From Hymenobacter sp. J193 (GTDB lineage: Bacteria; Bacteroidota; Bacteroidia; Cytophagales; Hymenobacteraceae): a stretch of 64,000 nucleotides of DNA. The notes under the pieces are model-generated. The model searched no databases. It was not told the origin of the DNA and worked only from the letters and a program-made list of their open reading frames with translations. Positions 1 to 64,000 of this stretch are shown piece after piece (position 1 is the stretch's first letter; the number at the start of each line of letters is the position of its first letter). The DNA lies in the NCBI RefSeq assembly GCF_024700075.1, contig NZ_JAJONE010000001.1, forward strand, positions 3,066,001 to 3,130,000. The letters are read 5' to 3'. A program made the translations under genes and the position numbers.

Positions 1-185
1 CTGGCAATGTGGGCGCTTTTGCCAATACCTGTGACGACCACGCGGCCCTGCAGGGCCAGGATGGCGGCGACGCAGTTGGCGAAATCGGGACGCTGGTCGA
101 GGGCAGCAGCTACGCCCCGGATGGCATCGGCTTCTTCGAGAAGCACTTTTTTTGCCAGTGCGTTGGTGTCTTTGAGCTGTTTCAA
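1..185 (-). CDS. KpsF/GutQ (KdsD) family sugar-phosphate isomerase, N-terminal part
   Basis: Only the first 61 codons are visible; the gene runs leftward out of the window. The visible part is a charged helix followed by the strand and loop RVVVTGIGKSAHIA, typical of the SIS domain that binds phosphosugars. Family members convert ribulose-5-phosphate to arabinose-5-phosphate for KDO and lipopolysaccharide synthesis. No ATG or GTG lies upstream in frame, so the TTG at 183-185 is the likely start. The gene is divergent from recQ. Assignment to the family is fairly safe; the exact substrate cannot be told from this fragment. Confidence 0.75.
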   Translation of the reverse strand, partial: MKQLKDTNALAKKVLLEEADAIRGVAAALDQRPDFANCVAAILALQGRVVVTGIGKSAHIA

Positions 186-270
186 TCTAAATTTGATATC
201 AAATAGAGAGTGGTGCGGCGAGAAAAGAGCGGTTTTAGTCTTAATTCCCGGTACCCGATACTCCCTACTG

Positions 271-278
271 TAAATTTG
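271..278 (+). promoter_or_regulatory. Bacteroidota-type -7 box for recQ
   Basis: TAAATTTG matches the TAnnTTTG -7 consensus of the Bacteroidota primary sigma factor. No clear -33 TTTG is seen at the right distance. It would give a leader of about 65 nt before the ATG at 350. Confidence 0.4.
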
Positions 279-349
279 TCTAGATTGAGAAAGCAACCCG
301 TGGGTTGTCTGTCTCATCTGCATTCCCCAACCGAGAAGTGAGCAAGTCC

Positions 350-2548
350 ATGCCAGCCGTTACCCATGCCGCCAAGCCGGCAGCTGATCTGAAGGGCAAG
401 TTAAAGGAAGTTTTCGGGTACGGCCAGTTTCGGGGTACTCAGGAAGCCATCATCCAGAACGTCATTGAAGGCCACAACACCTTCGTGATTATGCCCACCG
501 GCGCCGGTAAAAGCCTTTGTTATCAGCTGCCTGCCCTGGTACTGCCCGGTACGGCCATTGTGATTTCGCCCCTGATTGCCCTGATGAAAAACCAGGTCGA
601 TCAGCTGAATGCCTTCGGAGTGAATGCCGCGTTTCTGAACTCGACCTTGTCGAAAACGGAAATGAACAAGGTGAAGCGGGACGTTATCAGCGGGGAAGTG
701 CGCCTGCTGTACGTGGCGCCCGAAAGCCTAACCAAGGACGAAACCATCGAGTTTCTGAACAAGGCCACCATTTCCTTCGTGGCCATTGATGAGGCCCACT
801 GCATCTCGGAGTGGGGCCACGACTTCCGCCCGGAGTACCGCAAAATCCGCAGCATCATTGATGGGCTGGGCGTGGATGTGCCCATTATTGCCCTCACGGC
901 CACGGCCACGCCCAAGGTGCAGCTGGACATCCAGAAAAACCTGCAGATGGATGAGGCGTCGGTGTTCAAGACCTCCTTCAACCGCACCAACCTGTACTAC
1001 GAAGTCCGGCCCAAACACCAGACCAAAAAGCAGCTGATTCAGTACGTGAAGCAGCGCAAGGGCCAGGCCGGCATCGTGTATTGCCTCTCGCGCAAGAAAG
1101 TGGAGGAAATAGCCGAGCTGCTGCGCGTGAACGACGTGCGCGCCCTGCCCTACCACGCCGGCCTCGACCCACACGTGCGTATGTCCAACCAGGATGCCTT
1201 TCTGAACGAGGACTGCGACGTGATTGTGGCGACCATTGCCTTCGGTATGGGCATCGACAAGCCCGACGTGCGCTTCGTAATTCACTACGACACGCCCAAA
1301 AGTATTGAGGGCTACTACCAGGAAACCGGCCGCGGCGGCCGCGACGGGCTGGAGGGTGACTGCCTGATGTTCTACAGCTACGACGACATCGTGAAGCTGG
1401 AGAAGTTCAACAAGGACAAGCCCGTGACGGAGCGCGACAACAGCAAGCTGCTGCTCCAGGAAATGGCCAACTACGCCGACTCGGCCGTGTGCCGCCGCAA
1501 GCAGTTGCTCCACTACTTCGGCGAAACCTACGAGAAGGACTGCGGCTTCTGCGACAACTGCAAGCACCCGCGCGAGAAGTTCGAGGGCAAGGAGTTTGTG
1601 AAGCTGGCGTTGCAGGCAGTAGTGCAGACCGAGCAGCGCTTTGGCATCGAGCACCTCACGAGCGTGCTCACCGGCCTGACCAATCCCCACATCGAAAGCT
1701 ACGGCCACAACAAGCTGCCCATCTACGGGGCCGGCAAAGACCATGACGTGGCATTCTGGCACTCGGTGCTGCGCCAGAGCATGATTGCGGGTTTGCTGGG
1801 CAAGGATATCGAAAACTTCGGCGTAATCCGCATCTGCCCCAAGGGCGAGGAGTTTCTGCAGTCGCCCTACAACTTCAAGCTCTCCAAGGACCACAACTAC
1901 GAGGAGGAAATGCAGGAGCAGGTGGAGCAGGAGGAAGTGCAGCAGGCTGCCGGCCACGACCAGGCCCTGTTCGATATGCTCAAGGCGCTACGCAAGAAGC
2001 TGGCTCACCAGAAAGGGCTGCCGCCCTACGTGCTTTTTCAGGACCCGAGCCTGAAGGAAATGGCCACCACCTTTCCTACCAAAACCGAAGACCTGGCCCA
2101 CGTATCGGGCGTGGGCCAGGGTAAGGCCCAGAAGTTCGGCGCGCCCTTCCTGGAGCTCATCAAGAAGTACGTGGAGGAAAACGACATTATGACTGCCGCC
2201 GACGTGGTGGTGAAATCAGCCGTCAATAAGTCGAAAATCAAGATTTATATCATTCAGCAGATCGACAAGAAGATGGACCTGGAGGAAATTGCTTCCTCCA
2301 AGGGCATCGACATGCGGGAGCTGATGGAGGAAATTGAGCACATCTGCTACGCTGGCACCAAGCTCAACCTCGATTACTACATCAATGGCGTGCTGGACGA
2401 GGAGCGGCAGGAGGAAATCTACGATTACTTCATGACGGCCAGCACCGACAACATTGCCGAAGCCCTGAAAGAGCTGGGCGACGACGACTACACCGAGGAA
2501 GATCTGCGCTTGATGCGTATCAAGTTCCTGAGCGAAGTAGCCAACTAA
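350..2548 (+). CDS. recQ: ATP-dependent DNA helicase RecQ
   Basis: 3'-5' DNA helicase of recombination and repair, 732 aa. In order: helicase motif I with TGAGKS near residues 50-55, the DEAH box at 147-150, the second RecA-like domain with the arginine-rich ETGRGGRDG motif, the RQC zinc site (a Cys near 381 followed by CGFCDNC), an HRDC domain around 550-620, and a C-terminal winged-helix-like tail (about 640-732), which is common in Bacteroidota RecQ. An in-frame TTG at 305 would add 15 residues, but the ATG at 350 fits the family start better. It is divergent from the KdsD-like gene and ends at a strong bidirectional terminator. Confidence 0.95.
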
Positions 2549-2551
2549 GAC

Positions 2552-2707
2552 CACGGATTCGCGCGGATTAATCGGATTTCACGGATTTTGTAGTTGGCAC
2601 AGTCTTCAGTCAGGTCTACAGACAAAAACAAAAAGCCTCGCATAGTGCGAGGCTTTTTGTTTGGGAGTAATTGTCCACAAAATCCGTGAAATCCGCGTTA
2701 ATCCGTG
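2552..2707. repeat. Inverted intergenic repeat flanking a terminator
   Basis: The left arm (2552-2590) begins CACGGATT and ends TTTCACGGATTTTG. The right arm (2678-2707) is its reverse complement except for an internal gap of a few bases in the right arm. The arms surround the terminator hairpin of recQ. The sequence resembles 'AATCCGTG...AATCCGCG' intergenic repeats that occur in many bacterial genomes. Confidence 0.75.
2630..2658. terminator. Bidirectional terminator between recQ and the bacilliredoxin gene
   Basis: A perfect 13-bp stem (AAAAAGCCTCGCA with its complement) closes a 3-nt loop, with A and T tracts on the two sides. It can end transcription from both convergent genes. Confidence 0.9.
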
Positions 2708-2708
2708 A

Positions 2709-3131
2709 TTAGCAATACTCGGCAAAAGCGCCCTGCAGGTTGTCGACGATGCGCATCATGTCGTTGCCTTCGATGTGGTACCGCTCAATCATGTGCACCA
2801 GCTCGCCATCCTTGAACAGCGCGATGCTGGGTGAAGAAGGAGGGTAGGGGAGCAGATGTTCGCGCACTTTGGCCACGGCTTCGGTTTCCATACCGGCAAA
2901 TACCGTCACCAGCTTCGCGGGCTTTTTGTCGGTGCTGGAAAGGGCCAGCTTGAGGGCCGGGCGGGCCTTGGCAGCGGCGCAGCCACACACCGAGTTGACG
3001 GCCACCAGCACCGTGCCGGTAGCAGGCAGCAGCGCCTGGTCCACTTCTTCGGGCGTCATCAGCTGCTCAAAACCGGCTTCCACCAGGTCTTGCCGGATGG
3101 GAGCCACCATGTATTCGGGGTACGTTGCCAT
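2709..3131 (-). CDS. Bacilliredoxin, BrxA/BrxB (YphP/YqiW) family
   Basis: 140-residue thioredoxin-fold protein. The family signature is the CGC active site in SVCGCAAAKARPALK, near residue 49. Members remove bacillithiol from oxidised protein thiols, so the gene hints that this organism makes bacillithiol. That is an inference from family knowledge. The start MATYPEYM is the family's usual N-terminus; the longer open frame upstream encodes a Phe-rich stretch and is unlikely. A final Cys (AEYC) ends the protein. It is convergent with recQ. Confidence 0.9.
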   Translation of the reverse strand: MATYPEYMVAPIRQDLVEAGFEQLMTPEEVDQALLPATGTVLVAVNSVCGCAAAKARPALKLALSSTDKKPAKLVTVFAGMETEAVAKVREHLLPYPPSSPSIALFKDGELVHMIERYHIEGNDMMRIVDNLQGAFAEYC

Positions 3132-3363
3132 ATCTATGTAGATGAGGAAGAAAAAGAAAAAAGGAAGCGGGCGGAAAAACCCGTCGACAAAATTACGCAA
3201 ACAATAAGTGTCAGCCCTACCCAAAGGTTTTCAGGACCGACCGAAATCTGCCGGCTTGGGAAACTTCAATTCCCCGGAAAGAATGCCGGATGGGTTGGGA
3301 GTGTTGGGAAAGGAAAGTACATTTATACCGGGTGGCACCACCTGGCCCGCCCCCGAACTTTCT

Positions 3364-4428
3364 ATGAAACCACTCTTTACCGCAGCGGCGGCGCTTTTGC
3401 TGGTTGGTGGCCTGGCCCGGCCCGTCCAGGCGCAGGTAGATACCGTGCGAGCCAGCACGCTGCCGCCCGCCCAGCTGGCCGAAAAGCTCTACAATAGCGG
3501 CATTGCCAAGTTCAATCAGAAAAGCTACCGCGCCGCTATTCAGGACTTTGACCGTGCCCTGGCCGCCAAAGCCGATTTTTCCAAAGCCTACTATAACCGA
3601 GCCGCCACCCGCTACGAGCTAAAGGAGTACGACCAGGCTGTGCAGGACTACGACCAGGCCATTAAGCTGGAGCCCGAAGGCTTCACGGCCTACTTTGGGC
3701 GTGGGCAGGCCAAGCAGGCTCTCAACCAGGCCGAGGCTGCCGAGCAGGATTACACCAAGTCCACGGAACTAAAGCCCGACTACGCCCCCGCCTGGTACTA
3801 CCGCGGCGACCTGCGCTTTGAAAAAGGTAATTTCAAGGAGGCGCTGGCTGATTTTTCGGCGGCCGTGAAAGCCGACCCCGCCTACGCCTACGCCTACCAC
3901 GACCGGGGCAGCGCCCAGCGTCAGCTCGGCAACTACGCCGCCGCCATTCAGGACTACGATCAGGCCCTGAAGCTTCAGCCTGAGCTGCTGCCGGCCCTGC
4001 TGAACCGCGCCAGCGCCAAGCGCCGCGCCGGCGACGTGAAAGGCGCCCTAGCCGACTTCTCCGCTTACCTCAACAAAGTCACGGACAACCCCGTGGCTTT
4101 CAACAACCGCGGTAGCGCCCGCTTCGAGGCCGGTGACTACAAAGGCGCCGTGGCCGATTTCAGCAAGGCGCTGGAGCTGAACGCCGGCTATGCCTTCGCC
4201 TATAACAACCGCGCGGCCGCCTACCTCAAGCTTGAAGACTACAAAAAAGCCGCCGACGATGCTACGCAGGCCATCAAGCTGAACGCCCAGTACGCCGAGG
4301 CTTACCTCAACCGCGGCCATGCCCGCGAGATGCTGCGCGAGGCCGACGGCGCGTGCCAGGACTGGCGCAAGGCCGCCGAACTGGGCTTGGAAAACGGAAC
4401 TGCCTACGCTAATGCCGCTTGTGAATAA
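3364..4428 (+). CDS. Exported tetratricopeptide-repeat protein
   Basis: 354 aa with a clear signal peptide (MKPLFTAAAALLLVGG, cleavage after about residue 23) followed by roughly eight consecutive 34-residue TPR units. These show the A-Y-x-N-R-x-x-A and DYDQA-x-K-L patterns from residue 40 to the end. It is probably a periplasmic scaffold. The ATG at 3364 was chosen because the signal peptide begins there; a longer frame upstream has no signal-like sequence. Only 13 nt separate its stop from the PorE-like gene, so the two are probably co-transcribed and may work together. The precise partner is unknown. Confidence 0.85.
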   Translation: MKPLFTAAAALLLVGGLARPVQAQVDTVRASTLPPAQLAEKLYNSGIAKFNQKSYRAAIQDFDRALAAKADFSKAYYNRAATRYELKEYDQAVQDYDQAIKLEPEGFTAYFGRGQAKQALNQAEAAEQDYTKSTELKPDYAPAWYYRGDLRFEKGNFKEALADFSAAVKADPAYAYAYHDRGSAQRQLGNYAAAIQDYDQALKLQPELLPALLNRASAKRRAGDVKGALADFSAYLNKVTDNPVAFNNRGSARFEAGDYKGAVADFSKALELNAGYAFAYNNRAAAYLKLEDYKKAADDATQAIKLNAQYAEAYLNRGHAREMLREADGACQDWRKAAELGLENGTAYANAACE

Positions 4429-4441
4429 GGTGACGTACTCG

Positions 4442-6490
4442 ATGAAGTTTACCCGATTGGTGGCCCTGGCTGCCGCGCTGCTGCTGGCGGTTCCGGCCTT
4501 GGCCCAAAGTGTGGAGTTCAGCAAAGACCGGTTCAGCAACGATAAGGAAGGCCTGAAAACTGCGCAGAAAGAAATCAAGGCCGGCGACGAGTGGTATTTT
4601 GCTGATCCGCCCAAGTACGAGCGCGCCCTGCCCCACTACCTCGAAGCCCAGAAGTTCAACCCGAATAACGCCCAGCTCAACCTCAAAATAGGCGACTGTT
4701 ACCTGAACTCCGGGTTTCGGCCGCGCAGCCTGAGCTACCTGCAGAAAGCCTTTGAGCTGGACGGTGAGGTGGACCCCCGCATGCACTTTCTGCTGGGCCG
4801 CGGCCTGCACCTGAATGCCCGCTGGCAGGAAGCTATTGCCGAGTACAAAAAGGCCGTACCGCCCACCGGCGCTAAAAACGCGCTGGCTTTGCAGCAGGAA
4901 ATACGCAAGCACATTACGGAGTGCGAGTCGGGTATGGCCCTCATGAAAAAGCCCACCCGTGTCTTTATTGACAATGCCGGGCCGGGCGTAAACTCGCCGT
5001 TCCCGGACTACGGACCGGTTATTTCGGCTGATGAGTCGGTGATTCTGTTTACCTCGCGCCGCGACAACTCTACCGGCGGCCAGACGGACCCCGAATCGGG
5101 GGGCTTTTTTGAGGACGTGTACCAGTCGAACCGCGCCGGCGACGGCTGGGGGCCCGCCCGTGCCCTGGCCGAGCCCGTCAATACCGAAGGCCACGATGCT
5201 ACCGTAGGGTTGGCCCCCGATGGGCAGCGCATGCTGATTTACGTGGAAAACAACGGCGGCGACCTGAACGAGTGCGACCTGCGCGGCAACAAGTGGAGCA
5301 AGCCCCAGACGCTGGGCAAGCGCGTGAACACCAACGCCCACGAGTCGTCGGCCTCCTACTCGCCCGATGGACGCATCCTATACTACGTGAGCGACCAGCC
5401 CGAGGGCAGCCTCGGCAGCCGAGACATCTACAAGATTGAGCTGGAAGGCAAAGGCAAAGCCGTAAACCTGGGCCCCACTATCAACACGCCCTACGGTGAA
5501 GAAGGCGTATTTATGCACCCCGATGGCAAGACGATGTACTTCTCCTCGGAAGGTCACAACTCCATGGGCGGCTACGACATCTTTAAATCGGTGTATGAAA
5601 ACGGCAAGTGGAGCAAGCCCGAAAACCTCGGCTGGCCCATCAACACGCCCGACGACGACGTGTTCTTCGTGATTTCGGCCTCCGGGCGCCACGGCTACTA
5701 TTCCTCTTACCGCGACGACGGCCAGGGCAGTAAGGACATCTACCAGATTACCTTCCTAGGGCCCGAAAAGCCGCCCGTGCTCAGCAATGAAGACCAGCTG
5801 CTGGCCTCGCGCGCGGCGCCCGTGAAGGAAACCGTGCTGGCCGCTGCCGTGCCCGTGGCTACCACCCAGGTAACTATCCTGAAGGGCATCGTGACGGATG
5901 CCGAAAGCAAGCAGCCGCTGGAAGCCACCATCGACGTGGTCGACAACCAGAAAAACCAGACTATTGCTTCTTTCCGCTCTAACTCGCAGTCGGGCCGCTA
6001 CCTCGTGTCGTTGCCTTCGGGCATCAACTACGGCATTGTGGTGCGGCAGGAAGGCTACCTTTTTCACTCCGAGAACTTTGATTTGCCGGCCGGCGCGGCT
6101 TACTCAGAGGTGGTGAAGGACATTGCCCTCAAGAAGCTGAACGTGGGCGCGAAAGTGGTGCTGAACAACATTTTCTTCGACACCGACAAATCGACCTTAC
6201 GCAAGGAAAGCACCGCGGAGCTGGAGCGCCTCGTGGCCCTGCTCAACGAAACGCCCAAGCTGCGCATCGAAATTTCCGGCCACACCGACAATGTGGGCAA
6301 CCCGGCCTACAACCAGAAGCTCTCGGAAAACCGGGCCCGCGTGGTAGTCGATTACCTGATAACAAAAGGCATTGACAAAGGCCGCCTGACGTTTGCCGGC
6401 TACGGCCTCACGCAGCCGGTAGCGTCCAATACCACCAAGGAAGGCCGACAGCAAAACCGCCGCACCGAATTCAAAGTGCTGGAAAAGTAG
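4442..6490 (+). CDS. PorE-like TPR / beta-propeller / carboxypeptidase-regulatory / OmpA protein
   Basis: 682 aa. Domain order: signal peptide (to about 22), TPR-like helices (about 40-145), WD40/PD40 propeller repeats (about 165-450) with repeated PDG and SRDIY-type motifs, a carboxypeptidase-regulatory-like fold from about 478 (GIVTDAESKQPLEATI), and an OmpA C-terminal peptidoglycan-binding domain from about 575 (FFDTDKSTLR; SGHTDNVGN). This order is the one known for PorE, an accessory component of the type IX secretion system in Porphyromonas. A T9SS role is inferred, since other Bacteroidota propeller-OmpA proteins share the architecture. It is the second gene of a two-gene unit and ends in a terminator. 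Confidence 0.8.
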   Translation: MKFTRLVALAAALLLAVPALAQSVEFSKDRFSNDKEGLKTAQKEIKAGDEWYFADPPKYERALPHYLEAQKFNPNNAQLNLKIGDCYLNSGFRPRSLSYLQKAFELDGEVDPRMHFLLGRGLHLNARWQEAIAEYKKAVPPTGAKNALALQQEIRKHITECESGMALMKKPTRVFIDNAGPGVNSPFPDYGPVISADESVILFTSRRDNSTGGQTDPESGGFFEDVYQSNRAGDGWGPARALAEPVNTEGHDATVGLAPDGQRMLIYVENNGGDLNECDLRGNKWSKPQTLGKRVNTNAHESSASYSPDGRILYYVSDQPEGSLGSRDIYKIELEGKGKAVNLGPTINTPYGEEGVFMHPDGKTMYFSSEGHNSMGGYDIFKSVYENGKWSKPENLGWPINTPDDDVFFVISASGRHGYYSSYRDDGQGSKDIYQITFLGPEKPPVLSNEDQLLASRAAPVKETVLAAAVPVATTQVTILKGIVTDAESKQPLEATIDVVDNQKNQTIASFRSNSQSGRYLVSLPSGINYGIVVRQEGYLFHSENFDLPAGAAYSEVVKDIALKKLNVGAKVVLNNIFFDTDKSTLRKESTAELERLVALLNETPKLRIEISGHTDNVGNPAYNQKLSENRARVVVDYLITKGIDKGRLTFAGYGLTQPVASNTTKEGRQQNRRTEFKVLEK

Positions 6491-6510
6491 GCCAACGTGT
6501 TAAAGTGCCT

Positions 6511-6551
6511 GCCGCTCCTTCGCCGTTCTGCGGTGGAGGAGCGGCTTTTTT
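6511..6551 (+). terminator. Terminator of the TPR/PorE-like unit
   Basis: GCCGCTCCT pairs with AGGAGCGGC around a 17-nt loop that can itself fold, followed by six T. Confidence 0.85.
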
Positions 6552-7073
6552 GTGGCAGGTGGAAACGCAAAAAAACCGCAGACAGAGCCAGCGGTTTTTC
6601 TACACACCTATTGCAACATAATCGAGTAGTTTATAAAAACCCACTCGTTAAACTTTCTCTTCATTCCGTTGCTGACTGGCAGCAGCGCTATTCTGACTTC
6701 AACCAACCGCAAACCGCAGGTGCGGTACTTGGGGTGAGCTTCCGCTTCTCGGTTGCAGCGCTATTGCCTCAGCAGTTGAAGCAATAGCGCTGTTTTCCAG
6801 GCTTCCGACTTCCGTCATGGGCGGCAAAAGCTGAGAAAAACTCAAGGCAGCTACTTGCTGCGTCCGAATTCTTATGCAAGTATAGAGCGGCCTTGTTCGG
6901 GTGGAAAGGAAGCAACGTGGGTATTTGTGACATAGGAATAAGGAAGATATAGGCTCCTTTTTGAGAAGAACTTTAAGGTAAAACGGTGTACAAGCTTTGT
7001 ATGGCGCGTTACCAGATTGTTTGTCTACTGCCTGATTGTGACACGTGCCAGGAGTATTTCGGCACGTTGCGGG
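6552..7073. other. Gene-free stretch with further hairpins
   Basis: No gene is convincing here. A second terminator-like hairpin lies at 6571-6599 (AAAAACCGC with its complement). A perfect 12-bp stem at 6756-6767 / 6781-6792 (CAGCGCTATTGC) is followed by TTTT, and its core CAGCGCTATT also occurs as a direct copy at 6682-6691. The rest is moderate-GC sequence without a recognisable RNA gene. Confidence 0.6.
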
Positions 7074-8054
7074 CTATATTATTTTCCGTCCGGCAACAAC
7101 CCGCAGGCTGAGTAGCGTCAGCAGGACGCTTACGCCTGGGAAGGCAGCTACCCACCAGGCTTCCGGGGCCAGCCGGGCGGCGGCCAGCAGGTGGCCCCAG
7201 CTGGCTTGCTCCGCGGGCAAGCCAATGCTTAAGAAGGAGAGAGTGGTTTCAAGCCCAATGATAACAGTGAGGTAGAGCAGAAAGGAGGTAGCCACCAAAC
7301 CGCGCAGGGCCGGCCAGGCGTGCCGCCAGATGAGCTGGCCGTCCGTGAGGCCCAGTGCCCGGGCAGCTTCCAGGTAAGGCAAGGCCTGCACCCGCAGCAT
7401 CTCGGCTCGTACCAGCCGCATCATGCCCGGCCAGAACAGCATCCCCAACATCAGGATGGCCGATACCACGGAGAAAGGCATAACTGCCGCCAGAATCACT
7501 AGTAGAATAAGCCGGGGAACGGACCCCAGTATGGCTGCTATGCCCAGGATCCAGCTATCCAGCGGCACGGCTTTCCTGGTACGCCCCCAGTTTGTGCGGC
7601 CCACTCCCCAGGCTAGTGCCCCGCCAATGAGCAGCCACAGCAGCCACGCCAGCACGGTGGTTCCATCAGTGGTTGGCAACAGTAAATACAGCACAGTTAA
7701 TAGGGCGGCATAGCTGCTGCCCAGCCATTGCGCCCGCGTCAGTTGGAGCCGGGTGTTTCCCCAGTAGCCAGCGCTGCCGCCCAGAAGCACTGCCAGCAGC
7801 GTCAACAGTAAGGTAGCGGGCAGGCTTACTCCTACCAGTGTGCGGCTGCCATAAAGCAGCTCGGCCAGCACGTCGCGACCCAGCGCATCGGTTCCCAGCC
7901 AGTGTTGGGTGGCGGCGCTGGGCGCAGTGGCTATGAAGGTAATATCGGTTTGGCCGGGCTCAAACGGCAAAGGCAGCCAACCAGCACTGACGGCAACCAA
8001 AACTAGCAGCGCCAGCCAACCAACAGCCACCCACAAGTGCCAGGGCCTACGCAT
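7074..8054 (-). CDS. Peptide-type ABC transporter permease, OppC/DppC-like
   Basis: 326-residue membrane permease of the binding-protein-dependent transport family. About six hydrophobic helices are visible. The cytoplasmic EAA loop that docks the ATPase is EAARALGLTDGQLIWRHAWP, and the N-terminal half carries the LGTDALGRDVL motif typical of OppC/DppC. The start at 8054 overlaps the end of the upstream permease gene by 8 bp (ATGCGTAG), which implies translational coupling. It has a longer hydrophobic middle section than textbook OppC. No ATPase gene follows in this window, so the ATPase must be encoded elsewhere. Confidence 0.9.
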   Translation of the reverse strand: MRRPWHLWVAVGWLALLVLVAVSAGWLPLPFEPGQTDITFIATAPSAATQHWLGTDALGRDVLAELLYGSRTLVGVSLPATLLLTLLAVLLGGSAGYWGNTRLQLTRAQWLGSSYAALLTVLYLLLPTTDGTTVLAWLLWLLIGGALAWGVGRTNWGRTRKAVPLDSWILGIAAILGSVPRLILLVILAAVMPFSVVSAILMLGMLFWPGMMRLVRAEMLRVQALPYLEAARALGLTDGQLIWRHAWPALRGLVATSFLLYLTVIIGLETTLSFLSIGLPAEQASWGHLLAAARLAPEAWWVAAFPGVSVLLTLLSLRVVAGRKII

Positions 8055-9123
8055 GAGCTGGGGAAGTAGCCTGGCGGCGCAGGCGCGGGTCGGCCCAGGC
8101 ATAGAGGACGTCGGCCAGCCAGTACGATACCAGTCGGGCCGCTGCTACCAGGGCCACGCCGCCCAGCAGCACCGGATAGTCGCGGGTGGCGACGGCTTCA
8201 GCCAGCAGTCGGCCCATACCAGGAAGGGCAAAAATTACTTCCACCACTACCGCGCCGGCCAGCAGCGCCGGCAGCAAATCAGTAAGCAGGGTGATAAACG
8301 GCAGCGCGGCATTGCGCAGCACGTGACCCCGCAACACTTGCTTGTCTGATAGTCCCTTCGCTCGTGCCGTTATCACGTACTGGCTTCCGGCTTCCCGCCC
8401 GAGTGCCGCCACCAGTTGCAAGACCAGGCCAGGCACGGTCACGAGCAGCAAACTACTGACAGGCAACGTGTAATAGTACAGATTTCGGGTGCCTGATTCC
8501 CACAAGCTTTCGGCGCCGGCTGGTTCCGGCAAGCCGTAAGCCGGAAACAGCGGAAGAGCGTCGGGGTTGGCGAGCAGCAGCAGTAGGGCCGTGGAAACCA
8601 GGAAAAGCGGGGCCGCATCCAGTGCCACGCACAAACTCAGGACCCAAGGGCGCCACCAGCGCCGTCGGGCCAGCCGCAGCCCCAGCCAGAGGGCCAGCGC
8701 TACCGAGCCCACAGCTGCCGGCAGCGTAAGGCGAAGCGTGTTGGGCAAGGCTTCACTGATGATGGCTGTTACCGGTCGTCCGTCCCGGTAGGAGCTGCCG
8801 AGGTTGCCCGCTGCCAGCTGCCACAGCCATTGGTGGTATTGGTTGTGTTGGCCATGCCAGCGCACTGCCAGAAGCCATGGGCCATAGGAAGGATGGGGAG
8901 CAACCGACAGGTAAAACAGCGGTAAATTCAAACCCAGGCGCTTTTGCAAAGCTTGTTGGGCTTGTTGGCGCTCGAACTGCCGTGACGATAAAATGTCGGT
9001 TTCGGACGTAAGCTGCACTATGCTGCCGGAGCCGGCCAGTCGGCTAAGCAGGAATACGGTCGAAAGCAGCAGCCACCCCAGCATCAGGGGCTTAAGCAGC
9101 CGATACGCAACCCGCCACCACAT
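8047..9123 (-). CDS. Peptide-type ABC transporter permease, OppB/DppB-like
   Basis: 358 aa. The N-terminal membrane helix is followed by a periplasmic loop, then the permease core with the EAA-type loop (ITARAKGLSDKQVLRGHVLRNA) and the family's C-terminal ending VLYAWADPRLR. It forms the heterodimeric channel with the OppC-like protein encoded by the next gene, which overlaps it. Only 2 nt separate it from the binding-protein gene, so the three genes form one operon. The transported substrate is presumably peptides or a similar ligand; this is inferred from family alone. Confidence 0.9.
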   Translation of the reverse strand: MWWRVAYRLLKPLMLGWLLLSTVFLLSRLAGSGSIVQLTSETDILSSRQFERQQAQQALQKRLGLNLPLFYLSVAPHPSYGPWLLAVRWHGQHNQYHQWLWQLAAGNLGSSYRDGRPVTAIISEALPNTLRLTLPAAVGSVALALWLGLRLARRRWWRPWVLSLCVALDAAPLFLVSTALLLLLANPDALPLFPAYGLPEPAGAESLWESGTRNLYYYTLPVSSLLLVTVPGLVLQLVAALGREAGSQYVITARAKGLSDKQVLRGHVLRNAALPFITLLTDLLPALLAGAVVVEVIFALPGMGRLLAEAVATRDYPVLLGGVALVAAARLVSYWLADVLYAWADPRLRRQATSPAHA

Positions 9124-9125
9124 AC

Positions 9126-10847
9126 CTAAAGCTTCGGCTGCTCCACAAACCCCGCTACCTCGTAGCCCGGCGACAAGCTCGACAGGCCCAAATTGGTAAA
9201 CCGCTTCGACACGGCTATGGGGTTGCGCATGAAGTACAGCACCCGCAATGGCCGCTCCCGCTGCAGCACGCGTTGGAACTGGCGCAGGAGCTTGCGCTTG
9301 CTGAGTGTGTCCTCGGCCGCCGCCAGTTGTTCGAGCAGCCGGTCGGATGCCGGGGAGCCGAAACCGGTGTAGTTGCCGCCAGCCGTGCCAGTGCTGGCCG
9401 AATGCAGCAGGGGAATAAAGTTATGCGCAAACGGGTTGCCTACCACAGAGCGCAGGTACACGTCAAATTCACCGGCTTGCAGCTGCTGCGTGAGCTGGGC
9501 GCTTTCTGCTGGCCGCAACTGAACCGCAATACCCAGGCGTGCGGCGGCTGTACGGACCTGCAGCGCAATAAATTCGTAGGCGGCATTGCCGGCCCGGTAA
9601 GCAATAGTGAAGCCCAACGCCATAGGCTTGCCGTCGGGGCCTGCCTGCCACCAGGACCCATCGGGGCGGCGGCGCCAGCCAGCCTGCTGCAGGTAGGCTA
9701 TAGCGGCCGCTGGGTTGAAGGTGTCTGCTGGCAGGCTGTCGTTGTAAAAACTGGGTTGTTGCGGGCTGATCATGCTCACGCTGGCATACCCTTGCTGATG
9801 CAGCGCGCCATTTAAAATACCCTCTACATCAAACAAGCTGCTGATGGCCTGCCGGGTGAGAGCCTGCCGCAAAACCGGCCGCCGCGTGTTGAAGCCGGCC
9901 GTTACCATCTCATAGGAGTCGGGCGTGTACAAGCCCAGGCGCAAGGTATCGGCGGCTGACTGGCGGAGGCGGGCAAAATCGGCCGGCGGAATTCCGGCGT
10001 ACACGTCTATCTCCTGGCGGCGCAAAGCCAGCAAGGCGGCGGTTTGGTCGGGTATTATCTGAAAGCGAATCTGTTCGGGGTGGGCAGTGAGTTGGGGCAC
10101 CGTGGCCTGTAGGGCGTCTCCCCACCACGGGCGCTTGCGTTGCAAGGTCAGCTGCTGGCCGGTTTGCCAGGTTTTCAGCTGATAAGGGCCGCTGCCATAC
10201 CGGCCGGGCGAGCGTTCGAGGCCGGCCGTGGCCAGCCGCTGAATGACAGCCGCCACGGCCGGCCGCGCGGCTGCCACGGAATCGATGTCAGTCAGCGGAA
10301 GCAGGCGCAGCGTGTGGGCAGAATCAAGCAGGTGCTCGGGAAGAATGGCAAAATCCCCGGACAGCATCCGATAGTCCGGGGCATATGGGGCGCACACCAG
10401 CGTAAAGCGACGCGGGTCTGTTGCTGAAATCGTAATGTCCCGAATAAAGCCGTACTGGGCCTGCATCCGCTCGTTGGGCAAGCCGGGGCAGCGCATAGCG
10501 CGCAGGCTGAATGCTACATCGGCCGCCAGTATAGGCTGCCCGTCGTCCCAGGTAGCCTGGGGGCGGATGCGGTAGGAGAAAAAGGAAGCCGACCCGGTGC
10601 GCCGCACCGCGGGCAACGAATCGGCTAACAAAGGAACGAGTTGCTGCCGGGGAGCATCAACGGCTAGCAAACTCTGGTACGTGAGGTTGATGGCCTGAAC
10701 GGCCACAGCATTGGCCAGCATGTGCGGATGCAACGACTCCGGGTCACGGGGCCAGCGGATACGCACCTGGGCCGCAGGAGGAGGAGTCGGCTTACAGGCA
10801 CCAAGCAGTAAAACCAGCAACGCCGAGCGGAACCACAATCCAAGCAT
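9126..10847 (-). CDS. ABC transporter substrate-binding lipoprotein, SBP_bac_5 (OppA/DppA) family
   Basis: 573 aa. Signal peptide with lipobox LLGAC (Cys18) makes it a lipoprotein, probably in the periplasm. The family 5 fold is recognisable from IRWPRDPESLHPHM at the N-terminus, TWDDGQPILAADVAFSLRAM, and the C-terminal lobe around FDVYLRSVVGNPF. Family members bind oligopeptides, dipeptides or nickel. It is the first gene of the importer operon. A short peptide gene ends only 75 nt upstream on the same strand, with no terminator between them, although a possible separate promoter (TATCTTGC, 10879-10886) lies in that gap. Confidence 0.9.
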   Translation of the reverse strand: MLGLWFRSALLVLLLGACKPTPPPAAQVRIRWPRDPESLHPHMLANAVAVQAINLTYQSLLAVDAPRQQLVPLLADSLPAVRRTGSASFFSYRIRPQATWDDGQPILAADVAFSLRAMRCPGLPNERMQAQYGFIRDITISATDPRRFTLVCAPYAPDYRMLSGDFAILPEHLLDSAHTLRLLPLTDIDSVAAARPAVAAVIQRLATAGLERSPGRYGSGPYQLKTWQTGQQLTLQRKRPWWGDALQATVPQLTAHPEQIRFQIIPDQTAALLALRRQEIDVYAGIPPADFARLRQSAADTLRLGLYTPDSYEMVTAGFNTRRPVLRQALTRQAISSLFDVEGILNGALHQQGYASVSMISPQQPSFYNDSLPADTFNPAAAIAYLQQAGWRRRPDGSWWQAGPDGKPMALGFTIAYRAGNAAYEFIALQVRTAAARLGIAVQLRPAESAQLTQQLQAGEFDVYLRSVVGNPFAHNFIPLLHSASTGTAGGNYTGFGSPASDRLLEQLAAAEDTLSKRKLLRQFQRVLQRERPLRVLYFMRNPIAVSKRFTNLGLSSLSPGYEVAGFVEQPKL

Positions 10848-10878
10848 GAAGGTAGGGCCGGATGTAGCCGGCTGCCTG

Positions 10879-10909
10879 GCAAGATACCCAAGTTTTGGAA
10901 TGGCCCGAA
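10879..10909 (-). promoter_or_regulatory. Possible promoter of the importer operon
   Basis: On the minus strand TTCG, 19 nt, TATCTTGC resembles the Bacteroidota -33/-7 pair. It would start a transcript just before the binding-protein gene. Confidence 0.35.
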
Positions 10910-10922
10910 CGAAAGGCGGGTT

Positions 10923-11120
10923 TTAGGGCTTGCTCACCTGGCCTTCGCCCCAGCTACCGCCACCGGTGGCGGCTGGAGGAGTGGTGGAGGTTGCCTGGCC
11001 TTCACCCCAGCTGCCGCCGCCCGTCTCAAGGGTATTTATGGGCTTGGGGGCAACCGTACCATTAGGCTTATTCAGGAAAGTGGCCAACTGCAGAAGGACG
11101 AGTGCAATAAGTTCTAACAT
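10923..11120 (-). CDS. Small protein with two TGGGSWGEGQ repeats (candidate signal peptide)
   Basis: 65 codons: a hydrophobic N-terminal helix (MLELIALVLLQLATFL), a spacer, then TGGGSWGEGQ twice, separated by ATSTTPPAA, and a short tail VSKP. The two repeat copies differ at four nucleotide positions, all silent third bases, which is direct evidence that the frame is translated and selected. The N-terminus has no basic residue before the hydrophobic stretch, so it is not a classical signal peptide. It lies 75 nt upstream of the importer operon and is divergent from the helical-repeat protein. I do not recognise the family. A role as a precursor of an exported peptide is inference from context. 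Confidence 0.65.
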   Translation of the reverse strand: MLELIALVLLQLATFLNKPNGTVAPKPINTLETGGGSWGEGQATSTTPPAATGGGSWGEGQVSKP

Positions 11121-11471
11121 GACACGCTTACTGTAGTGAGGTGAAGAGAAATGAAGATTTGTTTCGAATTTCCCCTGAAATTTGACCGAAGTAAAGGAAG
11201 GTATGGCTGTAAATGGGACTATAACTATGATTTAACTTAATTGCACTTTGCCTTATTTGAGTTATTGGCTTAGGCCTTTTTTAATTACAGAAGTTAGTAA
11301 ATAACATGGACGTATGCTAAAATATAGCTAATCTTGTGACACGATGTTGGCGCTTGGTGGCCGGAGTTAACACAATAAATATTGTGTTTCTCTCAGAGAG
11401 TAAGAAGTAAGTGCCTGGTGAAACCTGCCTGGCATCACGGTTGGCTTGAATCACTTACTAAGGGAAATTAG
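11121..11471. promoter_or_regulatory. AT-rich divergent control region with palindromes
   Basis: 351 bp without a gene, far lower in GC than its surroundings. It separates the peptide gene from the divergent regulator-like gene. ACACAATA-AA-TATTGTGT (11370-11387) is a perfect inverted repeat, followed at once by CTCTC-A-GAGAG (11390-11400). TAATCTTG at 11329-11336 may be a -7 box for the rightward gene. The dyads are plausible binding sites for a regulator. Confidence 0.5.
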
Positions 11472-12971
11472 ATGAAGGAATTGGCGTCTATTGCCCGAAT
11501 TGTGACTAATAGACGGCAGAAAGTGATGCCGTTATTAGACTTTACTCAGAAGCCCAGCCAGAGTAAGGAGTTGCAGCTGCTGCACCTGCTGCAGACGCGC
11601 GACAACGTGACAATGCTGCAAGCCGTTCGGGAGCTGTATGGTAGCGGCAGTGCCGTGAACCAGACGGCCCTACGCAAGCTCAAGTCCCGGGTGCAGCACA
11701 AGCTGTTCAGTAACCTGTTTTTTCTGGATTATACAGATGCCCGCCACCCGGTATACCGGCGCTACGAGCAGGAATGCCTGGATCTGCTATACCAGGCCGG
11801 GGTATTGCTGCGGGAGGGCGAGTACGTGGTATCCGAAAAGCTGTACCGGCGGTGTCAGCGGCTGGCCGCCGAGGGCGAGTTCAACCAGCACGAAGTGACC
11901 AGCCTGCTGGGACTGCGGCAGATTTATGCCGAGCAGCGCCAGGCAGGCAAATACCGGCACGCAGTAAAGCAGCTGGTAGCGGCCGAGCGGCTGCTGCAGC
12001 TAGAGCAAAAGGCCAGCGAAATTTTCTGGGAGGCCAAAATGATGCTCTCCGATAAAGTGCGCATCCGGCAGCAGCTGCTTGCAAAACTGCCGGAGTTTGT
12101 GCGCCAGATGGAGGCGCTGTACGACCAGGCGCCCGTGTTCCGGGTCTACGACCACCTCTACAAGCTGCGCCTGATGCAGCAGGAGTTGAGCGGAGACTAC
12201 GAAGGTATTATTCAAACGACCAGCGAGTCGGAAAAGCTGTGGGAGGCCGGCAAGCTGAATGCCAAGCGCTTTGACCGGCGCTACAACATGTTTTACAGCG
12301 TTTTTGCTCACCTGCAGGCCCGACGCCTGCAGGCCGGCCTGGAGCTGGCGGCGCAGTATCTGAGCGCCTTTCACCGCTCGTCCGGCAACTGGTTTGTGTT
12401 CATGGAGCACTACCTCCTGCTGGCCATGCACGCAAGCGAATACGGCAAGGCCACCGAGCTGCTGAAAATGGCCTTCGACAACCCGTTTTTCAGCAAGCTG
12501 CGCACGGCGGCTCAGCAGCGGTGGGAGCTGTACCGGGCCTATCTGTACTTTGTAGCGCCCGAAAACCTGCCGGTGCGCAACCTGCACTTTGCCCAGCTGA
12601 TGCATGTGCTGCCCGAGTACAGCCGCGACAAGCAGGGCCTGAACGTGGCCATCCTCATCCTGCAGTTTCTGTATTACCTCAAGCAGCGCAACCTGGAAGA
12701 GGTGCTTTCGCGCCTGGAGGGCCTGCGCAAGTACGCCGGCACCCACCTGCGGGAGGCCGCTGCCCTGCGCGGGCGGTTATTCTTCCGACTGCTGCAGCTC
12801 ACCGTCACCGAGAACTTTGATGAGGCTCTGTGCCGCCGCAAGGGGCAGCCCCTGCTGGCCAAACTGGCGCAGACACCCATGCCCGGCGAGGCCTTTGCGG
12901 GCATCGAAATCATTCCGTACGAAAACCTGTGGCAGCTCACCCTGCACCTGATGCAGCAAGTAGAGCAGTAA
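11472..12971 (+). CDS. Helical-repeat (TPR-like) protein with a possible N-terminal DNA-binding segment
   Basis: 499 aa, no signal peptide or membrane segment, so cytoplasmic. Residues about 30-85 (LLHLLQTRDNVTMLQAVREL and TALRKLKSRVQHKL) look like a compact helical or winged-helix unit. From about 95 to 480 the chain is all helical with TPR-like spacing of A/L/Y residues (EGEYVVSEKLYRRCQRLAAE and similar). I know no function for this family. The form, a small N-terminal domain plus a TPR array, recalls peptide-sensing regulators of the RRNPP group, but sequence similarity is not claimed. A second ATG at 11526 is a possible alternative start. Confidence 0.75.
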   Translation: MKELASIARIVTNRRQKVMPLLDFTQKPSQSKELQLLHLLQTRDNVTMLQAVRELYGSGSAVNQTALRKLKSRVQHKLFSNLFFLDYTDARHPVYRRYEQECLDLLYQAGVLLREGEYVVSEKLYRRCQRLAAEGEFNQHEVTSLLGLRQIYAEQRQAGKYRHAVKQLVAAERLLQLEQKASEIFWEAKMMLSDKVRIRQQLLAKLPEFVRQMEALYDQAPVFRVYDHLYKLRLMQQELSGDYEGIIQTTSESEKLWEAGKLNAKRFDRRYNMFYSVFAHLQARRLQAGLELAAQYLSAFHRSSGNWFVFMEHYLLLAMHASEYGKATELLKMAFDNPFFSKLRTAAQQRWELYRAYLYFVAPENLPVRNLHFAQLMHVLPEYSRDKQGLNVAILILQFLYYLKQRNLEEVLSRLEGLRKYAGTHLREAAALRGRLFFRLLQLTVTENFDEALCRRKGQPLLAKLAQTPMPGEAFAGIEIIPYENLWQLTLHLMQQVEQ

Positions 12972-13019
12972 GTACCGGTATACCGTTCGGCAAGCCGAAG
13001 CTAAGCAAGGCGCCGCCGG

Positions 13020-13736
13020 TCAGAACTTGTTGAGGCGCTGCGTGACGTCGCGCATGTACGTCTGACCGATGGGAATCAGCTTATGGTCGATGTTGATGGC
13101 GTTGTCTTCAATGGCCTGAATCCACTTCATGCCCACGATAAAGGAGCGGTGCACGCGCACGAACAGCGCCGGCGGAAACTTCTCTTCAACGGCCCGCATG
13201 GTGCTGTACACGATGAGCTTGCTCTGGCCCGTAACGATGTGCACGTAGTCGCCCAGGGCCTCCACGTAGCGCACTTCGTCGAAGAGCACCTTCACCAGCT
13301 TGTTGTCTACCTTCACGAAGGTGAACTCGCTTGAGTCGGCGGCACCCGGTTCCGGGGCGTTGTTGGTAAACTGGTCGAGGGCTTTCTGAGCGGCTTTCAG
13401 GAAGCGGGCGTAGCTGATGGGCTTCACCAGATAGTCGACCACCGAAAACTCAAACGCCTCTACCGCATACTCCTTGCTGGACGTGATAAGCACTACGAGG
13501 GGCGGGCTGGGCAGGGCCCGCAGCAGCTCGATACCCGACATCAACGGCATTTCCACGTCCAGAAACAGCACATCCACGGGAGAGGTGCGCAGGAACTCAG
13601 CGGCCTCCACCGAACTGTTATAGTGCCCCACAGCCTGCAGAAACGGCGTATTGACAATGCAATTCTCGACAATCTGCACCGCCAGCGGGTCATCATCAAC
13701 GATAAGGCAGCGGAGAGGAGCAGCGGGTACGGGCAT
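13020..13736 (-). CDS. LytTR-type response regulator
   Basis: 238 aa. An N-terminal receiver domain carries the acidic pocket DDD at 14-16, the phospho-accepting Asp60 in LFLDVEMP and the conserved Lys in VDYLVKP near 109. The C-terminal LytTR DNA-binding domain (about 135-235) includes VRVHRSFIVGMKWI. The start MPVPAAPLRCLIVDD at 13736 places the receiver fold at the N-terminus. The gene follows the hybrid sensor gene on the same strand after 62 nt and probably forms a two-component unit with it. It is convergent with the helical-repeat protein gene. Confidence 0.92.
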   Translation of the reverse strand: MPVPAAPLRCLIVDDDPLAVQIVENCIVNTPFLQAVGHYNSSVEAAEFLRTSPVDVLFLDVEMPLMSGIELLRALPSPPLVVLITSSKEYAVEAFEFSVVDYLVKPISYARFLKAAQKALDQFTNNAPEPGAADSSEFTFVKVDNKLVKVLFDEVRYVEALGDYVHIVTGQSKLIVYSTMRAVEEKFPPALFVRVHRSFIVGMKWIQAIEDNAINIDHKLIPIGQTYMRDVTQRLNKF

Positions 13737-13798
13737 AAAGCAGGAAAGGAGATTGGGAGAGTGGCCACAAGGTACGCGGCTCAAACGAATTACAGGAG

Positions 13799-15154
13799 TC
13801 AGACTGAGGCCGCCAGTTCGTCGTGGCGGGCCTGAACAAGCGGTAGCACCTGCCGAAACTGTTGCTCGATAAGCTCAACTGTGCGCACGGCCTCCGGGTT
13901 ATCGGCTTTGGCCGAAATTTCCAGCTGCTCCAGGTTACGCGTGAGGCTATGCAGGCCGAAATAGGCCACCTGGCCTTTCAGTTTGTGGGCTTCGCGGGCC
14001 AGTTGCGGCAGGTCGGAACTCTGGGAGGCCGCCAGCAGCGCCGCCACCTGCCGGGGCGCCTCCCGGAGAAACGTTTCCAGCACCCGCACCATAAAGGTGG
14101 TATTGGTGCCCGCCAGCTCTTCCAGGATACTCCAGTCGGGGCGTAGCTCGGTTTCAGGCGGCCCGGCAGGGGATAAGGCGGCGTGCTCCGGCGGCCCGGC
14201 CGCAGTGGCCCGGTCGGTGCAGCGAGCCAGCGCGGCGTGGAGCGCAGCCGGCTCGAAGGGCTTGGGCAGGGCGTCGTTCATGCCAGCAGCCAGGGCCAAA
14301 GCGCGGTCCTCGGGCAAAATAGCTGCCGTAAGGCCGAGGATGGGCAGCTGTCGAGCATCCGGGAAGTGACGACGCAGCTCCCGGGTAGCCTCATAGCCAT
14401 CCATTTCGGGCATGTTCACGTCCATCAGCACCACATTGAAGGGCTGGTGCAGGGCTGCCTCCACGGCTAGGCGGCCGTTGGCCGTCACCGTCACCTCCAC
14501 ATTCCAGGCTTCGAGGGTTCGGCGGGCTACCAGTTGGTTGAGGCCGTTGTCTTCGGCTACCAGTACCCGCAGAGGCGGCTCAAATGGCTGCAATATCGTG
14601 GGCAGGTGAAACGGCGTGGCCGTCGGATCCGGCTGGCCGGCATCAGCTCGGGAGCCGTCGAGCAGGTCGTTGAACAGCGTGAGCAACGTATGAGAAGCTC
14701 CCTGTAGCGCGGTAAGGTCCTGCAGCTGCCCGGGCGTCAGCGGGCTTTGCCGCAGCAGGTGAGAGAGGCCCATCACGGCGTTCAGCGGCGTGCGAACTTC
14801 GTGGCTCATATCGGCCAGAAACCGGGTCTTGGCCCTCTGGGAAGCTTCTGCCGAAGCGTGTGCTTCGGCCAGTTCGATAGCGCGCTGCAGCAGCGTTTGT
14901 TTCAGCTGCTGCTCGCGCCGCCGCGCCGCCCGCAGCAGACCGTAGCCAACCACCATTAAACTCAGAATCAGCAGCGCCCCAACCCAGACAGTAGGCCAAA
15001 AAGCAGCGGGAAGGTGCAAAACCAAGGGCGTATGAGCGAAAAATGACGCCGCCAGATGCCTGCTGCCGGCCGGCGGCAACAGGTACTGCTGGGCGGGGCC
15101 AATCAAGCGGGCACTCCATTCGGTTAGCAAAAGCCCCATACAGCGCATAGACAT
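13799..15154 (-). CDS. Hybrid sensor protein: HisKA-receiver-Hpt, without ATPase domain
   Basis: About 451 aa. One membrane helix lies near residues 54-75, then a coiled coil and a dimerisation/phospho-acceptor domain with His118 (MSHEVRTPLNAVMG). Where the HATPase_c domain should follow, the sequence runs directly (about 175-195) into a receiver domain with Asp245 (VLMDVNMPEMDG), and then an Hpt domain with His390 (AHKLKGQVAYFG). N, G1, F and G2 boxes are all absent. The protein therefore cannot bind ATP for autophosphorylation and may act as a phosphorelay adaptor. The start is uncertain; ATG codons at 15154 and 15148 are both possible. Confidence 0.85.
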   Translation of the reverse strand: MSMRCMGLLLTEWSARLIGPAQQYLLPPAGSRHLAASFFAHTPLVLHLPAAFWPTVWVGALLILSLMVVGYGLLRAARRREQQLKQTLLQRAIELAEAHASAEASQRAKTRFLADMSHEVRTPLNAVMGLSHLLRQSPLTPGQLQDLTALQGASHTLLTLFNDLLDGSRADAGQPDPTATPFHLPTILQPFEPPLRVLVAEDNGLNQLVARRTLEAWNVEVTVTANGRLAVEAALHQPFNVVLMDVNMPEMDGYEATRELRRHFPDARQLPILGLTAAILPEDRALALAAGMNDALPKPFEPAALHAALARCTDRATAAGPPEHAALSPAGPPETELRPDWSILEELAGTNTTFMVRVLETFLREAPRQVAALLAASQSSDLPQLAREAHKLKGQVAYFGLHSLTRNLEQLEISAKADNPEAVRTVELIEQQFRQVLPLVQARHDELAASV

Positions 15155-15355
15155 ACAATTCAGGCGGGAAAAGCCGGAAGCCTGGCCCCAAGGCAAACAG
15201 TTCCGGCAGGAAGGAAGCCTACAGCTGAATTTCTGGTTGGGTTGCCGCAGCCATCCAAGCTTGGCCGGAGCAAGGGCTGGCAGCCTCCGGGGCTAAGATA
15301 AAGCGGAATGCCGCAGAAACCTTGAGGGCAGGCGCGGGCTTTGGCCGGCAAAAGG

Positions 15356-15386
15356 TTGGCTAAACGCGCCGAGACGCGTACCTTGC
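15356..15386 (+). promoter_or_regulatory. Promoter of the DinB-family gene
   Basis: TTG at 15356-15358, 20 nt, then TACCTTGC at 15379-15386. This fits the Bacteroidota -33/-7 arrangement and lies about 29 nt before the ATG. Confidence 0.6.
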
Positions 15387-15414
15387 CTCGCTGCCACTGC
15401 TATCCTTCTGTCGT

Positions 15415-16026
15415 ATGTCTGCCTCGCCCACCCGCACTACCGAATTTCTCGACCAGCTGGAAAAAAGCATCCGCCGCGCCCAGGAAGTAAATAACGCGCG
15501 TTTTCGCCAACTCGACATCCAGGAGCTGAACCGCCGCCCGCACCCCGGGAAGTGGAGCGTGGGACAGTGCCTGGAGCACCTCAACATTATGGGCGGCCAC
15601 TACCTGCCCGATATGATGCGGCGCGTGCGCCTGGCCCGCCAGCGCGGCAGCCGCCCCGCCGAGCAGGTAAAACACGGCTACTTCGGCAGCAAGCTGGTGG
15701 AGGCTATGCGTACGCCCGCCAGCGAAAAGCCCCTGCAAACCCCGCAGCAGTTCGCGCCCAGCGGCTCCCGACTGCCGCGCACCGTGGTAGAGGTGTTTGG
15801 CCGGCAGCTTGATGAGCTGCTGCGTATTATTGCCGTGGCCCGCGAAATCAACGCCAACCGGGTGCGCATCCCCAACCCCGTGTTTCCACTGCTGCGCATC
15901 CGCCTCACCGACCAGCTGGAGGCGCTGGTGCTGCACCTGGACCGCCACCTGCTGCAGGCCGAGCAGGTGCTGAACACCAAGCCTGCCGCCGGCTCGGCCC
16001 GGCCCGCCACCTTCGAAACCGAATAA
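15415..16026 (+). CDS. DinB-family (DinB_2-like) putative metal-dependent protein
   Basis: 203 aa. It shows the four-helix-bundle pattern of the DinB/YfiT superfamily: PGKWSVGQCLEHLNIMGGHY carries the first histidine ligand, and DQLEALVLHLDRHLLQAEQV near the C-terminus carries further histidines. Related proteins are thiol-dependent transferases or have no known reaction, so the substrate is unknown here. The gene stands alone, with its own promoter upstream and a strong terminator that starts within its stop codon. Confidence 0.8.
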   Translation: MSASPTRTTEFLDQLEKSIRRAQEVNNARFRQLDIQELNRRPHPGKWSVGQCLEHLNIMGGHYLPDMMRRVRLARQRGSRPAEQVKHGYFGSKLVEAMRTPASEKPLQTPQQFAPSGSRLPRTVVEVFGRQLDELLRIIAVAREINANRVRIPNPVFPLLRIRLTDQLEALVLHLDRHLLQAEQVLNTKPAAGSARPATFETE

Positions 16027-16070
16027 CGAAAACGCCCGCTTCTGTTACTCCGGAAGCGGGCGTTTTCGTT
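16025..16070. terminator. Strong terminator after the DinB-family gene
   Basis: A perfect 18-bp stem (AACGAAAACGCCCGCTTC and its complement) with a 10-nt loop. The left arm includes the last two bases of the TAA stop codon. Confidence 0.9.
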
Positions 16071-16163
16071 GGGCGGAGCATAACGGTTGAGGTTATTTCC
16101 GCACATTTTTCGGCTGCGTGTGTGCTTTTGGCCGGATCCGTGCATCTATGTCTGTACTCACCC

Positions 16164-19100
16164 ATGCGTTTCGCGCGTTATCGGCTCATGCGTTTCTTCC
16201 TGCTGGCTTGCTTTTCCCTGTTGATGCTTTTCTCCACTGGTTCTTCGGCGCCCACGCCGCCCGCTGGCCCCGATCCTAAAAAATGGCAGCAGGTAGATGT
16301 CCTGCTGGCGAAGAACCAAACCACTTCGGCTGCCAAGCTGGTCGACGAACTGTACCGCGCTGCGCGCCAGCGCCAGGATGCGCCTGAGTACCTGCGCGCC
16401 CTGCTCTACAAGCTGCGGCTGCTGGAAGCCAAGGAGGAAGAGTCCGACGTGAAGGCCATTGCCTTGCTGGAAGCCGACCTGAAAACGGCGCAGTTCCCGG
16501 CCCGGCCCGTGCTGCACAGTTTGCTGGGCCAGCTCTATGCCACCTACTACCAGGAGCACCGCTACCAGCTCTACGACCGTACCAGCGGCGCCACCGAAAA
16601 TGCCGCTCCTGCCGATACCAGTGCCCAGGACCTGCGCACCTGGGATGCCGCCCGTCTCGGCAGCGCCGTAGTGCGGCACTACCGTGCCTCGGTGCAGGAT
16701 GAGCCCCTCCGCCAGCAGCAACTGCCCCTGGCCCGACTGGGCTACGCGGTACTGGGCGGCAACGCCGAAGGCCGCAGCCTGCGCCCCACGCTCTACGACC
16801 TGCTGGCGCACCGCGCCGTGGATGGCCTCCAGAACGACGAGTTCTACGTGACGCACCCTGCCGTACAGTTCGAGCTGAAAGCCACCAACCTGTATGAGCC
16901 AGCCGCGCAGTTTGCCCAACTCAAGCTCACAGCGCCCGCCGCCGATACACTCAACGGCCAGTTTCACGCCCTGCAGGTGCTGCAGCAGCTTACCGCTTTT
17001 CGGCTGCAGGAAGCCCAAAACGTGGCGGCCCTGGCCGATGTAGACCTCAGGCGCCTGCGCTTCGTGCAGCAGCATTCCGTGCTGGCCAGCAAAGACTCGG
17101 TGTACCAGCGGGCCCTGGCCCGCGCCGCCGAAACCTACCAGCCTCTGCCTATCAGCACGGAGTTTCTGGCTGAACAAGCCGAAAATTTGGAAGCCTCACA
17201 ACCCGTTAAAGCCCGGGAAATAGCCCTGGTAGCTGAGAAGCGCTTTCCTAAATCCCGCGGGGCACAGCGGGCCCGCGCCTTGCGGCAGCGCATCGAGGCC
17301 GTAGCAATAGCCTTCACCACCGAAGAAGTAGTGCTGCCCGCTCAGCCCTGGCTGCTCAAGCTACAGGTGCGCAATGCGCCGCAGGTGTATGCCAAAGCTT
17401 ACCGCATAAGCAGCGCCCAGGCCCTGCGCCAGCTGGAGCAGGCCTACCGCAAGCCGCTCACCTGGGAGGAGCGCTACGCCCGCGTGCTGGCCGCCAAGCC
17501 CGCCGCGGCCTGGACGCTGCCCATTTCCGGCCCCGTCGATTATACCTCCCACAGCGTGCAGCAGGCCGGGCCGGCGCTGCCGCTGGGGCATTACCTGATT
17601 GTGCTTAGTACGGCTGCTGATAACCCCGTCAAAACTCAGGGCAACGTCATAACTTCCTACGGCGAGCTGCACGTGAGTGAGCTGAGCCTAGTGCGTCGCA
17701 ACTCCGCCACGCAGCCTGGGCCGCAGGTGCTGGTGCTGCACCGGCAGAGCGGCCAGCCGCTGGCCGGGGCCAGCGTGCTACCCTTTATGCGGTACTACGA
17801 CCAGCCCAGCCGCAACTACCAGCAGCGCCGGGGAACCAAAGCCACCACTGATGCTGAAGGCCAGGCCCAAATAGTCATAGGGCAGACCTCCAGCGAGAAT
17901 ACCCAGCTGCGGGGGCTGTTGCTGATCAAAGGTGCCGACTCTTTGCTGATTGAGGAAGGTGGCTACTACGGCCCGCGCTACATCCGCGACGAGGAGCAAC
18001 TCCAGCGCCAGACTTTCCTCTACACCGACCGCGCCATCTACCGCCCTGGTCAGACGCTCTACTTCAAAGGCATCCTGACGGAAACCCAGGCCGGCAAATC
18101 CCGCCTGCTCACCAAGCAGCCCGTTTCGGTGCGGCTCGTGGACGTGAACGGCCAGACGGTGCAGACGCTGCCCTTCACCAGTTCCGACTTTGGCTCTTTC
18201 CACGGCTCCGTGGTGCTGCCTACGGGCTTGCTGAACGGGGAAATGAGCCTGCAGACCGACAACGGCAGCGTGGGCTTCGCAGTGGAAGACTACAAGCGGC
18301 CCACCTTCCAGGTCACGTTTGAACCCGTGAAAGGCACGCCCGTGCTGGGCCAGCCCGTAGTGGTGCGCGGCCAGGCTACGGCCTACGCCGGGCAGCCCGT
18401 TGATGGTGCCACGGTGCGCTACCGCGTGGTGCGCCGCACGTTCTGGCCTCTGTACCGCCCGTACGGTGGCCGGATGGGCTACCCGGGCCCCAATGGCCGG
18501 GCAGAAGTGGAAATAATAAATGGTACCACCCAAACCGATTCGGCGGGTGGGTTCACCGTCAACTTTACCGCGCAGAGCGAGGCCGGCGCCAACAAGCGCG
18601 GTGGCTGGGGCCCTGGCTACGTGTTTGAGGTGACGGCCGACGTAACCGATGCCGCCGGCGAAACGCGCACCGGCCAGCAAAGCATCAGCCTGGGCAACGC
18701 GGCCCTCACGCTGCGGCTGGAAGTGCCCGAGCTCCTGAACCGCGACAAGCTGCCGGCCCTACGGCTGCTGAGCACCAACGCCACCGGCGAAGCCCGTCCC
18801 GCCAAGGGGCAGCTGCGCCTCTACCGCCTCACGCCGCCCGCCCGCGCCTTCCGGCCCCGCCCCTGGGAGCGGCCCGAGCGTGAAGGATTGAGCCGGGAGG
18901 AGCTCAAGCGCCGCTTCCCGCTGGATGCCTACGGCCCGGAAGACAACGACAGCACCTGGGCGCGCACGGAAGTCTTCACCCAGAATTTCGATACCAACAC
19001 CACGCCCTTGCTGCCGGAGCTGACCGCCGCGCTAGCCAAGCAGGCGCCCGGCCGCTATGTACTGGAAGCTACCGCCACCTCGGCGGAGCAGCCTGCCAAA

Positions 19101-22100
19101 ACCGAGCAGCGGTTCACGCTCTATACTCCCTCGGCCAACGAGCTGCCCGTGCCCACCACCGATTGGTTTGTGGCCTTGCAGGACAGCGTAGCCCCCGGCC
19201 AAACGGCCCGGTTCCTGGTCGGCGGCAGCGAAGCCGGCGCCCGGGTGCTGGTGGAAGTGGAAGCCGCAGGCCAGCCCCTGCGCCGGGAGTGGCTGACCCT
19301 GAACGCCAACGAGCAGCGCCTGGTAACCGTGCCGGTGCCCGCCGCCCTGGGCGAAACGCAGCTTTACATCCACACCACCCAGGTGCGCGACAACCGCCTG
19401 TACCTGCACAACGCCGTGGTGCAGGTAGCCACGCCGCCCGCGCCGCTGCGCCTGAGCATTGCCACCTTCCGCGACAAGCTCCAGCCCGGCCAGAAAGAAA
19501 CCTGGCGCGTCACCATCCACAACGCCGGCGGCAAGCCCGCCAATGCCGAGCTGCTGGCCACGCTCTACGACCAGTCTCTGGACACGTTCCGGCCGCACAG
19601 TTTCACGGATCTGGATTTCCCGAAACCGTACCATCCTGCGCTTTTGGGTTGGAGCGGGCAGTTCGGGACGGAAGAATCTAATGTGCTGTTTGAACAGGAA
19701 AGCAGTGTGGATGTCACTGAGTTGGTTTATCCTGAAATAAATCTGTGGGATTATGATGAGCCTGTGATAGTGGGTTATGGTGGTGGCCGGCCCGTGAGTG
19801 TACGCGTCAGAGGCAGTGTAAGTCGGATGGTGAAAGCGGATGCGGTAATGGCTGCCCCCGCCGCTCCCATGGTAGCTATGGATGCTCAGGCAGGTGAAGG
19901 CAAAGCTCTCCGGGAAGAAGCTCAAGCATCTTCTGATGGTAGCACCCAGGCGCCCAAGCCCGATCAACCCGACCTGTCCGGCATCCAGGCCCGCAAGGAT
20001 TTTCGCGAAACGGCCTTCTGGCTGCCCGCGCTGCGCACCAACGACCAGGGCGAAACGGTGCTGGAATTCCAGATGCCCGAAGCTGTGACGCGCTGGCAGC
20101 TGCTGGCCCTGGCCCACGACCAAGAGCTGCACACCGGCCTGCTTCGCCGCGACCTGGTAACGCAAAAGTCCCTGCAGGTGACGCCCAACGCCCCGCGCTT
20201 TTTCCGCGAAGGCGACCAGCTGCGCTTCTCGGCCAAGCTCAGCAACCTCACCGCCCAGCCTCTGAGCGGTACCACCCAACTTTTCCTCTTCGACGCCCGC
20301 ACTCAGCAGCCCATCGAAAGTAAAGTGCTGCAAGGCACGGCACAGCAGGCGTTCCAGCTGGCCGCCAACCAAAGCACGGCCGTGAGCTGGAGCCTGCGCA
20401 TCCCCGAAACCGCCGAAGGCCAGATTCCGCTTGAAGCTATTACCTACCGCGTGGTGGCTTCGGGAGAACTGAGAGGTAAGAACGAAGAAGTAAGAGCGGA
20501 TAAAAAGTCCCGCAAAGAAGCCAAAAACCAAAAACGAGCAACTAGAAACAAGCAACTAGAAACTGTCTCCGACGGCGAGGAAAACACCTTGCCCGTGCTG
20601 CCCAACCGCATCCTAATCACCGAAAGCCTGCCGCTGCCCATTGTGGGGCCGGCTACGCGGGAGTTTGAGCTGAAAAAGCTGACAAGCACTACCTCCGGCA
20701 CGCGCCGCAACTACTTGCTCACGCTGGAAATGACGCCCAATCCCGCGTGGTACGCCGTGCAGGCCCTGCCTTACCTGATGGAGTACCCCTACGAGTGCTC
20801 CGAGCAGGTGTTCAGCCGCCTCTACGCCAACCTGCTGGCCGCCCGCATTCTGCAGCAGAACCCCAGGCTGCAGCCGGTGCTGGCCGAGTGGAAGCGCGCC
20901 GCCCAGGCTGGCGACAAAGATGCCCTTACCAGCAAGCTGGAGCAAAACCAGGAAGTAAAGGCCCTGCTCTTGCAGGAAACCCCCTGGGTGCGCGACGCCC
21001 AGAGCGACACGGAGCGGATGCGCCGCCTGGCCGAACTGCTCGATGAGCCCCGCCTGCGCGCCGAAACTGCCCGCGCCCTCCTCAAGCTGGCCAAGATGCA
21101 GCAGCCCAACGGCGCCTTCCCCTGGTTTGAGAAGATGCCCGACGACCGGTACATCACTCAGCTTATCGTGGCGGGCTTTGGCAAGCTGCAGAAGCTGGGC
21201 GCCTTCGATGCCAGCCAGGACGAGCAGGCCCGGCCCATCCTGCAAAACGCCCTGCGCTACCTCGACGAGCAGCTGCAGCGCGACTACACTGAGCTACGCA
21301 AGCAACCGAAGGTAGACCTGAAGAAAGACCACCTAGGTGACATTCAGGTGCAGGCCTTGTATGCCCGCAGCTTCTGGCTGAAGCAGGCCGTAGCCAAGTC
21401 GGCGCAGCCGGCCCAAGCCTACTACCAGCAGCAGGCCGCCACCTTCTGGCCCTCCCAGACGCGCTACCTCCAGGCCCAGCTGGCGCTGGCTTTACACCGG
21501 ACGAAAGCGGCTCCGGCTGCCGTGCGCGACGTGCTGACGGCCCTGCGCGAAAATGCTTTGCACTCGCCGGAGCTGGGCATGTACTGGAAGGAAGTGCGCG
21601 GCGGCTACTACTGGCGCGAGGCGCCCACCGAAACCCAGGCCACGCTCATCGAGGCATTCGACGAAATCCAGGACGACCAGAAAGCGGTGGATGAAATGAA
21701 GCTCTGGCTGCTCAAGCAAAAGCAAACCCAGCACTGGGAAAGCACCCGCGCCACCGCCGATGCCTGCTACGCTCTGCTGCTGCGCGGCTCCGACTGGCTG
21801 CAGCCCACCCAGCCTTTGCAGGTGCGGGTAGGAGGGGAGTTGGTGAAGCCCACGGCTCAGCAAACCGGTACCGGCTACTTCAAAACCACGTGGTCGGCAG
21901 CCGAGGTGAAGCCGGCCCAGGGCAAGATTTCGGTGCAGAAGCCCGATGCGGGCGTTGCCTGGGGCGCGCTTTACTGGCAGTACTTCGAGCAGCTCGATAA
22001 AATCACGCCCGCTACTACGGCCCTGAGCCTGGAGCGGCAGTTGTTCCGGGAGCAGCGCACGGCCGGCGGTCCGGTGTTAGAGCGCTTTACCGCCGCCGCG

Positions 22101-22454
22101 CCCCTGCGGGTGGGCGACGTGCTAGTGGTGCGCCTCGTGCTGCGCGCCGACCGTGACCTGGAGTATGTACACCTGAAAGACCAGCGGGCCGCCGGTCTGG
22201 AGCTGATCAGCCAAACCTCAGGCTACCGCTACCAAAGCGGGCTGGGCTACTACGAAAGCCCCCGCGACGCAGCTACCAACTTCTTTATCGGCTTCTTCCC
22301 CAAAGGCACGCACACGTTCGAGTACCGCCTGCGGGCCGCTCAGAGTGGTGATTTTTCGGGAGGCCTTTCGCAGCTGCAGTGCCTCTACGCACCGGAGTTT
22401 ACTACCCATTCGGCCGGCACGCGGGTGCAGATAGGGGAGCAGTCCGGCAAGTAG
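16164..22454 (+). CDS. Alpha-2-macroglobulin-family protein with thioester motif
   Basis: About 2096 aa, the largest gene here. Signal peptide (RFFLLACFSLLMLF), N-terminal helical region, then macroglobulin domains. The MG2 signature YTDRAIYRPGQTLYFKG lies near 620, and the A2M bait-to-core domain (FWLPALRTNDQGE) near 1285. The thioester motif Cys1545-S-E-Gln1548 sits in YPYECSEQVF, followed by an all-helical thioester domain and a receptor-binding-like C-terminal domain. Bacterial homologues are periplasmic protease traps that protect the envelope. Lys/Arg-rich residues encoded at 20461-20571 look like an insertion. An ATG at 16188 would give a shorter signal peptide. No penicillin-binding protein PbpC partner lies nearby. 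Confidence 0.92.
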   Translation: MRFARYRLMRFFLLACFSLLMLFSTGSSAPTPPAGPDPKKWQQVDVLLAKNQTTSAAKLVDELYRAARQRQDAPEYLRALLYKLRLLEAKEEESDVKAIALLEADLKTAQFPARPVLHSLLGQLYATYYQEHRYQLYDRTSGATENAAPADTSAQDLRTWDAARLGSAVVRHYRASVQDEPLRQQQLPLARLGYAVLGGNAEGRSLRPTLYDLLAHRAVDGLQNDEFYVTHPAVQFELKATNLYEPAAQFAQLKLTAPAADTLNGQFHALQVLQQLTAFRLQEAQNVAALADVDLRRLRFVQQHSVLASKDSVYQRALARAAETYQPLPISTEFLAEQAENLEASQPVKAREIALVAEKRFPKSRGAQRARALRQRIEAVAIAFTTEEVVLPAQPWLLKLQVRNAPQVYAKAYRISSAQALRQLEQAYRKPLTWEERYARVLAAKPAAAWTLPISGPVDYTSHSVQQAGPALPLGHYLIVLSTAADNPVKTQGNVITSYGELHVSELSLVRRNSATQPGPQVLVLHRQSGQPLAGASVLPFMRYYDQPSRNYQQRRGTKATTDAEGQAQIVIGQTSSENTQLRGLLLIKGADSLLIEEGGYYGPRYIRDEEQLQRQTFLYTDRAIYRPGQTLYFKGILTETQAGKSRLLTKQPVSVRLVDVNGQTVQTLPFTSSDFGSFHGSVVLPTGLLNGEMSLQTDNGSVGFAVEDYKRPTFQVTFEPVKGTPVLGQPVVVRGQATAYAGQPVDGATVRYRVVRRTFWPLYRPYGGRMGYPGPNGRAEVEIINGTTQTDSAGGFTVNFTAQSEAGANKRGGWGPGYVFEVTADVTDAAGETRTGQQSISLGNAALTLRLEVPELLNRDKLPALRLLSTNATGEARPAKGQLRLYRLTPPARAFRPRPWERPEREGLSREELKRRFPLDAYGPEDNDSTWARTEVFTQNFDTNTTPLLPELTAALAKQAPGRYVLEATATSAEQPAKTEQRFTLYTPSANELPVPTTDWFVALQDSVAPGQTARFLVGGSEAGARVLVEVEAAGQPLRREWLTLNANEQRLVTVPVPAALGETQLYIHTTQVRDNRLYLHNAVVQVATPPAPLRLSIATFRDKLQPGQKETWRVTIHNAGGKPANAELLATLYDQSLDTFRPHSFTDLDFPKPYHPALLGWSGQFGTEESNVLFEQESSVDVTELVYPEINLWDYDEPVIVGYGGGRPVSVRVRGSVSRMVKADAVMAAPAAPMVAMDAQAGEGKALREEAQASSDGSTQAPKPDQPDLSGIQARKDFRETAFWLPALRTNDQGETVLEFQMPEAVTRWQLLALAHDQELHTGLLRRDLVTQKSLQVTPNAPRFFREGDQLRFSAKLSNLTAQPLSGTTQLFLFDARTQQPIESKVLQGTAQQAFQLAANQSTAVSWSLRIPETAEGQIPLEAITYRVVASGELRGKNEEVRADKKSRKEAKNQKRATRNKQLETVSDGEENTLPVLPNRILITESLPLPIVGPATREFELKKLTSTTSGTRRNYLLTLEMTPNPAWYAVQALPYLMEYPYECSEQVFSRLYANLLAARILQQNPRLQPVLAEWKRAAQAGDKDALTSKLEQNQEVKALLLQETPWVRDAQSDTERMRRLAELLDEPRLRAETARALLKLAKMQQPNGAFPWFEKMPDDRYITQLIVAGFGKLQKLGAFDASQDEQARPILQNALRYLDEQLQRDYTELRKQPKVDLKKDHLGDIQVQALYARSFWLKQAVAKSAQPAQAYYQQQAATFWPSQTRYLQAQLALALHRTKAAPAAVRDVLTALRENALHSPELGMYWKEVRGGYYWREAPTETQATLIEAFDEIQDDQKAVDEMKLWLLKQKQTQHWESTRATADACYALLLRGSDWLQPTQPLQVRVGGELVKPTAQQTGTGYFKTTWSAAEVKPAQGKISVQKPDAGVAWGALYWQYFEQLDKITPATTALSLERQLFREQRTAGGPVLERFTAAAPLRVGDVLVVRLVLRADRDLEYVHLKDQRAAGLELISQTSGYRYQSGLGYYESPRDAATNFFIGFFPKGTHTFEYRLRAAQSGDFSGGLSQLQCLYAPEFTTHSAGTRVQIGEQSGK
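20461..20571 (+). repeat. Low-GC repeat-like insertion inside the alpha-2-macroglobulin gene
   Basis: About 110 bp with much lower GC and a run of Lys, Arg, Asn and Glu codons. It contains CAACTAGAAAC twice at 14-bp spacing (20539-20549 and 20553-20563). It sits in frame between the conserved strands YRVVASG and SDGEENTLPVL, and it reads like intergenic repeat DNA captured in frame. Confidence 0.5.
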
Positions 22455-22535
22455 CAGAAAATTGCATTTTTACTTTCAATATCGCGGCGCAAAGGCCTGA
22501 AAAGTCTCTTTGCAGCCTGCCGGTTGGGGTGTGGC

Positions 22536-22566
22536 TTGTTATTCGATTCAGGATCTGGTACTTTTG
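22536..22566 (+). promoter_or_regulatory. Promoter of the small exported basic protein gene
   Basis: TTG at 22536-22538, 20 nt, TACTTTTG at 22559-22566: a near-consensus Bacteroidota promoter with a leader of about 22 nt. Confidence 0.7.
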
Positions 22567-22594
22567 CCCTCCCATCAACCGAAGAAATTAGCTG

Positions 22595-23059
22595 ATGCGT
22601 ACCTTAGTACTGTGTGCGGGGCTGCTGCTGAGCGGGGCCGGAGCACTGGCTCAGACCCAGAAAAAGCCAGCCTCCTCCACCCCCGATACGGCTGGAAAAG
22701 TAGCCGTGCCCGTGCGTCCGGCTTTGCCCGGGGAAGAAAAGCTGACGGCCCAGGAGCGGGTAGAGCGGGACTTTCTGATGCCCGTGCGTCGCAAGATGCA
22801 GCCCGCCGCGCCCAAGCCCGAACCAACTGCCGCAGTACCAGCCGACGCCACGGCCCGGCATGTAGCGGCCACCCCGGCGCCAGCCACTGAGGCCGTTGCT
22901 CCCGCTGCCGAGAAGCCCACTGAAGCCACTGCCACGCCGGCTGCCCCCGCCGCCCCGCGCCGCCACTATACGCGCACCCGGCACCGGTCTGCCACCAGCC
23001 GGAAGGTTAGTAGCAAGAAACGGGTAACGAAGAAAAAAACTACTTCGCGCCGCCGCTAG
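22595..23059 (+). CDS. Small exported Ala/Pro-rich protein with basic tail
   Basis: 154 aa of unknown function. A signal peptide (MRTLVLCAGLLLSGAGALAQ) is followed by a charged segment that includes EEKLTAQERVERDFLMPVRR. Then comes a low-complexity Ala/Pro/Thr linker (about 70-120) and a strongly basic tail with RRHYTRTRHR and KKRVTKKKTTSRRR. A basic tail of this type could bind peptidoglycan, lipopolysaccharide or nucleic acid; this is a guess. It has its own promoter and a very strong terminator. Confidence 0.7.
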   Translation: MRTLVLCAGLLLSGAGALAQTQKKPASSTPDTAGKVAVPVRPALPGEEKLTAQERVERDFLMPVRRKMQPAAPKPEPTAAVPADATARHVAATPAPATEAVAPAAEKPTEATATPAAPAAPRRHYTRTRHRSATSRKVSSKKRVTKKKTTSRRR

Positions 23060-23092
23060 AGCCTTCAAGGGCATTCTAGGTGAAGCGAAACT

Positions 23093-23139
23093 GAGCAATA
23101 AAAAGACGCGGCCGCAACGGCCGCGTCTTTTTATTGCTC
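23093..23139. terminator. Bidirectional terminator, 22-bp perfect stem
   Basis: GAGCAATAAAAAGACGCGGCCG pairs perfectly with its complement around a CAA loop. It serves the small exported protein gene and the convergent ferredoxin gene. Confidence 0.92.
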
Positions 23140-23182
23140 GGTCTTCTCGTAGGATAGTACGAAATGCCGCAGTCAGCAATTC

Positions 23183-23509
23183 TTACGCGTTCTGCGGCAT
23201 CAGGCGCACTACCAGGCCATCCATCCGCTCATTGATGCGAATCTGGCAGGAAAGACGGCTGCCCTGCGTCATCACCGGCAGGCTTTCCAGCATGGCCAGC
23301 TCATCGTCGCTGGGCTCGGGCAGGGCCGGGCCGGCCAGTACCTCCACGTGGCAGGTGCCGCACAGGGCCATGCCGCCACAGGTAGCCTGAATGTCATAGC
23401 CATCGGCCTTCAGGATTTCCATCAGACTCAGGCCCATATCGGTGGGCGCTACTACCTCGCGCCGCTGGCCGGGCGCTTCTTCCACATACACGCGTACTTC
23501 GTCGGTCAT
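23183..23509 (-). CDS. 2Fe-2S ferredoxin, adrenodoxin type
   Basis: 108 aa. The iron-sulfur ligands are Cys44, Cys50 and Cys53 (ATCGGMALCGTC) and Cys88 (RLSCQI), spaced as in adrenodoxin or Isc-type ferredoxins. It is an electron carrier. It lies just downstream of the FAD-dependent reductase gene on the same strand, with a long inverted repeat in between, so the reductase is its probable electron donor. Confidence 0.93.
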   Translation of the reverse strand: MTDEVRVYVEEAPGQRREVVAPTDMGLSLMEILKADGYDIQATCGGMALCGTCHVEVLAGPALPEPSDDELAMLESLPVMTQGSRLSCQIRINERMDGLVVRLMPQNA

Positions 23510-23530
23510 GCTATATCAATGAGTGAATGG

Positions 23531-23610
23531 GTGAATTAGTGACTGAGTGATTTTGTGAGTTGGTAAACGATAGAACATCAACTCACTAAATCACTCAGTC
23601 ACTAATTCAC
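23531..23610. repeat. Long inverted repeat made of GTGA-type heptamers
   Basis: Two 32-nt arms (23531-23562 and 23579-23610) are complementary except at one position and enclose a 16-nt loop. Each arm is built of short AGTGA / CTGAGTGA units. The element fills the gap between the reductase and ferredoxin genes and ends right at the reductase stop codon. Confidence 0.85.
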
Positions 23611-24624
23611 TTACAAGGTGGGTACCCCGTTGACGGTGGTGTACTTGAGTACGTACTTTTTGTCGGGGTTGATGTATTTGAATGCTCCCTGGGCCATGAG
23701 GGCGGCCTCGTGGAAGCCGCACAAAATCAGCTTCAGCTTGCCGGGGTAGGTGTTGATGTCGCCGATGGCAAACACGCCGGGCTCGGAGGTAGAGTAATCC
23801 AGGGTGTTCACCTTCACCGCGTCGTCCTGCAGCTCCAGGCCCCACTCGCCAATCGGGCCGAGCTTGGGCGTAAGGCCAAACAGCGGAATAAAATGGTCCA
23901 ATACCACCGACTCAGTGGCGCCGCCGTTGGCTGTGATGGTTACGGCTTCGAGGTGGCCGTTGCCGTGTACGTGGGTGACGTTGCTGCTCAGCACTAAGCG
24001 TACTTTGCCGGCTTCGTGCAGCTTCTGCACTTTCTCGGCCGAGTCGGCGGCCCCGCGGAAGGTAGTGCCGCGGTGCACCAGGGTCACTTCCTTCGCCACA
24101 TCAGCCAGGAAGATAGTCCAGTCGAGGGCCGAGTCGCCGCCGCCGGCAATAACCAGGCGCTGGTTGCGGAAGTGTTCCGGGTCACGCACCATATAGTGTA
24201 CACCCCGGCCGCCTTCAAACTTTTCGAGGTCTTCGATAGCCGGCTTGCGCGGCTCGAACGAGCCCAGGCCGCCGGCAATACAGATGGTTTTGCAGATGAT
24301 TTCGGTGCCGTCGGTGGTGAAGAGCTGGAAGGTGCCATCATCGAGCTTGGCGTAGCGCTCCACCCGCTCGCCCAGCGTGAAGGTGGGGTGGAAGGGCGCA
24401 ATCTGCTGCATGAGGTTGCGCACCAGGTCGCCGGCCAGCACCTCGGGAAAGCCCGGGATGTCATAAATCGGCTTTTTTGGGTAGATTTCGGAAAGCTGTC
24501 CACCCACCTGCGGCAGGGCATCCACCACGTGGCAGCGCAGCTTCAACAGGCCGGCTTCGAAAACGGCAAACAGCCCCACCGGCCCGGCGCCGATGATGCA
24601 GATATCAGTGGAAATAGAATTCAT
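23611..24624 (-). CDS. Ferredoxin-NADP+ reductase, thioredoxin-reductase-like (FNR2/YumC type)
   Basis: 337 aa. An FAD-binding GAGPVGLFAVFEAG motif lies near residue 12, an NADPH-binding IAGGGDSALDW near 160, and the C-terminal FAD contact GVFAIGDINTYPGK near 290. The redox CxxC of thioredoxin reductases is missing, which marks the ferredoxin-reductase subgroup. It most likely reduces the ferredoxin encoded just downstream. A TACCTTTG box lies upstream on the minus strand. Confidence 0.92.
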   Translation of the reverse strand: MNSISTDICIIGAGPVGLFAVFEAGLLKLRCHVVDALPQVGGQLSEIYPKKPIYDIPGFPEVLAGDLVRNLMQQIAPFHPTFTLGERVERYAKLDDGTFQLFTTDGTEIICKTICIAGGLGSFEPRKPAIEDLEKFEGGRGVHYMVRDPEHFRNQRLVIAGGGDSALDWTIFLADVAKEVTLVHRGTTFRGAADSAEKVQKLHEAGKVRLVLSSNVTHVHGNGHLEAVTITANGGATESVVLDHFIPLFGLTPKLGPIGEWGLELQDDAVKVNTLDYSTSEPGVFAIGDINTYPGKLKLILCGFHEAALMAQGAFKYINPDKKYVLKYTTVNGVPTL

Positions 24625-24712
24625 ACGGAAAGCAAAAGGCTGCGCAGAAAGACTGCGCAGGCGTTAAACACCTAAACCCGCTAAAACGTTGGCGGGCCGC
24701 ACTAAACGGCCG

Positions 24713-24720
24713 CAAAGGTA
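24713..24720 (-). promoter_or_regulatory. -7 box for the ferredoxin reductase gene
   Basis: On the minus strand this reads TACCTTTG, a perfect -7 element, about 88 nt before the ATG. No -33 TTTG is seen. Confidence 0.5.
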
Positions 24721-24752
24721 CACTGCGGGGCGTTGTATTATACTATTTCTTC

Positions 24753-24760
24753 TACATTTG
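24753..24760 (+). promoter_or_regulatory. -7 box for the rightward small gene
   Basis: TACATTTG matches the -7 consensus; a TTG lies 17 nt upstream. It is divergent from the reductase promoter. Confidence 0.4.
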
Positions 24761-24865
24761 GTGGAGCAGGAGGTGGTAGTGGCTGGGGTGGCTCCGCGTT
24801 AGGCCTGATGTTGTTGAGTACCGTAGCCCGGCTTGCCCGGGCGCAGGAATACTGTTTGGAGTAGC

Positions 24866-25260
24866 ATGAATTTACCGGCACTGGCACATACCGAGTACCT
24901 CACCATCTATTACGATGAGGCCAATGGCTGGCTTTACAACCAGTGGCGCGGCGAGCAGACGCAGCAAACGGTAACGGCCGGTTGCCGCGCTGTGCTGGGC
25001 TTCGTGAACCAGTTGCAGCTGCGCAAAATCCTGAACGACAATTCCCTGCTTACCAAGCCCTGGGCCGGAGCGGCCGAGTGGGTTGAGCGGGAGTTTTTCC
25101 CGCGCGCCGCCGATGCCGGAGTAGAAGCCATTGCCTGGGTGGCCCCCCGGAGTATTACAACACTCTGTCGGCTCGCCTGCAGCTGCGCGGGCAGGAGCGG
25201 CCCATGATTTTTCCCTTCGAGCAAGCCAGCGTGGCCGCGCAGTGGCTGCGTGATGTGTAG
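24866..25260 (+). pseudogene. Small STAS/SpoIIAA-like conserved gene, frameshifted
   Basis: The first 92 codons (NLPALAHTEYLTIYYDEANG to EAIAWV) read through to the run of six C at 25143-25148. Read with one more C, the frame continues naturally as APPEYYNTLSARLQLRGQER and then FPFEQASVAAQWLRDV, ending at the TAG at 25258-25260. As written the frame ends in a short unrelated tail at 25207. The rebuilt product is about 131 aa, cytoplasmic. It resembles the small STAS-like proteins common in Hymenobacter, whose function I do not know. The break looks like a one-base homopolymer contraction. Confidence 0.65.
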
Positions 25261-25381
25261 TTGGCTGATATACAAAATGGTGCACCTATTCTGTGCAAAC
25301 TCCGCAGCCGGGCCGGCCGCGGAGTTTGTGCTTGGTAGCGGATTAAGCACAGGCTTTTCGGGGATATTAGAAAAATAAATT

Positions 25382-25437
25382 TACTATGACGTAAACATCC
25401 GTCATACTATGTCGTATATTTACGTCATAGTATGACG
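25382..25437. promoter_or_regulatory. arsR operator region
   Basis: TACTATGACGTAAA (25382-25395) and its exact complement (25419-25432) form a wide inverted repeat. Inside, CGTCATA-G-TATGACG (25423-25437) is itself a palindrome and CGTCATACTATG (25400-25411) is a further copy. It stops 8 bp before the arsR ATG, as expected for an autoregulated ArsR repressor. Confidence 0.75.
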
Positions 25438-25445
25438 CTTTTTGT

Positions 25446-25796
25446 ATGACGCACGCCAAAACCACGGAGTTTACCCAGCAGCAGCAGGACCTTGCCCGCG
25501 TAGCCAAGGCGCTGGCGCACCCCGCCCGCGTGGCCATCATCCAGCTATTAGCTTCTAAACGAACCTGCATTTCCGGCGACATAGCCGCCGAGCTGCCCTT
25601 AAGCCGCACCACCGTGTCGCAGCACCTGCAGGAGCTAAAGGTGCTGGGCCTTATTCGGGGCGAAATCGACGGCCTCACCGTGTGCTACTGCCTCAACTAT
25701 GAGCTGCTGCAACAGGTCCGGCAGCAGTTCGCCGGCTTTTTCGGCGAGGTGGCTACTGCTCCTGCCTGCGGGCCGGCAGATGCCTGCGCCTGCTAA
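25446..25796 (+). CDS. arsR: ArsR-family metalloregulatory repressor
   Basis: 116 aa winged-helix protein. The recognition helix region is LSRTTVSQHLQELKVLGLIRG (about 52-72). Cysteines at 41, 80 and 82 and a Cys-rich tail (C108, C114, C116) offer metal(loid) ligands, but the classical ELCVCDL site of E. coli ArsR is not present. It is the first gene of a unit with DUF6428, a metallophosphoesterase and an ArsN1-like acetyltransferase. It probably binds the repeated CGTCATA dyads directly upstream of it. Confidence 0.9.
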   Translation: MTHAKTTEFTQQQQDLARVAKALAHPARVAIIQLLASKRTCISGDIAAELPLSRTTVSQHLQELKVLGLIRGEIDGLTVCYCLNYELLQQVRQQFAGFFGEVATAPACGPADACAC

Positions 25797-25827
25797 CTGA
25801 CTTTCTCATCCTTCAAACGCCCTAATC

Positions 25828-26286
25828 ATGAAGATATCCGAAATGAAAGCCTTTCTCGCGGGCTTGGAAGCCGTTAACTTTCGCCTGCCGGATGGCGCTT
25901 ACCTGCCTGCCCATTTCCACGTGACGGAAGTGGGCCTGGTAAACAAGCACTTCATCGACTGCGGGGGCGTGGAGCGCCGCGAAACCGTGGCCAACTTCCA
26001 GCTTTGGGAAGCCGGCGACTACGACCACCGGCTTGCTCCCCGTAAGTTTCTGCACATTCTCACCTTGTCGGAGAAGATTCTGGGTTCTGAGGATCTGGAT
26101 ATTGAGGTGGAATACCAGCAGCAGACCATCGGCAAATTCGGCCTTATGTTCGACGGGACGGATTTCGTGTTAACTCCCAAGCAGACGGCCTGCCTCGCCC
26201 AGGATGCCTGCGGCATTCCCAGCCACCAGCTTGCCCTGCAGCAACTGCAGGTTGCCGGTTGCGCCCCGGGAGGCGGGTGCTGCTAA
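25828..26286 (+). CDS. DUF6428 family protein
   Basis: 152 aa, cytoplasmic. FRLPDGAYLPAHFHVTEVG near residue 20 and CGGVERRETVANFQLWEAGD near 47 are the recognisable family features, and the tail is Cys-rich (AGCAPGGGCC). DUF6428 genes are commonly found right after arsR in Bacteroidota arsenic operons; the function is unknown. The Cys-rich tail could bind a metalloid. The gene follows arsR after 31 nt and is very likely co-transcribed. Confidence 0.85.
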   Translation: MKISEMKAFLAGLEAVNFRLPDGAYLPAHFHVTEVGLVNKHFIDCGGVERRETVANFQLWEAGDYDHRLAPRKFLHILTLSEKILGSEDLDIEVEYQQQTIGKFGLMFDGTDFVLTPKQTACLAQDACGIPSHQLALQQLQVAGCAPGGGCC

Positions 26287-26347
26287 AGCTTCTGTTAGGC
26301 CTGGCCTCGCGAGAGGCTCTTTTCCGGCTACTACCCCGCTTTTTCAA

Positions 26348-27121
26348 ATGACTATTGCCTTTTTCTCGGATGTGCACGGCAATCTGCCGGCTCTGCAGGC
26401 CGTGCTGGCCGATATCGACCAGCGCCAGCCGGACATGGTATTCTGCCTGGGCGACCTGGTAGGCTACGCGCCCTGGCCTAATGAAGTCGTTGCCGAAATC
26501 CGGCGGCGCGGTATTCCCACCCTGGCCGGCAACTACGACCAGGGCATTGGTCTGGGTAGCAGCGAGTGCGGCTGCGCCTACAAAACGGAGGAAGACAAAC
26601 AGCTGGGCGCGCAAAGCATTGCCTTCACCAACGCCGTCGTGGGGGAAGCGGAGCGCCGCTACCTGCGCCTGCTGCCCAAACATATGTGCCTGGAGTTTGT
26701 CGATGAACCCAGGACGTTGAGCTTACTAATGGTACATGGCTCCCCACGCCGTATCAACGAGTATCTGTTTGAAGACCGACCGGAAGAAAGCCTGCTGCGG
26801 ATACTGGCCGATGCCCGCGCCGATGTGCTGCTGTTTGGGCATACGCACAAGCCTTTCCATCGGGCCCTGGCTTATCAGCAGGAAGGCCAGACTCGCTACC
26901 GCCACGCGCTCAACGTCGGCTCGGTTGGCAAGCCCAAGGATGGGACCCCGCAGGCAGCTTACCTGCTGCTCCACCTCGATAACGATACTTGCCTCACCCG
27001 CCCCGATGGCCTGCGCAGCGAGCTGGTGCGCGTGCCCTACGACGTTGAAAAAGCCGCACAGGCCATAGAAGCCAGCCTTTTGCCCAATACCTACGCCGAC
27101 ATGTTGCGGCGCGCTTACTAA
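26348..27121 (+). CDS. Calcineurin-like metallophosphoesterase of the ars operon
   Basis: 257 aa. Metal-binding motifs: FSDVHGN (Asp8, His10), LGDLVGY, AGNYD, VHGSP and FGHTHKPF. This is the complete set for a two-metal phosphoesterase of the YfcE/MJ0936-like group. A short Cys pair ECGCAY lies near residue 76. Its substrate is not known. It follows DUF6428 after 61 nt and is followed by the acetyltransferase after 8 nt, so it belongs to the arsR unit. Similar phosphoesterases occur in ars clusters of other bacteria. Confidence 0.88.
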   Translation: MTIAFFSDVHGNLPALQAVLADIDQRQPDMVFCLGDLVGYAPWPNEVVAEIRRRGIPTLAGNYDQGIGLGSSECGCAYKTEEDKQLGAQSIAFTNAVVGEAERRYLRLLPKHMCLEFVDEPRTLSLLMVHGSPRRINEYLFEDRPEESLLRILADARADVLLFGHTHKPFHRALAYQQEGQTRYRHALNVGSVGKPKDGTPQAAYLLLHLDNDTCLTRPDGLRSELVRVPYDVEKAAQAIEASLLPNTYADMLRRAY

Positions 27122-27129
27122 CTTTCCGA

Positions 27130-27630
27130 ATGGACATTCGACTTGTACCCCTCGCCGAAGCGCACTGGCCGGCCGTGCGCGCCATCTACGAGCAGGGTAT
27201 TGCCACCGGCAATGCTACTTTTCAGACTGAAGCTCCCAGCTGGGAGGCCTGGGACGCCGCGCATCTCAAGCACAGCCGCCTGGTTGCTCTCGATAATACC
27301 GAGCAGGTACTGGGCTGGGCTGCTCTCACGCCGGTATCGGGACGTTGCGTGTACGCGGGCGTGGCCGAAGTGAGCGTGTATGTAGCCACCCAAGCCCAGG
27401 GGCACGGCGTAGGACGCCAGCTACTAGCGGCTCTGGTTGCCGAGTCTGAGCAAAATGGTATCTGGACGCTGCAGGCGGGGATATTTCCGGAAAATACGGC
27501 CAGTATCCATCTGCACCAGGTTGCCGGTTTTCGAGTACTAGGCCAGCGGGAGCGAATAGGCCAGATGCGCGGCCTGTGGCGCGACACCGTTCTGCTGGAG
27601 CGCCGCAGCGCCACGGTGGGCGTAGAATAA
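27130..27630 (+). CDS. GNAT acetyltransferase, ArsN1 / phosphinothricin acetyltransferase-like
   Basis: 166 aa. It begins with IRLVPLAEAHWPAVRAIYEQGI and has GNATFQTEAPSW, EVSVYVATQAQGHGVGRQLL (acetyl-CoA loop) and NTASIHLHQVAGFRVLGQRE. These are the features of the phosphinothricin N-acetyltransferase group. In ars operons such enzymes (ArsN1) acetylate arsinothricin, an arsenic-containing antibiotic. Position as last gene of the arsR unit supports that reading, but the substrate is inferred. A terminator follows. Confidence 0.85.
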   Translation: MDIRLVPLAEAHWPAVRAIYEQGIATGNATFQTEAPSWEAWDAAHLKHSRLVALDNTEQVLGWAALTPVSGRCVYAGVAEVSVYVATQAQGHGVGRQLLAALVAESEQNGIWTLQAGIFPENTASIHLHQVAGFRVLGQRERIGQMRGLWRDTVLLERRSATVGVE

Positions 27631-27652
27631 AACGAAAGTAACGGAACAATAA

Positions 27653-27685
27653 AAAAGGCCCTCAGCGTGCTGCTGAGGGCCTTTT
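27653..27685. terminator. Bidirectional terminator between arsN1-like gene and tRNA-Arg
   Basis: AAAAGGCCCTCAGC pairs with GCTGAGGGCCTTTT around a 5-nt loop. Confidence 0.9.
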
Positions 27686-27688
27686 CTG

Positions 27689-27762
27689 TGGTCGCATAAG
27701 GAGTCGAACCTTAAACCTTCTGATTCGTAGTCAGATGCTCTATCCAATTGAGCTATGCAACC
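27689..27762 (-). tRNA. tRNA-Arg (anticodon ACG)
   Basis: A full cloverleaf of 74 nt: acceptor GGTTGCA/TGCGACC with one G-T pair, D stem GCTC/GAGC, anticodon stem TCTGA/TCAGA with loop CTACGAA, T stem TAAGG/CCTTA with loop TTCGACT. The discriminator base is A. CCA is not encoded. The anticodon ACG (probably edited to ICG) reads CGN arginine codons. Confidence 0.96.
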
Positions 27763-27800
27763 AGGTACCGCCAACAGAACGATTTTCCGTTTTGGTTGTG

Positions 27801-27832
27801 CAAAGATAGCAGGGTAAGTACGGGCTGTGCAA
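27801..27832 (-). promoter_or_regulatory. Promoter of tRNA-Arg
   Basis: On the minus strand TTG, 21 nt, TATCTTTG: a consensus-like Bacteroidota promoter about 38 nt before the mature tRNA 5' end. Confidence 0.7.
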
Positions 27833-27888
27833 GCTGGGAGCGGCATTTCGCCCGTTTTTTTTGCCGAAATACCGCAAGATGCTGAAAT

Positions 27889-28614
27889 TCAGCTGAAATT
27901 TTTGTGCTCTTTTTCGACGCCTTTTTGCAGCACGCGCTTTAAGGCACGAGTAAACAGGTAGTAAAGACCAAAGGCGGAAACGGCCAGCAGCAGCGCCACC
28001 AGCACCTTGCCCAGCGTGCCCGTGTCAGGGTCCTGAATGAGCAGCAGCACATCCTGCGCCTTGGTGCCAAGCCAGTAGAAAAACAGCGTACGAGGCAGCA
28101 TGCCAACCACCGAGGCCGTGAGGAACTGCCGGCGCGGCACTCCTACCACAGCCAGAATGAACGTGATGAGTGCAAACGGCAGCACCGGCGAAAGGCGCGT
28201 GAGCAGCACCAGCCGCCAACTGTCGCCGCGCAGCTCGTGCATCACGGCATGGGCCTTTGGGAAACGCTCCAGCAAGCGAATAAGCTTGCCTTTGTCGAGG
28301 GAGGTAGCCAGCATATGCCCGAACAGCGCCGCCAGCATGTAGGTGAGCAGCATACCAGGAAAGCCGGCCCAGTTGAAGTAGAAGGCCGTAATGAGCACTA
28401 CCACCGTAGTGTGCGTGAGGGCCAGCGTCATGGCTATGGCTACCACCCCAAAGTACAGCAGCATTTCCCAGGCCGTAGGCTGAGCCAGCAGCTCGCGGTT
28501 GTGGTGCAGCACCCAGGCCAGCGCACTATCACCCAGCAGCGGGAGCAGGGCCAGCAGCAGCAGTAGCGCCAGGGTGGATTTATTCTGGTGGAAAAGCTCT
28601 TTCAGGAAAGCCAT
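27889..28614 (-). CDS. VTT-domain membrane protein (TVP38/TMEM64, DedA-like superfamily)
   Basis: 241 aa integral membrane protein with about five to six helices. The VTT core is visible as FNWAGFPGMLLTYMLAALFG, then RLSPVLPFALITFILAVVGV and FLTASVVGMLPRTLFFYWLG, which contain the conserved Arg-Pro and Gly residues of the re-entrant loops. The superfamily includes lipid scramblases and undecaprenyl-phosphate carriers; a specific lipid is not known for this branch. The basic C-terminus is cytoplasmic. It is a single gene. Confidence 0.88.
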   Translation of the reverse strand: MAFLKELFHQNKSTLALLLLLALLPLLGDSALAWVLHHNRELLAQPTAWEMLLYFGVVAIAMTLALTHTTVVVLITAFYFNWAGFPGMLLTYMLAALFGHMLATSLDKGKLIRLLERFPKAHAVMHELRGDSWRLVLLTRLSPVLPFALITFILAVVGVPRRQFLTASVVGMLPRTLFFYWLGTKAQDVLLLIQDPDTGTLGKVLVALLLAVSAFGLYYLFTRALKRVLQKGVEKEHKNFS

Positions 28615-28633
28615 AGGCAGCGTAAAACAAACA

Positions 28634-28655
28634 GGCCAGCTGGAAACAGCTGGCC
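28634..28655 (-). terminator. Possible terminator of the DUF2167 gene
   Basis: GGCCAGCTG-GAAA-CAGCTGGCC is a perfect 9-bp hairpin with a GAAA (plus strand) loop. On the minus strand it is followed by TGTTTGTTTT. Confidence 0.5.
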
Positions 28656-28724
28656 CGAAGGTAGAACGAAAGAATGAGCCGAAAGGCTACATGTTCCGGA
28701 TTGGCTGGTCCCGGTGTCTGCTGC

Positions 28725-29618
28725 CTACTCGTCTTCAGTCTTGCCCCCGAAAAAGCGCCGGATGGCCGTCCAGCCGCCTGCTACCAGGGCCAGAATGACT
28801 TTCCAGAACTTGGCAAACAAGGCCAAAGCACCCGCTTTGGCCAGAACCTTGCCGGCCACCAGCCCGCCAATCCCGTAGGCCGCTACCTCATCGAGCTTGG
28901 GGTTGAAATCGGCGTACTGCTGGCCTTTGGCAAACTCCACGCTTTTGATGATGGCGGGAATGGTGCGGCGGATTTCGGGTAGCTGGGGCATGCTCCCAAT
29001 GGCGTTGAGGTTGAGCACGCCCTTGCGGCCCAACACGCGCACGTTATAATTGAGCGTGGTTTCAGAGGTGCCGCTGAAGCGCAGCTCTTTGGCCCAGTGG
29101 AGCACGTTGAGCTTCGCGTCGTAATAGGGTTTGGCGGCCCAGCCGATCAGCAAAACGCGGCCGAAGCCGGCCTTTTCCCGCTCCTCGTTGGCTTCTTCGG
29201 TATCGTCCTGCATTTCCTTGAGCAGGTCGTGGTAGTCGATGTCGGCGGCATCATCGTCCTCCACGTAGCCCGAGGGGTCGTACTCAATGTCGAAAGCCCA
29301 GTTGTTGTCCGACAGAGGGCCCCGGTCGTCGGGCAGCAGCATGCCGAGGGAGCCGCCTTCGGGGTTTCCCCAGAACTTGGTCAGCACATAGTTGCTTTGT
29401 TCGGCGTCGAGGAAGCGGAAACCCTTGGGCACATCCAGTGAGCCTAAGTTATCGGGCAGGACAATGTGCCCGGTCTGGTAGTGAAGGGTAGCATGAACCG
29501 AATCGACGTAGGCCTTTTCCCGGTCAACGGAGTCGGCAGGTGCTGGTGGGATAGGGGCCGCGGCGGCGCGCAGGTGGAGGCTGGCCAGCGCGGCCAGCAG
29601 GAGTAGCAGTCTTTTCAA
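28725..29618 (-). CDS. DUF2167 family envelope protein
   Basis: 297 aa. Signal peptide (MKRLLLLLAALASLHLRAAA), then the DUF2167 domain. Hallmarks are LPDNLGSLDVPKGFRFLDAE, NNWAFDIEYDPSGYV, GWAAKPYYDAKLNVLHWAKE and YNVRVLGRKGVLNLNAIG. A hydrophobic helix near the C-terminus is followed by a charged tail, so it is membrane anchored with most of the chain in the periplasm. The family has no established function. It has its own promoter and is divergent from the trans-sulfuration gene. Confidence 0.9.
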   Translation of the reverse strand: MKRLLLLLAALASLHLRAAAAPIPPAPADSVDREKAYVDSVHATLHYQTGHIVLPDNLGSLDVPKGFRFLDAEQSNYVLTKFWGNPEGGSLGMLLPDDRGPLSDNNWAFDIEYDPSGYVEDDDAADIDYHDLLKEMQDDTEEANEEREKAGFGRVLLIGWAAKPYYDAKLNVLHWAKELRFSGTSETTLNYNVRVLGRKGVLNLNAIGSMPQLPEIRRTIPAIIKSVEFAKGQQYADFNPKLDEVAAYGIGGLVAGKVLAKAGALALFAKFWKVILALVAGGWTAIRRFFGGKTEDE

Positions 29619-29654
29619 GCGACTATAGGTAAAATTGAGGATAGGCTTTACCCG

Positions 29655-29686
29655 ACAAGATACCGCCGCCCGGCGCAGGATTGCAA
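29655..29686 (-). promoter_or_regulatory. Promoter of the DUF2167 gene
   Basis: On the minus strand TTG, 21 nt, TATCTTGT, with a leader of about 30 nt. Confidence 0.5.
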
Positions 29687-29757
29687 GCGTAACTGGCTAG
29701 TGGAGTGAGAAAAAGTCCTGCTCTGCCCACGCCGCGCTGCCTCTGCCCAAACCCTTC

Positions 29758-29765
29758 TACCTTTG
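29758..29765 (+). promoter_or_regulatory. -7 box of the trans-sulfuration gene
   Basis: TACCTTTG, a perfect -7 element, lies 41 nt before the ATG. The -33 box is weak. Confidence 0.55.
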
Positions 29766-29806
29766 CGGCAGTATTCCCAGCCTCTGCCCAACCTCAGCAT
29801 CCACCC

Positions 29807-30946
29807 ATGAAATTCGGAACCAAAGCCATCCACGCCGGCGTGCATCCCGACCCTGCTACCGGGGCCATCATGACGCCTATCTACCAGACCTCAACCTACG
29901 TGCAACGCTCCCCCGGCGACCACAAAGGCTACGAGTACTCCCGCACCCACAACCCCACCCGCTCCCAGCTGCAGGATGCGCTGGCGGCCCTCGACAATGG
30001 CAAGCACGGCCTGGCTTTCGCCTCCGGTATGGCGGCCATCGACTGCATCGTGAAGCTGCTGCAGCCCGGCGACGAGGTTATCAGCACCAACGACTTATAC
30101 GGCGGCTCTTACCGGCTTTTTACCAAGGTGTACGCCACCTACGGCATCAAATTTCACTTTGTGCCCATGCACGACATGGCCGCCGTGGAAGCCGCCGTGA
30201 CGGAGCGCACCAAGCTGATTTGGGTGGAAACCCCCACCAATCCGCTGCTGAACGTTATCGACATTGCGGCGGCCTCGGCCGTGGCCAAAAAGGCCGGGGC
30301 CCTGCTGGTGGTCGACAACACTTTCTCCACGCCTTACCTGCAAACCCCGCTGGAGCTGGGTGCCGATATGGTGATGTACTCGCTCACCAAGTACATGGGC
30401 GGGCACTCCGATACCGTGATGGGCGCCGTGGTAGTGAACGACGACGAGCTGCACCAGCGGCTGAGCTTTTTCCAGAATGCCTGCGGCGGCACGCCCGGCC
30501 CCCAGGACTGCTTCCTGGTGCTGCGCGGCCTCAAAACCCTGCACGTGCGTATGCAGCGCCACTGTGAAAACGGCCGAAAGGTAGCCGAATACCTGAAGGC
30601 CCACCCCAAGGTTGAAAAAGTGTTCTGGCCCGGCTTTGCCGATCATCCCAACCACGCTGTAGCGGCCCGGCAGATGCGCGACTTTGGCGGCATGATTTCC
30701 TTTGTGCTGAAAGGCGACCGGAAAGAAGACGCCATTGCCGTGCTGGAGAAATTTCAGCTGTTTTCCCTGGCCGAAAGCCTGGGCGGCGTCGAAAGCCTTT
30801 CGGGCCACCCCGCAACCATGACGCACGCCAGCATTCCGGCCGAGGAGCGCCGCAAGGCCGGCCTCTCCGATTCCTTGATTCGGCTGAGCGTAGGCATTGA
30901 GGATGCCGAGGACTTGATTGAGGACCTTGCCCAGGCAATTGGGTAA
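29807..30946 (+). CDS. Trans-sulfuration PLP enzyme (cystathionine gamma-synthase/lyase family)
   Basis: 379 aa. Cys/Met-metabolism PLP fold with substrate-binding YEYSRTHNPTR near residue 45, the cofactor strand FASGMAAI, the aspartate of LLVVDNTFSTPYLQ and the Schiff-base Lys195 in SLTKYMGGHSD. SLGGVESLSGHPATMTHAS near the C-terminus is typical. Family members make or cleave cystathionine in methionine and cysteine metabolism. Synthase and lyase cannot be separated from motifs alone. The gene is monocistronic with a perfect -7 box. Confidence 0.93.
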   Translation: MKFGTKAIHAGVHPDPATGAIMTPIYQTSTYVQRSPGDHKGYEYSRTHNPTRSQLQDALAALDNGKHGLAFASGMAAIDCIVKLLQPGDEVISTNDLYGGSYRLFTKVYATYGIKFHFVPMHDMAAVEAAVTERTKLIWVETPTNPLLNVIDIAAASAVAKKAGALLVVDNTFSTPYLQTPLELGADMVMYSLTKYMGGHSDTVMGAVVVNDDELHQRLSFFQNACGGTPGPQDCFLVLRGLKTLHVRMQRHCENGRKVAEYLKAHPKVEKVFWPGFADHPNHAVAARQMRDFGGMISFVLKGDRKEDAIAVLEKFQLFSLAESLGGVESLSGHPATMTHASIPAEERRKAGLSDSLIRLSVGIEDAEDLIEDLAQAIG

Positions 30947-30979
30947 GCGGCACTATCTGGTGCTATATGAAGTTAAGCG

Positions 30980-31008
30980 AAAGGGCCGGCAATCTAAGCC
31001 GGTCCTTT
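30980..31008 (+). terminator. Hairpin after the trans-sulfuration gene
   Basis: AAAGGGCCGGC pairs with GCCGGTCCTTT (one G-T pair) around a 7-nt loop. The T tract is short. Confidence 0.55.
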
Positions 31009-31051
31009 CTGGCGTATAGGCCTCATCTTTTCTCCATTGACTTCCGTGCTG

Positions 31052-31768
31052 ATGCGTATCCTGTTTGTATTGCTGCTGGTGCTGGGTTTTGGCTGCTCCT
31101 CGTCCGGGGAAGAGCCCACGCCCACGGCCGGGCCGGCCATTACGCCCCTGCCCGCGCCAGCCGGTCCTGCCATCAGGTTTCTATCCCTCGGCGACTCTTA
31201 CACCATTGGGGAAGGGGCAGCCGAGGCTGACCGCTGGAGTGTGCAGTTGGCGTGGCTAGCCCAGGCACAGGGCCTCAATCTGCAACCGCCTACCATTATT
31301 GCCCGCACCGGCTGGACCACGGCCGAGTTGCAGAGTGCCATTCAAGAAGCCAATTTGCCGAAAGACTTCGGGCTCGTGTCGTTGCTGATTGGGGTGAACA
31401 ACCAGTACCGCGGGCAGCCGCTGGCCACCTACCGCACCGATTTCCGGCTGCTGCTGCAAACGGCCATTCGACTGGCGGCTGGCCGCCCCAGCCGCGTGCT
31501 GATGCTCTCCATCCCCGACTGGGGCCGCACGCCCTACGCGCAGAGCCGCAATCCGGAGCGCATTGCCTCAGAAATTGACCAGTTCAATGCCGTGGCGCAA
31601 GAAGAAAGCCAGGCGGCAGGTGTAGCCTTCGTGGATATTACTCCTGCTACCCGCGCCGCGGCCGGCGACGTCACCCAGTTTACTGCCGATGGGTTGCACT
31701 ATTCCGGCCAGCACATGGCGCAGTGGGCACAGCTGGCGCTACCGGTGGTACAGCAGCAACTGAAGTAG
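31052..31768 (+). CDS. SGNH/GDSL-type esterase lipoprotein
   Basis: 238 aa. A lipobox (LGFGC, Cys15) makes it a lipoprotein. Block I is FLSLGDSYTIGEG with the nucleophilic Ser, block III is IGVNNQY with the oxyanion Asn, and block V is DGLHYSGQH with the catalytic Asp-x-x-His. It is thus an acyl-ester hydrolase acting outside the cytoplasm, with unknown substrate. The ATG at 31052 begins the signal peptide. The downstream glycosyltransferase is 72 bp away on the same strand and may be co-transcribed. Confidence 0.9.
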   Translation: MRILFVLLLVLGFGCSSSGEEPTPTAGPAITPLPAPAGPAIRFLSLGDSYTIGEGAAEADRWSVQLAWLAQAQGLNLQPPTIIARTGWTTAELQSAIQEANLPKDFGLVSLLIGVNNQYRGQPLATYRTDFRLLLQTAIRLAAGRPSRVLMLSIPDWGRTPYAQSRNPERIASEIDQFNAVAQEESQAAGVAFVDITPATRAAAGDVTQFTADGLHYSGQHMAQWAQLALPVVQQQLK

Positions 31769-31840
31769 CCTATACCACCAGCCGGCGGATATGGGCAAGA
31801 AGGGGATTTGCCGTAGTTTCGGGGCGTCTTGTTGCTGCTC

Positions 31841-33144
31841 ATGAAAACTTCTTACCAATACGCCTGGCTATACCTTCTGTTTTTGTGCTGCTGCTGCTGC
31901 TGGTGCCGCGGGCCGGCTACGAGGGCGACGTGGACTGCTGGACCCGCTGGGCTACTTTTATTTATGAGAACGGTCTGCCCAACGTGTATGAGCTGCCGGA
32001 TAACAACTATAACCCGTTCTATCACTATGTGCTCTGGCTGTACGGCAAGATGATGGGCAGTACGGGCAAGATTTTCCACTTTCGCCATTATCTCAAGGCC
32101 TTTACGCTCCTGTTCGACTTTGCCGGGGCTATTCTGGTAAGTCGGTTTGTAGCCGGGGCCGAGCGGCGCTTTATTCTGTCTTTGCTGCTGCTGTTTAATA
32201 TCGGCTACCTGTACAATACCCTGGTATGGGAGCAGGTAGACGCTATTTTTACCTTTTTCGCGCTGGCGGCGGTGGTTGCGGCGCTGCGGCGGCGCACTAT
32301 TGCCAGCACGCTGCTCTATGTACTGGCGCTGAATGCCAAAACGCAGGCCATTATCTTTTTGCCGCTCTTGCTGCTGCTATGGCTGCCGCAATGGCTGAGC
32401 ACCGGGCGCCGCCAGGTACTGCCGGCCCTTGGGGCAGCAGCCGGGCTACAGGCGCTGCTGCTGTTTCCCTTCCTGGTGCTGGCCCGTCAGGATGCTTGGC
32501 CGCACATCGTCAACCTGAATCTGCACGCTGCCGATATGTATCCGTTCATTACGATGAATGCCTACAACCTATGGGTGCTGATTCACCCGGATGGCCCTTT
32601 TCACTTTGTGTCCGACTGGCACGATACTACCGTGGGCGCCGCCGGCCTTACGTACCGGCAATGGGGAATGGTATGCTTTATGGCAGCCTTGGCAATAGGG
32701 CTGGTGCCAGTTGCTTTGCTGAGTGTGCGCACTTTTCTCTCGCGCCAGTTGCCTGCCTCCAGCCGGGAGCAGGCCATAATATTTCTGACTGGGACCCTGA
32801 TTCCGCTGCTGTTTACGTACTTCAACACTCAGATGCACGAGCGGTACTGGCACTCGGCGCTGCTGTTTCTGGCGGCCTATAGCTTCCTGACGCGACGCTA
32901 CGTGCTGTTTGTCTTGCTGTCGTTTACTTACTTCCTGCAGCTGGAAACGATGTTGCATTTCCTGCAGCTGAAAAACTATAAGATCCTGTTTTTCCACCCC
33001 TGGTTTCTCACGGGCATGTTTACCCTCATCATGGTGGGGGCGTACGTGTCGCTGTACCGGCTGGCCCGACCGGCGCGTTTATGGGCTGAGGTGCGTCAGC
33101 ATCTGCGCCCGGCTTGCGCTTCTCCTTCTCTTCAGTCGGTTTGA
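31841..33144 (+). CDS. Polytopic glycosyltransferase (GT87/mannosyltransferase-like), frameshifted near the 5' end
   Basis: About 434 residues with about ten membrane helices. The first large loop carries AGYEGDVDCWTRWATFIYENG and NNYNPFYHYVLW, and the loop acidic residues suit a lipid-linked sugar transferase of the GT-C fold. The main frame has no start codon near its N-terminus. Another frame starts MKTSYQYAWLYLLF at 31841 and meets it at the T run 31880-31884. Adding one T joins them as LLFFVLLLLLVPRAGYEG. This points to a one-base contraction; alternatively a distant GTG inside the previous gene (31723) is used, which is less likely. The sugar is unknown. Confidence 0.75.
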
Positions 33145-33225
33145 GGCAAGAAAGGAGCCTGAGTTGGCAGCTCGATAACAAGGGGAAAGCTACATTGTAA
33201 ATATTAATGGCCTGATAGATACTCT

Positions 33226-33930
33226 ATGATGAAGCGTTTTATCTTGCTAATGCTGCTTGCTGGCCTGAGTATGCAGGGGCGTGTATGGGGACAGACAGCT
33301 GCGCCGCGTGCCAAAACCATTATTGTATATGGTAGTGCTACCGAGGAGCTGGAGCCGGAAAAAGCGGAGCTGCTGCTCACTTACCGCTTTTCGGACAACG
33401 TGAAAGATGCTGACCGTGCCCGCGAGCAGCAGCAAAACCTGCTGGCCGTTTTACGCGACTTTGCCATTGCCCCCGAAAAGCTAATTGTATACAACGTATC
33501 AGCTTCCAGCTCGGGCGGAGTTTACAAGGTTGCCAACGCTACCGTTTTTCTCACCAAGCAATACAAGCTGGTAGTTGAAAAACCAGCCATCATGGACGAG
33601 CTCATTCCAAAGCTCATTCAAAGCGGGGCCGACAGGGTGGAGGCCGTCAACCTGATTAGCAGTAAACTCGCTGACTTCCGGCTGCAAGTCATAAGCAAGG
33701 CCCTGGCTGATGCGCGCACCAAAGCCCAGCACGTTGCCCGGCAGATGGGTACTTCCGTCGGAAAGGTATACTCCGTGACGGAAATAGTGCCGGTTGCTTC
33801 ACGGTCGGAAGCTGATCTGCCGTCTCTTTATAAAATGCAGGGCTACGCAGAGCGGAAAGATCAGGAAGAAGTAAGCCTACGCAAAATCGTAGTCAGGGCA
33901 AATTTCAGCGTAGAGTACGAGCTTCCGTAA
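33226..33930 (+). CDS. SIMPL domain (DUF541) exported protein
   Basis: 234 aa with signal peptide (FILLMLLAGLSMQGRVWGQ). The SIMPL fold is recognised by IIVYGSATEELEPEKAEL at its start, the central pairing of helices with ISKALADARTKAQHVARQMG, and the final strand KIVVRANFSVEYEL. Family proteins are periplasmic, form assemblies and have no agreed function. The gene is single, convergent with an OmpA-type lipoprotein gene and separated from it by a terminator. Confidence 0.9.
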   Translation: MMKRFILLMLLAGLSMQGRVWGQTAAPRAKTIIVYGSATEELEPEKAELLLTYRFSDNVKDADRAREQQQNLLAVLRDFAIAPEKLIVYNVSASSSGGVYKVANATVFLTKQYKLVVEKPAIMDELIPKLIQSGADRVEAVNLISSKLADFRLQVISKALADARTKAQHVARQMGTSVGKVYSVTEIVPVASRSEADLPSLYKMQGYAERKDQEEVSLRKIVVRANFSVEYELP

Positions 33931-33944
33931 GGCTATGTCCCATA

Positions 33945-33986
33945 AAGAAAGCCCCGCCCAACGTATCCGTGGAGCGGGGCTTTCTT
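33945..33986. terminator. Bidirectional terminator
   Basis: AAGAAAGCCCCGC pairs with GCGGGGCTTTCTT between two convergent genes. Confidence 0.88.
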
Positions 33987-33999
33987 GTCCTGAACTCGG

Positions 34000-35013
34000 C
34001 TACTTCGTGCCCGTAGTTGAGTTGGAGCCCAGGATCTGGAACAGCTGATCCAGCTTGGGCGTGAGAATAATTTCGGTGCGGCGATTCAGGGCTTTGTTGG
34101 CGGGCGTATCGTTGGCCGAGACGGGTACGTACTGCGCGCGGCCCGAGGCCGTCACGCGCTCTGGGGCCACGCCGTTGGTGGAAAGCAGGCGGGCAATTTC
34201 GGTGGCGCGCAGCACGCTCAAATCCCAGTTGTCCTGCATACCGGCGGTGCCTTTCAGAATGGGTACGTTATCGGTGTGGCCTTCCACTACCACGTTCACG
34301 TCTTTCTGCTCCTGCAGCACGGCGGCCAGCTTTTTCAGGGCCTCCTGGCCTTTGGGGTCTACTTTCGTGGAGCCCGATTTGAACAGCAGCTGCTCTGAGA
34401 GGGACACGTACACTTTGCCGTCCTTCATCTTCACCTGCAGCTCCGAGCCCTGGAAGCCGCGCAGGGCGTTGGCCACGCTGGTGCGCAGGTCATTCACGGC
34501 CTTGTCCTTCTCTACCAGCGCCTTTTCCAGCTCCTGAACGCGTACTTCGCGCACTTTCAGGTCGGTATTCAGCTTGTCGATGTCGGCTTTACTGCGTTTG
34601 AGCGTGGTTTCCAGCTCACCCAGCTCGGCTTCGCGGCGGGCCAGGTCGCGGGCTACCTTATTGTAGTCGTCGGCTTTGTTGGCGAGGGCGCGGTCCGAGT
34701 TCTTGAGCAGCTTGTCGTAGGAGTCGGTCAATTGCGTGTAAAGCTGGCGGGTGCGGCGCAGGGCGTTGCCGGTCTGGGCCGAGTCTTCGGCCAGGCGCTT
34801 GGTTTGCAGGCGCAGCTCGCTCAGCGCATCCGTCGATTTCTGGAGCTCGGCTACCGCTTCGCGCTGCTGCCGCTCGGCCGTAGCCAACGACTGCTCGGTG
34901 GCCGCCTGACGGGCACGCAGGTCATCGTATTTTTTGGAAGCCACGCAGCCGGGCAGCAACGTTGCCGAGGCCAGGGTAGAAAGCAGCAGGAAGGCAGAAG
35001 CAGTGTTTTTCAC
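34000..35013 (-). CDS. OmpA-family lipoprotein with long coiled coil
   Basis: 337 aa starting at GTG 35013 (VKNTASAFLLL). The lipobox is LLPGC (Cys23). Residues about 30-190 form a continuous coiled coil with heptads such as DLARREAELGELETTLKRSK. The C-terminal OmpA domain (about 200-330) binds peptidoglycan: LFKSGSTKVDPKGQEALKKL, VEGHTDNVPI and ALNRRTEIILTP. It probably tethers the outer membrane to the cell wall across a long stalk. GTG was chosen because the signal sequence starts there and no ATG lies close by. Confidence 0.88.
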   Translation of the reverse strand: MKNTASAFLLLSTLASATLLPGCVASKKYDDLRARQAATEQSLATAERQQREAVAELQKSTDALSELRLQTKRLAEDSAQTGNALRRTRQLYTQLTDSYDKLLKNSDRALANKADDYNKVARDLARREAELGELETTLKRSKADIDKLNTDLKVREVRVQELEKALVEKDKAVNDLRTSVANALRGFQGSELQVKMKDGKVYVSLSEQLLFKSGSTKVDPKGQEALKKLAAVLQEQKDVNVVVEGHTDNVPILKGTAGMQDNWDLSVLRATEIARLLSTNGVAPERVTASGRAQYVPVSANDTPANKALNRRTEIILTPKLDQLFQILGSNSTTGTK

Positions 35014-35234
35014 AACCAAAAAGTAAGTTAATCCTAAACGCAGAGGCCGGTTTGTCAAATCAACCAATGCCCGGGCAAGGTAGTTACTTCGGCGGTTTCG
35101 TAGCAGCGTGGGCGGGCACTTAAGAGCGAAGGGGCGCCGATATACGCCGGCTCGGCAGCTCACCGTGGGCAAAAAGCCGCACAATAAAGAAAGGCCGGCA
35201 TTACCGGCTGCCGGCTTTTGCGTAATTTGGATGC

Positions 35235-35242
35235 TACCTTTG
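35235..35242 (+). promoter_or_regulatory. -7 box of accD
   Basis: TACCTTTG, a perfect -7 element; TTTG at 35217-35220 is closer (14 nt) than the usual spacing. A transcript from here could also use an ATG at 35268. Confidence 0.5.
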
Positions 35243-35321
35243 TCATCGTCGGCCGAGGCGCCGCCGTATGGACCCTTCCGATTTTCAGCTTCCAGCTCCT
35301 ACTTCCCAGCAACAGTCGCCC

Positions 35322-36218
35322 ATGTCTTGGTTTAAGCGCGTAGAAAAAGGCATCGTCACCCCGACGGACCAGAAAAAGGAAACCCCCGACGGCCTGTGGT
35401 ATAAGTGTCCCGAGTGCAAAACCGTGGCCCCTATGGCCGAGCACAAGCGCCTGCTCTACACCTGCGCCAAGTGCAACTATCACGACCGGATCAATTCCGC
35501 CGAGTATTTCGAGGTGCTATTTGATAACAACCAGTTCACGGAGCTCGACGAAAACCTGACGTCCGGCGACCCACTGCACTTCGTCGATACCAAGGCGTAT
35601 CCGCAGCGCATTGCCGCCACTCAGCGCGCCACCGGCCTGCAGGATGCCGTGCGCACCGCCCACGGACTTATGAACGGCCAGGAGCTGGTGGTAGCTTGCA
35701 TGGATTTCAAGTTCATCGGCGGCTCAATGGGCTCGGTGGTAGGCGAAAAAATTGCCCGCGCCATCGACTATGCCCGCCAGCACCGCGTGCCGTTCCTGAT
35801 GATCAGCAAATCGGGTGGGGCGCGCATGATGGAAGCCGGCTATTCCCTGATGCAGATGGCCAAAACCTCCGCCAAGCTGGCGCTGCTGTCCGAAGCCGGG
35901 GTGCCTTTCATCTCCCTGCTTACTGATCCTACCACGGGCGGTGTCACGGCGTCTTTCGCCATGCTCGGCGACTTCAACATCTCCGAGCCGGGCGCGCTCA
36001 TTGGATTCGCCGGCCCGCGCGTTATCAAGGAAACCATCGGCAAAGACCTGCCCAAGGGCTTCCAGAGCGCCGAGTTTGTGCTGGAGCACGGCTTCCTTGA
36101 TTTCATCGTCGACCGCAAAGAGCTGAAGCAGCAGCTCACCGATTTGTTGCACATGGTGCAATCTTCTGCCTCAGAGGCCGTTGAAGCAGCTTCGGTGCCA
36201 ACCCGGCAGACCCGCTAA
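35322..36218 (+). CDS. accD: Acetyl-CoA carboxylase carboxyltransferase subunit beta
   Basis: 298 aa. It begins [15 protein letters not shown], the family's normal N-terminus. A four-Cys zinc ribbon follows (WYKCPECK and YTCAKCNYH), then the crotonase-like carboxyltransferase core with [49 protein letters not shown] and IGFAGPRVI. With AccA it transfers the carboxyl group from biotin to acetyl-CoA to make malonyl-CoA for fatty acid synthesis. An in-frame ATG at 35268 would add 18 residues. Confidence 0.95.
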
Positions 36219-36252
36219 GCTTGTGCCGCCAATTTAGGCCCGTATTTTGATT

Positions 36253-36295
36253 AAAGCCCCCAACCAGTGCATACGGTGCCGGTTGGGGGCTTTTT
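36253..36295 (+). terminator. Terminator of accD
   Basis: AAAGCCCCCAACC pairs with GGTTGGGGGCTTT, followed by T residues. Confidence 0.9.
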
Positions 36296-36326
36296 CATGG
36301 TCTCGCCGTACCTATGCAGGCAAGTT

Positions 36327-36357
36327 TTGGCAGCGTATAGTGCCGCTGCTATGTTTG
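36327..36357 (+). promoter_or_regulatory. Promoter of the first glycine-zipper OmpA gene
   Basis: TTTTG with its TTG at 36327-36329, 20 nt, TATGTTTG at 36350-36357: a consensus Bacteroidota promoter with a leader of about 75 nt. Confidence 0.7.
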
Positions 36358-36439
36358 CCGAACATTTTTCTGCCGAAATCAGTAAGCACACCAAACTCCC
36401 GAATTTCCCGTTTCCCTTTTTTCTCTTTCACCAAGTTTC

Positions 36440-37186
36440 ATGCAAATGAACTCTCGCAAATCGATTCTCTCCCTGTTCATGGCCATGGTAATGTTCCTCG
36501 GCTCATGTGCTTCTTCCAAGCCCGCCAGCGACGGCAGCCTGCCGGAAGGCAATGGCTCGGGTGCCCGCAAAACCGGCATGAGCAAAACCGCTAAAGGCGG
36601 TATCATCGGTGCCGGTGCCGGTGCCGTGGCTGGTGGCGTACTGGGCCGCGTAATTGGCGGTAAGAACGGTACGGCTGCTGGCGCTATCATCGGCGCTACC
36701 GTGGGTGGTGCCAGCGGTGCCCTCATTGGCCGCAAGATGGATAAGCAGGCCGAAGAGCTGCAGCGCGACATGGCCAACGCCAAAGTAGAGCGCGTGGGCG
36801 AAGGCATCAAGATTACCTTCGACTCGGGCATTCTGTTCGATACCAACAAGAGCGACCTGCGCGCTGCTTCGATGACGGAAATCCAGAAAATGGCTGAAGT
36901 CCTGAAGAAGTACCCCGACACGAACGTGCTGGTAGAAGGCCACACCGACAACTCCGGTTCCGACGCCATCAACCAGCCGCTGTCGGAGCGCCGGGCGCAG
37001 TCGGTAGCTAACTACACCGTAACGCAGGGTGTAGACGCTGCTCGCGTATCGACCAAAGGCTACGGCTCCTCGCAGCCCGTTGCCGACAACACCACGGTAG
37101 AAGGCAAGCAGGCCAACCGCCGCGTGGAAGTTGCCATCTATGCCAACGAAAAGATGAAAAAGGCTGCCGAAGCAGGCAAGCTGTAA
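36440..37186 (+). CDS. Glycine-zipper OmpA lipoprotein (YiaD-like), copy 1
   Basis: 248 aa. Lipobox FLGSC (Cys23). A glycine zipper (GGIIGAGAGAVAGGVLG and AGAIIGATVGGASGALIG, about 53-98) is likely to insert into or along a membrane. The OmpA peptidoglycan-binding domain follows (FDSGILFDTNKSDL; VEGHTDNSGSDAINQPLSER; QANRRVEVAIYANE). It is closely related to the next gene, so the pair arose by tandem duplication. Each copy has its own promoter and terminator. ATG codons at 36440 and 36446 are both possible. Confidence 0.9.
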   Translation: MQMNSRKSILSLFMAMVMFLGSCASSKPASDGSLPEGNGSGARKTGMSKTAKGGIIGAGAGAVAGGVLGRVIGGKNGTAAGAIIGATVGGASGALIGRKMDKQAEELQRDMANAKVERVGEGIKITFDSGILFDTNKSDLRAASMTEIQKMAEVLKKYPDTNVLVEGHTDNSGSDAINQPLSERRAQSVANYTVTQGVDAARVSTKGYGSSQPVADNTTVEGKQANRRVEVAIYANEKMKKAAEAGKL

Positions 37187-37204
37187 TTCGCTTTTCGCCG
37201 CAAC

Positions 37205-37250
37205 AATCCATAAAAAAAGCCGCCCGTCTGGGCGGCTTTTTTTATGGATT
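37205..37250. terminator. Terminator with 21-bp stem
   Basis: AATCCATAAAAAAAGCCGCCC pairs perfectly with its complement around GTCT. Confidence 0.92.
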
Positions 37251-37324
37251 ATCCTGGAAACTCAGCCTTACTGAATAAGAAAATGTTTTCTTGAAAAGGG
37301 CCCTTGATGTTTATTAAAAGCCCT

Positions 37325-37359
37325 TTTTGCAGGAAACGAAACCTGAAAAACTACTTTTG
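37325..37359 (+). promoter_or_regulatory. Promoter of the second glycine-zipper OmpA gene
   Basis: TTTTG at 37325-37329, 22 nt, TACTTTTG at 37352-37359, with a leader of about 74 nt. Confidence 0.6.
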
Positions 37360-37439
37360 GCAAGGTGGTTGCAAACCGCTCTTCAGCAGGCGTTGCCAAG
37401 GCGCTGCTTTCCTTTACTGAGTACTAACCATTTCCTCCC

Positions 37440-38147
37440 ATGAAAACGCTCCAATCTTCTTTCGCCTTGTTACTGGCCTTCGTAATGCTGCTGGCCGGTA
37501 CTGTTTCTTCGCAGGCCCAAACGACCACCAAAAAGCCCTGGAGCAAGACGGCCAAAGGCGCCGTAATTGGTGGCCTCGGCGGGGCAGCCGGGGGTGCCGT
37601 ATTGGGCCGCGTTATTGGCGGTAAAAAGGGCACTGCTAAAGGGGCCATTATCGGGGCGGCCGTGGGTGGGGCCGGTGGTGCCCTCATCGGCCGCCGTATG
37701 GACAAGCAGGCGGAAGAGCTGCGCCGTGAAATGGCCGGAGCTACCGTTGAGCGCGTGGGCGAAGGCATCAAGATTACCTTCAACTCGGGCATTCTGTTCG
37801 CCAAAAACTCGTCGGAGCTGACGGCTACGGCCCAGCAGAACATTGCGGAGCTGGCCAAAACCCTGGTGAAGTACGGCGACACCAACGTGCTGGTAGAAGG
37901 CCACACCGATATCAGCGGCAACGACGCCATCAACAACCCGCTCTCGATTCGTCGGGCGCAGTCGGTGGCCAACTACACGCAGCAGCAGGATGTGGACGCC
38001 TCGCGCTTCACCGTGAATGGCTACGGCTCCCGCCAGCCCATTGCCGATAACTCGACCCTGGAAGGCCGCCAGGCCAACCGCCGCGTGGAAATTGCCATCT
38101 ACGCCAACGAGAAGCTGAAAAAAGCAGCTGAGCGTGGCGACATCTAA
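37440..38147 (+). CDS. Glycine-zipper OmpA protein, copy 2 (not a lipoprotein)
   Basis: 235 aa, clearly paralogous to the previous gene over the zipper (GAVIGGLGGAAGGAVLG) and OmpA domain (VEGHTDISGNDAINNPLS; RQANRRVEIAIYANEKLKKA). The difference is at the N-terminus: an ordinary cleavable signal peptide (LLLAFVMLLAGTVSSQAQ) replaces the lipobox. The product should be free or membrane-inserted rather than lipid-anchored, so the two copies are not simply redundant. Confidence 0.9.
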   Translation: MKTLQSSFALLLAFVMLLAGTVSSQAQTTTKKPWSKTAKGAVIGGLGGAAGGAVLGRVIGGKKGTAKGAIIGAAVGGAGGALIGRRMDKQAEELRREMAGATVERVGEGIKITFNSGILFAKNSSELTATAQQNIAELAKTLVKYGDTNVLVEGHTDISGNDAINNPLSIRRAQSVANYTQQQDVDASRFTVNGYGSRQPIADNSTLEGRQANRRVEIAIYANEKLKKAAERGDI

Positions 38148-38177
38148 GCCAGCTGCAGTTCTCGGTTCCTTTCCCGC

Positions 38178-38214
38178 AATCCGGCGGTGCCTGCGTGGTG
38201 CCGCCGGATTTTTT
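38178..38214 (+). terminator. Terminator after the second OmpA gene
   Basis: AATCCGGCGG pairs with CCGCCGGATT, followed by TTTT. Confidence 0.85.
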
Positions 38215-38271
38215 GTGTGGCCGGCGCAACGGCGGGTGCAACTTGCACGGCCGGGCGGCGGTACACGCTGT

Positions 38272-39030
38272 ATGCCCGAGCCCACCGTTACCTACACCGC
38301 TACGCCCGCCGAAAAAGCCTGGCAGGACCATCTGCTGCTGAATGCTTTTTACGGCCTACTCGATACCACCCCGCGCCGCACGCCCATGCGGGAGCTCATC
38401 AGCACCGTGCTGTCGCACCGCACCACGCACCGCGACGAAGAACTGGCCTACAACCGGATGCTGGAAAGCTTCGGCGACTGGGAAGGCGTGCTGCAGGCGC
38501 CCACGGCCGAATTGGCGCACGCCATCCGCACCACGCGCTGGCCCGATACGCAGGCTCCGCGTATTCAGGAAATCCTGCGCCGCATTAAGGCAGAGCAGGG
38601 CGAGTTTACGCTGGATTTCCTGGCTGACTGGCCGGTGGAAAAAGGGCTGGCGTGGCTGACTGACATGCCCGGCATCGGGCTGAAAACGGCCTCCCTAGTG
38701 TTGCTGTTCAACTTTCAGAAGCCGGTGCTGCCCGTGGATACGCACGTGCACCGCGTGGCCCAGCGCGTAGGTATGATCGGCCCGAAAGTTTCCACAGAGA
38801 AGGCACACCACGCACTGTTGGAGCTGCTCCCAAAGGATGCGGCCGTACTCCTTAACTTTCACAAGCACAACTACTGGCTGGGTCAGCACATCTGCTTTTT
38901 TGCCAAGCCCGACTGCCCGCGCTGCCCGCTGAAAGGCTTCTGCAACTATTACCTGGAGCACTACGGCCCCGCCGATGCGGCCGCGCTGGCCTCTACGCCC
39001 GCGCAGTGGCTGGGCGAGAAGCTGCACTAG
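38272..39030 (+). CDS. Endonuclease III-like DNA glycosylase (HhH-GPD, 4Fe-4S)
   Basis: 252 aa. Helix-hairpin-helix motif DMPGIGLKTASLVLL holds the catalytic Lys138, and LPVDTHVHRVAQR holds the catalytic Asp156. The 4Fe-4S cluster ligands are Cys208, 215, 218 and 224 with the standard C-x6-C-x2-C-x5-C spacing. All key residues for a bifunctional glycosylase/AP lyase acting on oxidised pyrimidines are present. It is longer at the N-terminus than E. coli Nth, so it belongs to a related branch. The start at 38272 (MPEPTVTYTA) avoids the terminator that lies in the longer frame. Confidence 0.9.
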   Translation: MPEPTVTYTATPAEKAWQDHLLLNAFYGLLDTTPRRTPMRELISTVLSHRTTHRDEELAYNRMLESFGDWEGVLQAPTAELAHAIRTTRWPDTQAPRIQEILRRIKAEQGEFTLDFLADWPVEKGLAWLTDMPGIGLKTASLVLLFNFQKPVLPVDTHVHRVAQRVGMIGPKVSTEKAHHALLELLPKDAAVLLNFHKHNYWLGQHICFFAKPDCPRCPLKGFCNYYLEHYGPADAAALASTPAQWLGEKLH

Positions 39031-39078
39031 TGCCGCTTAACTAGCGTAGCTGGTCGAGGCGCTGTTGTAAGGCATCGG

Positions 39079-39528
39079 TCAAAGGGTGGAGATAAGCCGG
39101 AAGGTTTTCTTTTTGGTATCGATAAGCCAGTAACGACGCTGCTCCCCGTTCTGTACCTCCAAATAATAACCGCCCCAGTCACCGGCATCGGGCTGCCCGA
39201 TTACCACATCCTCCTTGGCAAGCAGGGTAAGGGGAATTTGCTGAACCAGATCTTTCACCGCGTCGAACTCGGCCGTGGTGCGGGCTGTATAGGCGCCAGC
39301 GTAGGGAGAAGCGCTTGTCGGGTACTCATCTTTGGTGTCTTCGGCTAATGACTGGGCAGCTGTATCGAGCTTATAAATTTCGATGCACTCCTCGCCACTG
39401 CATTCACCATAGTAAGAGCCAAACAGCACCGTACTGTTCTCGAGCGTGAGTGCTTTTTCGGGGTTGTCTTTTGCGCACGAAAACAGTCCAAGGGTGCTCA
39501 ATACGGTCAGTACGATTGAAGCTTTCAT
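39079..39528 (-). CDS. Hypothetical lipoprotein
   Basis: 149 aa of unknown function. The signal peptide ends in a lipobox (LGLFSC, Cys18). The mature part has two nearby Cys (GECSGEECIEIYKLD) that could form a disulfide, and beta-rich ends such as GGYYLEVQNGEQRRYWLIDT. The pattern is that of small secreted Bacteroidota proteins lacking a named domain. It is convergent with the endonuclease III-like gene. Confidence 0.75.
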   Translation of the reverse strand: MKASIVLTVLSTLGLFSCAKDNPEKALTLENSTVLFGSYYGECSGEECIEIYKLDTAAQSLAEDTKDEYPTSASPYAGAYTARTTAEFDAVKDLVQQIPLTLLAKEDVVIGQPDAGDWGGYYLEVQNGEQRRYWLIDTKKKTFRLISTL

Positions 39529-39676
39529 AACAAGTGGAATCTACGTTGGTTGAGATACACGAAGGAGGCCTCTCAGGGCAAGAAACGTTGCATCAACGGG
39601 GCTTTTTTTAGTCCTGTCTGCAAATGGATAGAATGGCGCTGCAGGGTATAAGCGTTAGCTCCATCAGCTTATAGTG

Positions 39677-39684
39677 TACTTTTG
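39677..39684 (+). promoter_or_regulatory. -7 box directly at the radical SAM gene start
   Basis: TACTTTTG ends only 3 nt before the ATG at 39688, with TTAG at 39655-39658 as a weak -33. Transcription starting about 7 nt downstream would give a leaderless mRNA. Confidence 0.5.
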
Positions 39685-39687
39685 GTT

Positions 39688-40671
39688 ATGCGTCTGGTTC
39701 GTCATCCGGTTTTGTGCAATTATTACGTCACGTACCGGTGCAATGCGCGCTGCTCGTTCTGCGACATCTGGGAGAAGCCTTCCCCCTACATCCAGCTTGA
39801 CGACGTGGCCCAAAACCTGCGCGACCTGAAAGCACTGGGCGTTTCGGTGGTGGATTTTACGGGCGGGGAGCCGCTGCTGCACCGCCAGATTCACGAGTTT
39901 GTAGGGCTGGCGCACGACATGGGCTTCATCACCACGCTCACCACCAACTGCCTGCTTTACCCCAAGTACGCCGAGAAGCTGCGGGGAAAGGTGGATATGC
40001 TGCACTTTTCGCTGGATGCCTCCGAAAAGGAAGTGCACGATAAAGGACGCGGCGTGGCCTGCTACGATTTCGTGCTCGAAAGCATTCGGGTGGCGCGGGA
40101 GCTGGGGGAGCGGCCCGATATCCTATTCACTGTGTTCCGGGAAAATATCCACGACCTGGAAAAGGTATACCAGGAAATTACCCAGCCCAACAAGCTGGTG
40201 TTGATCCTGAATCCGGCTTTCGAGTACAACAGTGTCGCCACCGGCGAGCAGCTTACCCTTGAGGAATTAGACTACCTCACCGCCTTTGGCAAGCGCAAAG
40301 GCGTGTACTTAAACGAAGCCTTCATACAGCTGCGCCGCGACGGCGGAAACCACGTGGCCGCACCGGTATGCCGGGCCGCCAGCACTACGCTGGTGATTTC
40401 ACCGAGTAACGAGCTGGTGCTGCCTTGCTACCACTTGGGTGAGCGGAAATTTCCCATCGAGGGTAAGCTGCGCGAGCTGTACCACTCGGCCGAGGTGCAG
40501 CAGCTGGCCGCCTTGGAGGGCCGCCTGCCCCAGTGCGAAGGCTGCACTATCAACTGCTACATGCAGCCCAGCTTCGCCGTCGAAACCAGCAAGTACTTCT
40601 GGCAGGCCTTGCCCAGCACGCTCAAGTACAACTGGGAAAAAGGCACCTGGAAACGGATGCTGACGCGCTGA
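39688..40671 (+). CDS. Radical SAM protein with C-terminal Cys cluster
   Basis: 327 aa. The radical SAM cluster is C18-x3-C22-x2-C25 (TYRCNARCSFC), and VVDFTGGEPLLH is the SAM-binding GGE motif. The C-terminus has further cysteines (VCRAA, LPCYHLG, CEGCTINCYM) that may hold an auxiliary cluster as in SPASM/twitch proteins. The reaction is unknown. Its architecture fits the group that includes HpnH-like and peptide-modifying enzymes, but no partner gene is adjacent. An in-frame TTG at 39682 is a less likely start. Confidence 0.88.
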   Translation: MRLVRHPVLCNYYVTYRCNARCSFCDIWEKPSPYIQLDDVAQNLRDLKALGVSVVDFTGGEPLLHRQIHEFVGLAHDMGFITTLTTNCLLYPKYAEKLRGKVDMLHFSLDASEKEVHDKGRGVACYDFVLESIRVARELGERPDILFTVFRENIHDLEKVYQEITQPNKLVLILNPAFEYNSVATGEQLTLEELDYLTAFGKRKGVYLNEAFIQLRRDGGNHVAAPVCRAASTTLVISPSNELVLPCYHLGERKFPIEGKLRELYHSAEVQQLAALEGRLPQCEGCTINCYMQPSFAVETSKYFWQALPSTLKYNWEKGTWKRMLTR

Positions 40672-40734
40672 GGTAAAGGTGAGCTACGAAACAAGGTTAT
40701 TGCTTCAGTGCGCTTCTTCGCAAGAACAGTATTT

Positions 40735-40770
40735 AGCACATTTTCCACATTCATTCCACATTAGCACATT
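40735..40770 (+). repeat. Short CACATT direct repeats
   Basis: AGCACATT (40735-40742 and 40763-40770) and CCACATT (two copies between) form a short tandem array just before the carbonic anhydrase-like gene. Confidence 0.6.
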
Positions 40771-40784
40771 CCCCTATTCCCTGC

Positions 40785-41297
40785 ATGCCTGCTCTTATTC
40801 TGCCCGTTCACGGGGTATTACCGCAGTTTGGTTCCGACTGCTTTCTGGCCGATAATGCCACCATCGTTGGCGACGTGGTGATGGGCCACAGCTGTACCGT
40901 GTGGTTTACGGCCGTCATTCGCGGCGACGTGAACAGCATCCGCATCGGCGACAAAACCAACGTGCAGGACGGCGCTATTATCCATTGTGCCTATCAGCGG
41001 GCATCTACTACCATTGGCTCCCGGGTAAGCATCGGGCACCGGGCCATTGTGCACGGCTGTACCCTGGAAGACGACGTGCTGGTGGGCATGGGCGCTATTA
41101 TCATGGACCACGCGGTGGTGGGCACGGGCTGCATTATTGCGGCCGGCACGGTAGTACTGGAGAATACCCAGTGTGAGCCGGGTTACCTGTACGCCGGCGT
41201 GCCGGCCCGGCGCATCAAGCCCGTGACGGAAAAACAGCGGGCTGCACTCGCCCGCACCGCCGACAACTACGTGCTCTACGCCAGCTGGCTGAAGTAA
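40785..41297 (+). CDS. Gamma-carbonic anhydrase family protein (left-handed beta-helix)
   Basis: 170 aa built of hexapeptide repeats such as IGDKTNVQDGAIIH and IGHRAIVHGCTL. The three zinc-binding histidines are at 67, 85 and 90 with the family spacing. PGYLYAGVPARRIKPVTEKQ starts the C-terminal helix. Members (YrdA/CaiE/PaaY-like) are trimers; some hydrate CO2 and others hydrolyse thioesters. The activity is not decidable here. It is a single gene with a terminator behind. Confidence 0.92.
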   Translation: MPALILPVHGVLPQFGSDCFLADNATIVGDVVMGHSCTVWFTAVIRGDVNSIRIGDKTNVQDGAIIHCAYQRASTTIGSRVSIGHRAIVHGCTLEDDVLVGMGAIIMDHAVVGTGCIIAAGTVVLENTQCEPGYLYAGVPARRIKPVTEKQRAALARTADNYVLYASWLK

Positions 41298-41317
41298 TGC
41301 TATAGGTTTCGGAAGCT

Positions 41318-41350
41318 AAAAAGCCCCGCCGGAACCGGGCGGGGCTTTTT
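41318..41350. terminator. Bidirectional terminator
   Basis: AAAAAGCCCCGCC pairs with GGCGGGGCTTTTT between convergent genes. Confidence 0.92.
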
Positions 41351-41369
41351 GATAGCAGATTCCGGCTCC

Positions 41370-42701
41370 TTACCCTTCGAGCGTATCTTCGAAGCCGGAC
41401 TCGTTTTGCTCGGGACCGGTGACACGCAGCTGCACCAATTCCACGGCGCGGCCGGAGCGTTGCAGCACCCGAAACTCGTAGTTGTCGAGCACGGCCACGT
41501 CGCCTACTTCCGGGATATTGCCGTAAATCAAATTCAGCAGGCCGCCCACGGTTTCGTAGTCTTCGCCCTCAGGCAGCGGGTAGGGCAGGTACTCGTTGGC
41601 GTCGGAAATGGCCGTGGCGGAGTTAACACGGAACTCGGTGGCCGACATTTTCTCTACGGCCGGAATTTCGTTGTCGTACTCGTCCTGGATTTCGCCTACC
41701 AACTCTTCCACAATATCTTCCATCGTGACGATGCCTGACACGCCCCCGAACTCGTCGCTCACGATGGCCATGTGCATGTGCTTGCGCTGAAATTGACGCA
41801 GCAGCCGGTTGATTTTCTTGGTTTCGGGCACGAAGTAAGCCGGCCGCATGATCTTGGCCAGCTCCACGGTTTCGTGCCGACGAATAATAGGCAGCAAATC
41901 CTTCACGTAAAGCACACCCACGATGTTATCAATATTGTCCTGATACACCGGAATGCGTGAAAATCCTTCATTGAACACCGTTTCAACCACCAAGTCGGCG
42001 GGCGTATTCACGTTGATGGCCGAGAGCTTGGTGCGGGGCACCATAATCTGCTTCACCATCCGGTCGTTGAACTCGAACACGTTTTCAATCAGCTCGTGCT
42101 CTGAGTCCTGGATTTCGCCGCTCTGCTTGCTTTGGTCCAGCAGCACCCGAATTTCCTCGGACGTGTGGGCCGCCTCCCCGTGAATAGCGTGTACCCCAAA
42201 CAACGACAGCACCAGATTGCTCAGGCGGTCGAGCATCCAGATAAAGGGGCGCAAAACGAAGTAGACGATTTTCAGGGGCCAGGCTACGGCCAGGCTCACC
42301 ATTTCGGAGCGTTGCAAGGCCAACACTTTAGGCGCTTGCTCCCCGATAACAATGTGCAGGGTAGTGATAAAGGTGAAAGAAAGGCCAATCGAAACCCAAT
42401 GCATCCACTTCGGGTCCAGCGTCAGATCCACCAGGCTCAGCGCTCCGGTAATCACCTTTTCGGCTACACTTTCCCCAATCCAGCCCAGCAGCAGCGAAGC
42501 CACCGTGATGCCCAGTTGGCAGGCGGACAGATAAGCATTGAGATTTTGCAGGATTTTCTGCGTTTCGCGGGCCAGTTTGTCGCCATTTTGGGCGCGCAGG
42601 TCAATCTGCGAAGCCCGGACCTTCACCAAGGCGAATTCGGCTGCCACGAAAAACCCGTTCAGCAACACCAGCAGAACGGTAAAAAGTATTTGTAAACCCA
42701 T
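41370..42701 (-). CDS. CNNM/CorC-type hemolysin-family transporter
   Basis: 443 aa. The N-terminal DUF21 membrane domain (about 1-190, four helices; NGFFVAAEFALVKVRASQID, LLGWIGESVAEKVI and IVIGEQAPKVLALQR) is followed by two CBS domains (about 210-330). A CorC_HlyC domain (about 350-430; YPLPEGEDYETVGGLLNL) ends the protein. Homologues transport or sense Mg2+ or other divalent metals. The start at 42701 (MGLQILFTVLL) gives the normal family N-terminus. Confidence 0.93.
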   Translation of the reverse strand: MGLQILFTVLLVLLNGFFVAAEFALVKVRASQIDLRAQNGDKLARETQKILQNLNAYLSACQLGITVASLLLGWIGESVAEKVITGALSLVDLTLDPKWMHWVSIGLSFTFITTLHIVIGEQAPKVLALQRSEMVSLAVAWPLKIVYFVLRPFIWMLDRLSNLVLSLFGVHAIHGEAAHTSEEIRVLLDQSKQSGEIQDSEHELIENVFEFNDRMVKQIMVPRTKLSAINVNTPADLVVETVFNEGFSRIPVYQDNIDNIVGVLYVKDLLPIIRRHETVELAKIMRPAYFVPETKKINRLLRQFQRKHMHMAIVSDEFGGVSGIVTMEDIVEELVGEIQDEYDNEIPAVEKMSATEFRVNSATAISDANEYLPYPLPEGEDYETVGGLLNLIYGNIPEVGDVAVLDNYEFRVLQRSGRAVELVQLRVTGPEQNESGFEDTLEG

Positions 42702-42745
42702 AGATGCGGGGAGAAGCTCACGCGGCCCGGTTCCCCTAAGTACCA

Positions 42746-42753
42746 CAAAAGTA
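42746..42753 (-). promoter_or_regulatory. -7 box of the CNNM-type gene
   Basis: On the minus strand TACTTTTG, 44 nt before the ATG. Confidence 0.45.
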
Positions 42754-42901
42754 CGAGAATCCGTCCATGCGGTTGGCGCACCGGCAGCCCGGGAGCCAGC
42801 CGACCATCCGGGCCGCAACCTTCGCGGAAAAATTGTGCTACTTCTTCCTGAACTTTGTTGCGTACGAGCAGCTGCCGTACCCTGCTTTTGCTTTTGTGCT
42901 T

Positions 42902-45103
42902 ATGCCCCTTGCTTTTCGACTATTTCTGCTTTCGCTTTTGCTGCTGAGATTTTTGCCAGATCCGGTTGCCGCCCAGGTACTTACCCCATCCAAGCTCACC
43001 AGCGCCGTCAGCCAGCCGTCGGGCCGGGTGGGGGAGGAGCTGGACCTGATTGTGAATGCCCGCATCGACGAGAAATGGCACCTCTACGCCACCGACTTCG
43101 ACCCCGACCTAGGCCCCACGGTTTTCACCTTCACTTTCGCTAAAAGTCCCGCTTACGAGCTGGTAGGCAAACCCAAGTCTATCAGCAGCAAAAAGAAGTA
43201 CGACGACGTGTTCAAGGGCGACGTCACGTATTTCGAAGGCACCGGCCAGATCCGCCAGCGCATCCGCCTGCTCCAGCCCGGCACGCTTACCATCAAAGCC
43301 GAGACGGAGTTTCAGACCTGCACCGATGTAGATGGCCGCTGCATTCCCGGCGAGCAAAGCCTGAGCTTCGGCCCGATTGAGGTAACGGGTACGGCCGCGG
43401 CACCACCTACTACGGCCGCCGCTATGCCTGCTGCTGCTGCCACGGCGTCTGGGGCTGCTCCGGCAGCTGCAGCTGCCGCCAGTCCGGCTCCCCCTACCGA
43501 TACGGCCACCGCTGCTTTGGCTTCTGCGCCTAGCGTCGTGCCCGCTGATACTGCTGTTACGGGTGCCCCGACCGCAAATACAGCTACGGTGGCACCAACC
43601 AATATAGCCGCCGCTACGGCGCCGGCTACCAGTTTGTGGAGCTTTGCTTTAGCAGCCTTTGTATCGGGGCTGCTGGCGCTGGTTACGCCCTGCGTGTTCC
43701 CGCTGATTCCAATGACCGTTTCCTTCTTCACCAGCGGAGGCGGCACGCGGCAGCAGGGCATCTTCAAAGCCATGGTCTACGGCTTGTCCATCATCTTTAT
43801 TTATGTGGTAGTAGGCTTGCTGGTGACAGTGCTGGCCGGAGCCGATGGCCTCAACCTGATCAGCACGCACTGGCTGCCCAACCTTATCTTCTTCGTGGTG
43901 TTCGTGGTGTTCGGCCTATCATTCCTGGGGCTGTTCGAAATCACCCTGCCCCACGGCATGGTCAATAAAATTGACGCGCAGGCCGACAAAGGCGGCTGGG
44001 GCGGCATCTTCTTTATGGCTCTCACGCTGGTGGTTGTGTCGTTTTCCTGCACGGGACCCATTGTGGCTACCATCCTGAGTTTGGCGGCCCAGGGCGAGCG
44101 GCTGACGCCGATTGTGGGCATGCTAGGCTTTTCCCTGGCCTTCGCGCTGCCCTTCACGCTGTTTGCCATCTTCCCGGCCTGGCTGAAAAACCTGCCCCGC
44201 TCGGGTGGCTGGCTGAACACGGTGAAGGTGGTGCTGGGCTTCGTGGAGCTGATGCTGGCCCTGAAGTTCCTGAGCATGGCTGATCTGGCCTACCACTGGA
44301 ACCTGCTTTCGCGCGACATTTACCTCGTCCTCTGGATTACCCTTTCCGGCCTGCTGGGGCTCTACCTGCTGGGCCGCTTCAAACTCTCCCACGATTCCGA
44401 CCTGCCGCACCTGAGCGTGGGCCGTCTGCTGATGGCCGTGCTGGCGTTCAGCTTCATGACCTACCTGGTGCCAGGTCTGTTCGGGGCCCCACTGCCGCTG
44501 CTGGCCGGCTACCTGCCCCCCCAGAGCCGCCACGACTTCACCCTGGCCGGAGCGGCGCCAGCAACCCCGGCTCTGGCCGCTGTCAACAGCCAGTGCGAGG
44601 CCCCGCGCTACGCCGGGTTTCTGGAGCTGCCGCACAACCTGCCGGGCTATTTCGACCTGGAGCAGGCCAAGCGTTGCGCCCGGGCCGTGGGCAAGCCGCT
44701 GTTTATTGATTTCACCGGCCACGCCTGCGTCAACTGCCGCAAGATGGAAGCAACCGTGTGGCGCGATCCGCAGGTACTTAAGCGTCTGCGCGAAGACTTT
44801 GTAGTGGTAGCGCTGTATGTCGACGACAAAACCGAGCTGCCCCAGGCTGAGTGGTACGTATCCCGCCACGACAACAAGCAGAAAACCACGCTGGGCAAGA
44901 AAAACGCTGATCTGCAGCTCACGGGCTTCAATGTGAATGCCCAGCCGTACTACGTACTCCTCGACCCCAACGCCCCGACCGATCTGGCGCACACGCTGGC
45001 TCCGCCGATGGCCTACGAGGCCGATGCCACCAAGTTCCTGCAGTTTCTGGATGCCGGCCTGGCCCGCTACCGCCAGCAAACTCAGCCCGTAGCTACGCGC
45101 TAG
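42902..45103 (+). CDS. DsbD-family thiol:disulfide interchange protein
   Basis: 733 aa. Signal peptide (LFLLSLLLLRFLPDPVAAQ), an N-terminal DsbD-alpha-like periplasmic domain (about 22-160), an unusually long Ala/Thr/Pro linker (about 165-240), then the membrane DsbD-beta core. Its redox cysteines are Cys264 (TPCVFPLIPMTVSFF) and Cys383 (SFSCTGPIVATIL). A C-terminal thioredoxin domain carries Cys609 and Cys612 (HACVNCRKMEATV). It moves electrons from cytoplasmic thioredoxin to the periplasm for cytochrome c maturation or disulfide repair. ATG 42902 starts the signal peptide. Confidence 0.92.
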   Translation: MPLAFRLFLLSLLLLRFLPDPVAAQVLTPSKLTSAVSQPSGRVGEELDLIVNARIDEKWHLYATDFDPDLGPTVFTFTFAKSPAYELVGKPKSISSKKKYDDVFKGDVTYFEGTGQIRQRIRLLQPGTLTIKAETEFQTCTDVDGRCIPGEQSLSFGPIEVTGTAAAPPTTAAAMPAAAATASGAAPAAAAAASPAPPTDTATAALASAPSVVPADTAVTGAPTANTATVAPTNIAAATAPATSLWSFALAAFVSGLLALVTPCVFPLIPMTVSFFTSGGGTRQQGIFKAMVYGLSIIFIYVVVGLLVTVLAGADGLNLISTHWLPNLIFFVVFVVFGLSFLGLFEITLPHGMVNKIDAQADKGGWGGIFFMALTLVVVSFSCTGPIVATILSLAAQGERLTPIVGMLGFSLAFALPFTLFAIFPAWLKNLPRSGGWLNTVKVVLGFVELMLALKFLSMADLAYHWNLLSRDIYLVLWITLSGLLGLYLLGRFKLSHDSDLPHLSVGRLLMAVLAFSFMTYLVPGLFGAPLPLLAGYLPPQSRHDFTLAGAAPATPALAAVNSQCEAPRYAGFLELPHNLPGYFDLEQAKRCARAVGKPLFIDFTGHACVNCRKMEATVWRDPQVLKRLREDFVVVALYVDDKTELPQAEWYVSRHDNKQKTTLGKKNADLQLTGFNVNAQPYYVLLDPNAPTDLAHTLAPPMAYEADATKFLQFLDAGLARYRQQTQPVATR

Positions 45104-45203
45104 CGCCCATTTCTGCGCAGCCCGTACCTTGCACAACCCGTCTGGCCGCCAGCTGCTGCCGGGTGGGTTGTCTGCTTTTCGTCTGCTCCATTTTTCGTTT
45201 GCC

Positions 45204-46331
45204 ATGAAAAAGCTTTTCGTACTTCTCTCGGGGTTGTTGCTGAGTTCCGCGCCCATGCTGGCACAAGTAGCCACTAGTGCCACGCCCGCTGACGCGCCGT
45301 CGGTAGATGCCAGCCGCATCACCCTGGTCATTCACGGCGGGGCGGGTACTATTACGCGGGCCCTGATGACTCCTGAGAAGGAAAAAGCCTACCAGGAGGC
45401 GCTAGACCAGGCCCTGCAGATCGGCTACGCTATTCTGAAAAAGGGCGGTACCTCGCTCGATGCCGTAGAAGCCACCGTGCGCTTCATGGAAGACTCGCCC
45501 CTGTTCAACGCTGGCAAAGGAGCCGTGTTCACCCACGAGGGGCGCAATGAGCTGGATGCCTCCATTATGGATGGACGCACGCTGAAGGCCGGCTCAGTAG
45601 CGGGCGTGACGGTGGTGCGCAACCCCATCAGCGCCGCGCGGGCCGTGATGGAAAAGTCGGAGCACGTAATGCTGACGGGCGCCGGGGCCGAGTTGTTTGC
45701 CCGGGAGAAAGGACTGGAAATAGTGTCGCCCGAGTATTTCTATACCGAGGCCCGCTACCAACAGCTGCAGAAAGCCCTGCAGGCCGAAAAAAGCGCGGGC
45801 ACGCCTGATGAGCTCAATGCCCCTACCAAGCCCGCGGCCCTGCCGCAGAAAACCAAGATAAAGCTCAAGAACGGCCGTCAGCCTACCGGGGCCATAGAAA
45901 ACATCTTCACTGAAGGCAAAAAATACGGTACCGTAGGCGCCGTAGCCCTCGATCAGTACGGCAACCTGGCCGCTGCCACCAGCACCGGCGGCATGACCAA
46001 CAAGCGCTACGGACGCGTCGGCGACGCGCCCATTATTGGGGCCGGTACCTACGCCGATAACAGTGCGTGCGCAATATCCTGCACCGGCTGGGGCGAGTAT
46101 TTCATCCGCGCTACCGTAGCGCGCGACGTAGCGGCCCGCGTGGAATATCAGCACGTGCCCGTGCAGCAGGCCGCACAGGCGACCATCGATAAAGTGGGCC
46201 GGATGGGCGGCGACGGGGGGCTGATTGCGCTGGATGCGGCGGGCAACGTGGCCATGCCTTTCAACTCCGAGGGGATGTATAGGGGCTATATCAAAGCCGA
46301 TGGAAAGCCTCAGATATTAATATATAAGTAA
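45204..46331 (+). CDS. Isoaspartyl peptidase / L-asparaginase (Ntn hydrolase), exported
   Basis: 375 aa. A signal peptide (KKLFVLLSGLLLSSAPMLAQ) places it in the periplasm. The N-terminal half shows ITLVIHGGAGTI and NAGKGAVFTHEGRNELDASI. The self-cleavage site is before Thr243 in KYGTVGAVALDQYGN, and that threonine becomes the nucleophile. RVGDAPIIGAGTYADN shapes the active site. It degrades isoaspartyl dipeptides or asparagine. All catalytic residues are present. Confidence 0.94.
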   Translation: MKKLFVLLSGLLLSSAPMLAQVATSATPADAPSVDASRITLVIHGGAGTITRALMTPEKEKAYQEALDQALQIGYAILKKGGTSLDAVEATVRFMEDSPLFNAGKGAVFTHEGRNELDASIMDGRTLKAGSVAGVTVVRNPISAARAVMEKSEHVMLTGAGAELFAREKGLEIVSPEYFYTEARYQQLQKALQAEKSAGTPDELNAPTKPAALPQKTKIKLKNGRQPTGAIENIFTEGKKYGTVGAVALDQYGNLAAATSTGGMTNKRYGRVGDAPIIGAGTYADNSACAISCTGWGEYFIRATVARDVAARVEYQHVPVQQAAQATIDKVGRMGGDGGLIALDAAGNVAMPFNSEGMYRGYIKADGKPQILIYK

Positions 46332-46351
46332 CTGAATGCAACCGTTGCCAC

Positions 46352-46393
46352 AATAAAAGCCTCTACTGCATCGATGTAGTAGAGGCTTTTATT
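46352..46393 (+). terminator. Terminator of the asparaginase gene
   Basis: AATAAAAGCCTCTACT pairs with AGTAGAGGCTTTTATT over 16 bp. Confidence 0.9.
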
Positions 46394-46507
46394 TGGCCTG
46401 CCCGCAGGCTTTTATGCAGGAAAAAACAGACCTTTGCGCGATTTTTCACGGGAAAAGCTTCGGGGTGAGGCCAGTAGGTAGGCGGGTTATGGTAGGTACA
46501 AAAAGAA

Positions 46508-46568
46508 AGGCTGCACCCACCCAGATGCAGCCTCCTGATAAAGGACGCACCCACCCAGATACGTCCTT
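46508..46568. ncRNA. Twin hairpins with identical loops next to the tRNA-like gene
   Basis: Hairpin 1 (46508-46533) has stem AGGCTGC/GCAGCCT; hairpin 2 (46541-46568) has stem AAGGACG/CGTCCTT. Both carry the same 12-nt loop segment ACCCACCCAGAT (ATCTGGGTGGGT on the minus strand). Stems differ but pairing is kept, so the RNA fold looks selected. On the minus strand hairpin 1 is followed by TTTCTTTTTG, and on the plus strand hairpin 2 by GTTTTTTT, so they may end transcription in both directions. The strand in use is uncertain; the minus strand, downstream of the tRNA-like gene, is favoured. Confidence 0.6.
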
Positions 46569-46605
46569 GTTTTTTTCTCCCCCACAAATCATCCCTGATA
46601 ATAGC

Positions 46606-46719
46606 TGTAGAAGAAGGATTCGAACCTCCACGGAGTGGTTAGCCGGCCGCCGGACCAGTTTTTCCCGAATCTCCACCCCCGAGAGAGGAGGGCATGTCTG
46701 CCAGTTTCATCATTCTACA
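46606..46719 (-). tRNA. Class II tRNA-like gene with 46-nt variable region and CUC anticodon loop
   Basis: 114 nt. Acceptor TGTAGAA/TTCTACA (7 bp), T8, D arm ATG-AAACTGGCAGA-CAT (the loop matches tRNA-Leu), anticodon arm CCCTC-CTCTCTC-GGGGG, and T arm GGAGG-TTCGAAT-CCTTC. All tertiary-contact bases (T8, A14, GG18-19, TTC) are present. The anticodon would be CUC (Glu codon GAG), at odds with a Leu-type body, and base 37 is a T. The variable region is about twice the normal class II length and can fold as a long arm (TGGAG with CTCCG; CCGG-CGG-CCGG inside). The discriminator is G; CCA is not encoded. It could be a non-canonical or regulatory tRNA. Confidence 0.65.
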
Positions 46720-46751
46720 AGATGTCCCGCGCCGTTTGCGTTGGATTATGA

Positions 46752-46759
46752 CAAAGGTA
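46752..46759 (-). promoter_or_regulatory. -7 box upstream of the tRNA-like gene
   Basis: On the minus strand TACCTTTG, a perfect -7 element 32 nt before the mature 5' end. No -33 box is visible. It supports expression of the tRNA-like RNA. Confidence 0.55.
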
Positions 46760-46868
46760 AAAATGAATCCCTTATTGTAAAATACTTGCAGACAATTTGC
46801 TAAAAATTTACATTCTTTTTAATAAACAGTTCATTTGCTTGAAAAAACAGCAATCATAGTTTTTGAAA

Positions 46869-47333
46869 ATGGCTCGTAATTACGAACTTGATGACACCGA
46901 CCGGAAGATTTTGGCCCTGCTGATAGATGATGCCAAGATGCCCTACACGGAAATTGCCCGTAAAGTCCACGTTTCGGGGGGGACGGTGCACGTACGCATG
47001 GCGCGGATGGAGGAATTAGGCATTGTGCGGGGGGCTACCCTCAACATCGACTACGCCCAACTGGGCTACGATATCAACGCCTTCCTTGGGATTTACCTCA
47101 ACAAAAGCTCGGTATATAACAGCGTAGCCGAGCAGTTGAAGGCCATTCCCGAAATCCTGAGCATTTACTACACCACCGGCAACTACAGCCTGTTTGCCCG
47201 CATCATCTGCCGCGACACCAACCACCTGCGGGAAGTGTTGCACGACAAGATTCAGCTGATTGAGGGAATTGAGCGCACAGAAACTCTGATTTCGCTCGAA
47301 GAAACCCTTAACCGCCCTATTCAACTGCTCTAA
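46869..47333 (+). CDS. Lrp/AsnC-family transcriptional regulator
   Basis: 154 aa. The N-terminal helix-turn-helix reads DDTDRKILALLIDDAKMPYTEIARKVHVSGGTVHVRM in outline (about 6-45). The C-terminal ligand-binding RAM domain (about 60-150) includes GYDINAFLGIYLN and YYTTGNYSLFARI. Such regulators bind amino acids and form octamers. The target cannot be deduced. It lies downstream of a low-GC region and is followed by a terminator. Confidence 0.93.
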   Translation: MARNYELDDTDRKILALLIDDAKMPYTEIARKVHVSGGTVHVRMARMEELGIVRGATLNIDYAQLGYDINAFLGIYLNKSSVYNSVAEQLKAIPEILSIYYTTGNYSLFARIICRDTNHLREVLHDKIQLIEGIERTETLISLEETLNRPIQLL

Positions 47334-47355
47334 GCTCTCAGCCGCGCACCTGTTG

Positions 47356-47400
47356 CAGCCTGCCCCGCCATTCCTTGGAGGGGCAGGCTGTCTGTTTTTT
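47356..47400 (+). terminator. Terminator of the Lrp-type gene
   Basis: CAGCCTGCCCC pairs with GGGGCAGGCTG, followed by TCTGTTTTTT. Confidence 0.85.
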
Positions 47401-47451
47401 ATAGCTGCTGCTACGTCTGGTTGTTTACTGGTTTTAACGAGTAGCAGTATT

Positions 47452-47580
47452 TATAGCAGTTTCACGAAGGGTGTAGAGACGCCTACTTGCGTCTCGTCAT
47501 TGAAAAAATAAGCGACACAGACGACAAGACGCGAGTACGCGTCTCTACAAACCAGATACATTGTTCAAGAAACTGCTATA
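47452..47580. mobile_element. MITE-like palindromic element
   Basis: 129 bp with perfect 12-bp terminal inverted repeats TATAGCAGTTTC / GAAACTGCTATA. Inside, two arms of about 28 nt (GTGTAGAGACGC...GCGTCTCGTC and its imperfect complement) form a long dyad. The GTAGAGACGC core occurs as a dispersed palindrome in several bacterial phyla. There is no coding capacity. It looks like a non-autonomous transposable element or a REP-type repeat. Confidence 0.7.
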
Positions 47581-47801
47581 GCATTATTGTGAGATGAAGA
47601 CTGTTGCTATAAAGTGCGTTATAACTAATCATGTAATCGAACAATTTTCTGAGCTGTATAAACAGAAAGGCGCGTAAATGAGTGGGAGATAGGATAATGG
47701 CAAAGCGGAGAGAGTAGAAATTGCCGGTATTTTTTAGGTCTTCCGGCGGCTGCTTGCGTACTTCTGTTTTGTATATTTAGCTTCTCCCAATCCAGCTGCG
47801 C
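47581..47801. other. Low-GC intergenic region
   Basis: No gene seen. The AT-rich sequence probably holds the promoter of the MORN/TonB gene; TATATTTAG at 47772-47780 is only a weak -7 candidate. Confidence 0.4.
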
Positions 47802-48754
47802 ATGAAGACACTCGTACTTATCATTGGATTGTTTTGCTTATCGGGAGGTGCTATAAGCCAGAGTATGCCGGCTATTTACCTCAATGAGCAGGGTGAGGAA
47901 GTGGTGCCCGACAGCGCCACCCACTACCGCATCATCGACCGCAAAACCGACGCAGGCTATACCATCCGCGAGCATACCATCAATGGCACCTTGCTGCTGC
48001 GGGGTACCTTTGCCAGCATCGACCCGGTGTGGCGTACGGGCTTGTTTACGTGGTACCATCCTAACGGCACCAAAGCCAGCCAGGTACACTTCGAAGACGA
48101 TGAGCCGGCCGGCGTGTACGTGGCCTGGTACGAAAACGGCAAAGTGCGGGAGCGAGGCCAGTTTGAAGAAGGCCAGCGCACCGGCCGTTGGGTAACCGTA
48201 CACCGCAACGGGCAGAAACGCTCCGAAGGTCGATACCTCTACGGGCGGCCCGTGGGCGAGTGGCGCTACTACTACGACAATGGCCAACTGAGTGCCATTG
48301 AACTGCTGAACCGGGCCAAGGGCCCAGCGCTGGCATTCTTTAACCTGGATGGCAGCCCTTTCGTCGGCAAGCTGCAGCGCCGCCAGATGCCGGAATTCCC
48401 CGGGGGGAGCAGGCTTTGCTGGATTTCATTAGCCGCAATACCCAGTACCCGCGCGACACGCGCCGCAAGGGCATCAGCGGTAAAGTGTACGTGTCGTACA
48501 CAGTTGGTGAGGACGGCCGGGTGGGGCAGGTGCGGGTTGTACGTGGTCTGGCCCCGGAGGCCGACAACGAAGCCCGGCGCGTGGTAGAACGGCTGCCGCA
48601 GTTTCAGCCGGGGCGCGAATACAACGTGCCCACGGCTGTAACCTACACAGTGCCTATTTCCTTCGCGCCCAACTTCAGCTTGTTTGGGAGCTCCAAGCCG
48701 CCCCGCACCCCGCCCACCGAAGCCCGCGCCAACTTTCCCGGGCAGCAGTATTAG
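47802..48754 (+). pseudogene. Exported MORN-repeat / TonB C-terminal protein, frameshifted
   Basis: The first frame begins with a signal peptide (KTLVLIIGLFCLSGG) and MORN-like or YwqK-like repeats (GLFTWYHPNGTKASQVHF, GVYVAWYENGKVRERGQF, GEWRYYYDNGQLS). It breaks at the six-G run 48402-48407 after RRQMPEFPGG. With one more G it continues as EQALLDFISRNTQYPRD into a complete TonB C-terminal domain (GISGKVYVSYTVGEDGRVGQ) ending at 48754. The rebuilt product is about 317 aa. The intact TonB domain argues for a one-base sequencing contraction rather than gene decay. Confidence 0.8.
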
Positions 48755-48792
48755 GCCGTTATACAACCTGGCAAAGCAAATAAACCACAAAC

Positions 48793-48828
48793 AAAAAGCC
48801 CCTCGTGCGCTGGCACGAGGGGCTTTTT
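48793..48828. terminator. Bidirectional terminator
   Basis: AAAAAGCCCCTCGTGC pairs with GCACGAGGGGCTTTTT between convergent genes. Confidence 0.92.
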
Positions 48829-48846
48829 ATATGATCCGTAATGCGC

Positions 48847-49176
48847 CTAAGCGGTTACCTGAGCGTCCAGTTTCTGGGCCAGAACGTGCTTGGGCACGGC
48901 GCCTACCTGCTTGTCCACAATCTGCCCGTTCTTGAACACGAGCAGCGTAGGAATGCTGCGAATGCCGAATTTGGCGGACGTCTGCGGGTTGGAGTCTACG
49001 TCCACTTTGCCGATAATGGCTTTGCCTTCGTATTCGCCGGCCAGCTCTTCTACTACCGGGCCTACCATGCGGCACGGGCCGCACCACTCGGCCCAGAAGT
49101 CCACGAGTACGGGTTTATCGGAGTTGATGATCTGGTCGAAATTCGCATCGGTGATTTCGATGGCTTTATGTCCCAT
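48847..49176 (-). CDS. trxA: Thioredoxin
   Basis: 109 aa. The active site WCGPC (Cys32, Cys35) lies in [13 protein letters not shown], and the cis-Pro loop is [13 protein letters not shown]. It is a cytoplasmic protein-disulfide reductant and could feed the DsbD-family protein encoded at 42902-45103. TACCTTGC at 49236-49243 on the minus strand may be its -7 box. Confidence 0.96.
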
Positions 49177-49368
49177 GATAGAAAGGGGTTTGTGGTGATG
49201 ACAACGTGAAAGTGCTGCTTACGAAACTTGGGCCCGCAAGGTAGCAGATTGCGTTTCAAACAAGGAGCGCGCCGGAAAGTTCAGTCGGCCAGGTTGGCAG
49301 CTTTACTGTGCTCTTAGCATAGTCGACTGCTGACCAAACCCGGCGGCTCGCCACCAGAAGCCGGCTAC

Positions 49369-49752
49369 CTATTTTTTATCGACTACAAACTGATAGGCCC
49401 GGGCATATTCCTGGGCCCGGTTGCGGAGCTTGTAGAATACGTACAGGTTGAAGAAGTGCATGGCCCCCAGAATCAGGATGATGGTGCCGATTTTGATGCT
49501 GAGCGTTTCCACGCTGGCCTGGTAGCTGTTTACGGGCTCGGTTGTGCGCAGCGTGAGCGTGGCGTAACCGATGTTGACGAGGTAAAAACCCATCAGCAGC
49601 AGCTTGTTGACGGAATCGGCCAGCTGCTCGTTGCCATGGAAGATATCCACCAGAAACAGGCGGCCGTTTTTGAAGAGCGTGCGCGCTACCCACACCGTAA
49701 GCAGCACCGTAACGGGCAGATACACACCGTACACCAGCAGATGATAGTTCAT
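49369..49752 (-). CDS. Small membrane protein of unknown function
   Basis: 127 aa with about three membrane helices (YGVYLPVTVLLTVWVARTLF, KLLLMGFYLVNIGYATLTL and IILILGAMHFFNLYVFYKL) and a charged C-terminus. No named domain is recognised, though similar proteins occur in other Bacteroidota. It lies 76 bp downstream of the SDR39U1-type gene on the same strand, so both may be under the operator at 50801-50822. Confidence 0.75.
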   Translation of the reverse strand: MNYHLLVYGVYLPVTVLLTVWVARTLFKNGRLFLVDIFHGNEQLADSVNKLLLMGFYLVNIGYATLTLRTTEPVNSYQASVETLSIKIGTIILILGAMHFFNLYVFYKLRNRAQEYARAYQFVVDKK

Positions 49753-49828
49753 GGCTTGAAAGAGTTAAAGGTGAAAGGAGAAAAAGGTGAAAAGAGAAAG
49801 TTGGGTGTATCAAGTACGCGGCTGTAAC

Positions 49829-50743
49829 TCAAGGCAGCTTCGGCAGCAAATCGGCCAATGCCTGTTGGCAAACCGGGTAATGAAACCGAAAACCGGCTTC
49901 CAGCAGCCGCTGGGGCACCACTTTGCGGCTTTTTAAAATCAGCTCGGTTTCGGTGCGTAGCAGGAAGGCGCCTATTTCCAATAACCACCGGGGCTGCGGC
50001 AGGTGCCAGCGCGGCCGGTAATGCTGGTCGAGCAGGGCGTTGAACCCCCGGTTGCACAGCGGCTCCGGGGCGCACACGTTGAAGGTGCCGTCCAGCGCCG
50101 GCTGCGCCAGCAGAAACTCCACTGCCCGGCAGAAGTCCTCCACGTGCAGTACCCATTGCTGCCCGTCGCCCTGCGGGGTGCTGAGGCCCCAGCGGGCCAG
50201 TCGCGCCATCACGGGCAGCGCTCCGCCATCGGCACCCAGTACAATAGCCGTGCGCAAAGCCACGCGCCGCGTGCGGGGCGTAGGAGCCAGCCAGAACTCG
50301 GCTTCCCACTTTTGCGCCACCATCTCCGAGAAGTTTCGGCCAATACGGCCGCTCTCTTCCGTATTGGCTGGCGCCTGGCCCGTGGTATGCTGGTAAATGG
50401 TAGCCGTAGAGGAGTTCAGCCACACCGCTGGTGGGGCCTGGCACTGGGCCACGGCTTCGCCCAGTACCCGTGTACTTTCGGTGCGGCTACGCGTAATAGC
50501 GCGCCGGTTGGCAGCGTGGTAGCGGCAATCCACCGATTTGCCGGCCAGATTCAGCAGCACCGCCGCACCTTCCAGCTTCCGGGCCCACGGCCCCAGTGTG
50601 CGTCCGTCCCAGCTTACCTCTCCGAAGCGCTGGGCGCGTCGGGTAAGCGTGAGCACCTCGTACCCCAGCTTCCGAAAATGACGGGCCAGGTGCCGCCCCA
50701 GAAAGCCGTTGCCACCGGCCAGCACCATCAAGGGTTGATTCAT
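49829..50743 (-). CDS. TIGR01777 (SDR39U1/YfcH) family NAD(P)-dependent epimerase-like protein
   Basis: 304 aa. Rossmann motif VLAGGNGFLGRHLARHF near residue 8, NLAGKSV near 67, NSSTATIY in place of the usual catalytic SSA-x-YG region, and the DUF1731 C-terminal extension (RWHLPQPRWLLEIGAF, VVPQRLLEAGFRFHYP). The reaction is not established for this family. It is the first gene after the GbsR-type regulator and has a matching operator in front. Confidence 0.9.
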   Translation of the reverse strand: MNQPLMVLAGGNGFLGRHLARHFRKLGYEVLTLTRRAQRFGEVSWDGRTLGPWARKLEGAAVLLNLAGKSVDCRYHAANRRAITRSRTESTRVLGEAVAQCQAPPAVWLNSSTATIYQHTTGQAPANTEESGRIGRNFSEMVAQKWEAEFWLAPTPRTRRVALRTAIVLGADGGALPVMARLARWGLSTPQGDGQQWVLHVEDFCRAVEFLLAQPALDGTFNVCAPEPLCNRGFNALLDQHYRPRWHLPQPRWLLEIGAFLLRTETELILKSRKVVPQRLLEAGFRFHYPVCQQALADLLPKLP

Positions 50744-50800
50744 GGAAGTAAGAGGTGAAGGGTGGAGAAGAGAAAAAAATCGAGCCTATTCTTTGTTATT

Positions 50801-50822
50801 AAACTTTCAATAAAAATTGAAA
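50801..50822. promoter_or_regulatory. Second GbsR-type operator
   Basis: AAACTTTCAAT-AAAA-ATTGAAA matches the operator at 51393-51418 in its left arm and most of its right arm. It lies upstream of the SDR39U1-type gene and overlaps a possible -33 TTG on the minus strand. Confidence 0.7.
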
Positions 50823-50846
50823 TACATGGGCAAAAAAATAGTCGGG

Positions 50847-51368
50847 CTACGGGCGGGGAAGCATCAGTTTCATGAAGGTGCTGATAAACCAGTTTTCGTC
50901 GGCTTTGATAAGGGTAGCAGCGGCCTGGTCAGCAAACTGCGCGAAGTTCTGGATGCTGCCTATCATGTGGGTAAAGGCCTTGGTTTCTTCCGGCGTAGCT
51001 GCCGGTGATTCTTCCACCTGGCTTATTTCGCCGAGCACGCGCATCAGCGGCGCTATTTCGCGCTTGTGGCGCTCCTGCAGAATGAGAGTAGCCACCCGGT
51101 GAATGTCTTTCTCGGCCGAGAAAAACTCCCGCCGCTCGCCCGGCCGTAACTCCTTGCGCACAATTCCCCAGTCGATGAGGGCGCGCACGTTCATGTTGGC
51201 GTTGCCCCGCGAAATCTGCAGCTGATCCATGATGTCCTCGGTGCTCAAAGCCCCCGGCGACACCAGCAGCAAGGCATGGACCTGGGCCATCGTGCGGCTC
51301 ACGCCCCAGGCCGAGCCCAGGGTGCCCCAGCCTTCAATGAACCTGCGCTTGGCTTCGTCGAGTTGCAT
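50847..51368 (-). CDS. GbsR/MarR-type transcriptional regulator
   Basis: 173 aa. The winged helix covers about 30-95 (ALLLVSPGALSTEDIMDQLQ and ISRGNANMNVRALIDWGIVRK), with a helical dimerisation tail behind. The family (GbsR-like) represses transport and membrane-lipid genes. Its start lies next to a strong promoter overlapped by a palindrome, so it probably represses itself. The same palindrome precedes the downstream SDR gene. Confidence 0.92.
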   Translation of the reverse strand: MQLDEAKRRFIEGWGTLGSAWGVSRTMAQVHALLLVSPGALSTEDIMDQLQISRGNANMNVRALIDWGIVRKELRPGERREFFSAEKDIHRVATLILQERHKREIAPLMRVLGEISQVEESPAATPEETKAFTHMIGSIQNFAQFADQAAATLIKADENWFISTFMKLMLPRP

Positions 51369-51372
51369 GGCT

Positions 51373-51418
51373 CAAATGTAGGATAGTATTTTAAACTTTC
51401 AATAATAATTGAAAGTTT
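51373..51418 (-). promoter_or_regulatory. Promoter and palindromic operator of the GbsR-type gene
   Basis: On the minus strand TTG (51402-51400), 19 nt, TACATTTG (51380-51373). The perfect dyad AAACTTTCAAT-AATA-ATTGAAAGTTT (51393-51418) covers the -33 box. The -7 box ends 4 nt before the ATG, so the mRNA has almost no leader. Confidence 0.8.
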
Positions 51419-51684
51419 ATTTTAAGTGCTTTTGTCGCAGTGAGAAATACTGAAGCCAACAGATAATAAAGCGAAGACACAATTTTGAACACCTTGCTAT
51501 TGTGCAAACCATCTTTTAGGCTGATTAGGGTGTTCTTCTAATGCTTAAAGTTCGCAATGCCTTTATATTCGCACATAGAAATACTATAGAAAAAATGATT
51601 ATTATACCATAATTGTTCGTCTGATTTAGCAGGATACTGTCCAGCTAGGTGGCCTATGCCTGGGGATGAGCGTAAGACTGGGCA
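51419..51684. other. Low-GC intergenic region
   Basis: No gene or RNA recognised. It is AT-rich with no good TAnnTTTG box, and presumably contains the promoter for the two DUF2382 genes. Confidence 0.4.
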
Positions 51685-52149
51685 ATGAATCCGACCTCAT
51701 CTTCCGCCTCGTCCGAAACGCCTGACCGGCTCAGCACTGAGCAGGCTGCAGCGGTGGTTTTACCTGTAATAGAGGAACGAGCCATCCTGACAAGGGAAGT
51801 GATGGAGAGTGGCCGGGTGCAGATTATCAAACGAGTGCATGAGCAGGAGGAGCAACTGAACGTGCTTCTGCAGCAGGAAAATGTGCAGGTAGAACGGCGG
51901 CCCGTCAACCAGTTTGTGGCCGACGATGCGGAACTGCCTGTCAGCCGCCAGGAAGGGGACACGACCATTATCCCGGTTTTGCGGGAGGTGGTGGTAACCC
52001 GGGTACTGGTAGTGGAGGAAATCCGCATCACCAAGCAAGTCGTGCAAGTGCCTCATACCCAAACCGTGCAGCTACGGCAGGAAGAAATCCAGATTGAGCG
52101 TCAATCCTTTCTTTCAGACGATGCTGCCACTTCTCAACCCACCCATTAA
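51685..52149 (+). CDS. DUF2382 (YsnF/AvaK) domain protein
   Basis: 154 aa. The stress-type DUF2382 domain is built of near-repeated strands: VVLPVIEERAILTREVMESG, NVQVERRPVNQFVAD and VLREVVVTRVLVVEEIRITK. No signal peptide or membrane helix. Family members are linked to general stress and desiccation responses without a known mechanism. The next gene, 19 nt on, carries the same domain. Confidence 0.85.
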   Translation: MNPTSSSASSETPDRLSTEQAAAVVLPVIEERAILTREVMESGRVQIIKRVHEQEEQLNVLLQQENVQVERRPVNQFVADDAELPVSRQEGDTTIIPVLREVVVTRVLVVEEIRITKQVVQVPHTQTVQLRQEEIQIERQSFLSDDAATSQPTH

Positions 52150-52168
52150 CCCTTAAGTATTCTTTCCC

Positions 52169-53017
52169 ATGAGCCAGACCGTAGTAGGAATTTTCGATAG
52201 CGCCGACCAGGCGCAGCAAGCCGCCCGCCAACTAGCTGCCGCCGGCTTCACTCAGGAAAGTGTAGATGTTGCCTCAAGCGGCGCCAGCCAGTCGGGCAGC
52301 AACTACCGCAACACCAGCGGCACGGCCGTAGAAGGAGCTACTGATGCCGCTGGTCGCACCGGCGACAGCATCGGGAACTTCTTCAACAACCTGTTCGGCG
52401 GTGATGATGACGCCCAGCGTTACTCGCACGTGGCCCGCAACAGCAGCTCCGTGGTAACGGTGCATTGCCAGTCGGACGAGCATGCCCGCCAGGCCGCCGA
52501 AATCCTTGACCAGGCCGGGACAGTTGATGTAGATGAGCGCGCCTCGCAAACCGGGTACACCATGAGCAATAGTCTGCAGGGTGGAAATACCAGCCAGGCT
52601 GGCCTGTCGGCTCAGGTTATTGAAGAAAACCTGCAGGTAGGTAAGCGAACCGAGCAAACCGGAGGTGCCCGTTTGCGCAGCCGTATTGTAGAGCGCCCCG
52701 TGGAAGCCAGTGTGCGGTTGCGCGAAGAGCACGTAAACGTAGAGCGCCACGCGGTAGACCGCCCGGCCACAGATGCCGATTTTGCTGCCTTCAAAGAAGG
52801 AGAAATTGAAATTACGGAAAGCGCCGAGCGTGCCGTCGTAGCCAAGGAAGCCCGTGTAGTGGAGGAGGTAACGCTGGGTAAAGAAGTAACTGAGCGGGAA
52901 GAAACCATCCGCGACACGGTGCGCAAAACGGAAGTAGATGTGGAGCGCATCAATGATACTACCACCAACACGCAACGTAGTGGCTATACCACCGATGACG
53001 ACCAGCGTCGTTCGTAG
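52169..53017 (+). CDS. General-stress protein with YflT-like N-terminus and DUF2382 domain
   Basis: 282 aa. The N-terminal part (about 1-125) starts SQTVVGIFDSADQAQQAARQ and resembles the heat-induced YflT / general-stress module. A Gly/Ser-rich link holds SIGNFFNNLFGGDDD. The C-terminal DUF2382 domain (about 150-265) has VIEENLQVGKRTEQTGG, NVERHAVDRPATDADF and EVTLGKEVTEREETI. It probably acts with the preceding DUF2382 protein and is likely co-transcribed with it. A strong terminator follows. Confidence 0.85.
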   Translation: MSQTVVGIFDSADQAQQAARQLAAAGFTQESVDVASSGASQSGSNYRNTSGTAVEGATDAAGRTGDSIGNFFNNLFGGDDDAQRYSHVARNSSSVVTVHCQSDEHARQAAEILDQAGTVDVDERASQTGYTMSNSLQGGNTSQAGLSAQVIEENLQVGKRTEQTGGARLRSRIVERPVEASVRLREEHVNVERHAVDRPATDADFAAFKEGEIEITESAERAVVAKEARVVEEVTLGKEVTEREETIRDTVRKTEVDVERINDTTTNTQRSGYTTDDDQRRS

Positions 53018-53034
53018 CTTTTGCTGAATAACTG

Positions 53035-53075
53035 AAACAAAAAAGGGAGCCAGATTATGGCTCCCTTTTTTGTTT
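53035..53075. terminator. Bidirectional terminator, 18-bp stem
   Basis: AAACAAAAAAGGGAGCCA pairs with its complement around GATTA between convergent genes. Confidence 0.92.
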
Positions 53076-53085
53076 ACTGTCAAGA

Positions 53086-56000
53086 TTAAATCAGCTGGCA
53101 GGCGTCGATTTCCATTTCGCGCATCCGGCGGATGAACTCCTTAGGCTCGATGCGGTAGCGGCGCGAGTAGGTGTCGACGGCCAGGTGCTCATGGGGCTCG
53201 GCAAACTTGATTTCCAGCTTTTTGGAGCCCTGGCAACCTTCCACGGCTTCCATAAACCGGTCCATGAAGGGCTCGGTGATGGTGCGCAGGTCAAGCTGCA
53301 CGCGCACTCCGTTGGCCAGCTTTTCGGCCACGTTGAACAGGGGCTCCATGGTCAGAATCTTGAACTCGAACTGGTCGGAGTCGCGGAAGCGCTGGGCGTA
53401 CTTGCCCCGAATGTACATGGGCGGCACCTGCTCCTTGTCGTAGTTGCGCGGGTTGATGAGGGGAGAAAAGCGAGAGTAGTCGTCGCGAAACAGCGCCAAG
53501 TTCAGAGAGGACTCGTAGTCTTCCACGCTGAATGACACGAAGGGCTGACCGGTTTTGGTGGTCTTGAACAGCACGTTCGTTATCAGCCCGGCTACCGTTA
53601 CCTCGCGGTTTTTGTAGTTCTCTACTTTGTCGAGCCCGCAGGTGCAGTAGGAGTCTATTTCCAGCTTGAAGTCGTCGAGCGGGTGGCCCGAAAGGTAGAA
53701 GCCTACCACCTCCTTTTCGCGGCGCAACTGCTCTACGGCGGGCCAGGGCTCCATGTCGGCTACTTTGGGCAGAGGCATGGCCACAGCGCCAAACGCCCCG
53801 CCGCCGAACAGGCTCTGCTGGGCCGAGTCCTGGTCGGCCTGGAACTGCTGGCCCATCTTCACGGCCTTGTCAATCAGGTTCTGGTCGCCACTGGGGGCTT
53901 CCACGAACTGGCGGCGGTGGTAGCGCTCAAATGAGTCGAAGGCCCCGGACAAAGCCAGGCTTTCGAACGTCTTCTTATTGACGGCCCGCAGGTTGACGCG
54001 CTTTGAGAAGTCGAAAATATCGGTGTAGGGGCCTTTCTTACCCCGCTCTTCCACAATATTTTCAATGGCAGCCTCACCCGCGCCTTTTACGGCGGCCATG
54101 CCGAAGCGAATCTGGCCCTGCTTGTTCACGTTGAACTTCAGGATGGATTCGTTCACGTCGGGGCCCAATACGGCTACGCCCTGCTTGCGGGCTTCCTCGA
54201 TAAAGAAGGTCACCTTCTTGATGTCGCCCATGTTGTTGGTGAGCACGGCGGCCATGTACTCGGCCGGGTAGTGAGCCTTGAGGTAGCCGGTCTGGTAGGC
54301 CACCACCGAGTAGGCGGCGGAGTGGGAGCGGTTGAAGCCGTAGGCCGCAAACTTCTCCATCACGTCGAACACCTCGTTGGCCTTTTTGGCCTTGATGCCG
54401 TGCAGCTTCTCGGCGCCCTCGCAGAATTTCTCCCGCTCCAGCGCCATCTTCTTCATGTCCTTCTTACCCATGGCGCGGCGCAGCAAATCGGCGCCGCCCA
54501 AGGAGTAGCCCGCCAGAATCTGGGCCGTCTGCATGATCTGCTCCTGGTACACCATGATGCCCTGGGAGTAGTTCAGGATGGGTTCCAGCAGCTCGTGGGG
54601 GTAATCGACTGCCTCGCGGCCGTGCTTGCGGTTGATGAAGTTCGGGATGAACTGCATTGGGCCGGGCCGGTACAGGGCGTTCATGGCAATCAAGTCCTCG
54701 ATGTTGGTGGGCTTGAGGTCCTTGAGGTACATGCGCATGCCTTCCGACTCGAACTGGAACGTACCGATGGTGTCGCCGCGCTGGTAGAGCTCGTAGGTTT
54801 TCTGGTCGTCAATCGGAATTTCGTCGATGTCGATTTTGACGCCGTGGTTCTGCTCAATCAGGTTGATGGCGTCCACGATGATAGTCAGGGTTTTCAGCCC
54901 CAGGAAGTCCATCTTGAGCATGCCGGCACTCTCAATCACCTTGCCGTCGAACTGCGTCACCAAAAGGTCCGAGTCCTTGGACGTGGAGACGGGAATGTAC
55001 TTGGTAATGTCGTCGGGGGCAATGATGACGCCGGCGGCGTGGATGCCGGTGTTACGTACCGAGCCTTCGAGCTGGGTAGCCAGGCGCAGAATCTGACCGC
55101 GCAGGTTATCGGGCGCTTCGTCGCGCCGGATCATGTCCAGCTCCTGGTTTTCGGCAAAGGCCTTGGTGAGCGTAGTACCCACCTGGTCGGGTACCATCTT
55201 CACCAGGTCGTTGGCCTGGGGCAGCGGCAGGTCCATAGCCCGGGCCACGTCCTTGATGCTGCTTTTGGCGGCCATGGTGCCGAAGGTGATAATTTGGGCC
55301 ACCTGGGTTTTGCCGTACTTATCCACCACGTAGTCAATGACTTTCTGGCGGTTCACGTCGTCAAAGTCAATGTCGATATCGGGCATGGATACGCGCTCCG
55401 GGTTGAGAAAACGCTCGAACAGCAGAGAGTACTTAATCGGGTCGATGTTGGTGATGCCGATGCAGTAGGCCACGGCCGAACCTGCCGCCGAGCCCCGGCC
55501 CGGCCCCACGGCTACCCCAATGTTGCGGCCGTGGTTGATGAAGTCCTGCGTGATAAGGAAGTAGCCGGCAAAGCCCATCGTCTCAATCACGCGTAGCTCG
55601 TAGTCGAGGCGCTCCTCGATTTCGGGCGTGCGCACCGAGTAGCGCGGCTTGGGTCCTTCGAAGGCACCCTTGAAGGTGAGGTGGCGCAGGAAGGCGTCGG
55701 CGGTGGGGTGCTCGGGCGGCAGCGGAAAGTTGGGGAGCAGAATATCACGCTGCAGCTTGGGCGGCGTGATTTTATCCACGATTTCGTTTGTGTTGTCCAC
55801 ACTTTCGGGCACGTCCCGGAACAGCCGGTTCATTTCCTCCTGACTCTTGAAGTAGAACTGGTCGTTGGGGAAGCCGAAGCGGGAGCGGGGCTTGGGCATC
55901 TGGAACTCCTCGTCGATGCGCATGAGCTGGCGGCGCACCTGGTCGTCGGAAGCCGCCAGGGGGCGCAGGTTGTCGAGGTGGTCGTAGAGCACCTTCTTGT

Positions 56001-56772
56001 CCTGCGACATCAGCCGGAAGTACTTGGTCTGGAAGTCACCGACCGGGATGCTGTGCTCCTCGCCGGTGTTCACGCAGAGCAGAATATCGTGGGGCGCGAA
56101 ATCCTCCTGGTTAACGTAGTGCGAGTCATTGGTGCAGATAACCTTGACGTTATACTTCTGCGCCCACTTGAGCAGCGTCTGATTCAGATCTTCCTGGCTT
56201 TTGCCGGTGTTGTCGATGTTCTCGATGCCGTGGCGCTGGATTTCAATGTAGTAATCGTCGCCGAACACGTCGAGCCACCACTTGAGCTGCTTTTCGGCTT
56301 CTTCCTCGGTTTTCCAGAGCAGGGCCTGCGGAATTTCGGCCCCGATGCAGCAGGAAGTGGCAATCAGCCCTTCGTGGTACTGCAGCAGCAACTCCTTGTC
56401 GATACGCGGGTACTTGCTGTACACCCCCTCGATGAAGCTCATGGAGCAGAGCTTGGCCAGGTTTTGGTAGCCGGCCTGGTCTTTGGCCAGCAAGAGCTGG
56501 TGGTGGCGTACGTCTCGCTCCCCTTTTTCCCGGCTGAAGCTCTTCTTGTGCCGGTCTTCCACCATATAGAACTCGCAGCCCACAATGGGCTTCACGTTGT
56601 ACTTATTGGCCTCAGCCACGAAGTTGAAGGCCCCGAACATGTTGCCGTGGTCGGTGAGGGCTACGGCGGGCATGCCGTCGGCCTGGGCCTTTTTCATCAG
56701 GGCTCCGATGCTGGCCTGGCCATCGAGCAGGGAATATTGAGTATGGCAGTGCAGGTGCGAGAATACGGGCAT
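53086..56772 (-). CDS. dnaE: DNA polymerase III subunit alpha
   Basis: 1228 aa replicative polymerase. N-terminal PHP domain (SHLHCHTQYSLLDGQ), then the catalytic C-family palm with GPGRGSAAGSAVAYCIGITN and the metal-binding aspartates in MPDIDIDFDD near residue 465. Next come GIHAAGVIIAPDD, the fingers with AMGKKDMKKMALERE, tandem helix-hairpin-helix segments and an OB fold (YKNREVTVAGLITNVLFKTT, about 1040-1130). The length and domain order fit DnaE1. Large overlapping open frames on the other strand are GC shadows. Confidence 0.97.
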   Translation of the reverse strand: MPVFSHLHCHTQYSLLDGQASIGALMKKAQADGMPAVALTDHGNMFGAFNFVAEANKYNVKPIVGCEFYMVEDRHKKSFSREKGERDVRHHQLLLAKDQAGYQNLAKLCSMSFIEGVYSKYPRIDKELLLQYHEGLIATSCCIGAEIPQALLWKTEEEAEKQLKWWLDVFGDDYYIEIQRHGIENIDNTGKSQEDLNQTLLKWAQKYNVKVICTNDSHYVNQEDFAPHDILLCVNTGEEHSIPVGDFQTKYFRLMSQDKKVLYDHLDNLRPLAASDDQVRRQLMRIDEEFQMPKPRSRFGFPNDQFYFKSQEEMNRLFRDVPESVDNTNEIVDKITPPKLQRDILLPNFPLPPEHPTADAFLRHLTFKGAFEGPKPRYSVRTPEIEERLDYELRVIETMGFAGYFLITQDFINHGRNIGVAVGPGRGSAAGSAVAYCIGITNIDPIKYSLLFERFLNPERVSMPDIDIDFDDVNRQKVIDYVVDKYGKTQVAQIITFGTMAAKSSIKDVARAMDLPLPQANDLVKMVPDQVGTTLTKAFAENQELDMIRRDEAPDNLRGQILRLATQLEGSVRNTGIHAAGVIIAPDDITKYIPVSTSKDSDLLVTQFDGKVIESAGMLKMDFLGLKTLTIIVDAINLIEQNHGVKIDIDEIPIDDQKTYELYQRGDTIGTFQFESEGMRMYLKDLKPTNIEDLIAMNALYRPGPMQFIPNFINRKHGREAVDYPHELLEPILNYSQGIMVYQEQIMQTAQILAGYSLGGADLLRRAMGKKDMKKMALEREKFCEGAEKLHGIKAKKANEVFDVMEKFAAYGFNRSHSAAYSVVAYQTGYLKAHYPAEYMAAVLTNNMGDIKKVTFFIEEARKQGVAVLGPDVNESILKFNVNKQGQIRFGMAAVKGAGEAAIENIVEERGKKGPYTDIFDFSKRVNLRAVNKKTFESLALSGAFDSFERYHRRQFVEAPSGDQNLIDKAVKMGQQFQADQDSAQQSLFGGGAFGAVAMPLPKVADMEPWPAVEQLRREKEVVGFYLSGHPLDDFKLEIDSYCTCGLDKVENYKNREVTVAGLITNVLFKTTKTGQPFVSFSVEDYESSLNLALFRDDYSRFSPLINPRNYDKEQVPPMYIRGKYAQRFRDSDQFEFKILTMEPLFNVAEKLANGVRVQLDLRTITEPFMDRFMEAVEGCQGSKKLEIKFAEPHEHLAVDTYSRRYRIEPKEFIRRMREMEIDACQLI

Positions 56773-57096
56773 CCTTCGGGGAATTTATGAATTCTGAATG
56801 TTGAATTAGGAATTGTGAAGGCCGATAATTCAGCATTCACAATTCTCAATTCAACATTTATTAAGAGTAAAGTTACCCACGAATCAGCGGGCGGGAAAGG
56901 TTGCGCGGAAAGTGGTTTTTGCGTATCAGATAAGACGCGGAAAGGCAGACAGCCCGGCTGCGACCAATTCGGGCACCAATTCTGAACTAGCTAGGGCAAC
57001 GCAGCAAACATGATTCAGGCCAAGAGCCCGGGCCAGCTTATATTTACTCGTTAAAGAAATTTGTTCTATAATAGAAACGTGGTATTTGTAGGGAAA
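56773..57096. other. Intergenic region before the DUF4249 cluster
   Basis: 324 bp without a gene. It holds the inverted repeat at 56797-56858 and then AT-rich sequence leading to the first DUF4249 gene, with no clear promoter box. Confidence 0.5.
56797..56858. repeat. Inverted repeat of AATTC/GAATT type
   Basis: Two 23-nt arms (AATGTTGAATTAGGAATTGTGAA and its complement with two mismatches) enclose 16 nt. It is typical of the short intergenic palindromes found elsewhere in this window. Confidence 0.75.
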
Positions 57097-58193
57097 ATGG
57101 CGAATAAATGGTTGCTATATAGCCTTATATGGCTATTAACCGGGTGTGTTGAATCATATGAGCCGGCAGTTGAAGGCAACGACAGCAACCTGCTGGTAGT
57201 GGATGGGTTCATCAACACCCGGGGGTAACTACCATTAAACTGGGGCGTACCAGCAGCCTGAGCACCAAAGCCGCGCCGCCGGCTGAGGCCCGGGCCAGCC
57301 TGTACATCGAAGAAGAGGGCGGACGGCGCTACCAACTCACGGAAGGAACGGCCGGAACCTATACCTCGGCCCCGTTGATGCTGACGGCGGGCCAGCGCGT
57401 ACGCCTGCATGTGCTTACGGCCAAGCAGCGGGAATATGCTTCCGACTACACGTCGGTACTTGTTACGCCGGCCATAGACTCGCTGTCCTGGAAAATTGAT
57501 GGAAACCGGCTGCGCATCGTATCAACGGCACATGATGACCTGGAGGCCGCTCGTCATTACCGCTGGAGCTACCAGGAAACCTGGGAATTTCGCTCCCGCT
57601 ACCGCTCGTATCTGGAGTATCGAAACGAAAAACTGGTCGACCGCACGGAGGATATCGAGCATTGCTGGGGCTCGGAAGCACCCTCGACTATTTTGCTGGG
57701 CAACACGTTGAACCTGAGCCAAAATGTGGCGTCAGTGCAAATCACGGAGCTGTTTGATGATTCGCCTAAGCTGCCGATCAAGTACAGTATTCAAGTGAAG
57801 CAGTATGCTCTCACGCCGGAGGAGTACCAATACTGGGAGGAGCTGCGCAAAAACACGGAAAACATTGGTTCCCTCTTTGATCCGCTGCCCACCCAACTCA
57901 CGGGCAATGTGCATAATGTAGCCGACCCTACGGAGCCGGTGCTGGGTTTTATCGGAGCCCAGTCAGTGACCGAACAGCGTATTTTTATCGACCGCGCCGA
58001 GTTGCCGCCAACCTGGCCGGTGGTCACCGGCTACGAAGCATGCGGGCTATATACAACGTTGTCCTCGTCTCTTTTCGCCGATGCCAAGTATGTGGCAATT
58101 GCCAAAGGCGACTCCGGCATCTACTACTCCACCGCCGAATGCATCGATTGCCGGGAGCGGGGCGTGAACGTGAAGCCGGCATTCTGGCCCTAA
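57097..58193 (+). pseudogene. DUF4249 lipoprotein, copy 1, frameshifted
   Basis: ATG at 57097 begins MANKWLLYSLIWLLTGC (lipobox, Cys17) and runs through NLLVVDGFINTRG to a TAA directly after the five-G run 57221-57225. One more G restores GVTTIKLGRTSSL and a complete DUF4249 protein of about 365 aa to the stop at 58193. The rest matches copy 3 closely (QYALTPEEYQYWEELRKNTE), and the end is CIDCRERGVNVKPAFWP. DUF4249 lipoproteins usually accompany TonB-dependent receptors. Intact downstream coding makes a one-base sequence contraction more likely than decay. Confidence 0.8.
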
Positions 58194-58379
58194 TAGGCGG
58201 CAAATGACTCTGGGTATGCAACCAACCGGGCCGAATAGGTACCTTTAGTACCAGAACCCGGCGACCATATAAAAAGCGTAGCGCCCCAATGGAGTATCCG
58301 TACAGACGAGGCTAACGGGGGAGCAATGCTTCCCGCAGAAAACGGATAAGGTAGCAGACAAACGGGTTCAATACATACT

Positions 58380-59564
58380 ATGAATTGTAAGGTGCTTGTG
58401 GCAGGGCGAATGGCGGCCCTTTGTATCCTATGGCTTTTAAGTAGCTGCATAGAAACATTTGAACCAGCCCTAACCCCCGCAGCTATTAACTTTCTGGTGG
58501 TTGATGGCAGCATCAATACTCAGGGAGTAACGACTATCCGGTTGTCGCGCGCTGTTGCCCTGGATAAGGTTGGCAATATGCTGGTAGAAAGTAAGGCGCG
58601 CGTATACATAGAAGAGGAAGGCGGGCAGCAGTACCCTTTGACCGAAGGGCCCGCGGGTACCTATACTTCGGCCGCATTGTCACTGGGCAATACGAGCCGG
58701 GTGCGCCTGCACTTAACCACGGCCGCTCAAAAAGAATATGTCTCCGAGTTTACCCAGGCAATAATCACCCCGGCTATTGAATCAGTTACGTGGAAGGCCA
58801 CGGCAGAAGGTTTGCAGATTGCCGTAAACGCCCAGGATGAAACGGACAACCTTAAATTCTATCAGTGGGAATACGTGGAAACCTGGGAGTTCAACTCTGC
58901 CTTTGTTTCTAAGCTGGAATACAAAAACGGAAAAATACAGGAGCGCACCAATAATATAAGCCACTGCTGGGGCAACGAAGCCTCGACCAGTATTCGGCTT
59001 GGTACTACGGAGAAGCTGGCGCAAAACGTGGTATCGGAAGCACCTATTACGCTATTGCCCAGAAATACGCCCAAGCTGCAGCTTAAATACAGTATTCTGG
59101 TGAAGCAGTCTGCCCTGAGCCGGGAGGAATACAATTACCTGGATATTCTGCGTAAGAATTCCCAGAACATCGGCTCTTTATATGACCCGCTGCCTAGCCA
59201 ACTCACCGGCAACGTGCAGTGTATATCGGACAAAGAGGAAGTGGTTATTGGCTTTGTGGGTGCCCACTCGGTAGCTGAGAAACGACTGTTTATCGACCGT
59301 AAAGAATTGCCTGATACCTGGCCCCGTGCAAACGGCTACGAAACCTGCATTCTCGATACAATTCCCCGGCCAAACGACCCACCCAGTGACTGGCCCGAAC
59401 TCCCGGAGATTCAAGGGTTCTTTAGCCCCGGTTTTTCCATTCCGGTAGATGTATTTGAACTTCCCACTTCAAGTGGGCCAAAGTCTTTCTACCTGTACTC
59501 TTCGGCTGAGTGCGTGGACTGCCGCAAGCGGGGCGTAACGGAAAAACCCACGTTCTGGCCGTAG
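58380..59564 (+). CDS. DUF4249 lipoprotein, copy 2
   Basis: 394 aa. Lipobox LLSSC (Cys23). The DUF4249 beta-sandwich shows FLVVDGSINTQGVTTIRLSR, YIEEEGGQQYPLTEGPAGTY and the central QWEYVETWEF. Cysteines are shared with its neighbours: HCWGNE near 197, ETC near 321, and ECVDCRKRG at the end, followed by KPTFWP. It is more divergent than copies 1 and 3. The function is unknown; members are thought to be surface lipoproteins. Confidence 0.9.
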   Translation: MNCKVLVAGRMAALCILWLLSSCIETFEPALTPAAINFLVVDGSINTQGVTTIRLSRAVALDKVGNMLVESKARVYIEEEGGQQYPLTEGPAGTYTSAALSLGNTSRVRLHLTTAAQKEYVSEFTQAIITPAIESVTWKATAEGLQIAVNAQDETDNLKFYQWEYVETWEFNSAFVSKLEYKNGKIQERTNNISHCWGNEASTSIRLGTTEKLAQNVVSEAPITLLPRNTPKLQLKYSILVKQSALSREEYNYLDILRKNSQNIGSLYDPLPSQLTGNVQCISDKEEVVIGFVGAHSVAEKRLFIDRKELPDTWPRANGYETCILDTIPRPNDPPSDWPELPEIQGFFSPGFSIPVDVFELPTSSGPKSFYLYSSAECVDCRKRGVTEKPTFWP

Positions 59565-59624
59565 AGAAGGCGCCCGCCTGCGTCCGTTCTCCGCGTTCCT
59601 GCCTGCCGGCATTATATTGCTTAG

Positions 59625-60791
59625 ATGAAGAGCCTGCTTACCTATTGCCTGTTGGTGTTGCTCGGTTTGGTGGCGGGCTGCGTGGAGTCTTATCTGCCGG
59701 AGGTAGCCCCTGGCGAGGCCAGCCTGCTGGTGGTTGACGGCTACATCAACAGCGTGGGAGTAAGCACCATTCGCCTCTCGCGGGCCGTGAACCTGCAAAC
59801 CACCGCCGCTGCCCCCGTCGAGGCCCGGGCCCGGGTCTTCATTGAGGAGGCCGATGGGGCGCAGTACCCGCTCACGGAAAGCCAGCCTGGCACGTATACC
59901 TCCGCCGCCCTGACGCTGCCGGCCGGCCGCCAGGTGCGCCTGCACTTCACCACGGCCGGCCAGCGGGAGTACGTGTCCGACTATACCAGCGTGAAGGTCA
60001 CGCCCCCGATTGACTCGCTCTCGTGGCGCACTAAATCCGACGGGCTGCAGGTGTACGTGAACACCCACGACGACTCGAACCTGAACCGGCACTATCGCTG
60101 GACCTTTGACGAAACATGGGAGTTTACCTCGGCTTTTCGCTCAGAGCTAGAGTATACAAAAGAGGGACTTGTGTACCGTAGAAACAATATTTATAACTGC
60201 TGGGGCAGTGAAGTGCCTACAACTATTCAACTGGGTAACACCATGAAACTGGCGCAGAATGTCATATTGCAGCCGTTGAGGCTACTGCCCCAAAGCTCGC
60301 CTAAGCTACGCTTCAAGTACAGCATCCTGGTCAAGCAATATGCCCTCACGCCCGAAGAGTACGCCTATTGGGAAGAGTTGCGCAAAAACACGGAAAATAT
60401 AGGAACCCTGTTCGACCCCTTACCAACTCAGCTTACGGGCAACGTGCATAATATAGCCGACCCCAGCGAGCCAGTGCTTGGCTTTGTCGGGTCCCAGTCA
60501 ATGTCGGAGCAGCGCCTGTTCATCAGCCGCCAGCAGATTCCTGATAGCTGGAACCCGCTGACTGGCTATGAGTCCTGTGACAGTTGGGTGCTTCCAACCC
60601 CCTTCACAACTCCCGCATCTCATTCAGTGCAGGAAATCATGGATTATTTTAAACGCGGCGGAGCAATTCCTATTGTGGAACTCCTGAACCCGCCTGTAGG
60701 CTATTACAGACCAAGTTATCTGATGTCTTATCCTGAATGCGTGGATTGCCGCAAGCGAGGAACCAACGTGAAGCCGAGCTTCTGGCCCTGA
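59625..60791 (+). CDS. DUF4249 lipoprotein, copy 3
   Basis: 388 aa. Lipobox LVAGC (Cys19), then LLVVDGYINSVGVSTIRLSR, YPLTESQPGTYTSAALTLPA and RWTFDETWEF. It is very similar to copy 1 from about residue 230 on, a sign of recent duplication or gene conversion. The shared C-terminus is ECVDCRKRGTNVKPSFWP. It follows copy 2 after 60 bp and is convergent with the DadA-like gene, 3 bp away. Confidence 0.9.
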   Translation: MKSLLTYCLLVLLGLVAGCVESYLPEVAPGEASLLVVDGYINSVGVSTIRLSRAVNLQTTAAAPVEARARVFIEEADGAQYPLTESQPGTYTSAALTLPAGRQVRLHFTTAGQREYVSDYTSVKVTPPIDSLSWRTKSDGLQVYVNTHDDSNLNRHYRWTFDETWEFTSAFRSELEYTKEGLVYRRNNIYNCWGSEVPTTIQLGNTMKLAQNVILQPLRLLPQSSPKLRFKYSILVKQYALTPEEYAYWEELRKNTENIGTLFDPLPTQLTGNVHNIADPSEPVLGFVGSQSMSEQRLFISRQQIPDSWNPLTGYESCDSWVLPTPFTTPASHSVQEIMDYFKRGGAIPIVELLNPPVGYYRPSYLMSYPECVDCRKRGTNVKPSFWP

Positions 60792-60794
60792 GTT

Positions 60795-62009
60795 TTACCG
60801 GCCTTCAAACCCAAACGTGCCCGCGTAGCGGTGCTGCCGGCCGGTGAGGGCATCCCGGATAATCTCGGCGGCCAGCAGACTGTAGGTGGTGCCATTGCCG
60901 CCGTAGCCCAGGGCAAACCAGGCCCGGGGAAAGTCCGGGTGCTGACCGATGTAAGGCAGGCTGTCGGCGGTTTCGCCGTACACGCCGGCCCACACGAAGT
61001 CGCGGGTAAAGGCAATGGGCTGGGCGAACAGCTCCCGGAACTGCTTTTCCAGCTTATCGGCTTTGGTTTCCAGCATAGCGTTCTGGAACGTAGGCTGCTT
61101 GATAACTTCGTCGCGGCCGCCTACCATAATGCGGCCATCGGGGGTGCGCCGGGTGTAGAGGTAGGGTCGGGCGGTTTCCCAGAGCTGGGCGTCACCGGTA
61201 GGCAGAGCGTCGGCCTGACCGGGCTGGCTGAGTACTACATAAGTGGAATGCAGGTTGACAATATCCTTCGGCACCAGATCGGCCGCCGCAAACCCGGTAC
61301 AGACGACCACGTGCCCGGCCTGCACAGTATGCCCGCCGGCAGTGTGTACCGTCACGCGCTGGCCGTCGGGGCTGACCTCATAGCGTTGAGCCGCGGTACG
61401 CTCATACACCCGCAGGCCTGCCGCCTGTGCTTGATTGAGCAGCGTGTGCGTCAGCTCGTAGGGGTTCACCTCGGCTGTGTCGGCGGAATACAGCGCCGCC
61501 GGGCTTTTCAGTTGAAAGCGGCGCAACAGCTCGGCTTCACCCAGAAATTCGGCTTCGATGCCAATGCCGCGGCGAGCATCTCCTTCCTCTTCCAGAGATG
61601 CCACATCCGAGGCGCTGCTGGCCAGGTAGAGACTGTGGCAGTAGCGCAGGCTACAGTCCTGAGGCAGCTCCTGCTGGCACAGGCGGGCCACGCCATGTAC
61701 CCCGTAGAGGTTGGCCAGGTAAGCTTCGTTGGCCCGCGGAATGCCGACTTTTTTGCGCAGGTCTACCAGGTTTTCATCCAGTTCGTACTGGAGCATAGCC
61801 GTGCTGGCCGATGTGCTACCGCCGCCTACGTACCGCTCTTCCAGCAATACCGCCCGCAAACCGGCCTGCGTGAGGTAGTAGCCCAGCATGACACCACTGA
61901 TGCCCCCACCCACTATCACTGCATCACACTGCTCGTCTTGTGCCAGCACCGGATAGCGCACCAGCCCCCGTTCGGTTAGCCAGAACGGCTGCCCCGTGGT
62001 CAGAATCAT
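60795..62009 (-). CDS. FAD-dependent oxidoreductase (DadA/GlyOx-like)
   Basis: 404 aa. FAD-binding motif DAVIVGGGISGVMLGYYLT near residue 28, the substrate and flavin loop GGGSTSASTAMLQYELD, and the C-terminal FAD motif PYIGQHPDFPRAWFALGYGGNG. It belongs to the DAO superfamily that oxidises amines or amino acids; the substrate is unknown. ATG 62009 (MILTTGQPFWL) is preferred to a longer upstream frame. No Rieske domain follows, unlike some relatives. Confidence 0.88.
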   Translation of the reverse strand: MILTTGQPFWLTERGLVRYPVLAQDEQCDAVIVGGGISGVMLGYYLTQAGLRAVLLEERYVGGGSTSASTAMLQYELDENLVDLRKKVGIPRANEAYLANLYGVHGVARLCQQELPQDCSLRYCHSLYLASSASDVASLEEEGDARRGIGIEAEFLGEAELLRRFQLKSPAALYSADTAEVNPYELTHTLLNQAQAAGLRVYERTAAQRYEVSPDGQRVTVHTAGGHTVQAGHVVVCTGFAAADLVPKDIVNLHSTYVVLSQPGQADALPTGDAQLWETARPYLYTRRTPDGRIMVGGRDEVIKQPTFQNAMLETKADKLEKQFRELFAQPIAFTRDFVWAGVYGETADSLPYIGQHPDFPRAWFALGYGGNGTTYSLLAAEIIRDALTGRQHRYAGTFGFEGR

Positions 62010-62103
62010 AATAAACCTCCGTGTAAGGCCCGACAACTCACCTGGCCGCCAGTTGCAAAAGATACGGGAAAGCCAGTGCGCACGTTCTGGGGTAAGCTCA
62101 AAC

Positions 62104-62133
62104 AAAAAAGCAGCCACGCAGGGCTGCTTTTTT
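62104..62133. terminator. Terminator of the LysM genes
   Basis: AAAAAAGCAGCC pairs with GGCTGCTTTTTT around six bases. Confidence 0.88.
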
Positions 62134-62153
62134 ACTTTTCGCCGGAAGTTAGG

Positions 62154-62927
62154 TTAGCGGGCGGCCTCCACGGTCAGCACTTCCCCGATTTTTACACCAT
62201 CATCCGACTTGGCGTTCCAAGCTTGCAGCTGGGCGGCCTTCACGCCGTATTGCCTGGCAATGCTAAACAGCGTTTCCCCTTTCTGAACGGTGTGTTTTTT
62301 CAGGGAAGTCGCAGCCTTGGGCGCTACGGTAGTCGCCGCGGGCGCAGCAGAAGCGGCTGGCCCCGTAGCCGGGTGCGGAGCAGGGGAGGGAGCCGCAGGA
62401 GCAGCTGCCGGGCGCGTGGGAGCGGCAGCTGGTGCCGGAACCGGGCTGGCTGCCGCAACAGCTGGCGCGGCAGGGGCAGCCGGCTTCGGGGCCCCGATGA
62501 AGCCGGCCGTCTGCAGCCGGTCGGCGGCCGACTTCAGCGCCGGGTTTTTGGCGGCGCGGGCATTGAAACCCTGAAACTGCGGGCTGCGCAGCAGAGTTTG
62601 CAACTCCACCTGCCAGGGCTGCTGGCGCAGCCGCTGAGCCAGCTGCAGCTGCTGTTCGCGGGGCAGGCTGGTAGTATAGCTCTTCAGCCGCTGATTGAGC
62701 GCCGGAATTTCCTGCAAAGCCGCTTCAATGCGCTTCACCGCCTGGGCGTCGCTGGGCTCGTAGTAGATGTCGTGCAGCTGCCGCACGCCGCGCTGCACGA
62801 TGCCCGACATAGCCTTCACCGAGTCTTCCGACAGCGGGGCCGGGGCAGGAGTTTCGGGCAACTGTTGAGCCTGAGCGGTCAGCGCCGCACTCAAGGTCAG
62901 GCAGGCAGTAAGAAAGAAATAACGCAT
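62154..62927 (-). CDS. Exported single-LysM protein
   Basis: 257 aa. Signal peptide (MRYFFLTACLTLSAALTAQA), a helical region (about 30-140; SGIVQRGVRQLHDIYYEPSD, REQQLQLAQRL), a long Ala/Pro linker and a C-terminal LysM domain (KHTVQKGETLFSIARQYGVK to IGEVLTVE). LysM binds peptidoglycan, so it is probably a cell-wall-associated periplasmic protein. No enzyme domain is visible. It lies 40 bp downstream of another LysM gene. Confidence 0.88.
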   Translation of the reverse strand: MRYFFLTACLTLSAALTAQAQQLPETPAPAPLSEDSVKAMSGIVQRGVRQLHDIYYEPSDAQAVKRIEAALQEIPALNQRLKSYTTSLPREQQLQLAQRLRQQPWQVELQTLLRSPQFQGFNARAAKNPALKSAADRLQTAGFIGAPKPAAPAAPAVAAASPVPAPAAAPTRPAAAPAAPSPAPHPATGPAASAAPAATTVAPKAATSLKKHTVQKGETLFSIARQYGVKAAQLQAWNAKSDDGVKIGEVLTVEAAR

Positions 62928-62967
62928 TATAAAGACGGAAAGGCAGCTTGGGCTGAGAAAACAGAAA

Positions 62968-64000
62968 TTACTTGGCGGCTTTGATGAGCAGGACTTCCCC
63001 CAGCTTCAGGCTGGCGTCGGCTTTATTGTTCCATTCCTGGAGCTGCTGTACTGTCACGCCGTACTTGCGGGCAATGCTGTACATCGACTCCTTGGCCGCT
63101 ACCGTGTGCTTGATGGGCTCGGCTTCCGGGGTAGCAGCCGCTTCGGCAGCTGCGGCAGCTGGAGCAACTTCTGCCGGCGCCGTCACCCGCAACGACTGCC
63201 CAATGCGCAGGGCCGGGCTGGCAGGCAGAGCGTTCCAGGCAATAAGGTCGGCGGGGCGTAGGTTGTAGCGGCGGGCCACCCCATACAAAGTTTCCTTGGG
63301 CTGCACCACATGCAGGCCGTTGGCCGGAATCGGCTCTACTGCCGTTGCTGGTACAGCGGAAGTGGCCGAGGCAGCAGTGGCAACGGGTGCGGACGCCGTT
63401 GAGGCCGGAACTGCGGCCGTTGGTGCGGGTGCCGATGGTATTTGTGTCGGCGTTGTTTGCACCGGAGCCGCTGTAACGGGGCTGGAAGCTGGGGTAGTTG
63501 GTTTCGTTGGCGCGGCGGCTACAGGCGAGGCTGCTGCAGTTGCCGGAGCAGCCGGAGAAGCGGTGGCCGGCGCCTGAGCCACGGTTGGCTCGGAGGCGGG
63601 CTGCCGGGGCTCGTCGGCCACGGGCGTGGAAGCGGGCTGCGCGGCCGGGCGCCCGGTGTATACCGCTTTTGCCGGAGTGGTCGGAGCAGAGGTAGCGGCT
63701 GCTACCGGGGCAGCCTCAGTGGCGGCCGGCTCCGGCTGGGCTGCGGTGGGCGGAGTTTCGGTAGAGGCCGACGCAGGGCGGGCAGCAGGCTTTTTCAGCA
63801 AACGACCCAGGCCTTTGCGCTTTACGCTGTCTTCTTCTTCGGCATTTTCATTGTCGTCGAGGATGCGCTGGCCGGCGGCCGTGCGCCCGGCATATACATC
63901 GGCTTCCGCGGGCCGGCTCGGCGCGGGCTTGGCAGCCGGAGCGGGTTTAGCAGCGGCTGGCTTGGGCACCGGGGTAGCAGCACCGTGGGGACGCTCGAAG
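62968..64000 (-). CDS. LysM-repeat protein, C-terminal part
   Basis: At least 344 residues are visible; the gene continues to the right beyond the window, because the frame stays open (FERPHGAATPV) to the last base. The visible part has an Ala/Pro/Thr-rich linker of about 200 residues and two C-terminal LysM domains (VVQPKETLYGVARRYNLRPADL; HTVAAKESMYSIARKYGVTV). The missing N-terminus may hold an enzyme domain such as a glucosaminidase or amidase, as in many Bacteroidota LysM proteins; this is a guess. The GTG at 63967-63969 is an internal codon. Confidence 0.85.
   Translation of the reverse strand, partial: FERPHGAATPVPKPAAAKPAPAAKPAPSRPAEADVYAGRTAAGQRILDDNENAEEEDSVKRKGLGRLLKKPAARPASASTETPPTAAQPEPAATEAAPVAAATSAPTTPAKAVYTGRPAAQPASTPVADEPRQPASEPTVAQAPATASPAAPATAAASPVAAAPTKPTTPASSPVTAAPVQTTPTQIPSAPAPTAAVPASTASAPVATAASATSAVPATAVEPIPANGLHVVQPKETLYGVARRYNLRPADLIAWNALPASPALRIGQSLRVTAPAEVAPAAAAAEAAATPEAEPIKHTVAAKESMYSIARKYGVTVQQLQEWNNKADASLKLGEVLLIKAAK

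Follow-up and report, generated by a model that had tools for sequence, protein, structure and literature searches.

Known peptide pheromone systems and the Hymenobacter locus

Bacillota and their phages use peptide pheromones that are imported again and read in the cytoplasm by TPR receptors. The RRNPP(A) receptors are approximately 250-500 aa long, are built from TPR-like helical repeats and carry an N-terminal HTH domain in all but Rap. In the enterococcal PrgQ/PrgX/PrgZ system a dedicated peptide-binding lipoprotein is encoded together with the receptor and the peptide, and the transporter parts are shared. Streptococcal ComRS (XIP) uses the very short hydrophobic precursor ComS, which has no classical signal and carries a Trp-containing C-terminal peptide. 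Tandem pheromone copies are known from the Rap-Phr propeptides of phages phi3T and phi105, according to the accessible part of PMC11343458. The RRNPP_detector survey, in the accessible part of its description, covered Firmicutes and viral genomes (PMC10075063), and a 2026 review, in its accessible part, has no peptides in its list of signal classes of Gram-negative bacteria and gives N-acyl-cyclolysines as signals of Bacteroidota (PMC13419125). In the literature that we searched we found no prior description of a comparable circuit in Bacteroidota; most subscription papers and preprints were outside the reach of this search, and an earlier report is possible.

The window analysed here is a stretch of 64,000 nucleotides from Hymenobacter sp. 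J193, in which the following features were located:

7074..8102, minus strand: permease 2, DppC/OppC type, overlapping permease 1 as called (BPD_transp_1, E 1.1e-18)
8047..9123, minus strand: permease 1, DppB/OppB type (Pfam BPD_transp_1, E 3.5e-28)
9126..10847, minus strand: dedicated family-5 (Opp/Nik-type) substrate-binding lipoprotein (Pfam SBP_bac_5, E 1.9e-52; lipobox LGAC)
10923..11120, minus strand: gene of the putative propeptide, 65 aa, ATG start; ORF with leader MLELIALVLLQLATF, linker and two copies of TGGGSWGEGQ
10938..10967, minus strand: second copy of the repeat TGGGSWGEGQ (aa 52-61), a candidate for the mature peptide
10995..11024, minus strand: first copy of the repeat TGGGSWGEGQ (aa 33-42), a candidate for the mature peptide
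11076..11120, minus strand: hydrophobic leader, codons 1-15, with a near-invariant Gln at position 11
11121..11471, no strand: AT-rich divergent region of nearly constant length, 38% GC, with conserved blocks
11193..11198, plus strand: AAAGGA element, 164 sites in 96 genus loci vs. 25.5 in shuffles that preserve base composition only
11334..11341, plus strand: TTGTGACA element; with up to 1 mismatch allowed and both strands counted, 96 loci contain 250 sites vs. 33.7 in letter shuffles of the same kind
11369..11388, no strand: 8-bp dyad AACACAAT-AAAT-ATTGTGTT (arms 11369-11376 and 11381-11388), read from the window sequence
11472..12971, plus strand: putative receptor/regulator, 499 aa, with an N-terminal HTH-like three-helix domain (about 32-82) and a TPR-like superhelix (about 94-498)

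An earlier note on this DNA had described a 65-codon peptide gene with duplicated TGGGSWGEGQ motifs upstream of an Opp-type lipoprotein and two permeases, and the ORFs, the exact copies and the Pfam matches bear this out. Its lipobox, its AT-rich divergent region with dyads, its 499-aa protein with a small N-terminal domain and TPR-like helices, and its statement that no Opp ATPase lies nearby likewise hold, the helices and the N-terminal domain as parts of a predicted structure.

The locus resembles the RRNPP(A) systems of Bacillota (Rap-Phr, NprR-NprX, PlcR-PapR, Rgg-SHP, PrgX, AimR) in a propeptide gene adjoining the gene of a TPR-type receptor approximately 500 aa long, in C-terminal or tandem candidate peptides, in an Opp-type importer, and in the best VIA-align fold matches and the (weak) HTH-like N-terminus of the receptor. 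On the other hand, it belongs to another phylum with another cell envelope, its receptor has no sequence match to RRNPP families, its binding protein and permeases lie in the same divergon with the ATPase unlinked, and its leader is nearly devoid of basic residues and has a conserved Gln-11. In PrgQ/PrgX/PrgZ the permeases are shared too, whereas in Hymenobacter only the ATPase appears to be; ComRS has a single peptide without tandem repeats and an unlinked importer. The Gly/Trp repeats reach 20 copies per gene in Hymenobacter (locus L104), compared to the 1-4 stated for Rap-Phr in the accessible part of PMC11343458. We consider it probable that the locus encodes a peptide-pheromone-like circuit, consisting of propeptide, re-import and cytoplasmic receptor and working like RRNPP quorum sensing.

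Conservation and linkage within the genus

The 499-aa receptor family was found in 112 of 120 Hymenobacter genomes and the peptide profile matches in 110. The eight genomes without receptor all belong to the ten without peptide, and the dedicated binding protein was found in none of these eight: seven show nothing closer than a distant paralogue (E 1.8e-9 to 1.3e-11), and the search of the eighth (G094, 82% complete) gave no match at all. A divergent small peptide gene lies beside the receptor in 97 of the 100 Hymenobacter loci fetched (including L078, which was excluded from the conserved-block, element, core and spacing analyses), and in 89 the binding protein and two permeases are linked behind it. 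The peptide starts upstream of the receptor, with approximately 351-378 nt between the two starts (5-95% range of the genus loci). In 84 of 100 loci one and the same 80-nt slot holds the start of an ATG ORF that combines a hydrophobic leader with a G..W motif; the expectation taken from the remaining DNA of these loci is 0.010 per slot. The other 16 comprise 13 with a peptide of GTG start and three with no peptide. Small Gly/Trp motif genes accompany the 499-aa family far more often than chance, a check that the earlier note had proposed, and the peptide gene that it pointed out is conserved.

None of four other neighbours in the window (OmpA-type, response regulator, kinase and DinB-type) is constant beside the receptor. 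We also considered the two-component genes at 13020-15196, downstream of the receptor, as a fixed partner and rejected them: they lie near the receptor in numerous Hymenobacter loci but not in every one, and both are clearly near it in only 2 of 20 loci from other genera.

The peptide gene

The small genes of Hymenobacter share a layout in which a conserved hydrophobic leader is followed by a linker and 1-20 Gly/Trp motifs. In the window the two repeats are exact copies in protein, and their DNA (10937-10967 and 10994-11024) is 87% identical. Comparison of repeats within genes at 73 loci gave a pS of 0.438 and a pN of 0.0186 (pN/pS 0.042), and in 49 of these loci repeats are the same in protein yet different in DNA. 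Judged from their sequences, the repeats are under strong protein-level selection. A chance ORF or a minisatellite can be dismissed because of the slot control (84/100 vs. 0.010) and the pN/pS of 0.04.

Repeats are near-identical inside one gene and different among species, with 56 distinct nine-residue cores among the Hymenobacter loci compared (those with all four proteins, apart from L078 and L157-L159). The glycines at -4 and -1 and the Trp are near-invariant in 95 weighted loci, the Trp being demanded by the search pattern. This conserved C-terminal motif sits where a mature peptide would be expected, and may be released from there. Coevolution of the peptide core with the receptor rather than with the importer was tested in the Hymenobacter loci compared and was not found.

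The leader is almost without basic residues, and those of a Sec signal are absent. Gln-11 occurs in 94 of the 97 peptides called in the genus. Two of the remaining three have wrongly picked starts (L078, taken in the wrong frame, and L134, with a start 14 codons too early), and the residue is invariant in the 15-row peptide alignment A4. Could the small protein itself act in the membrane? A short leader that lacks Sec-type basic residues but has a polar, near-invariant Gln-11, together with a median of 80 bp from the peptide stop to the binding-protein start (61 of 96 loci, where measurable), would suit an inner-membrane subunit or regulator of the importer, or a gene whose translation controls the importer. 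In either case the HTH-TPR protein would regulate the uptake of foreign oligopeptides. We regard this explanation as rather unlikely, since copy number ranges from 1 to 20 with copies near-identical within a gene and different between species. Moreover, in Kapabacteria-type loci the leader peptide beside the receptor family has a different C-terminus, and no importer gene was found nearby in 5 of 6 such regions read (L356 and L357 end at contig ends).

The importer and its ATPase

In the window the binding protein starts 75 bp past the peptide stop, and the SBP_bac_5 lipoprotein and the two BPD_transp_1 permeases together have the composition of a family-5 ABC importer. A linked ATPase is absent, as the sole frame with oligo_HPY matches in the same genome lies far from the cassette. 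This frame holds two oligo_HPY regions. All 13 other genomes examined also contain such regions, 12 of them two and G207 one, and seven of the 13 are without the cassette. The ATPase of the importer is plausibly one fused OppD-OppF-type enzyme encoded elsewhere in the genome; an orphan importer without ATPase was set aside, as an unlinked fused ATPase is present.

The top NCBIfam row for the binding protein is NikA (E 1.8e-23), far below the cut-off. This row would fit a peptide that is exported for extracellular work, as a metallophore, an antimicrobial or another Gly/Trp-rich peptide, before the dedicated importer takes it up again, with the HTH-TPR protein only regulating the operon. Up to 20 repeats per gene would suit bulk production, and Gly/His/Trp repeats such as HGTGGWGDG resemble the copper-binding prion octarepeat. 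However, a His at -5 of the motif, the most obvious metal ligand, is limited to roughly 30 of the 95 weighted loci and missing from the window repeat, and 17 of the 19 peptide genes found beside the receptor in other genera have a single motif. Extracellular work would also not predict a dedicated TPR regulator whose top VIA matches are peptide receptors, and we judge it unlikely.

The putative receptor and the divergent region

The AlphaFold2 model of the 499-aa protein contains helical repeats from residue 94 to 498 (pLDDT 85.5). Its best VIA-align rows are the Rap and NprR receptors, with Rap leading, and Foldseek places generic TPR proteins above the RRNPP receptors. The N-terminal domain alone gives weak matches, mainly to HTH domains; NNH6, pyrin and similar weak matches were treated as noise. 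The predicted architecture is an HTH-like domain plus a TPR superhelix. Rap proteins act on protein targets, whereas the additional N-terminal domain, being HTH-like, points to DNA binding. The window protein has no Pfam match up to the cut-off and none in NCBIfam, no RRNPP-named family is among the 22 Pfam families at E <= 0.1 when 25 receptor members are scanned, and the best PDB sequence match has an E of 0.55, which is no relative. By sequence, the receptor is not a member of RRNPP. An HTH-TPR activator of the general SARP/MalT type, which combines an OmpR-type winged helix with a TPR domain, sensing another ligand and tied to the peptide operon by local regulation only, is very unlikely, since peptide and importer are nearly constant beside the receptor while the four other neighbours are not, receptor and peptide closely co-occur across the genus, and Rap rows lead in VIA-align.

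The divergent region of 350 bp between the peptide gene and the receptor gene has 38% GC, compared to 59-64% in coding stretches farther out on both sides. An RNA element in this region was set aside, there being no Rfam match at E <= 1.

Proposed circuit

The pheromone-like circuit is based on the set of genes, which is conserved and whose members occur and are missing together, the selection on the repeats, the differences of the repeats between species and the predicted receptor architecture; from these we infer signalling, peptide maturation and receptor binding. The small gene would be translated into a propeptide, whose hydrophobic leader may bring it into or through the inner membrane, and proteases would free short Gly/Trp peptides from the C-terminal repeat or repeats. 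The dedicated binding lipoprotein and the two permeases, probably powered by the unlinked OppDF-type ATPase of the genome, would return the peptide to the cytoplasm. There it could bind in the groove of the TPR superhelix of the 499-aa protein, and the peptide-bound receptor would alter the transcription of at least the divergent promoter region beside its own gene, which carries the conserved TTGTGACA and AAAGGA elements. The analogous peptide-signalling system suggested at the outset is thus supported by linkage, conservation and predicted fold, but not as an RRNPP member by sequence. If the circuit is real, Bacteroidota gain a peptide language for which the 56 Hymenobacter cores already provide a species code, the importer may serve a single peptide, and density sensing in this environmental group becomes directly testable with cheap synthetic peptides.

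Distribution beyond the genus

A Gly/Trp motif peptide lies beside the receptor in 19 of 20 loci from five other genera. The expectation that homologues have a peptide neighbour therefore holds in Hymenobacter and in these genera, but farther out mostly none was recognised: 14 of 19 loci read from the rest of the order and 11 of 17 Kapabacteria-type genomes read are without one. We lean slightly towards a widespread peptide quorum sensing of Gram-negative Bacteroidota, in which HTH-TPR receptors would be paired with leader propeptides of lineage-specific C-terminal codes (Gly/Trp in Hymenobacteraceae and Rhodocytophaga, IDRxED-like in Kapabacteria-type genomes) carrying an unrecognised export leader, and in Hymenobacteraceae with a private importer that borrows its ATPase. 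The AAAGGA element also recurs in other genera, with 34 sites in 20 loci compared to 4.1 after shuffling.

Gene order in the window

The earlier note had placed the peptide gene ahead of a lipoprotein and two permeases, with the putative receptor on the other side, and this order is borne out. Leftward from 11120 run the first four features, and rightward from 11472 the last:

10923..11120 (-), 65-codon peptide gene with two TGGGSWGEGQ repeats
9126..10847 (-), family-5 substrate-binding lipoprotein
8047..9123 (-), permease
7074..8102 (-), permease
11472..12971 (+), 499-aa putative receptor, HTH-like/TPR-like

The stop of the peptide gene lies 75 bp from the start of the lipoprotein gene, and the divergent region between peptide and receptor genes has a GC content of 38%. 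The 499-aa protein has a homologue of 97% identity in Hymenobacter guriensis; the listed homologues, where named, are called "hypothetical protein", "Uncharacterized protein" or "Tetratricopeptide repeat protein".

Among the neighbours, a TPR, PD40 and OmpA-domain protein is encoded at 4319-6490 (+); its start as called seems too early, and a likely signal peptide starting MKFTRLVALAAALLLAVPALAQ is internal to the ORF. A LytTR response regulator and a hybrid HisKA/receiver/Hpt kinase (13020-15196, -) are convergent to the receptor gene, with relatives near the receptor in many, not all, Hymenobacter loci. A 2110-aa bacterial alpha-2-macroglobulin-like protein with MG2, A2M and bMG10 domains follows at 16122-22454 (+).

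Conservation of the cassette

The receptor is encoded by 112 of 120 Hymenobacter genomes. We read about 12 kb around each of 100 receptor loci, a subset of the matches in which some were shortened by contig ends. At 89 loci the binding protein and both permeases lie divergently upstream of the receptor; of the other 11, five are truncated by a contig end (L109, L111, L124, L129, L134), L116, L145 and L154 are second receptor copies with no importer found beside them, and L157-L159 are rearranged, with the binding-protein gene elsewhere nearby. That small repeat genes might accompany this receptor family, as the earlier note proposed to check, holds well within Hymenobacteraceae: a peptide gene is present at 97 of the 100 Hymenobacter loci, missing only from the three second copies, and at 19 of 20 loci from five other genera. 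In Hymenobacter the start of the peptide gene precedes that of the receptor gene by some 351-378 nt (5-95% range). Two of the rearranged loci (L158, L159) hold two receptor genes and one binding-protein gene, and a Gly/Trp peptide gene adjoins the receptor copy read.

A peptide profile made from 15 members matched 110 of the 120 Hymenobacter genomes. All 8 receptor-less genomes fall within the 10 peptide-less ones, an overlap whose chance probability would be 5e-11 for independent genomes, an assumption that does not hold here. The remaining two, G074 and G096, do encode the receptor, and in G074 a sub-threshold peptide is visible at its locus (L151). Among the matches listed, the peptide adjoins a receptor as judged by eye, barring pieces on other contigs in four genomes (G056, G017, G029, G007) whose receptor contig stops near or inside the peptide gene. 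The dedicated binding protein, looked for in 12 genomes, was found in all four receptor-bearing ones, including the window's own, and in none of the eight receptor-less ones; in seven of these eight a distant paralogue was the sole match, and in the eighth, 82% complete, nothing matched.

Outside Hymenobacter, all 84 Hymenobacteraceae genomes searched carry the receptor. At the 20 loci read, a binding-protein gene is always adjacent and both permeases are present at 19. Seventeen loci have a single motif per gene near the C-terminus (e.g. GGTGTWDDSN, GTSGWDDRN, GGSGTWDTRD), and one of these seventeen, L204, has two such genes in succession; L200 and L201 have three repeats each. The sole locus with no Gly/Trp peptide, L202, is a second receptor copy.

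The divergent DNA itself is enriched in short motifs. The 96 loci contain 250 sites of TTGTGACA (at most one mismatch), where shuffled DNA gives 33.7, and 164 sites of AAAGGA, where it gives 25.5; AAAGGA recurs in the other genera, with 34 sites across 20 loci compared with 4.1 after shuffling. A search of this region against Rfam gave no family match.

The peptide family

Hymenobacter peptides share the leader pattern M-[LF]-[EN]-[LI]-[IL]-[AT]-x-A-L-[LF]-Q-... As called, 94 of 97 have Q11; two of the three exceptions (L078, L134) are mispicked starts, which leaves only L110 as a true difference. Lys and Arg are absent from residues 2-16 in 93 of 97. The leader is followed by a linker, often rich in Ser/Thr/Ala/Pro, and then by 1 to 20 Gly/Trp motifs, mostly of the form G-x-x-G-W. 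The repeat cores vary by species (56 kinds listed) and are near-identical inside one gene. Among the 73 genes that carry two or more repeats, pS between repeats is 0.438 and pN 0.0186; pN is below pS in 69, both are zero in four, and pN exceeds pS in none. Protein repeats are identical with differing DNA in 49 of the 73. Compared between loci, the core is divergent (95 cores; pN 0.31, pS 0.56). As the repeats are alike in protein and differ in DNA, these sequences indicate selection on the repeated peptide, beyond mere DNA copying.

A possible signalling loop

The gene set is compatible with a loop in which the small gene would yield a propeptide, the peptide would be re-imported and the receptor would sense it. 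The loop is weakest at export, where the leader is atypical and we identified no exporter for the propeptide, and also at maturation, at direct binding and at the genes it would regulate. Peptide-core distance correlates with receptor distance at 0.42 vs 0.44 with binding-protein distance, so the data are silent on which protein reads the code.

With its TPR receptor, adjacent propeptide and Opp-type importer, the cassette appears analogous to RRNPP quorum sensing, and its repeats recall Rap-Phr, for which propeptides with tandem pheromone copies are known (PMC11343458, in excerpt). Because sequence homology of the receptor to known RRNPP families was tested and not found, we do not class the cassette as an RRNPP member. 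Our literature searches found no description of such a system in Bacteroidota, and an excerpt of a 2026 review of quorum-sensing signals lists no peptides for Gram-negatives (PMC13419125).

The genome's own fused OppD-OppF-type ATPase, one frame with two oligo_HPY regions, lies far from the window. All 13 other genomes tested have oligo_HPY regions (two in 12, one in G207), and 7 of these 13 are without the cassette; the ATPase is therefore probably common to other uses, with the cassette providing specificity. We infer that this unlinked ATPase works jointly with the cassette importer.

Distribution beyond Hymenobacteraceae

In a sample of the order, 113 of 390 genomes match the receptor, 36 of them outside Hymenobacteraceae. 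Of 19 such outside loci read, two from Rhodocytophaga have a Gly/Trp peptide (L220, probably R. aerolata, and L221), adjoined by the importer at L220 and not at L221; L226 and L236 have a leader peptide with a GW terminus, L235 has one without Trp, and at 14 no peptide was recognised. The receptor tree groups Gly/Trp-linked receptors (6 label changes vs 25.9 when shuffled, the tandem paralogues of L237 being assigned that locus's label). Together with the distribution across genera, the tree indicates that the receptor-peptide pairing is old in Hymenobacteraceae; outside this family it is only a lead.

In a phylum sample, 21 of 395 genomes match, 17 outside Hymenobacter. Matches also occur in 15 of 23 genomes of a family related, by the names of close proteins, to Kapabacteria/Ignavibacteria, from which 17 loci were read out of 22 matches. 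Six have divergent leader peptides (eight genes in total) with the common C-terminus [IF]DRxE[DG]. No importer was found near these six, two of which are cut by a contig end, with the exception of one family-5 binding-protein gene at L358 (9445-11316, E 3e-89), convergent with the receptor homologue. Six further distant loci have no clear peptide, and one, L244, holds a leader-like ORF. At L247 and L253, both of the Kapabacteria type, two leader-peptide genes each, ending in IDR[TRA]ED, are divergent from the receptor homologue. At L237 (3980-9952), four tandem receptor genes adjoin a single peptide-importer operon, like an expanded receptor family with one common signal.
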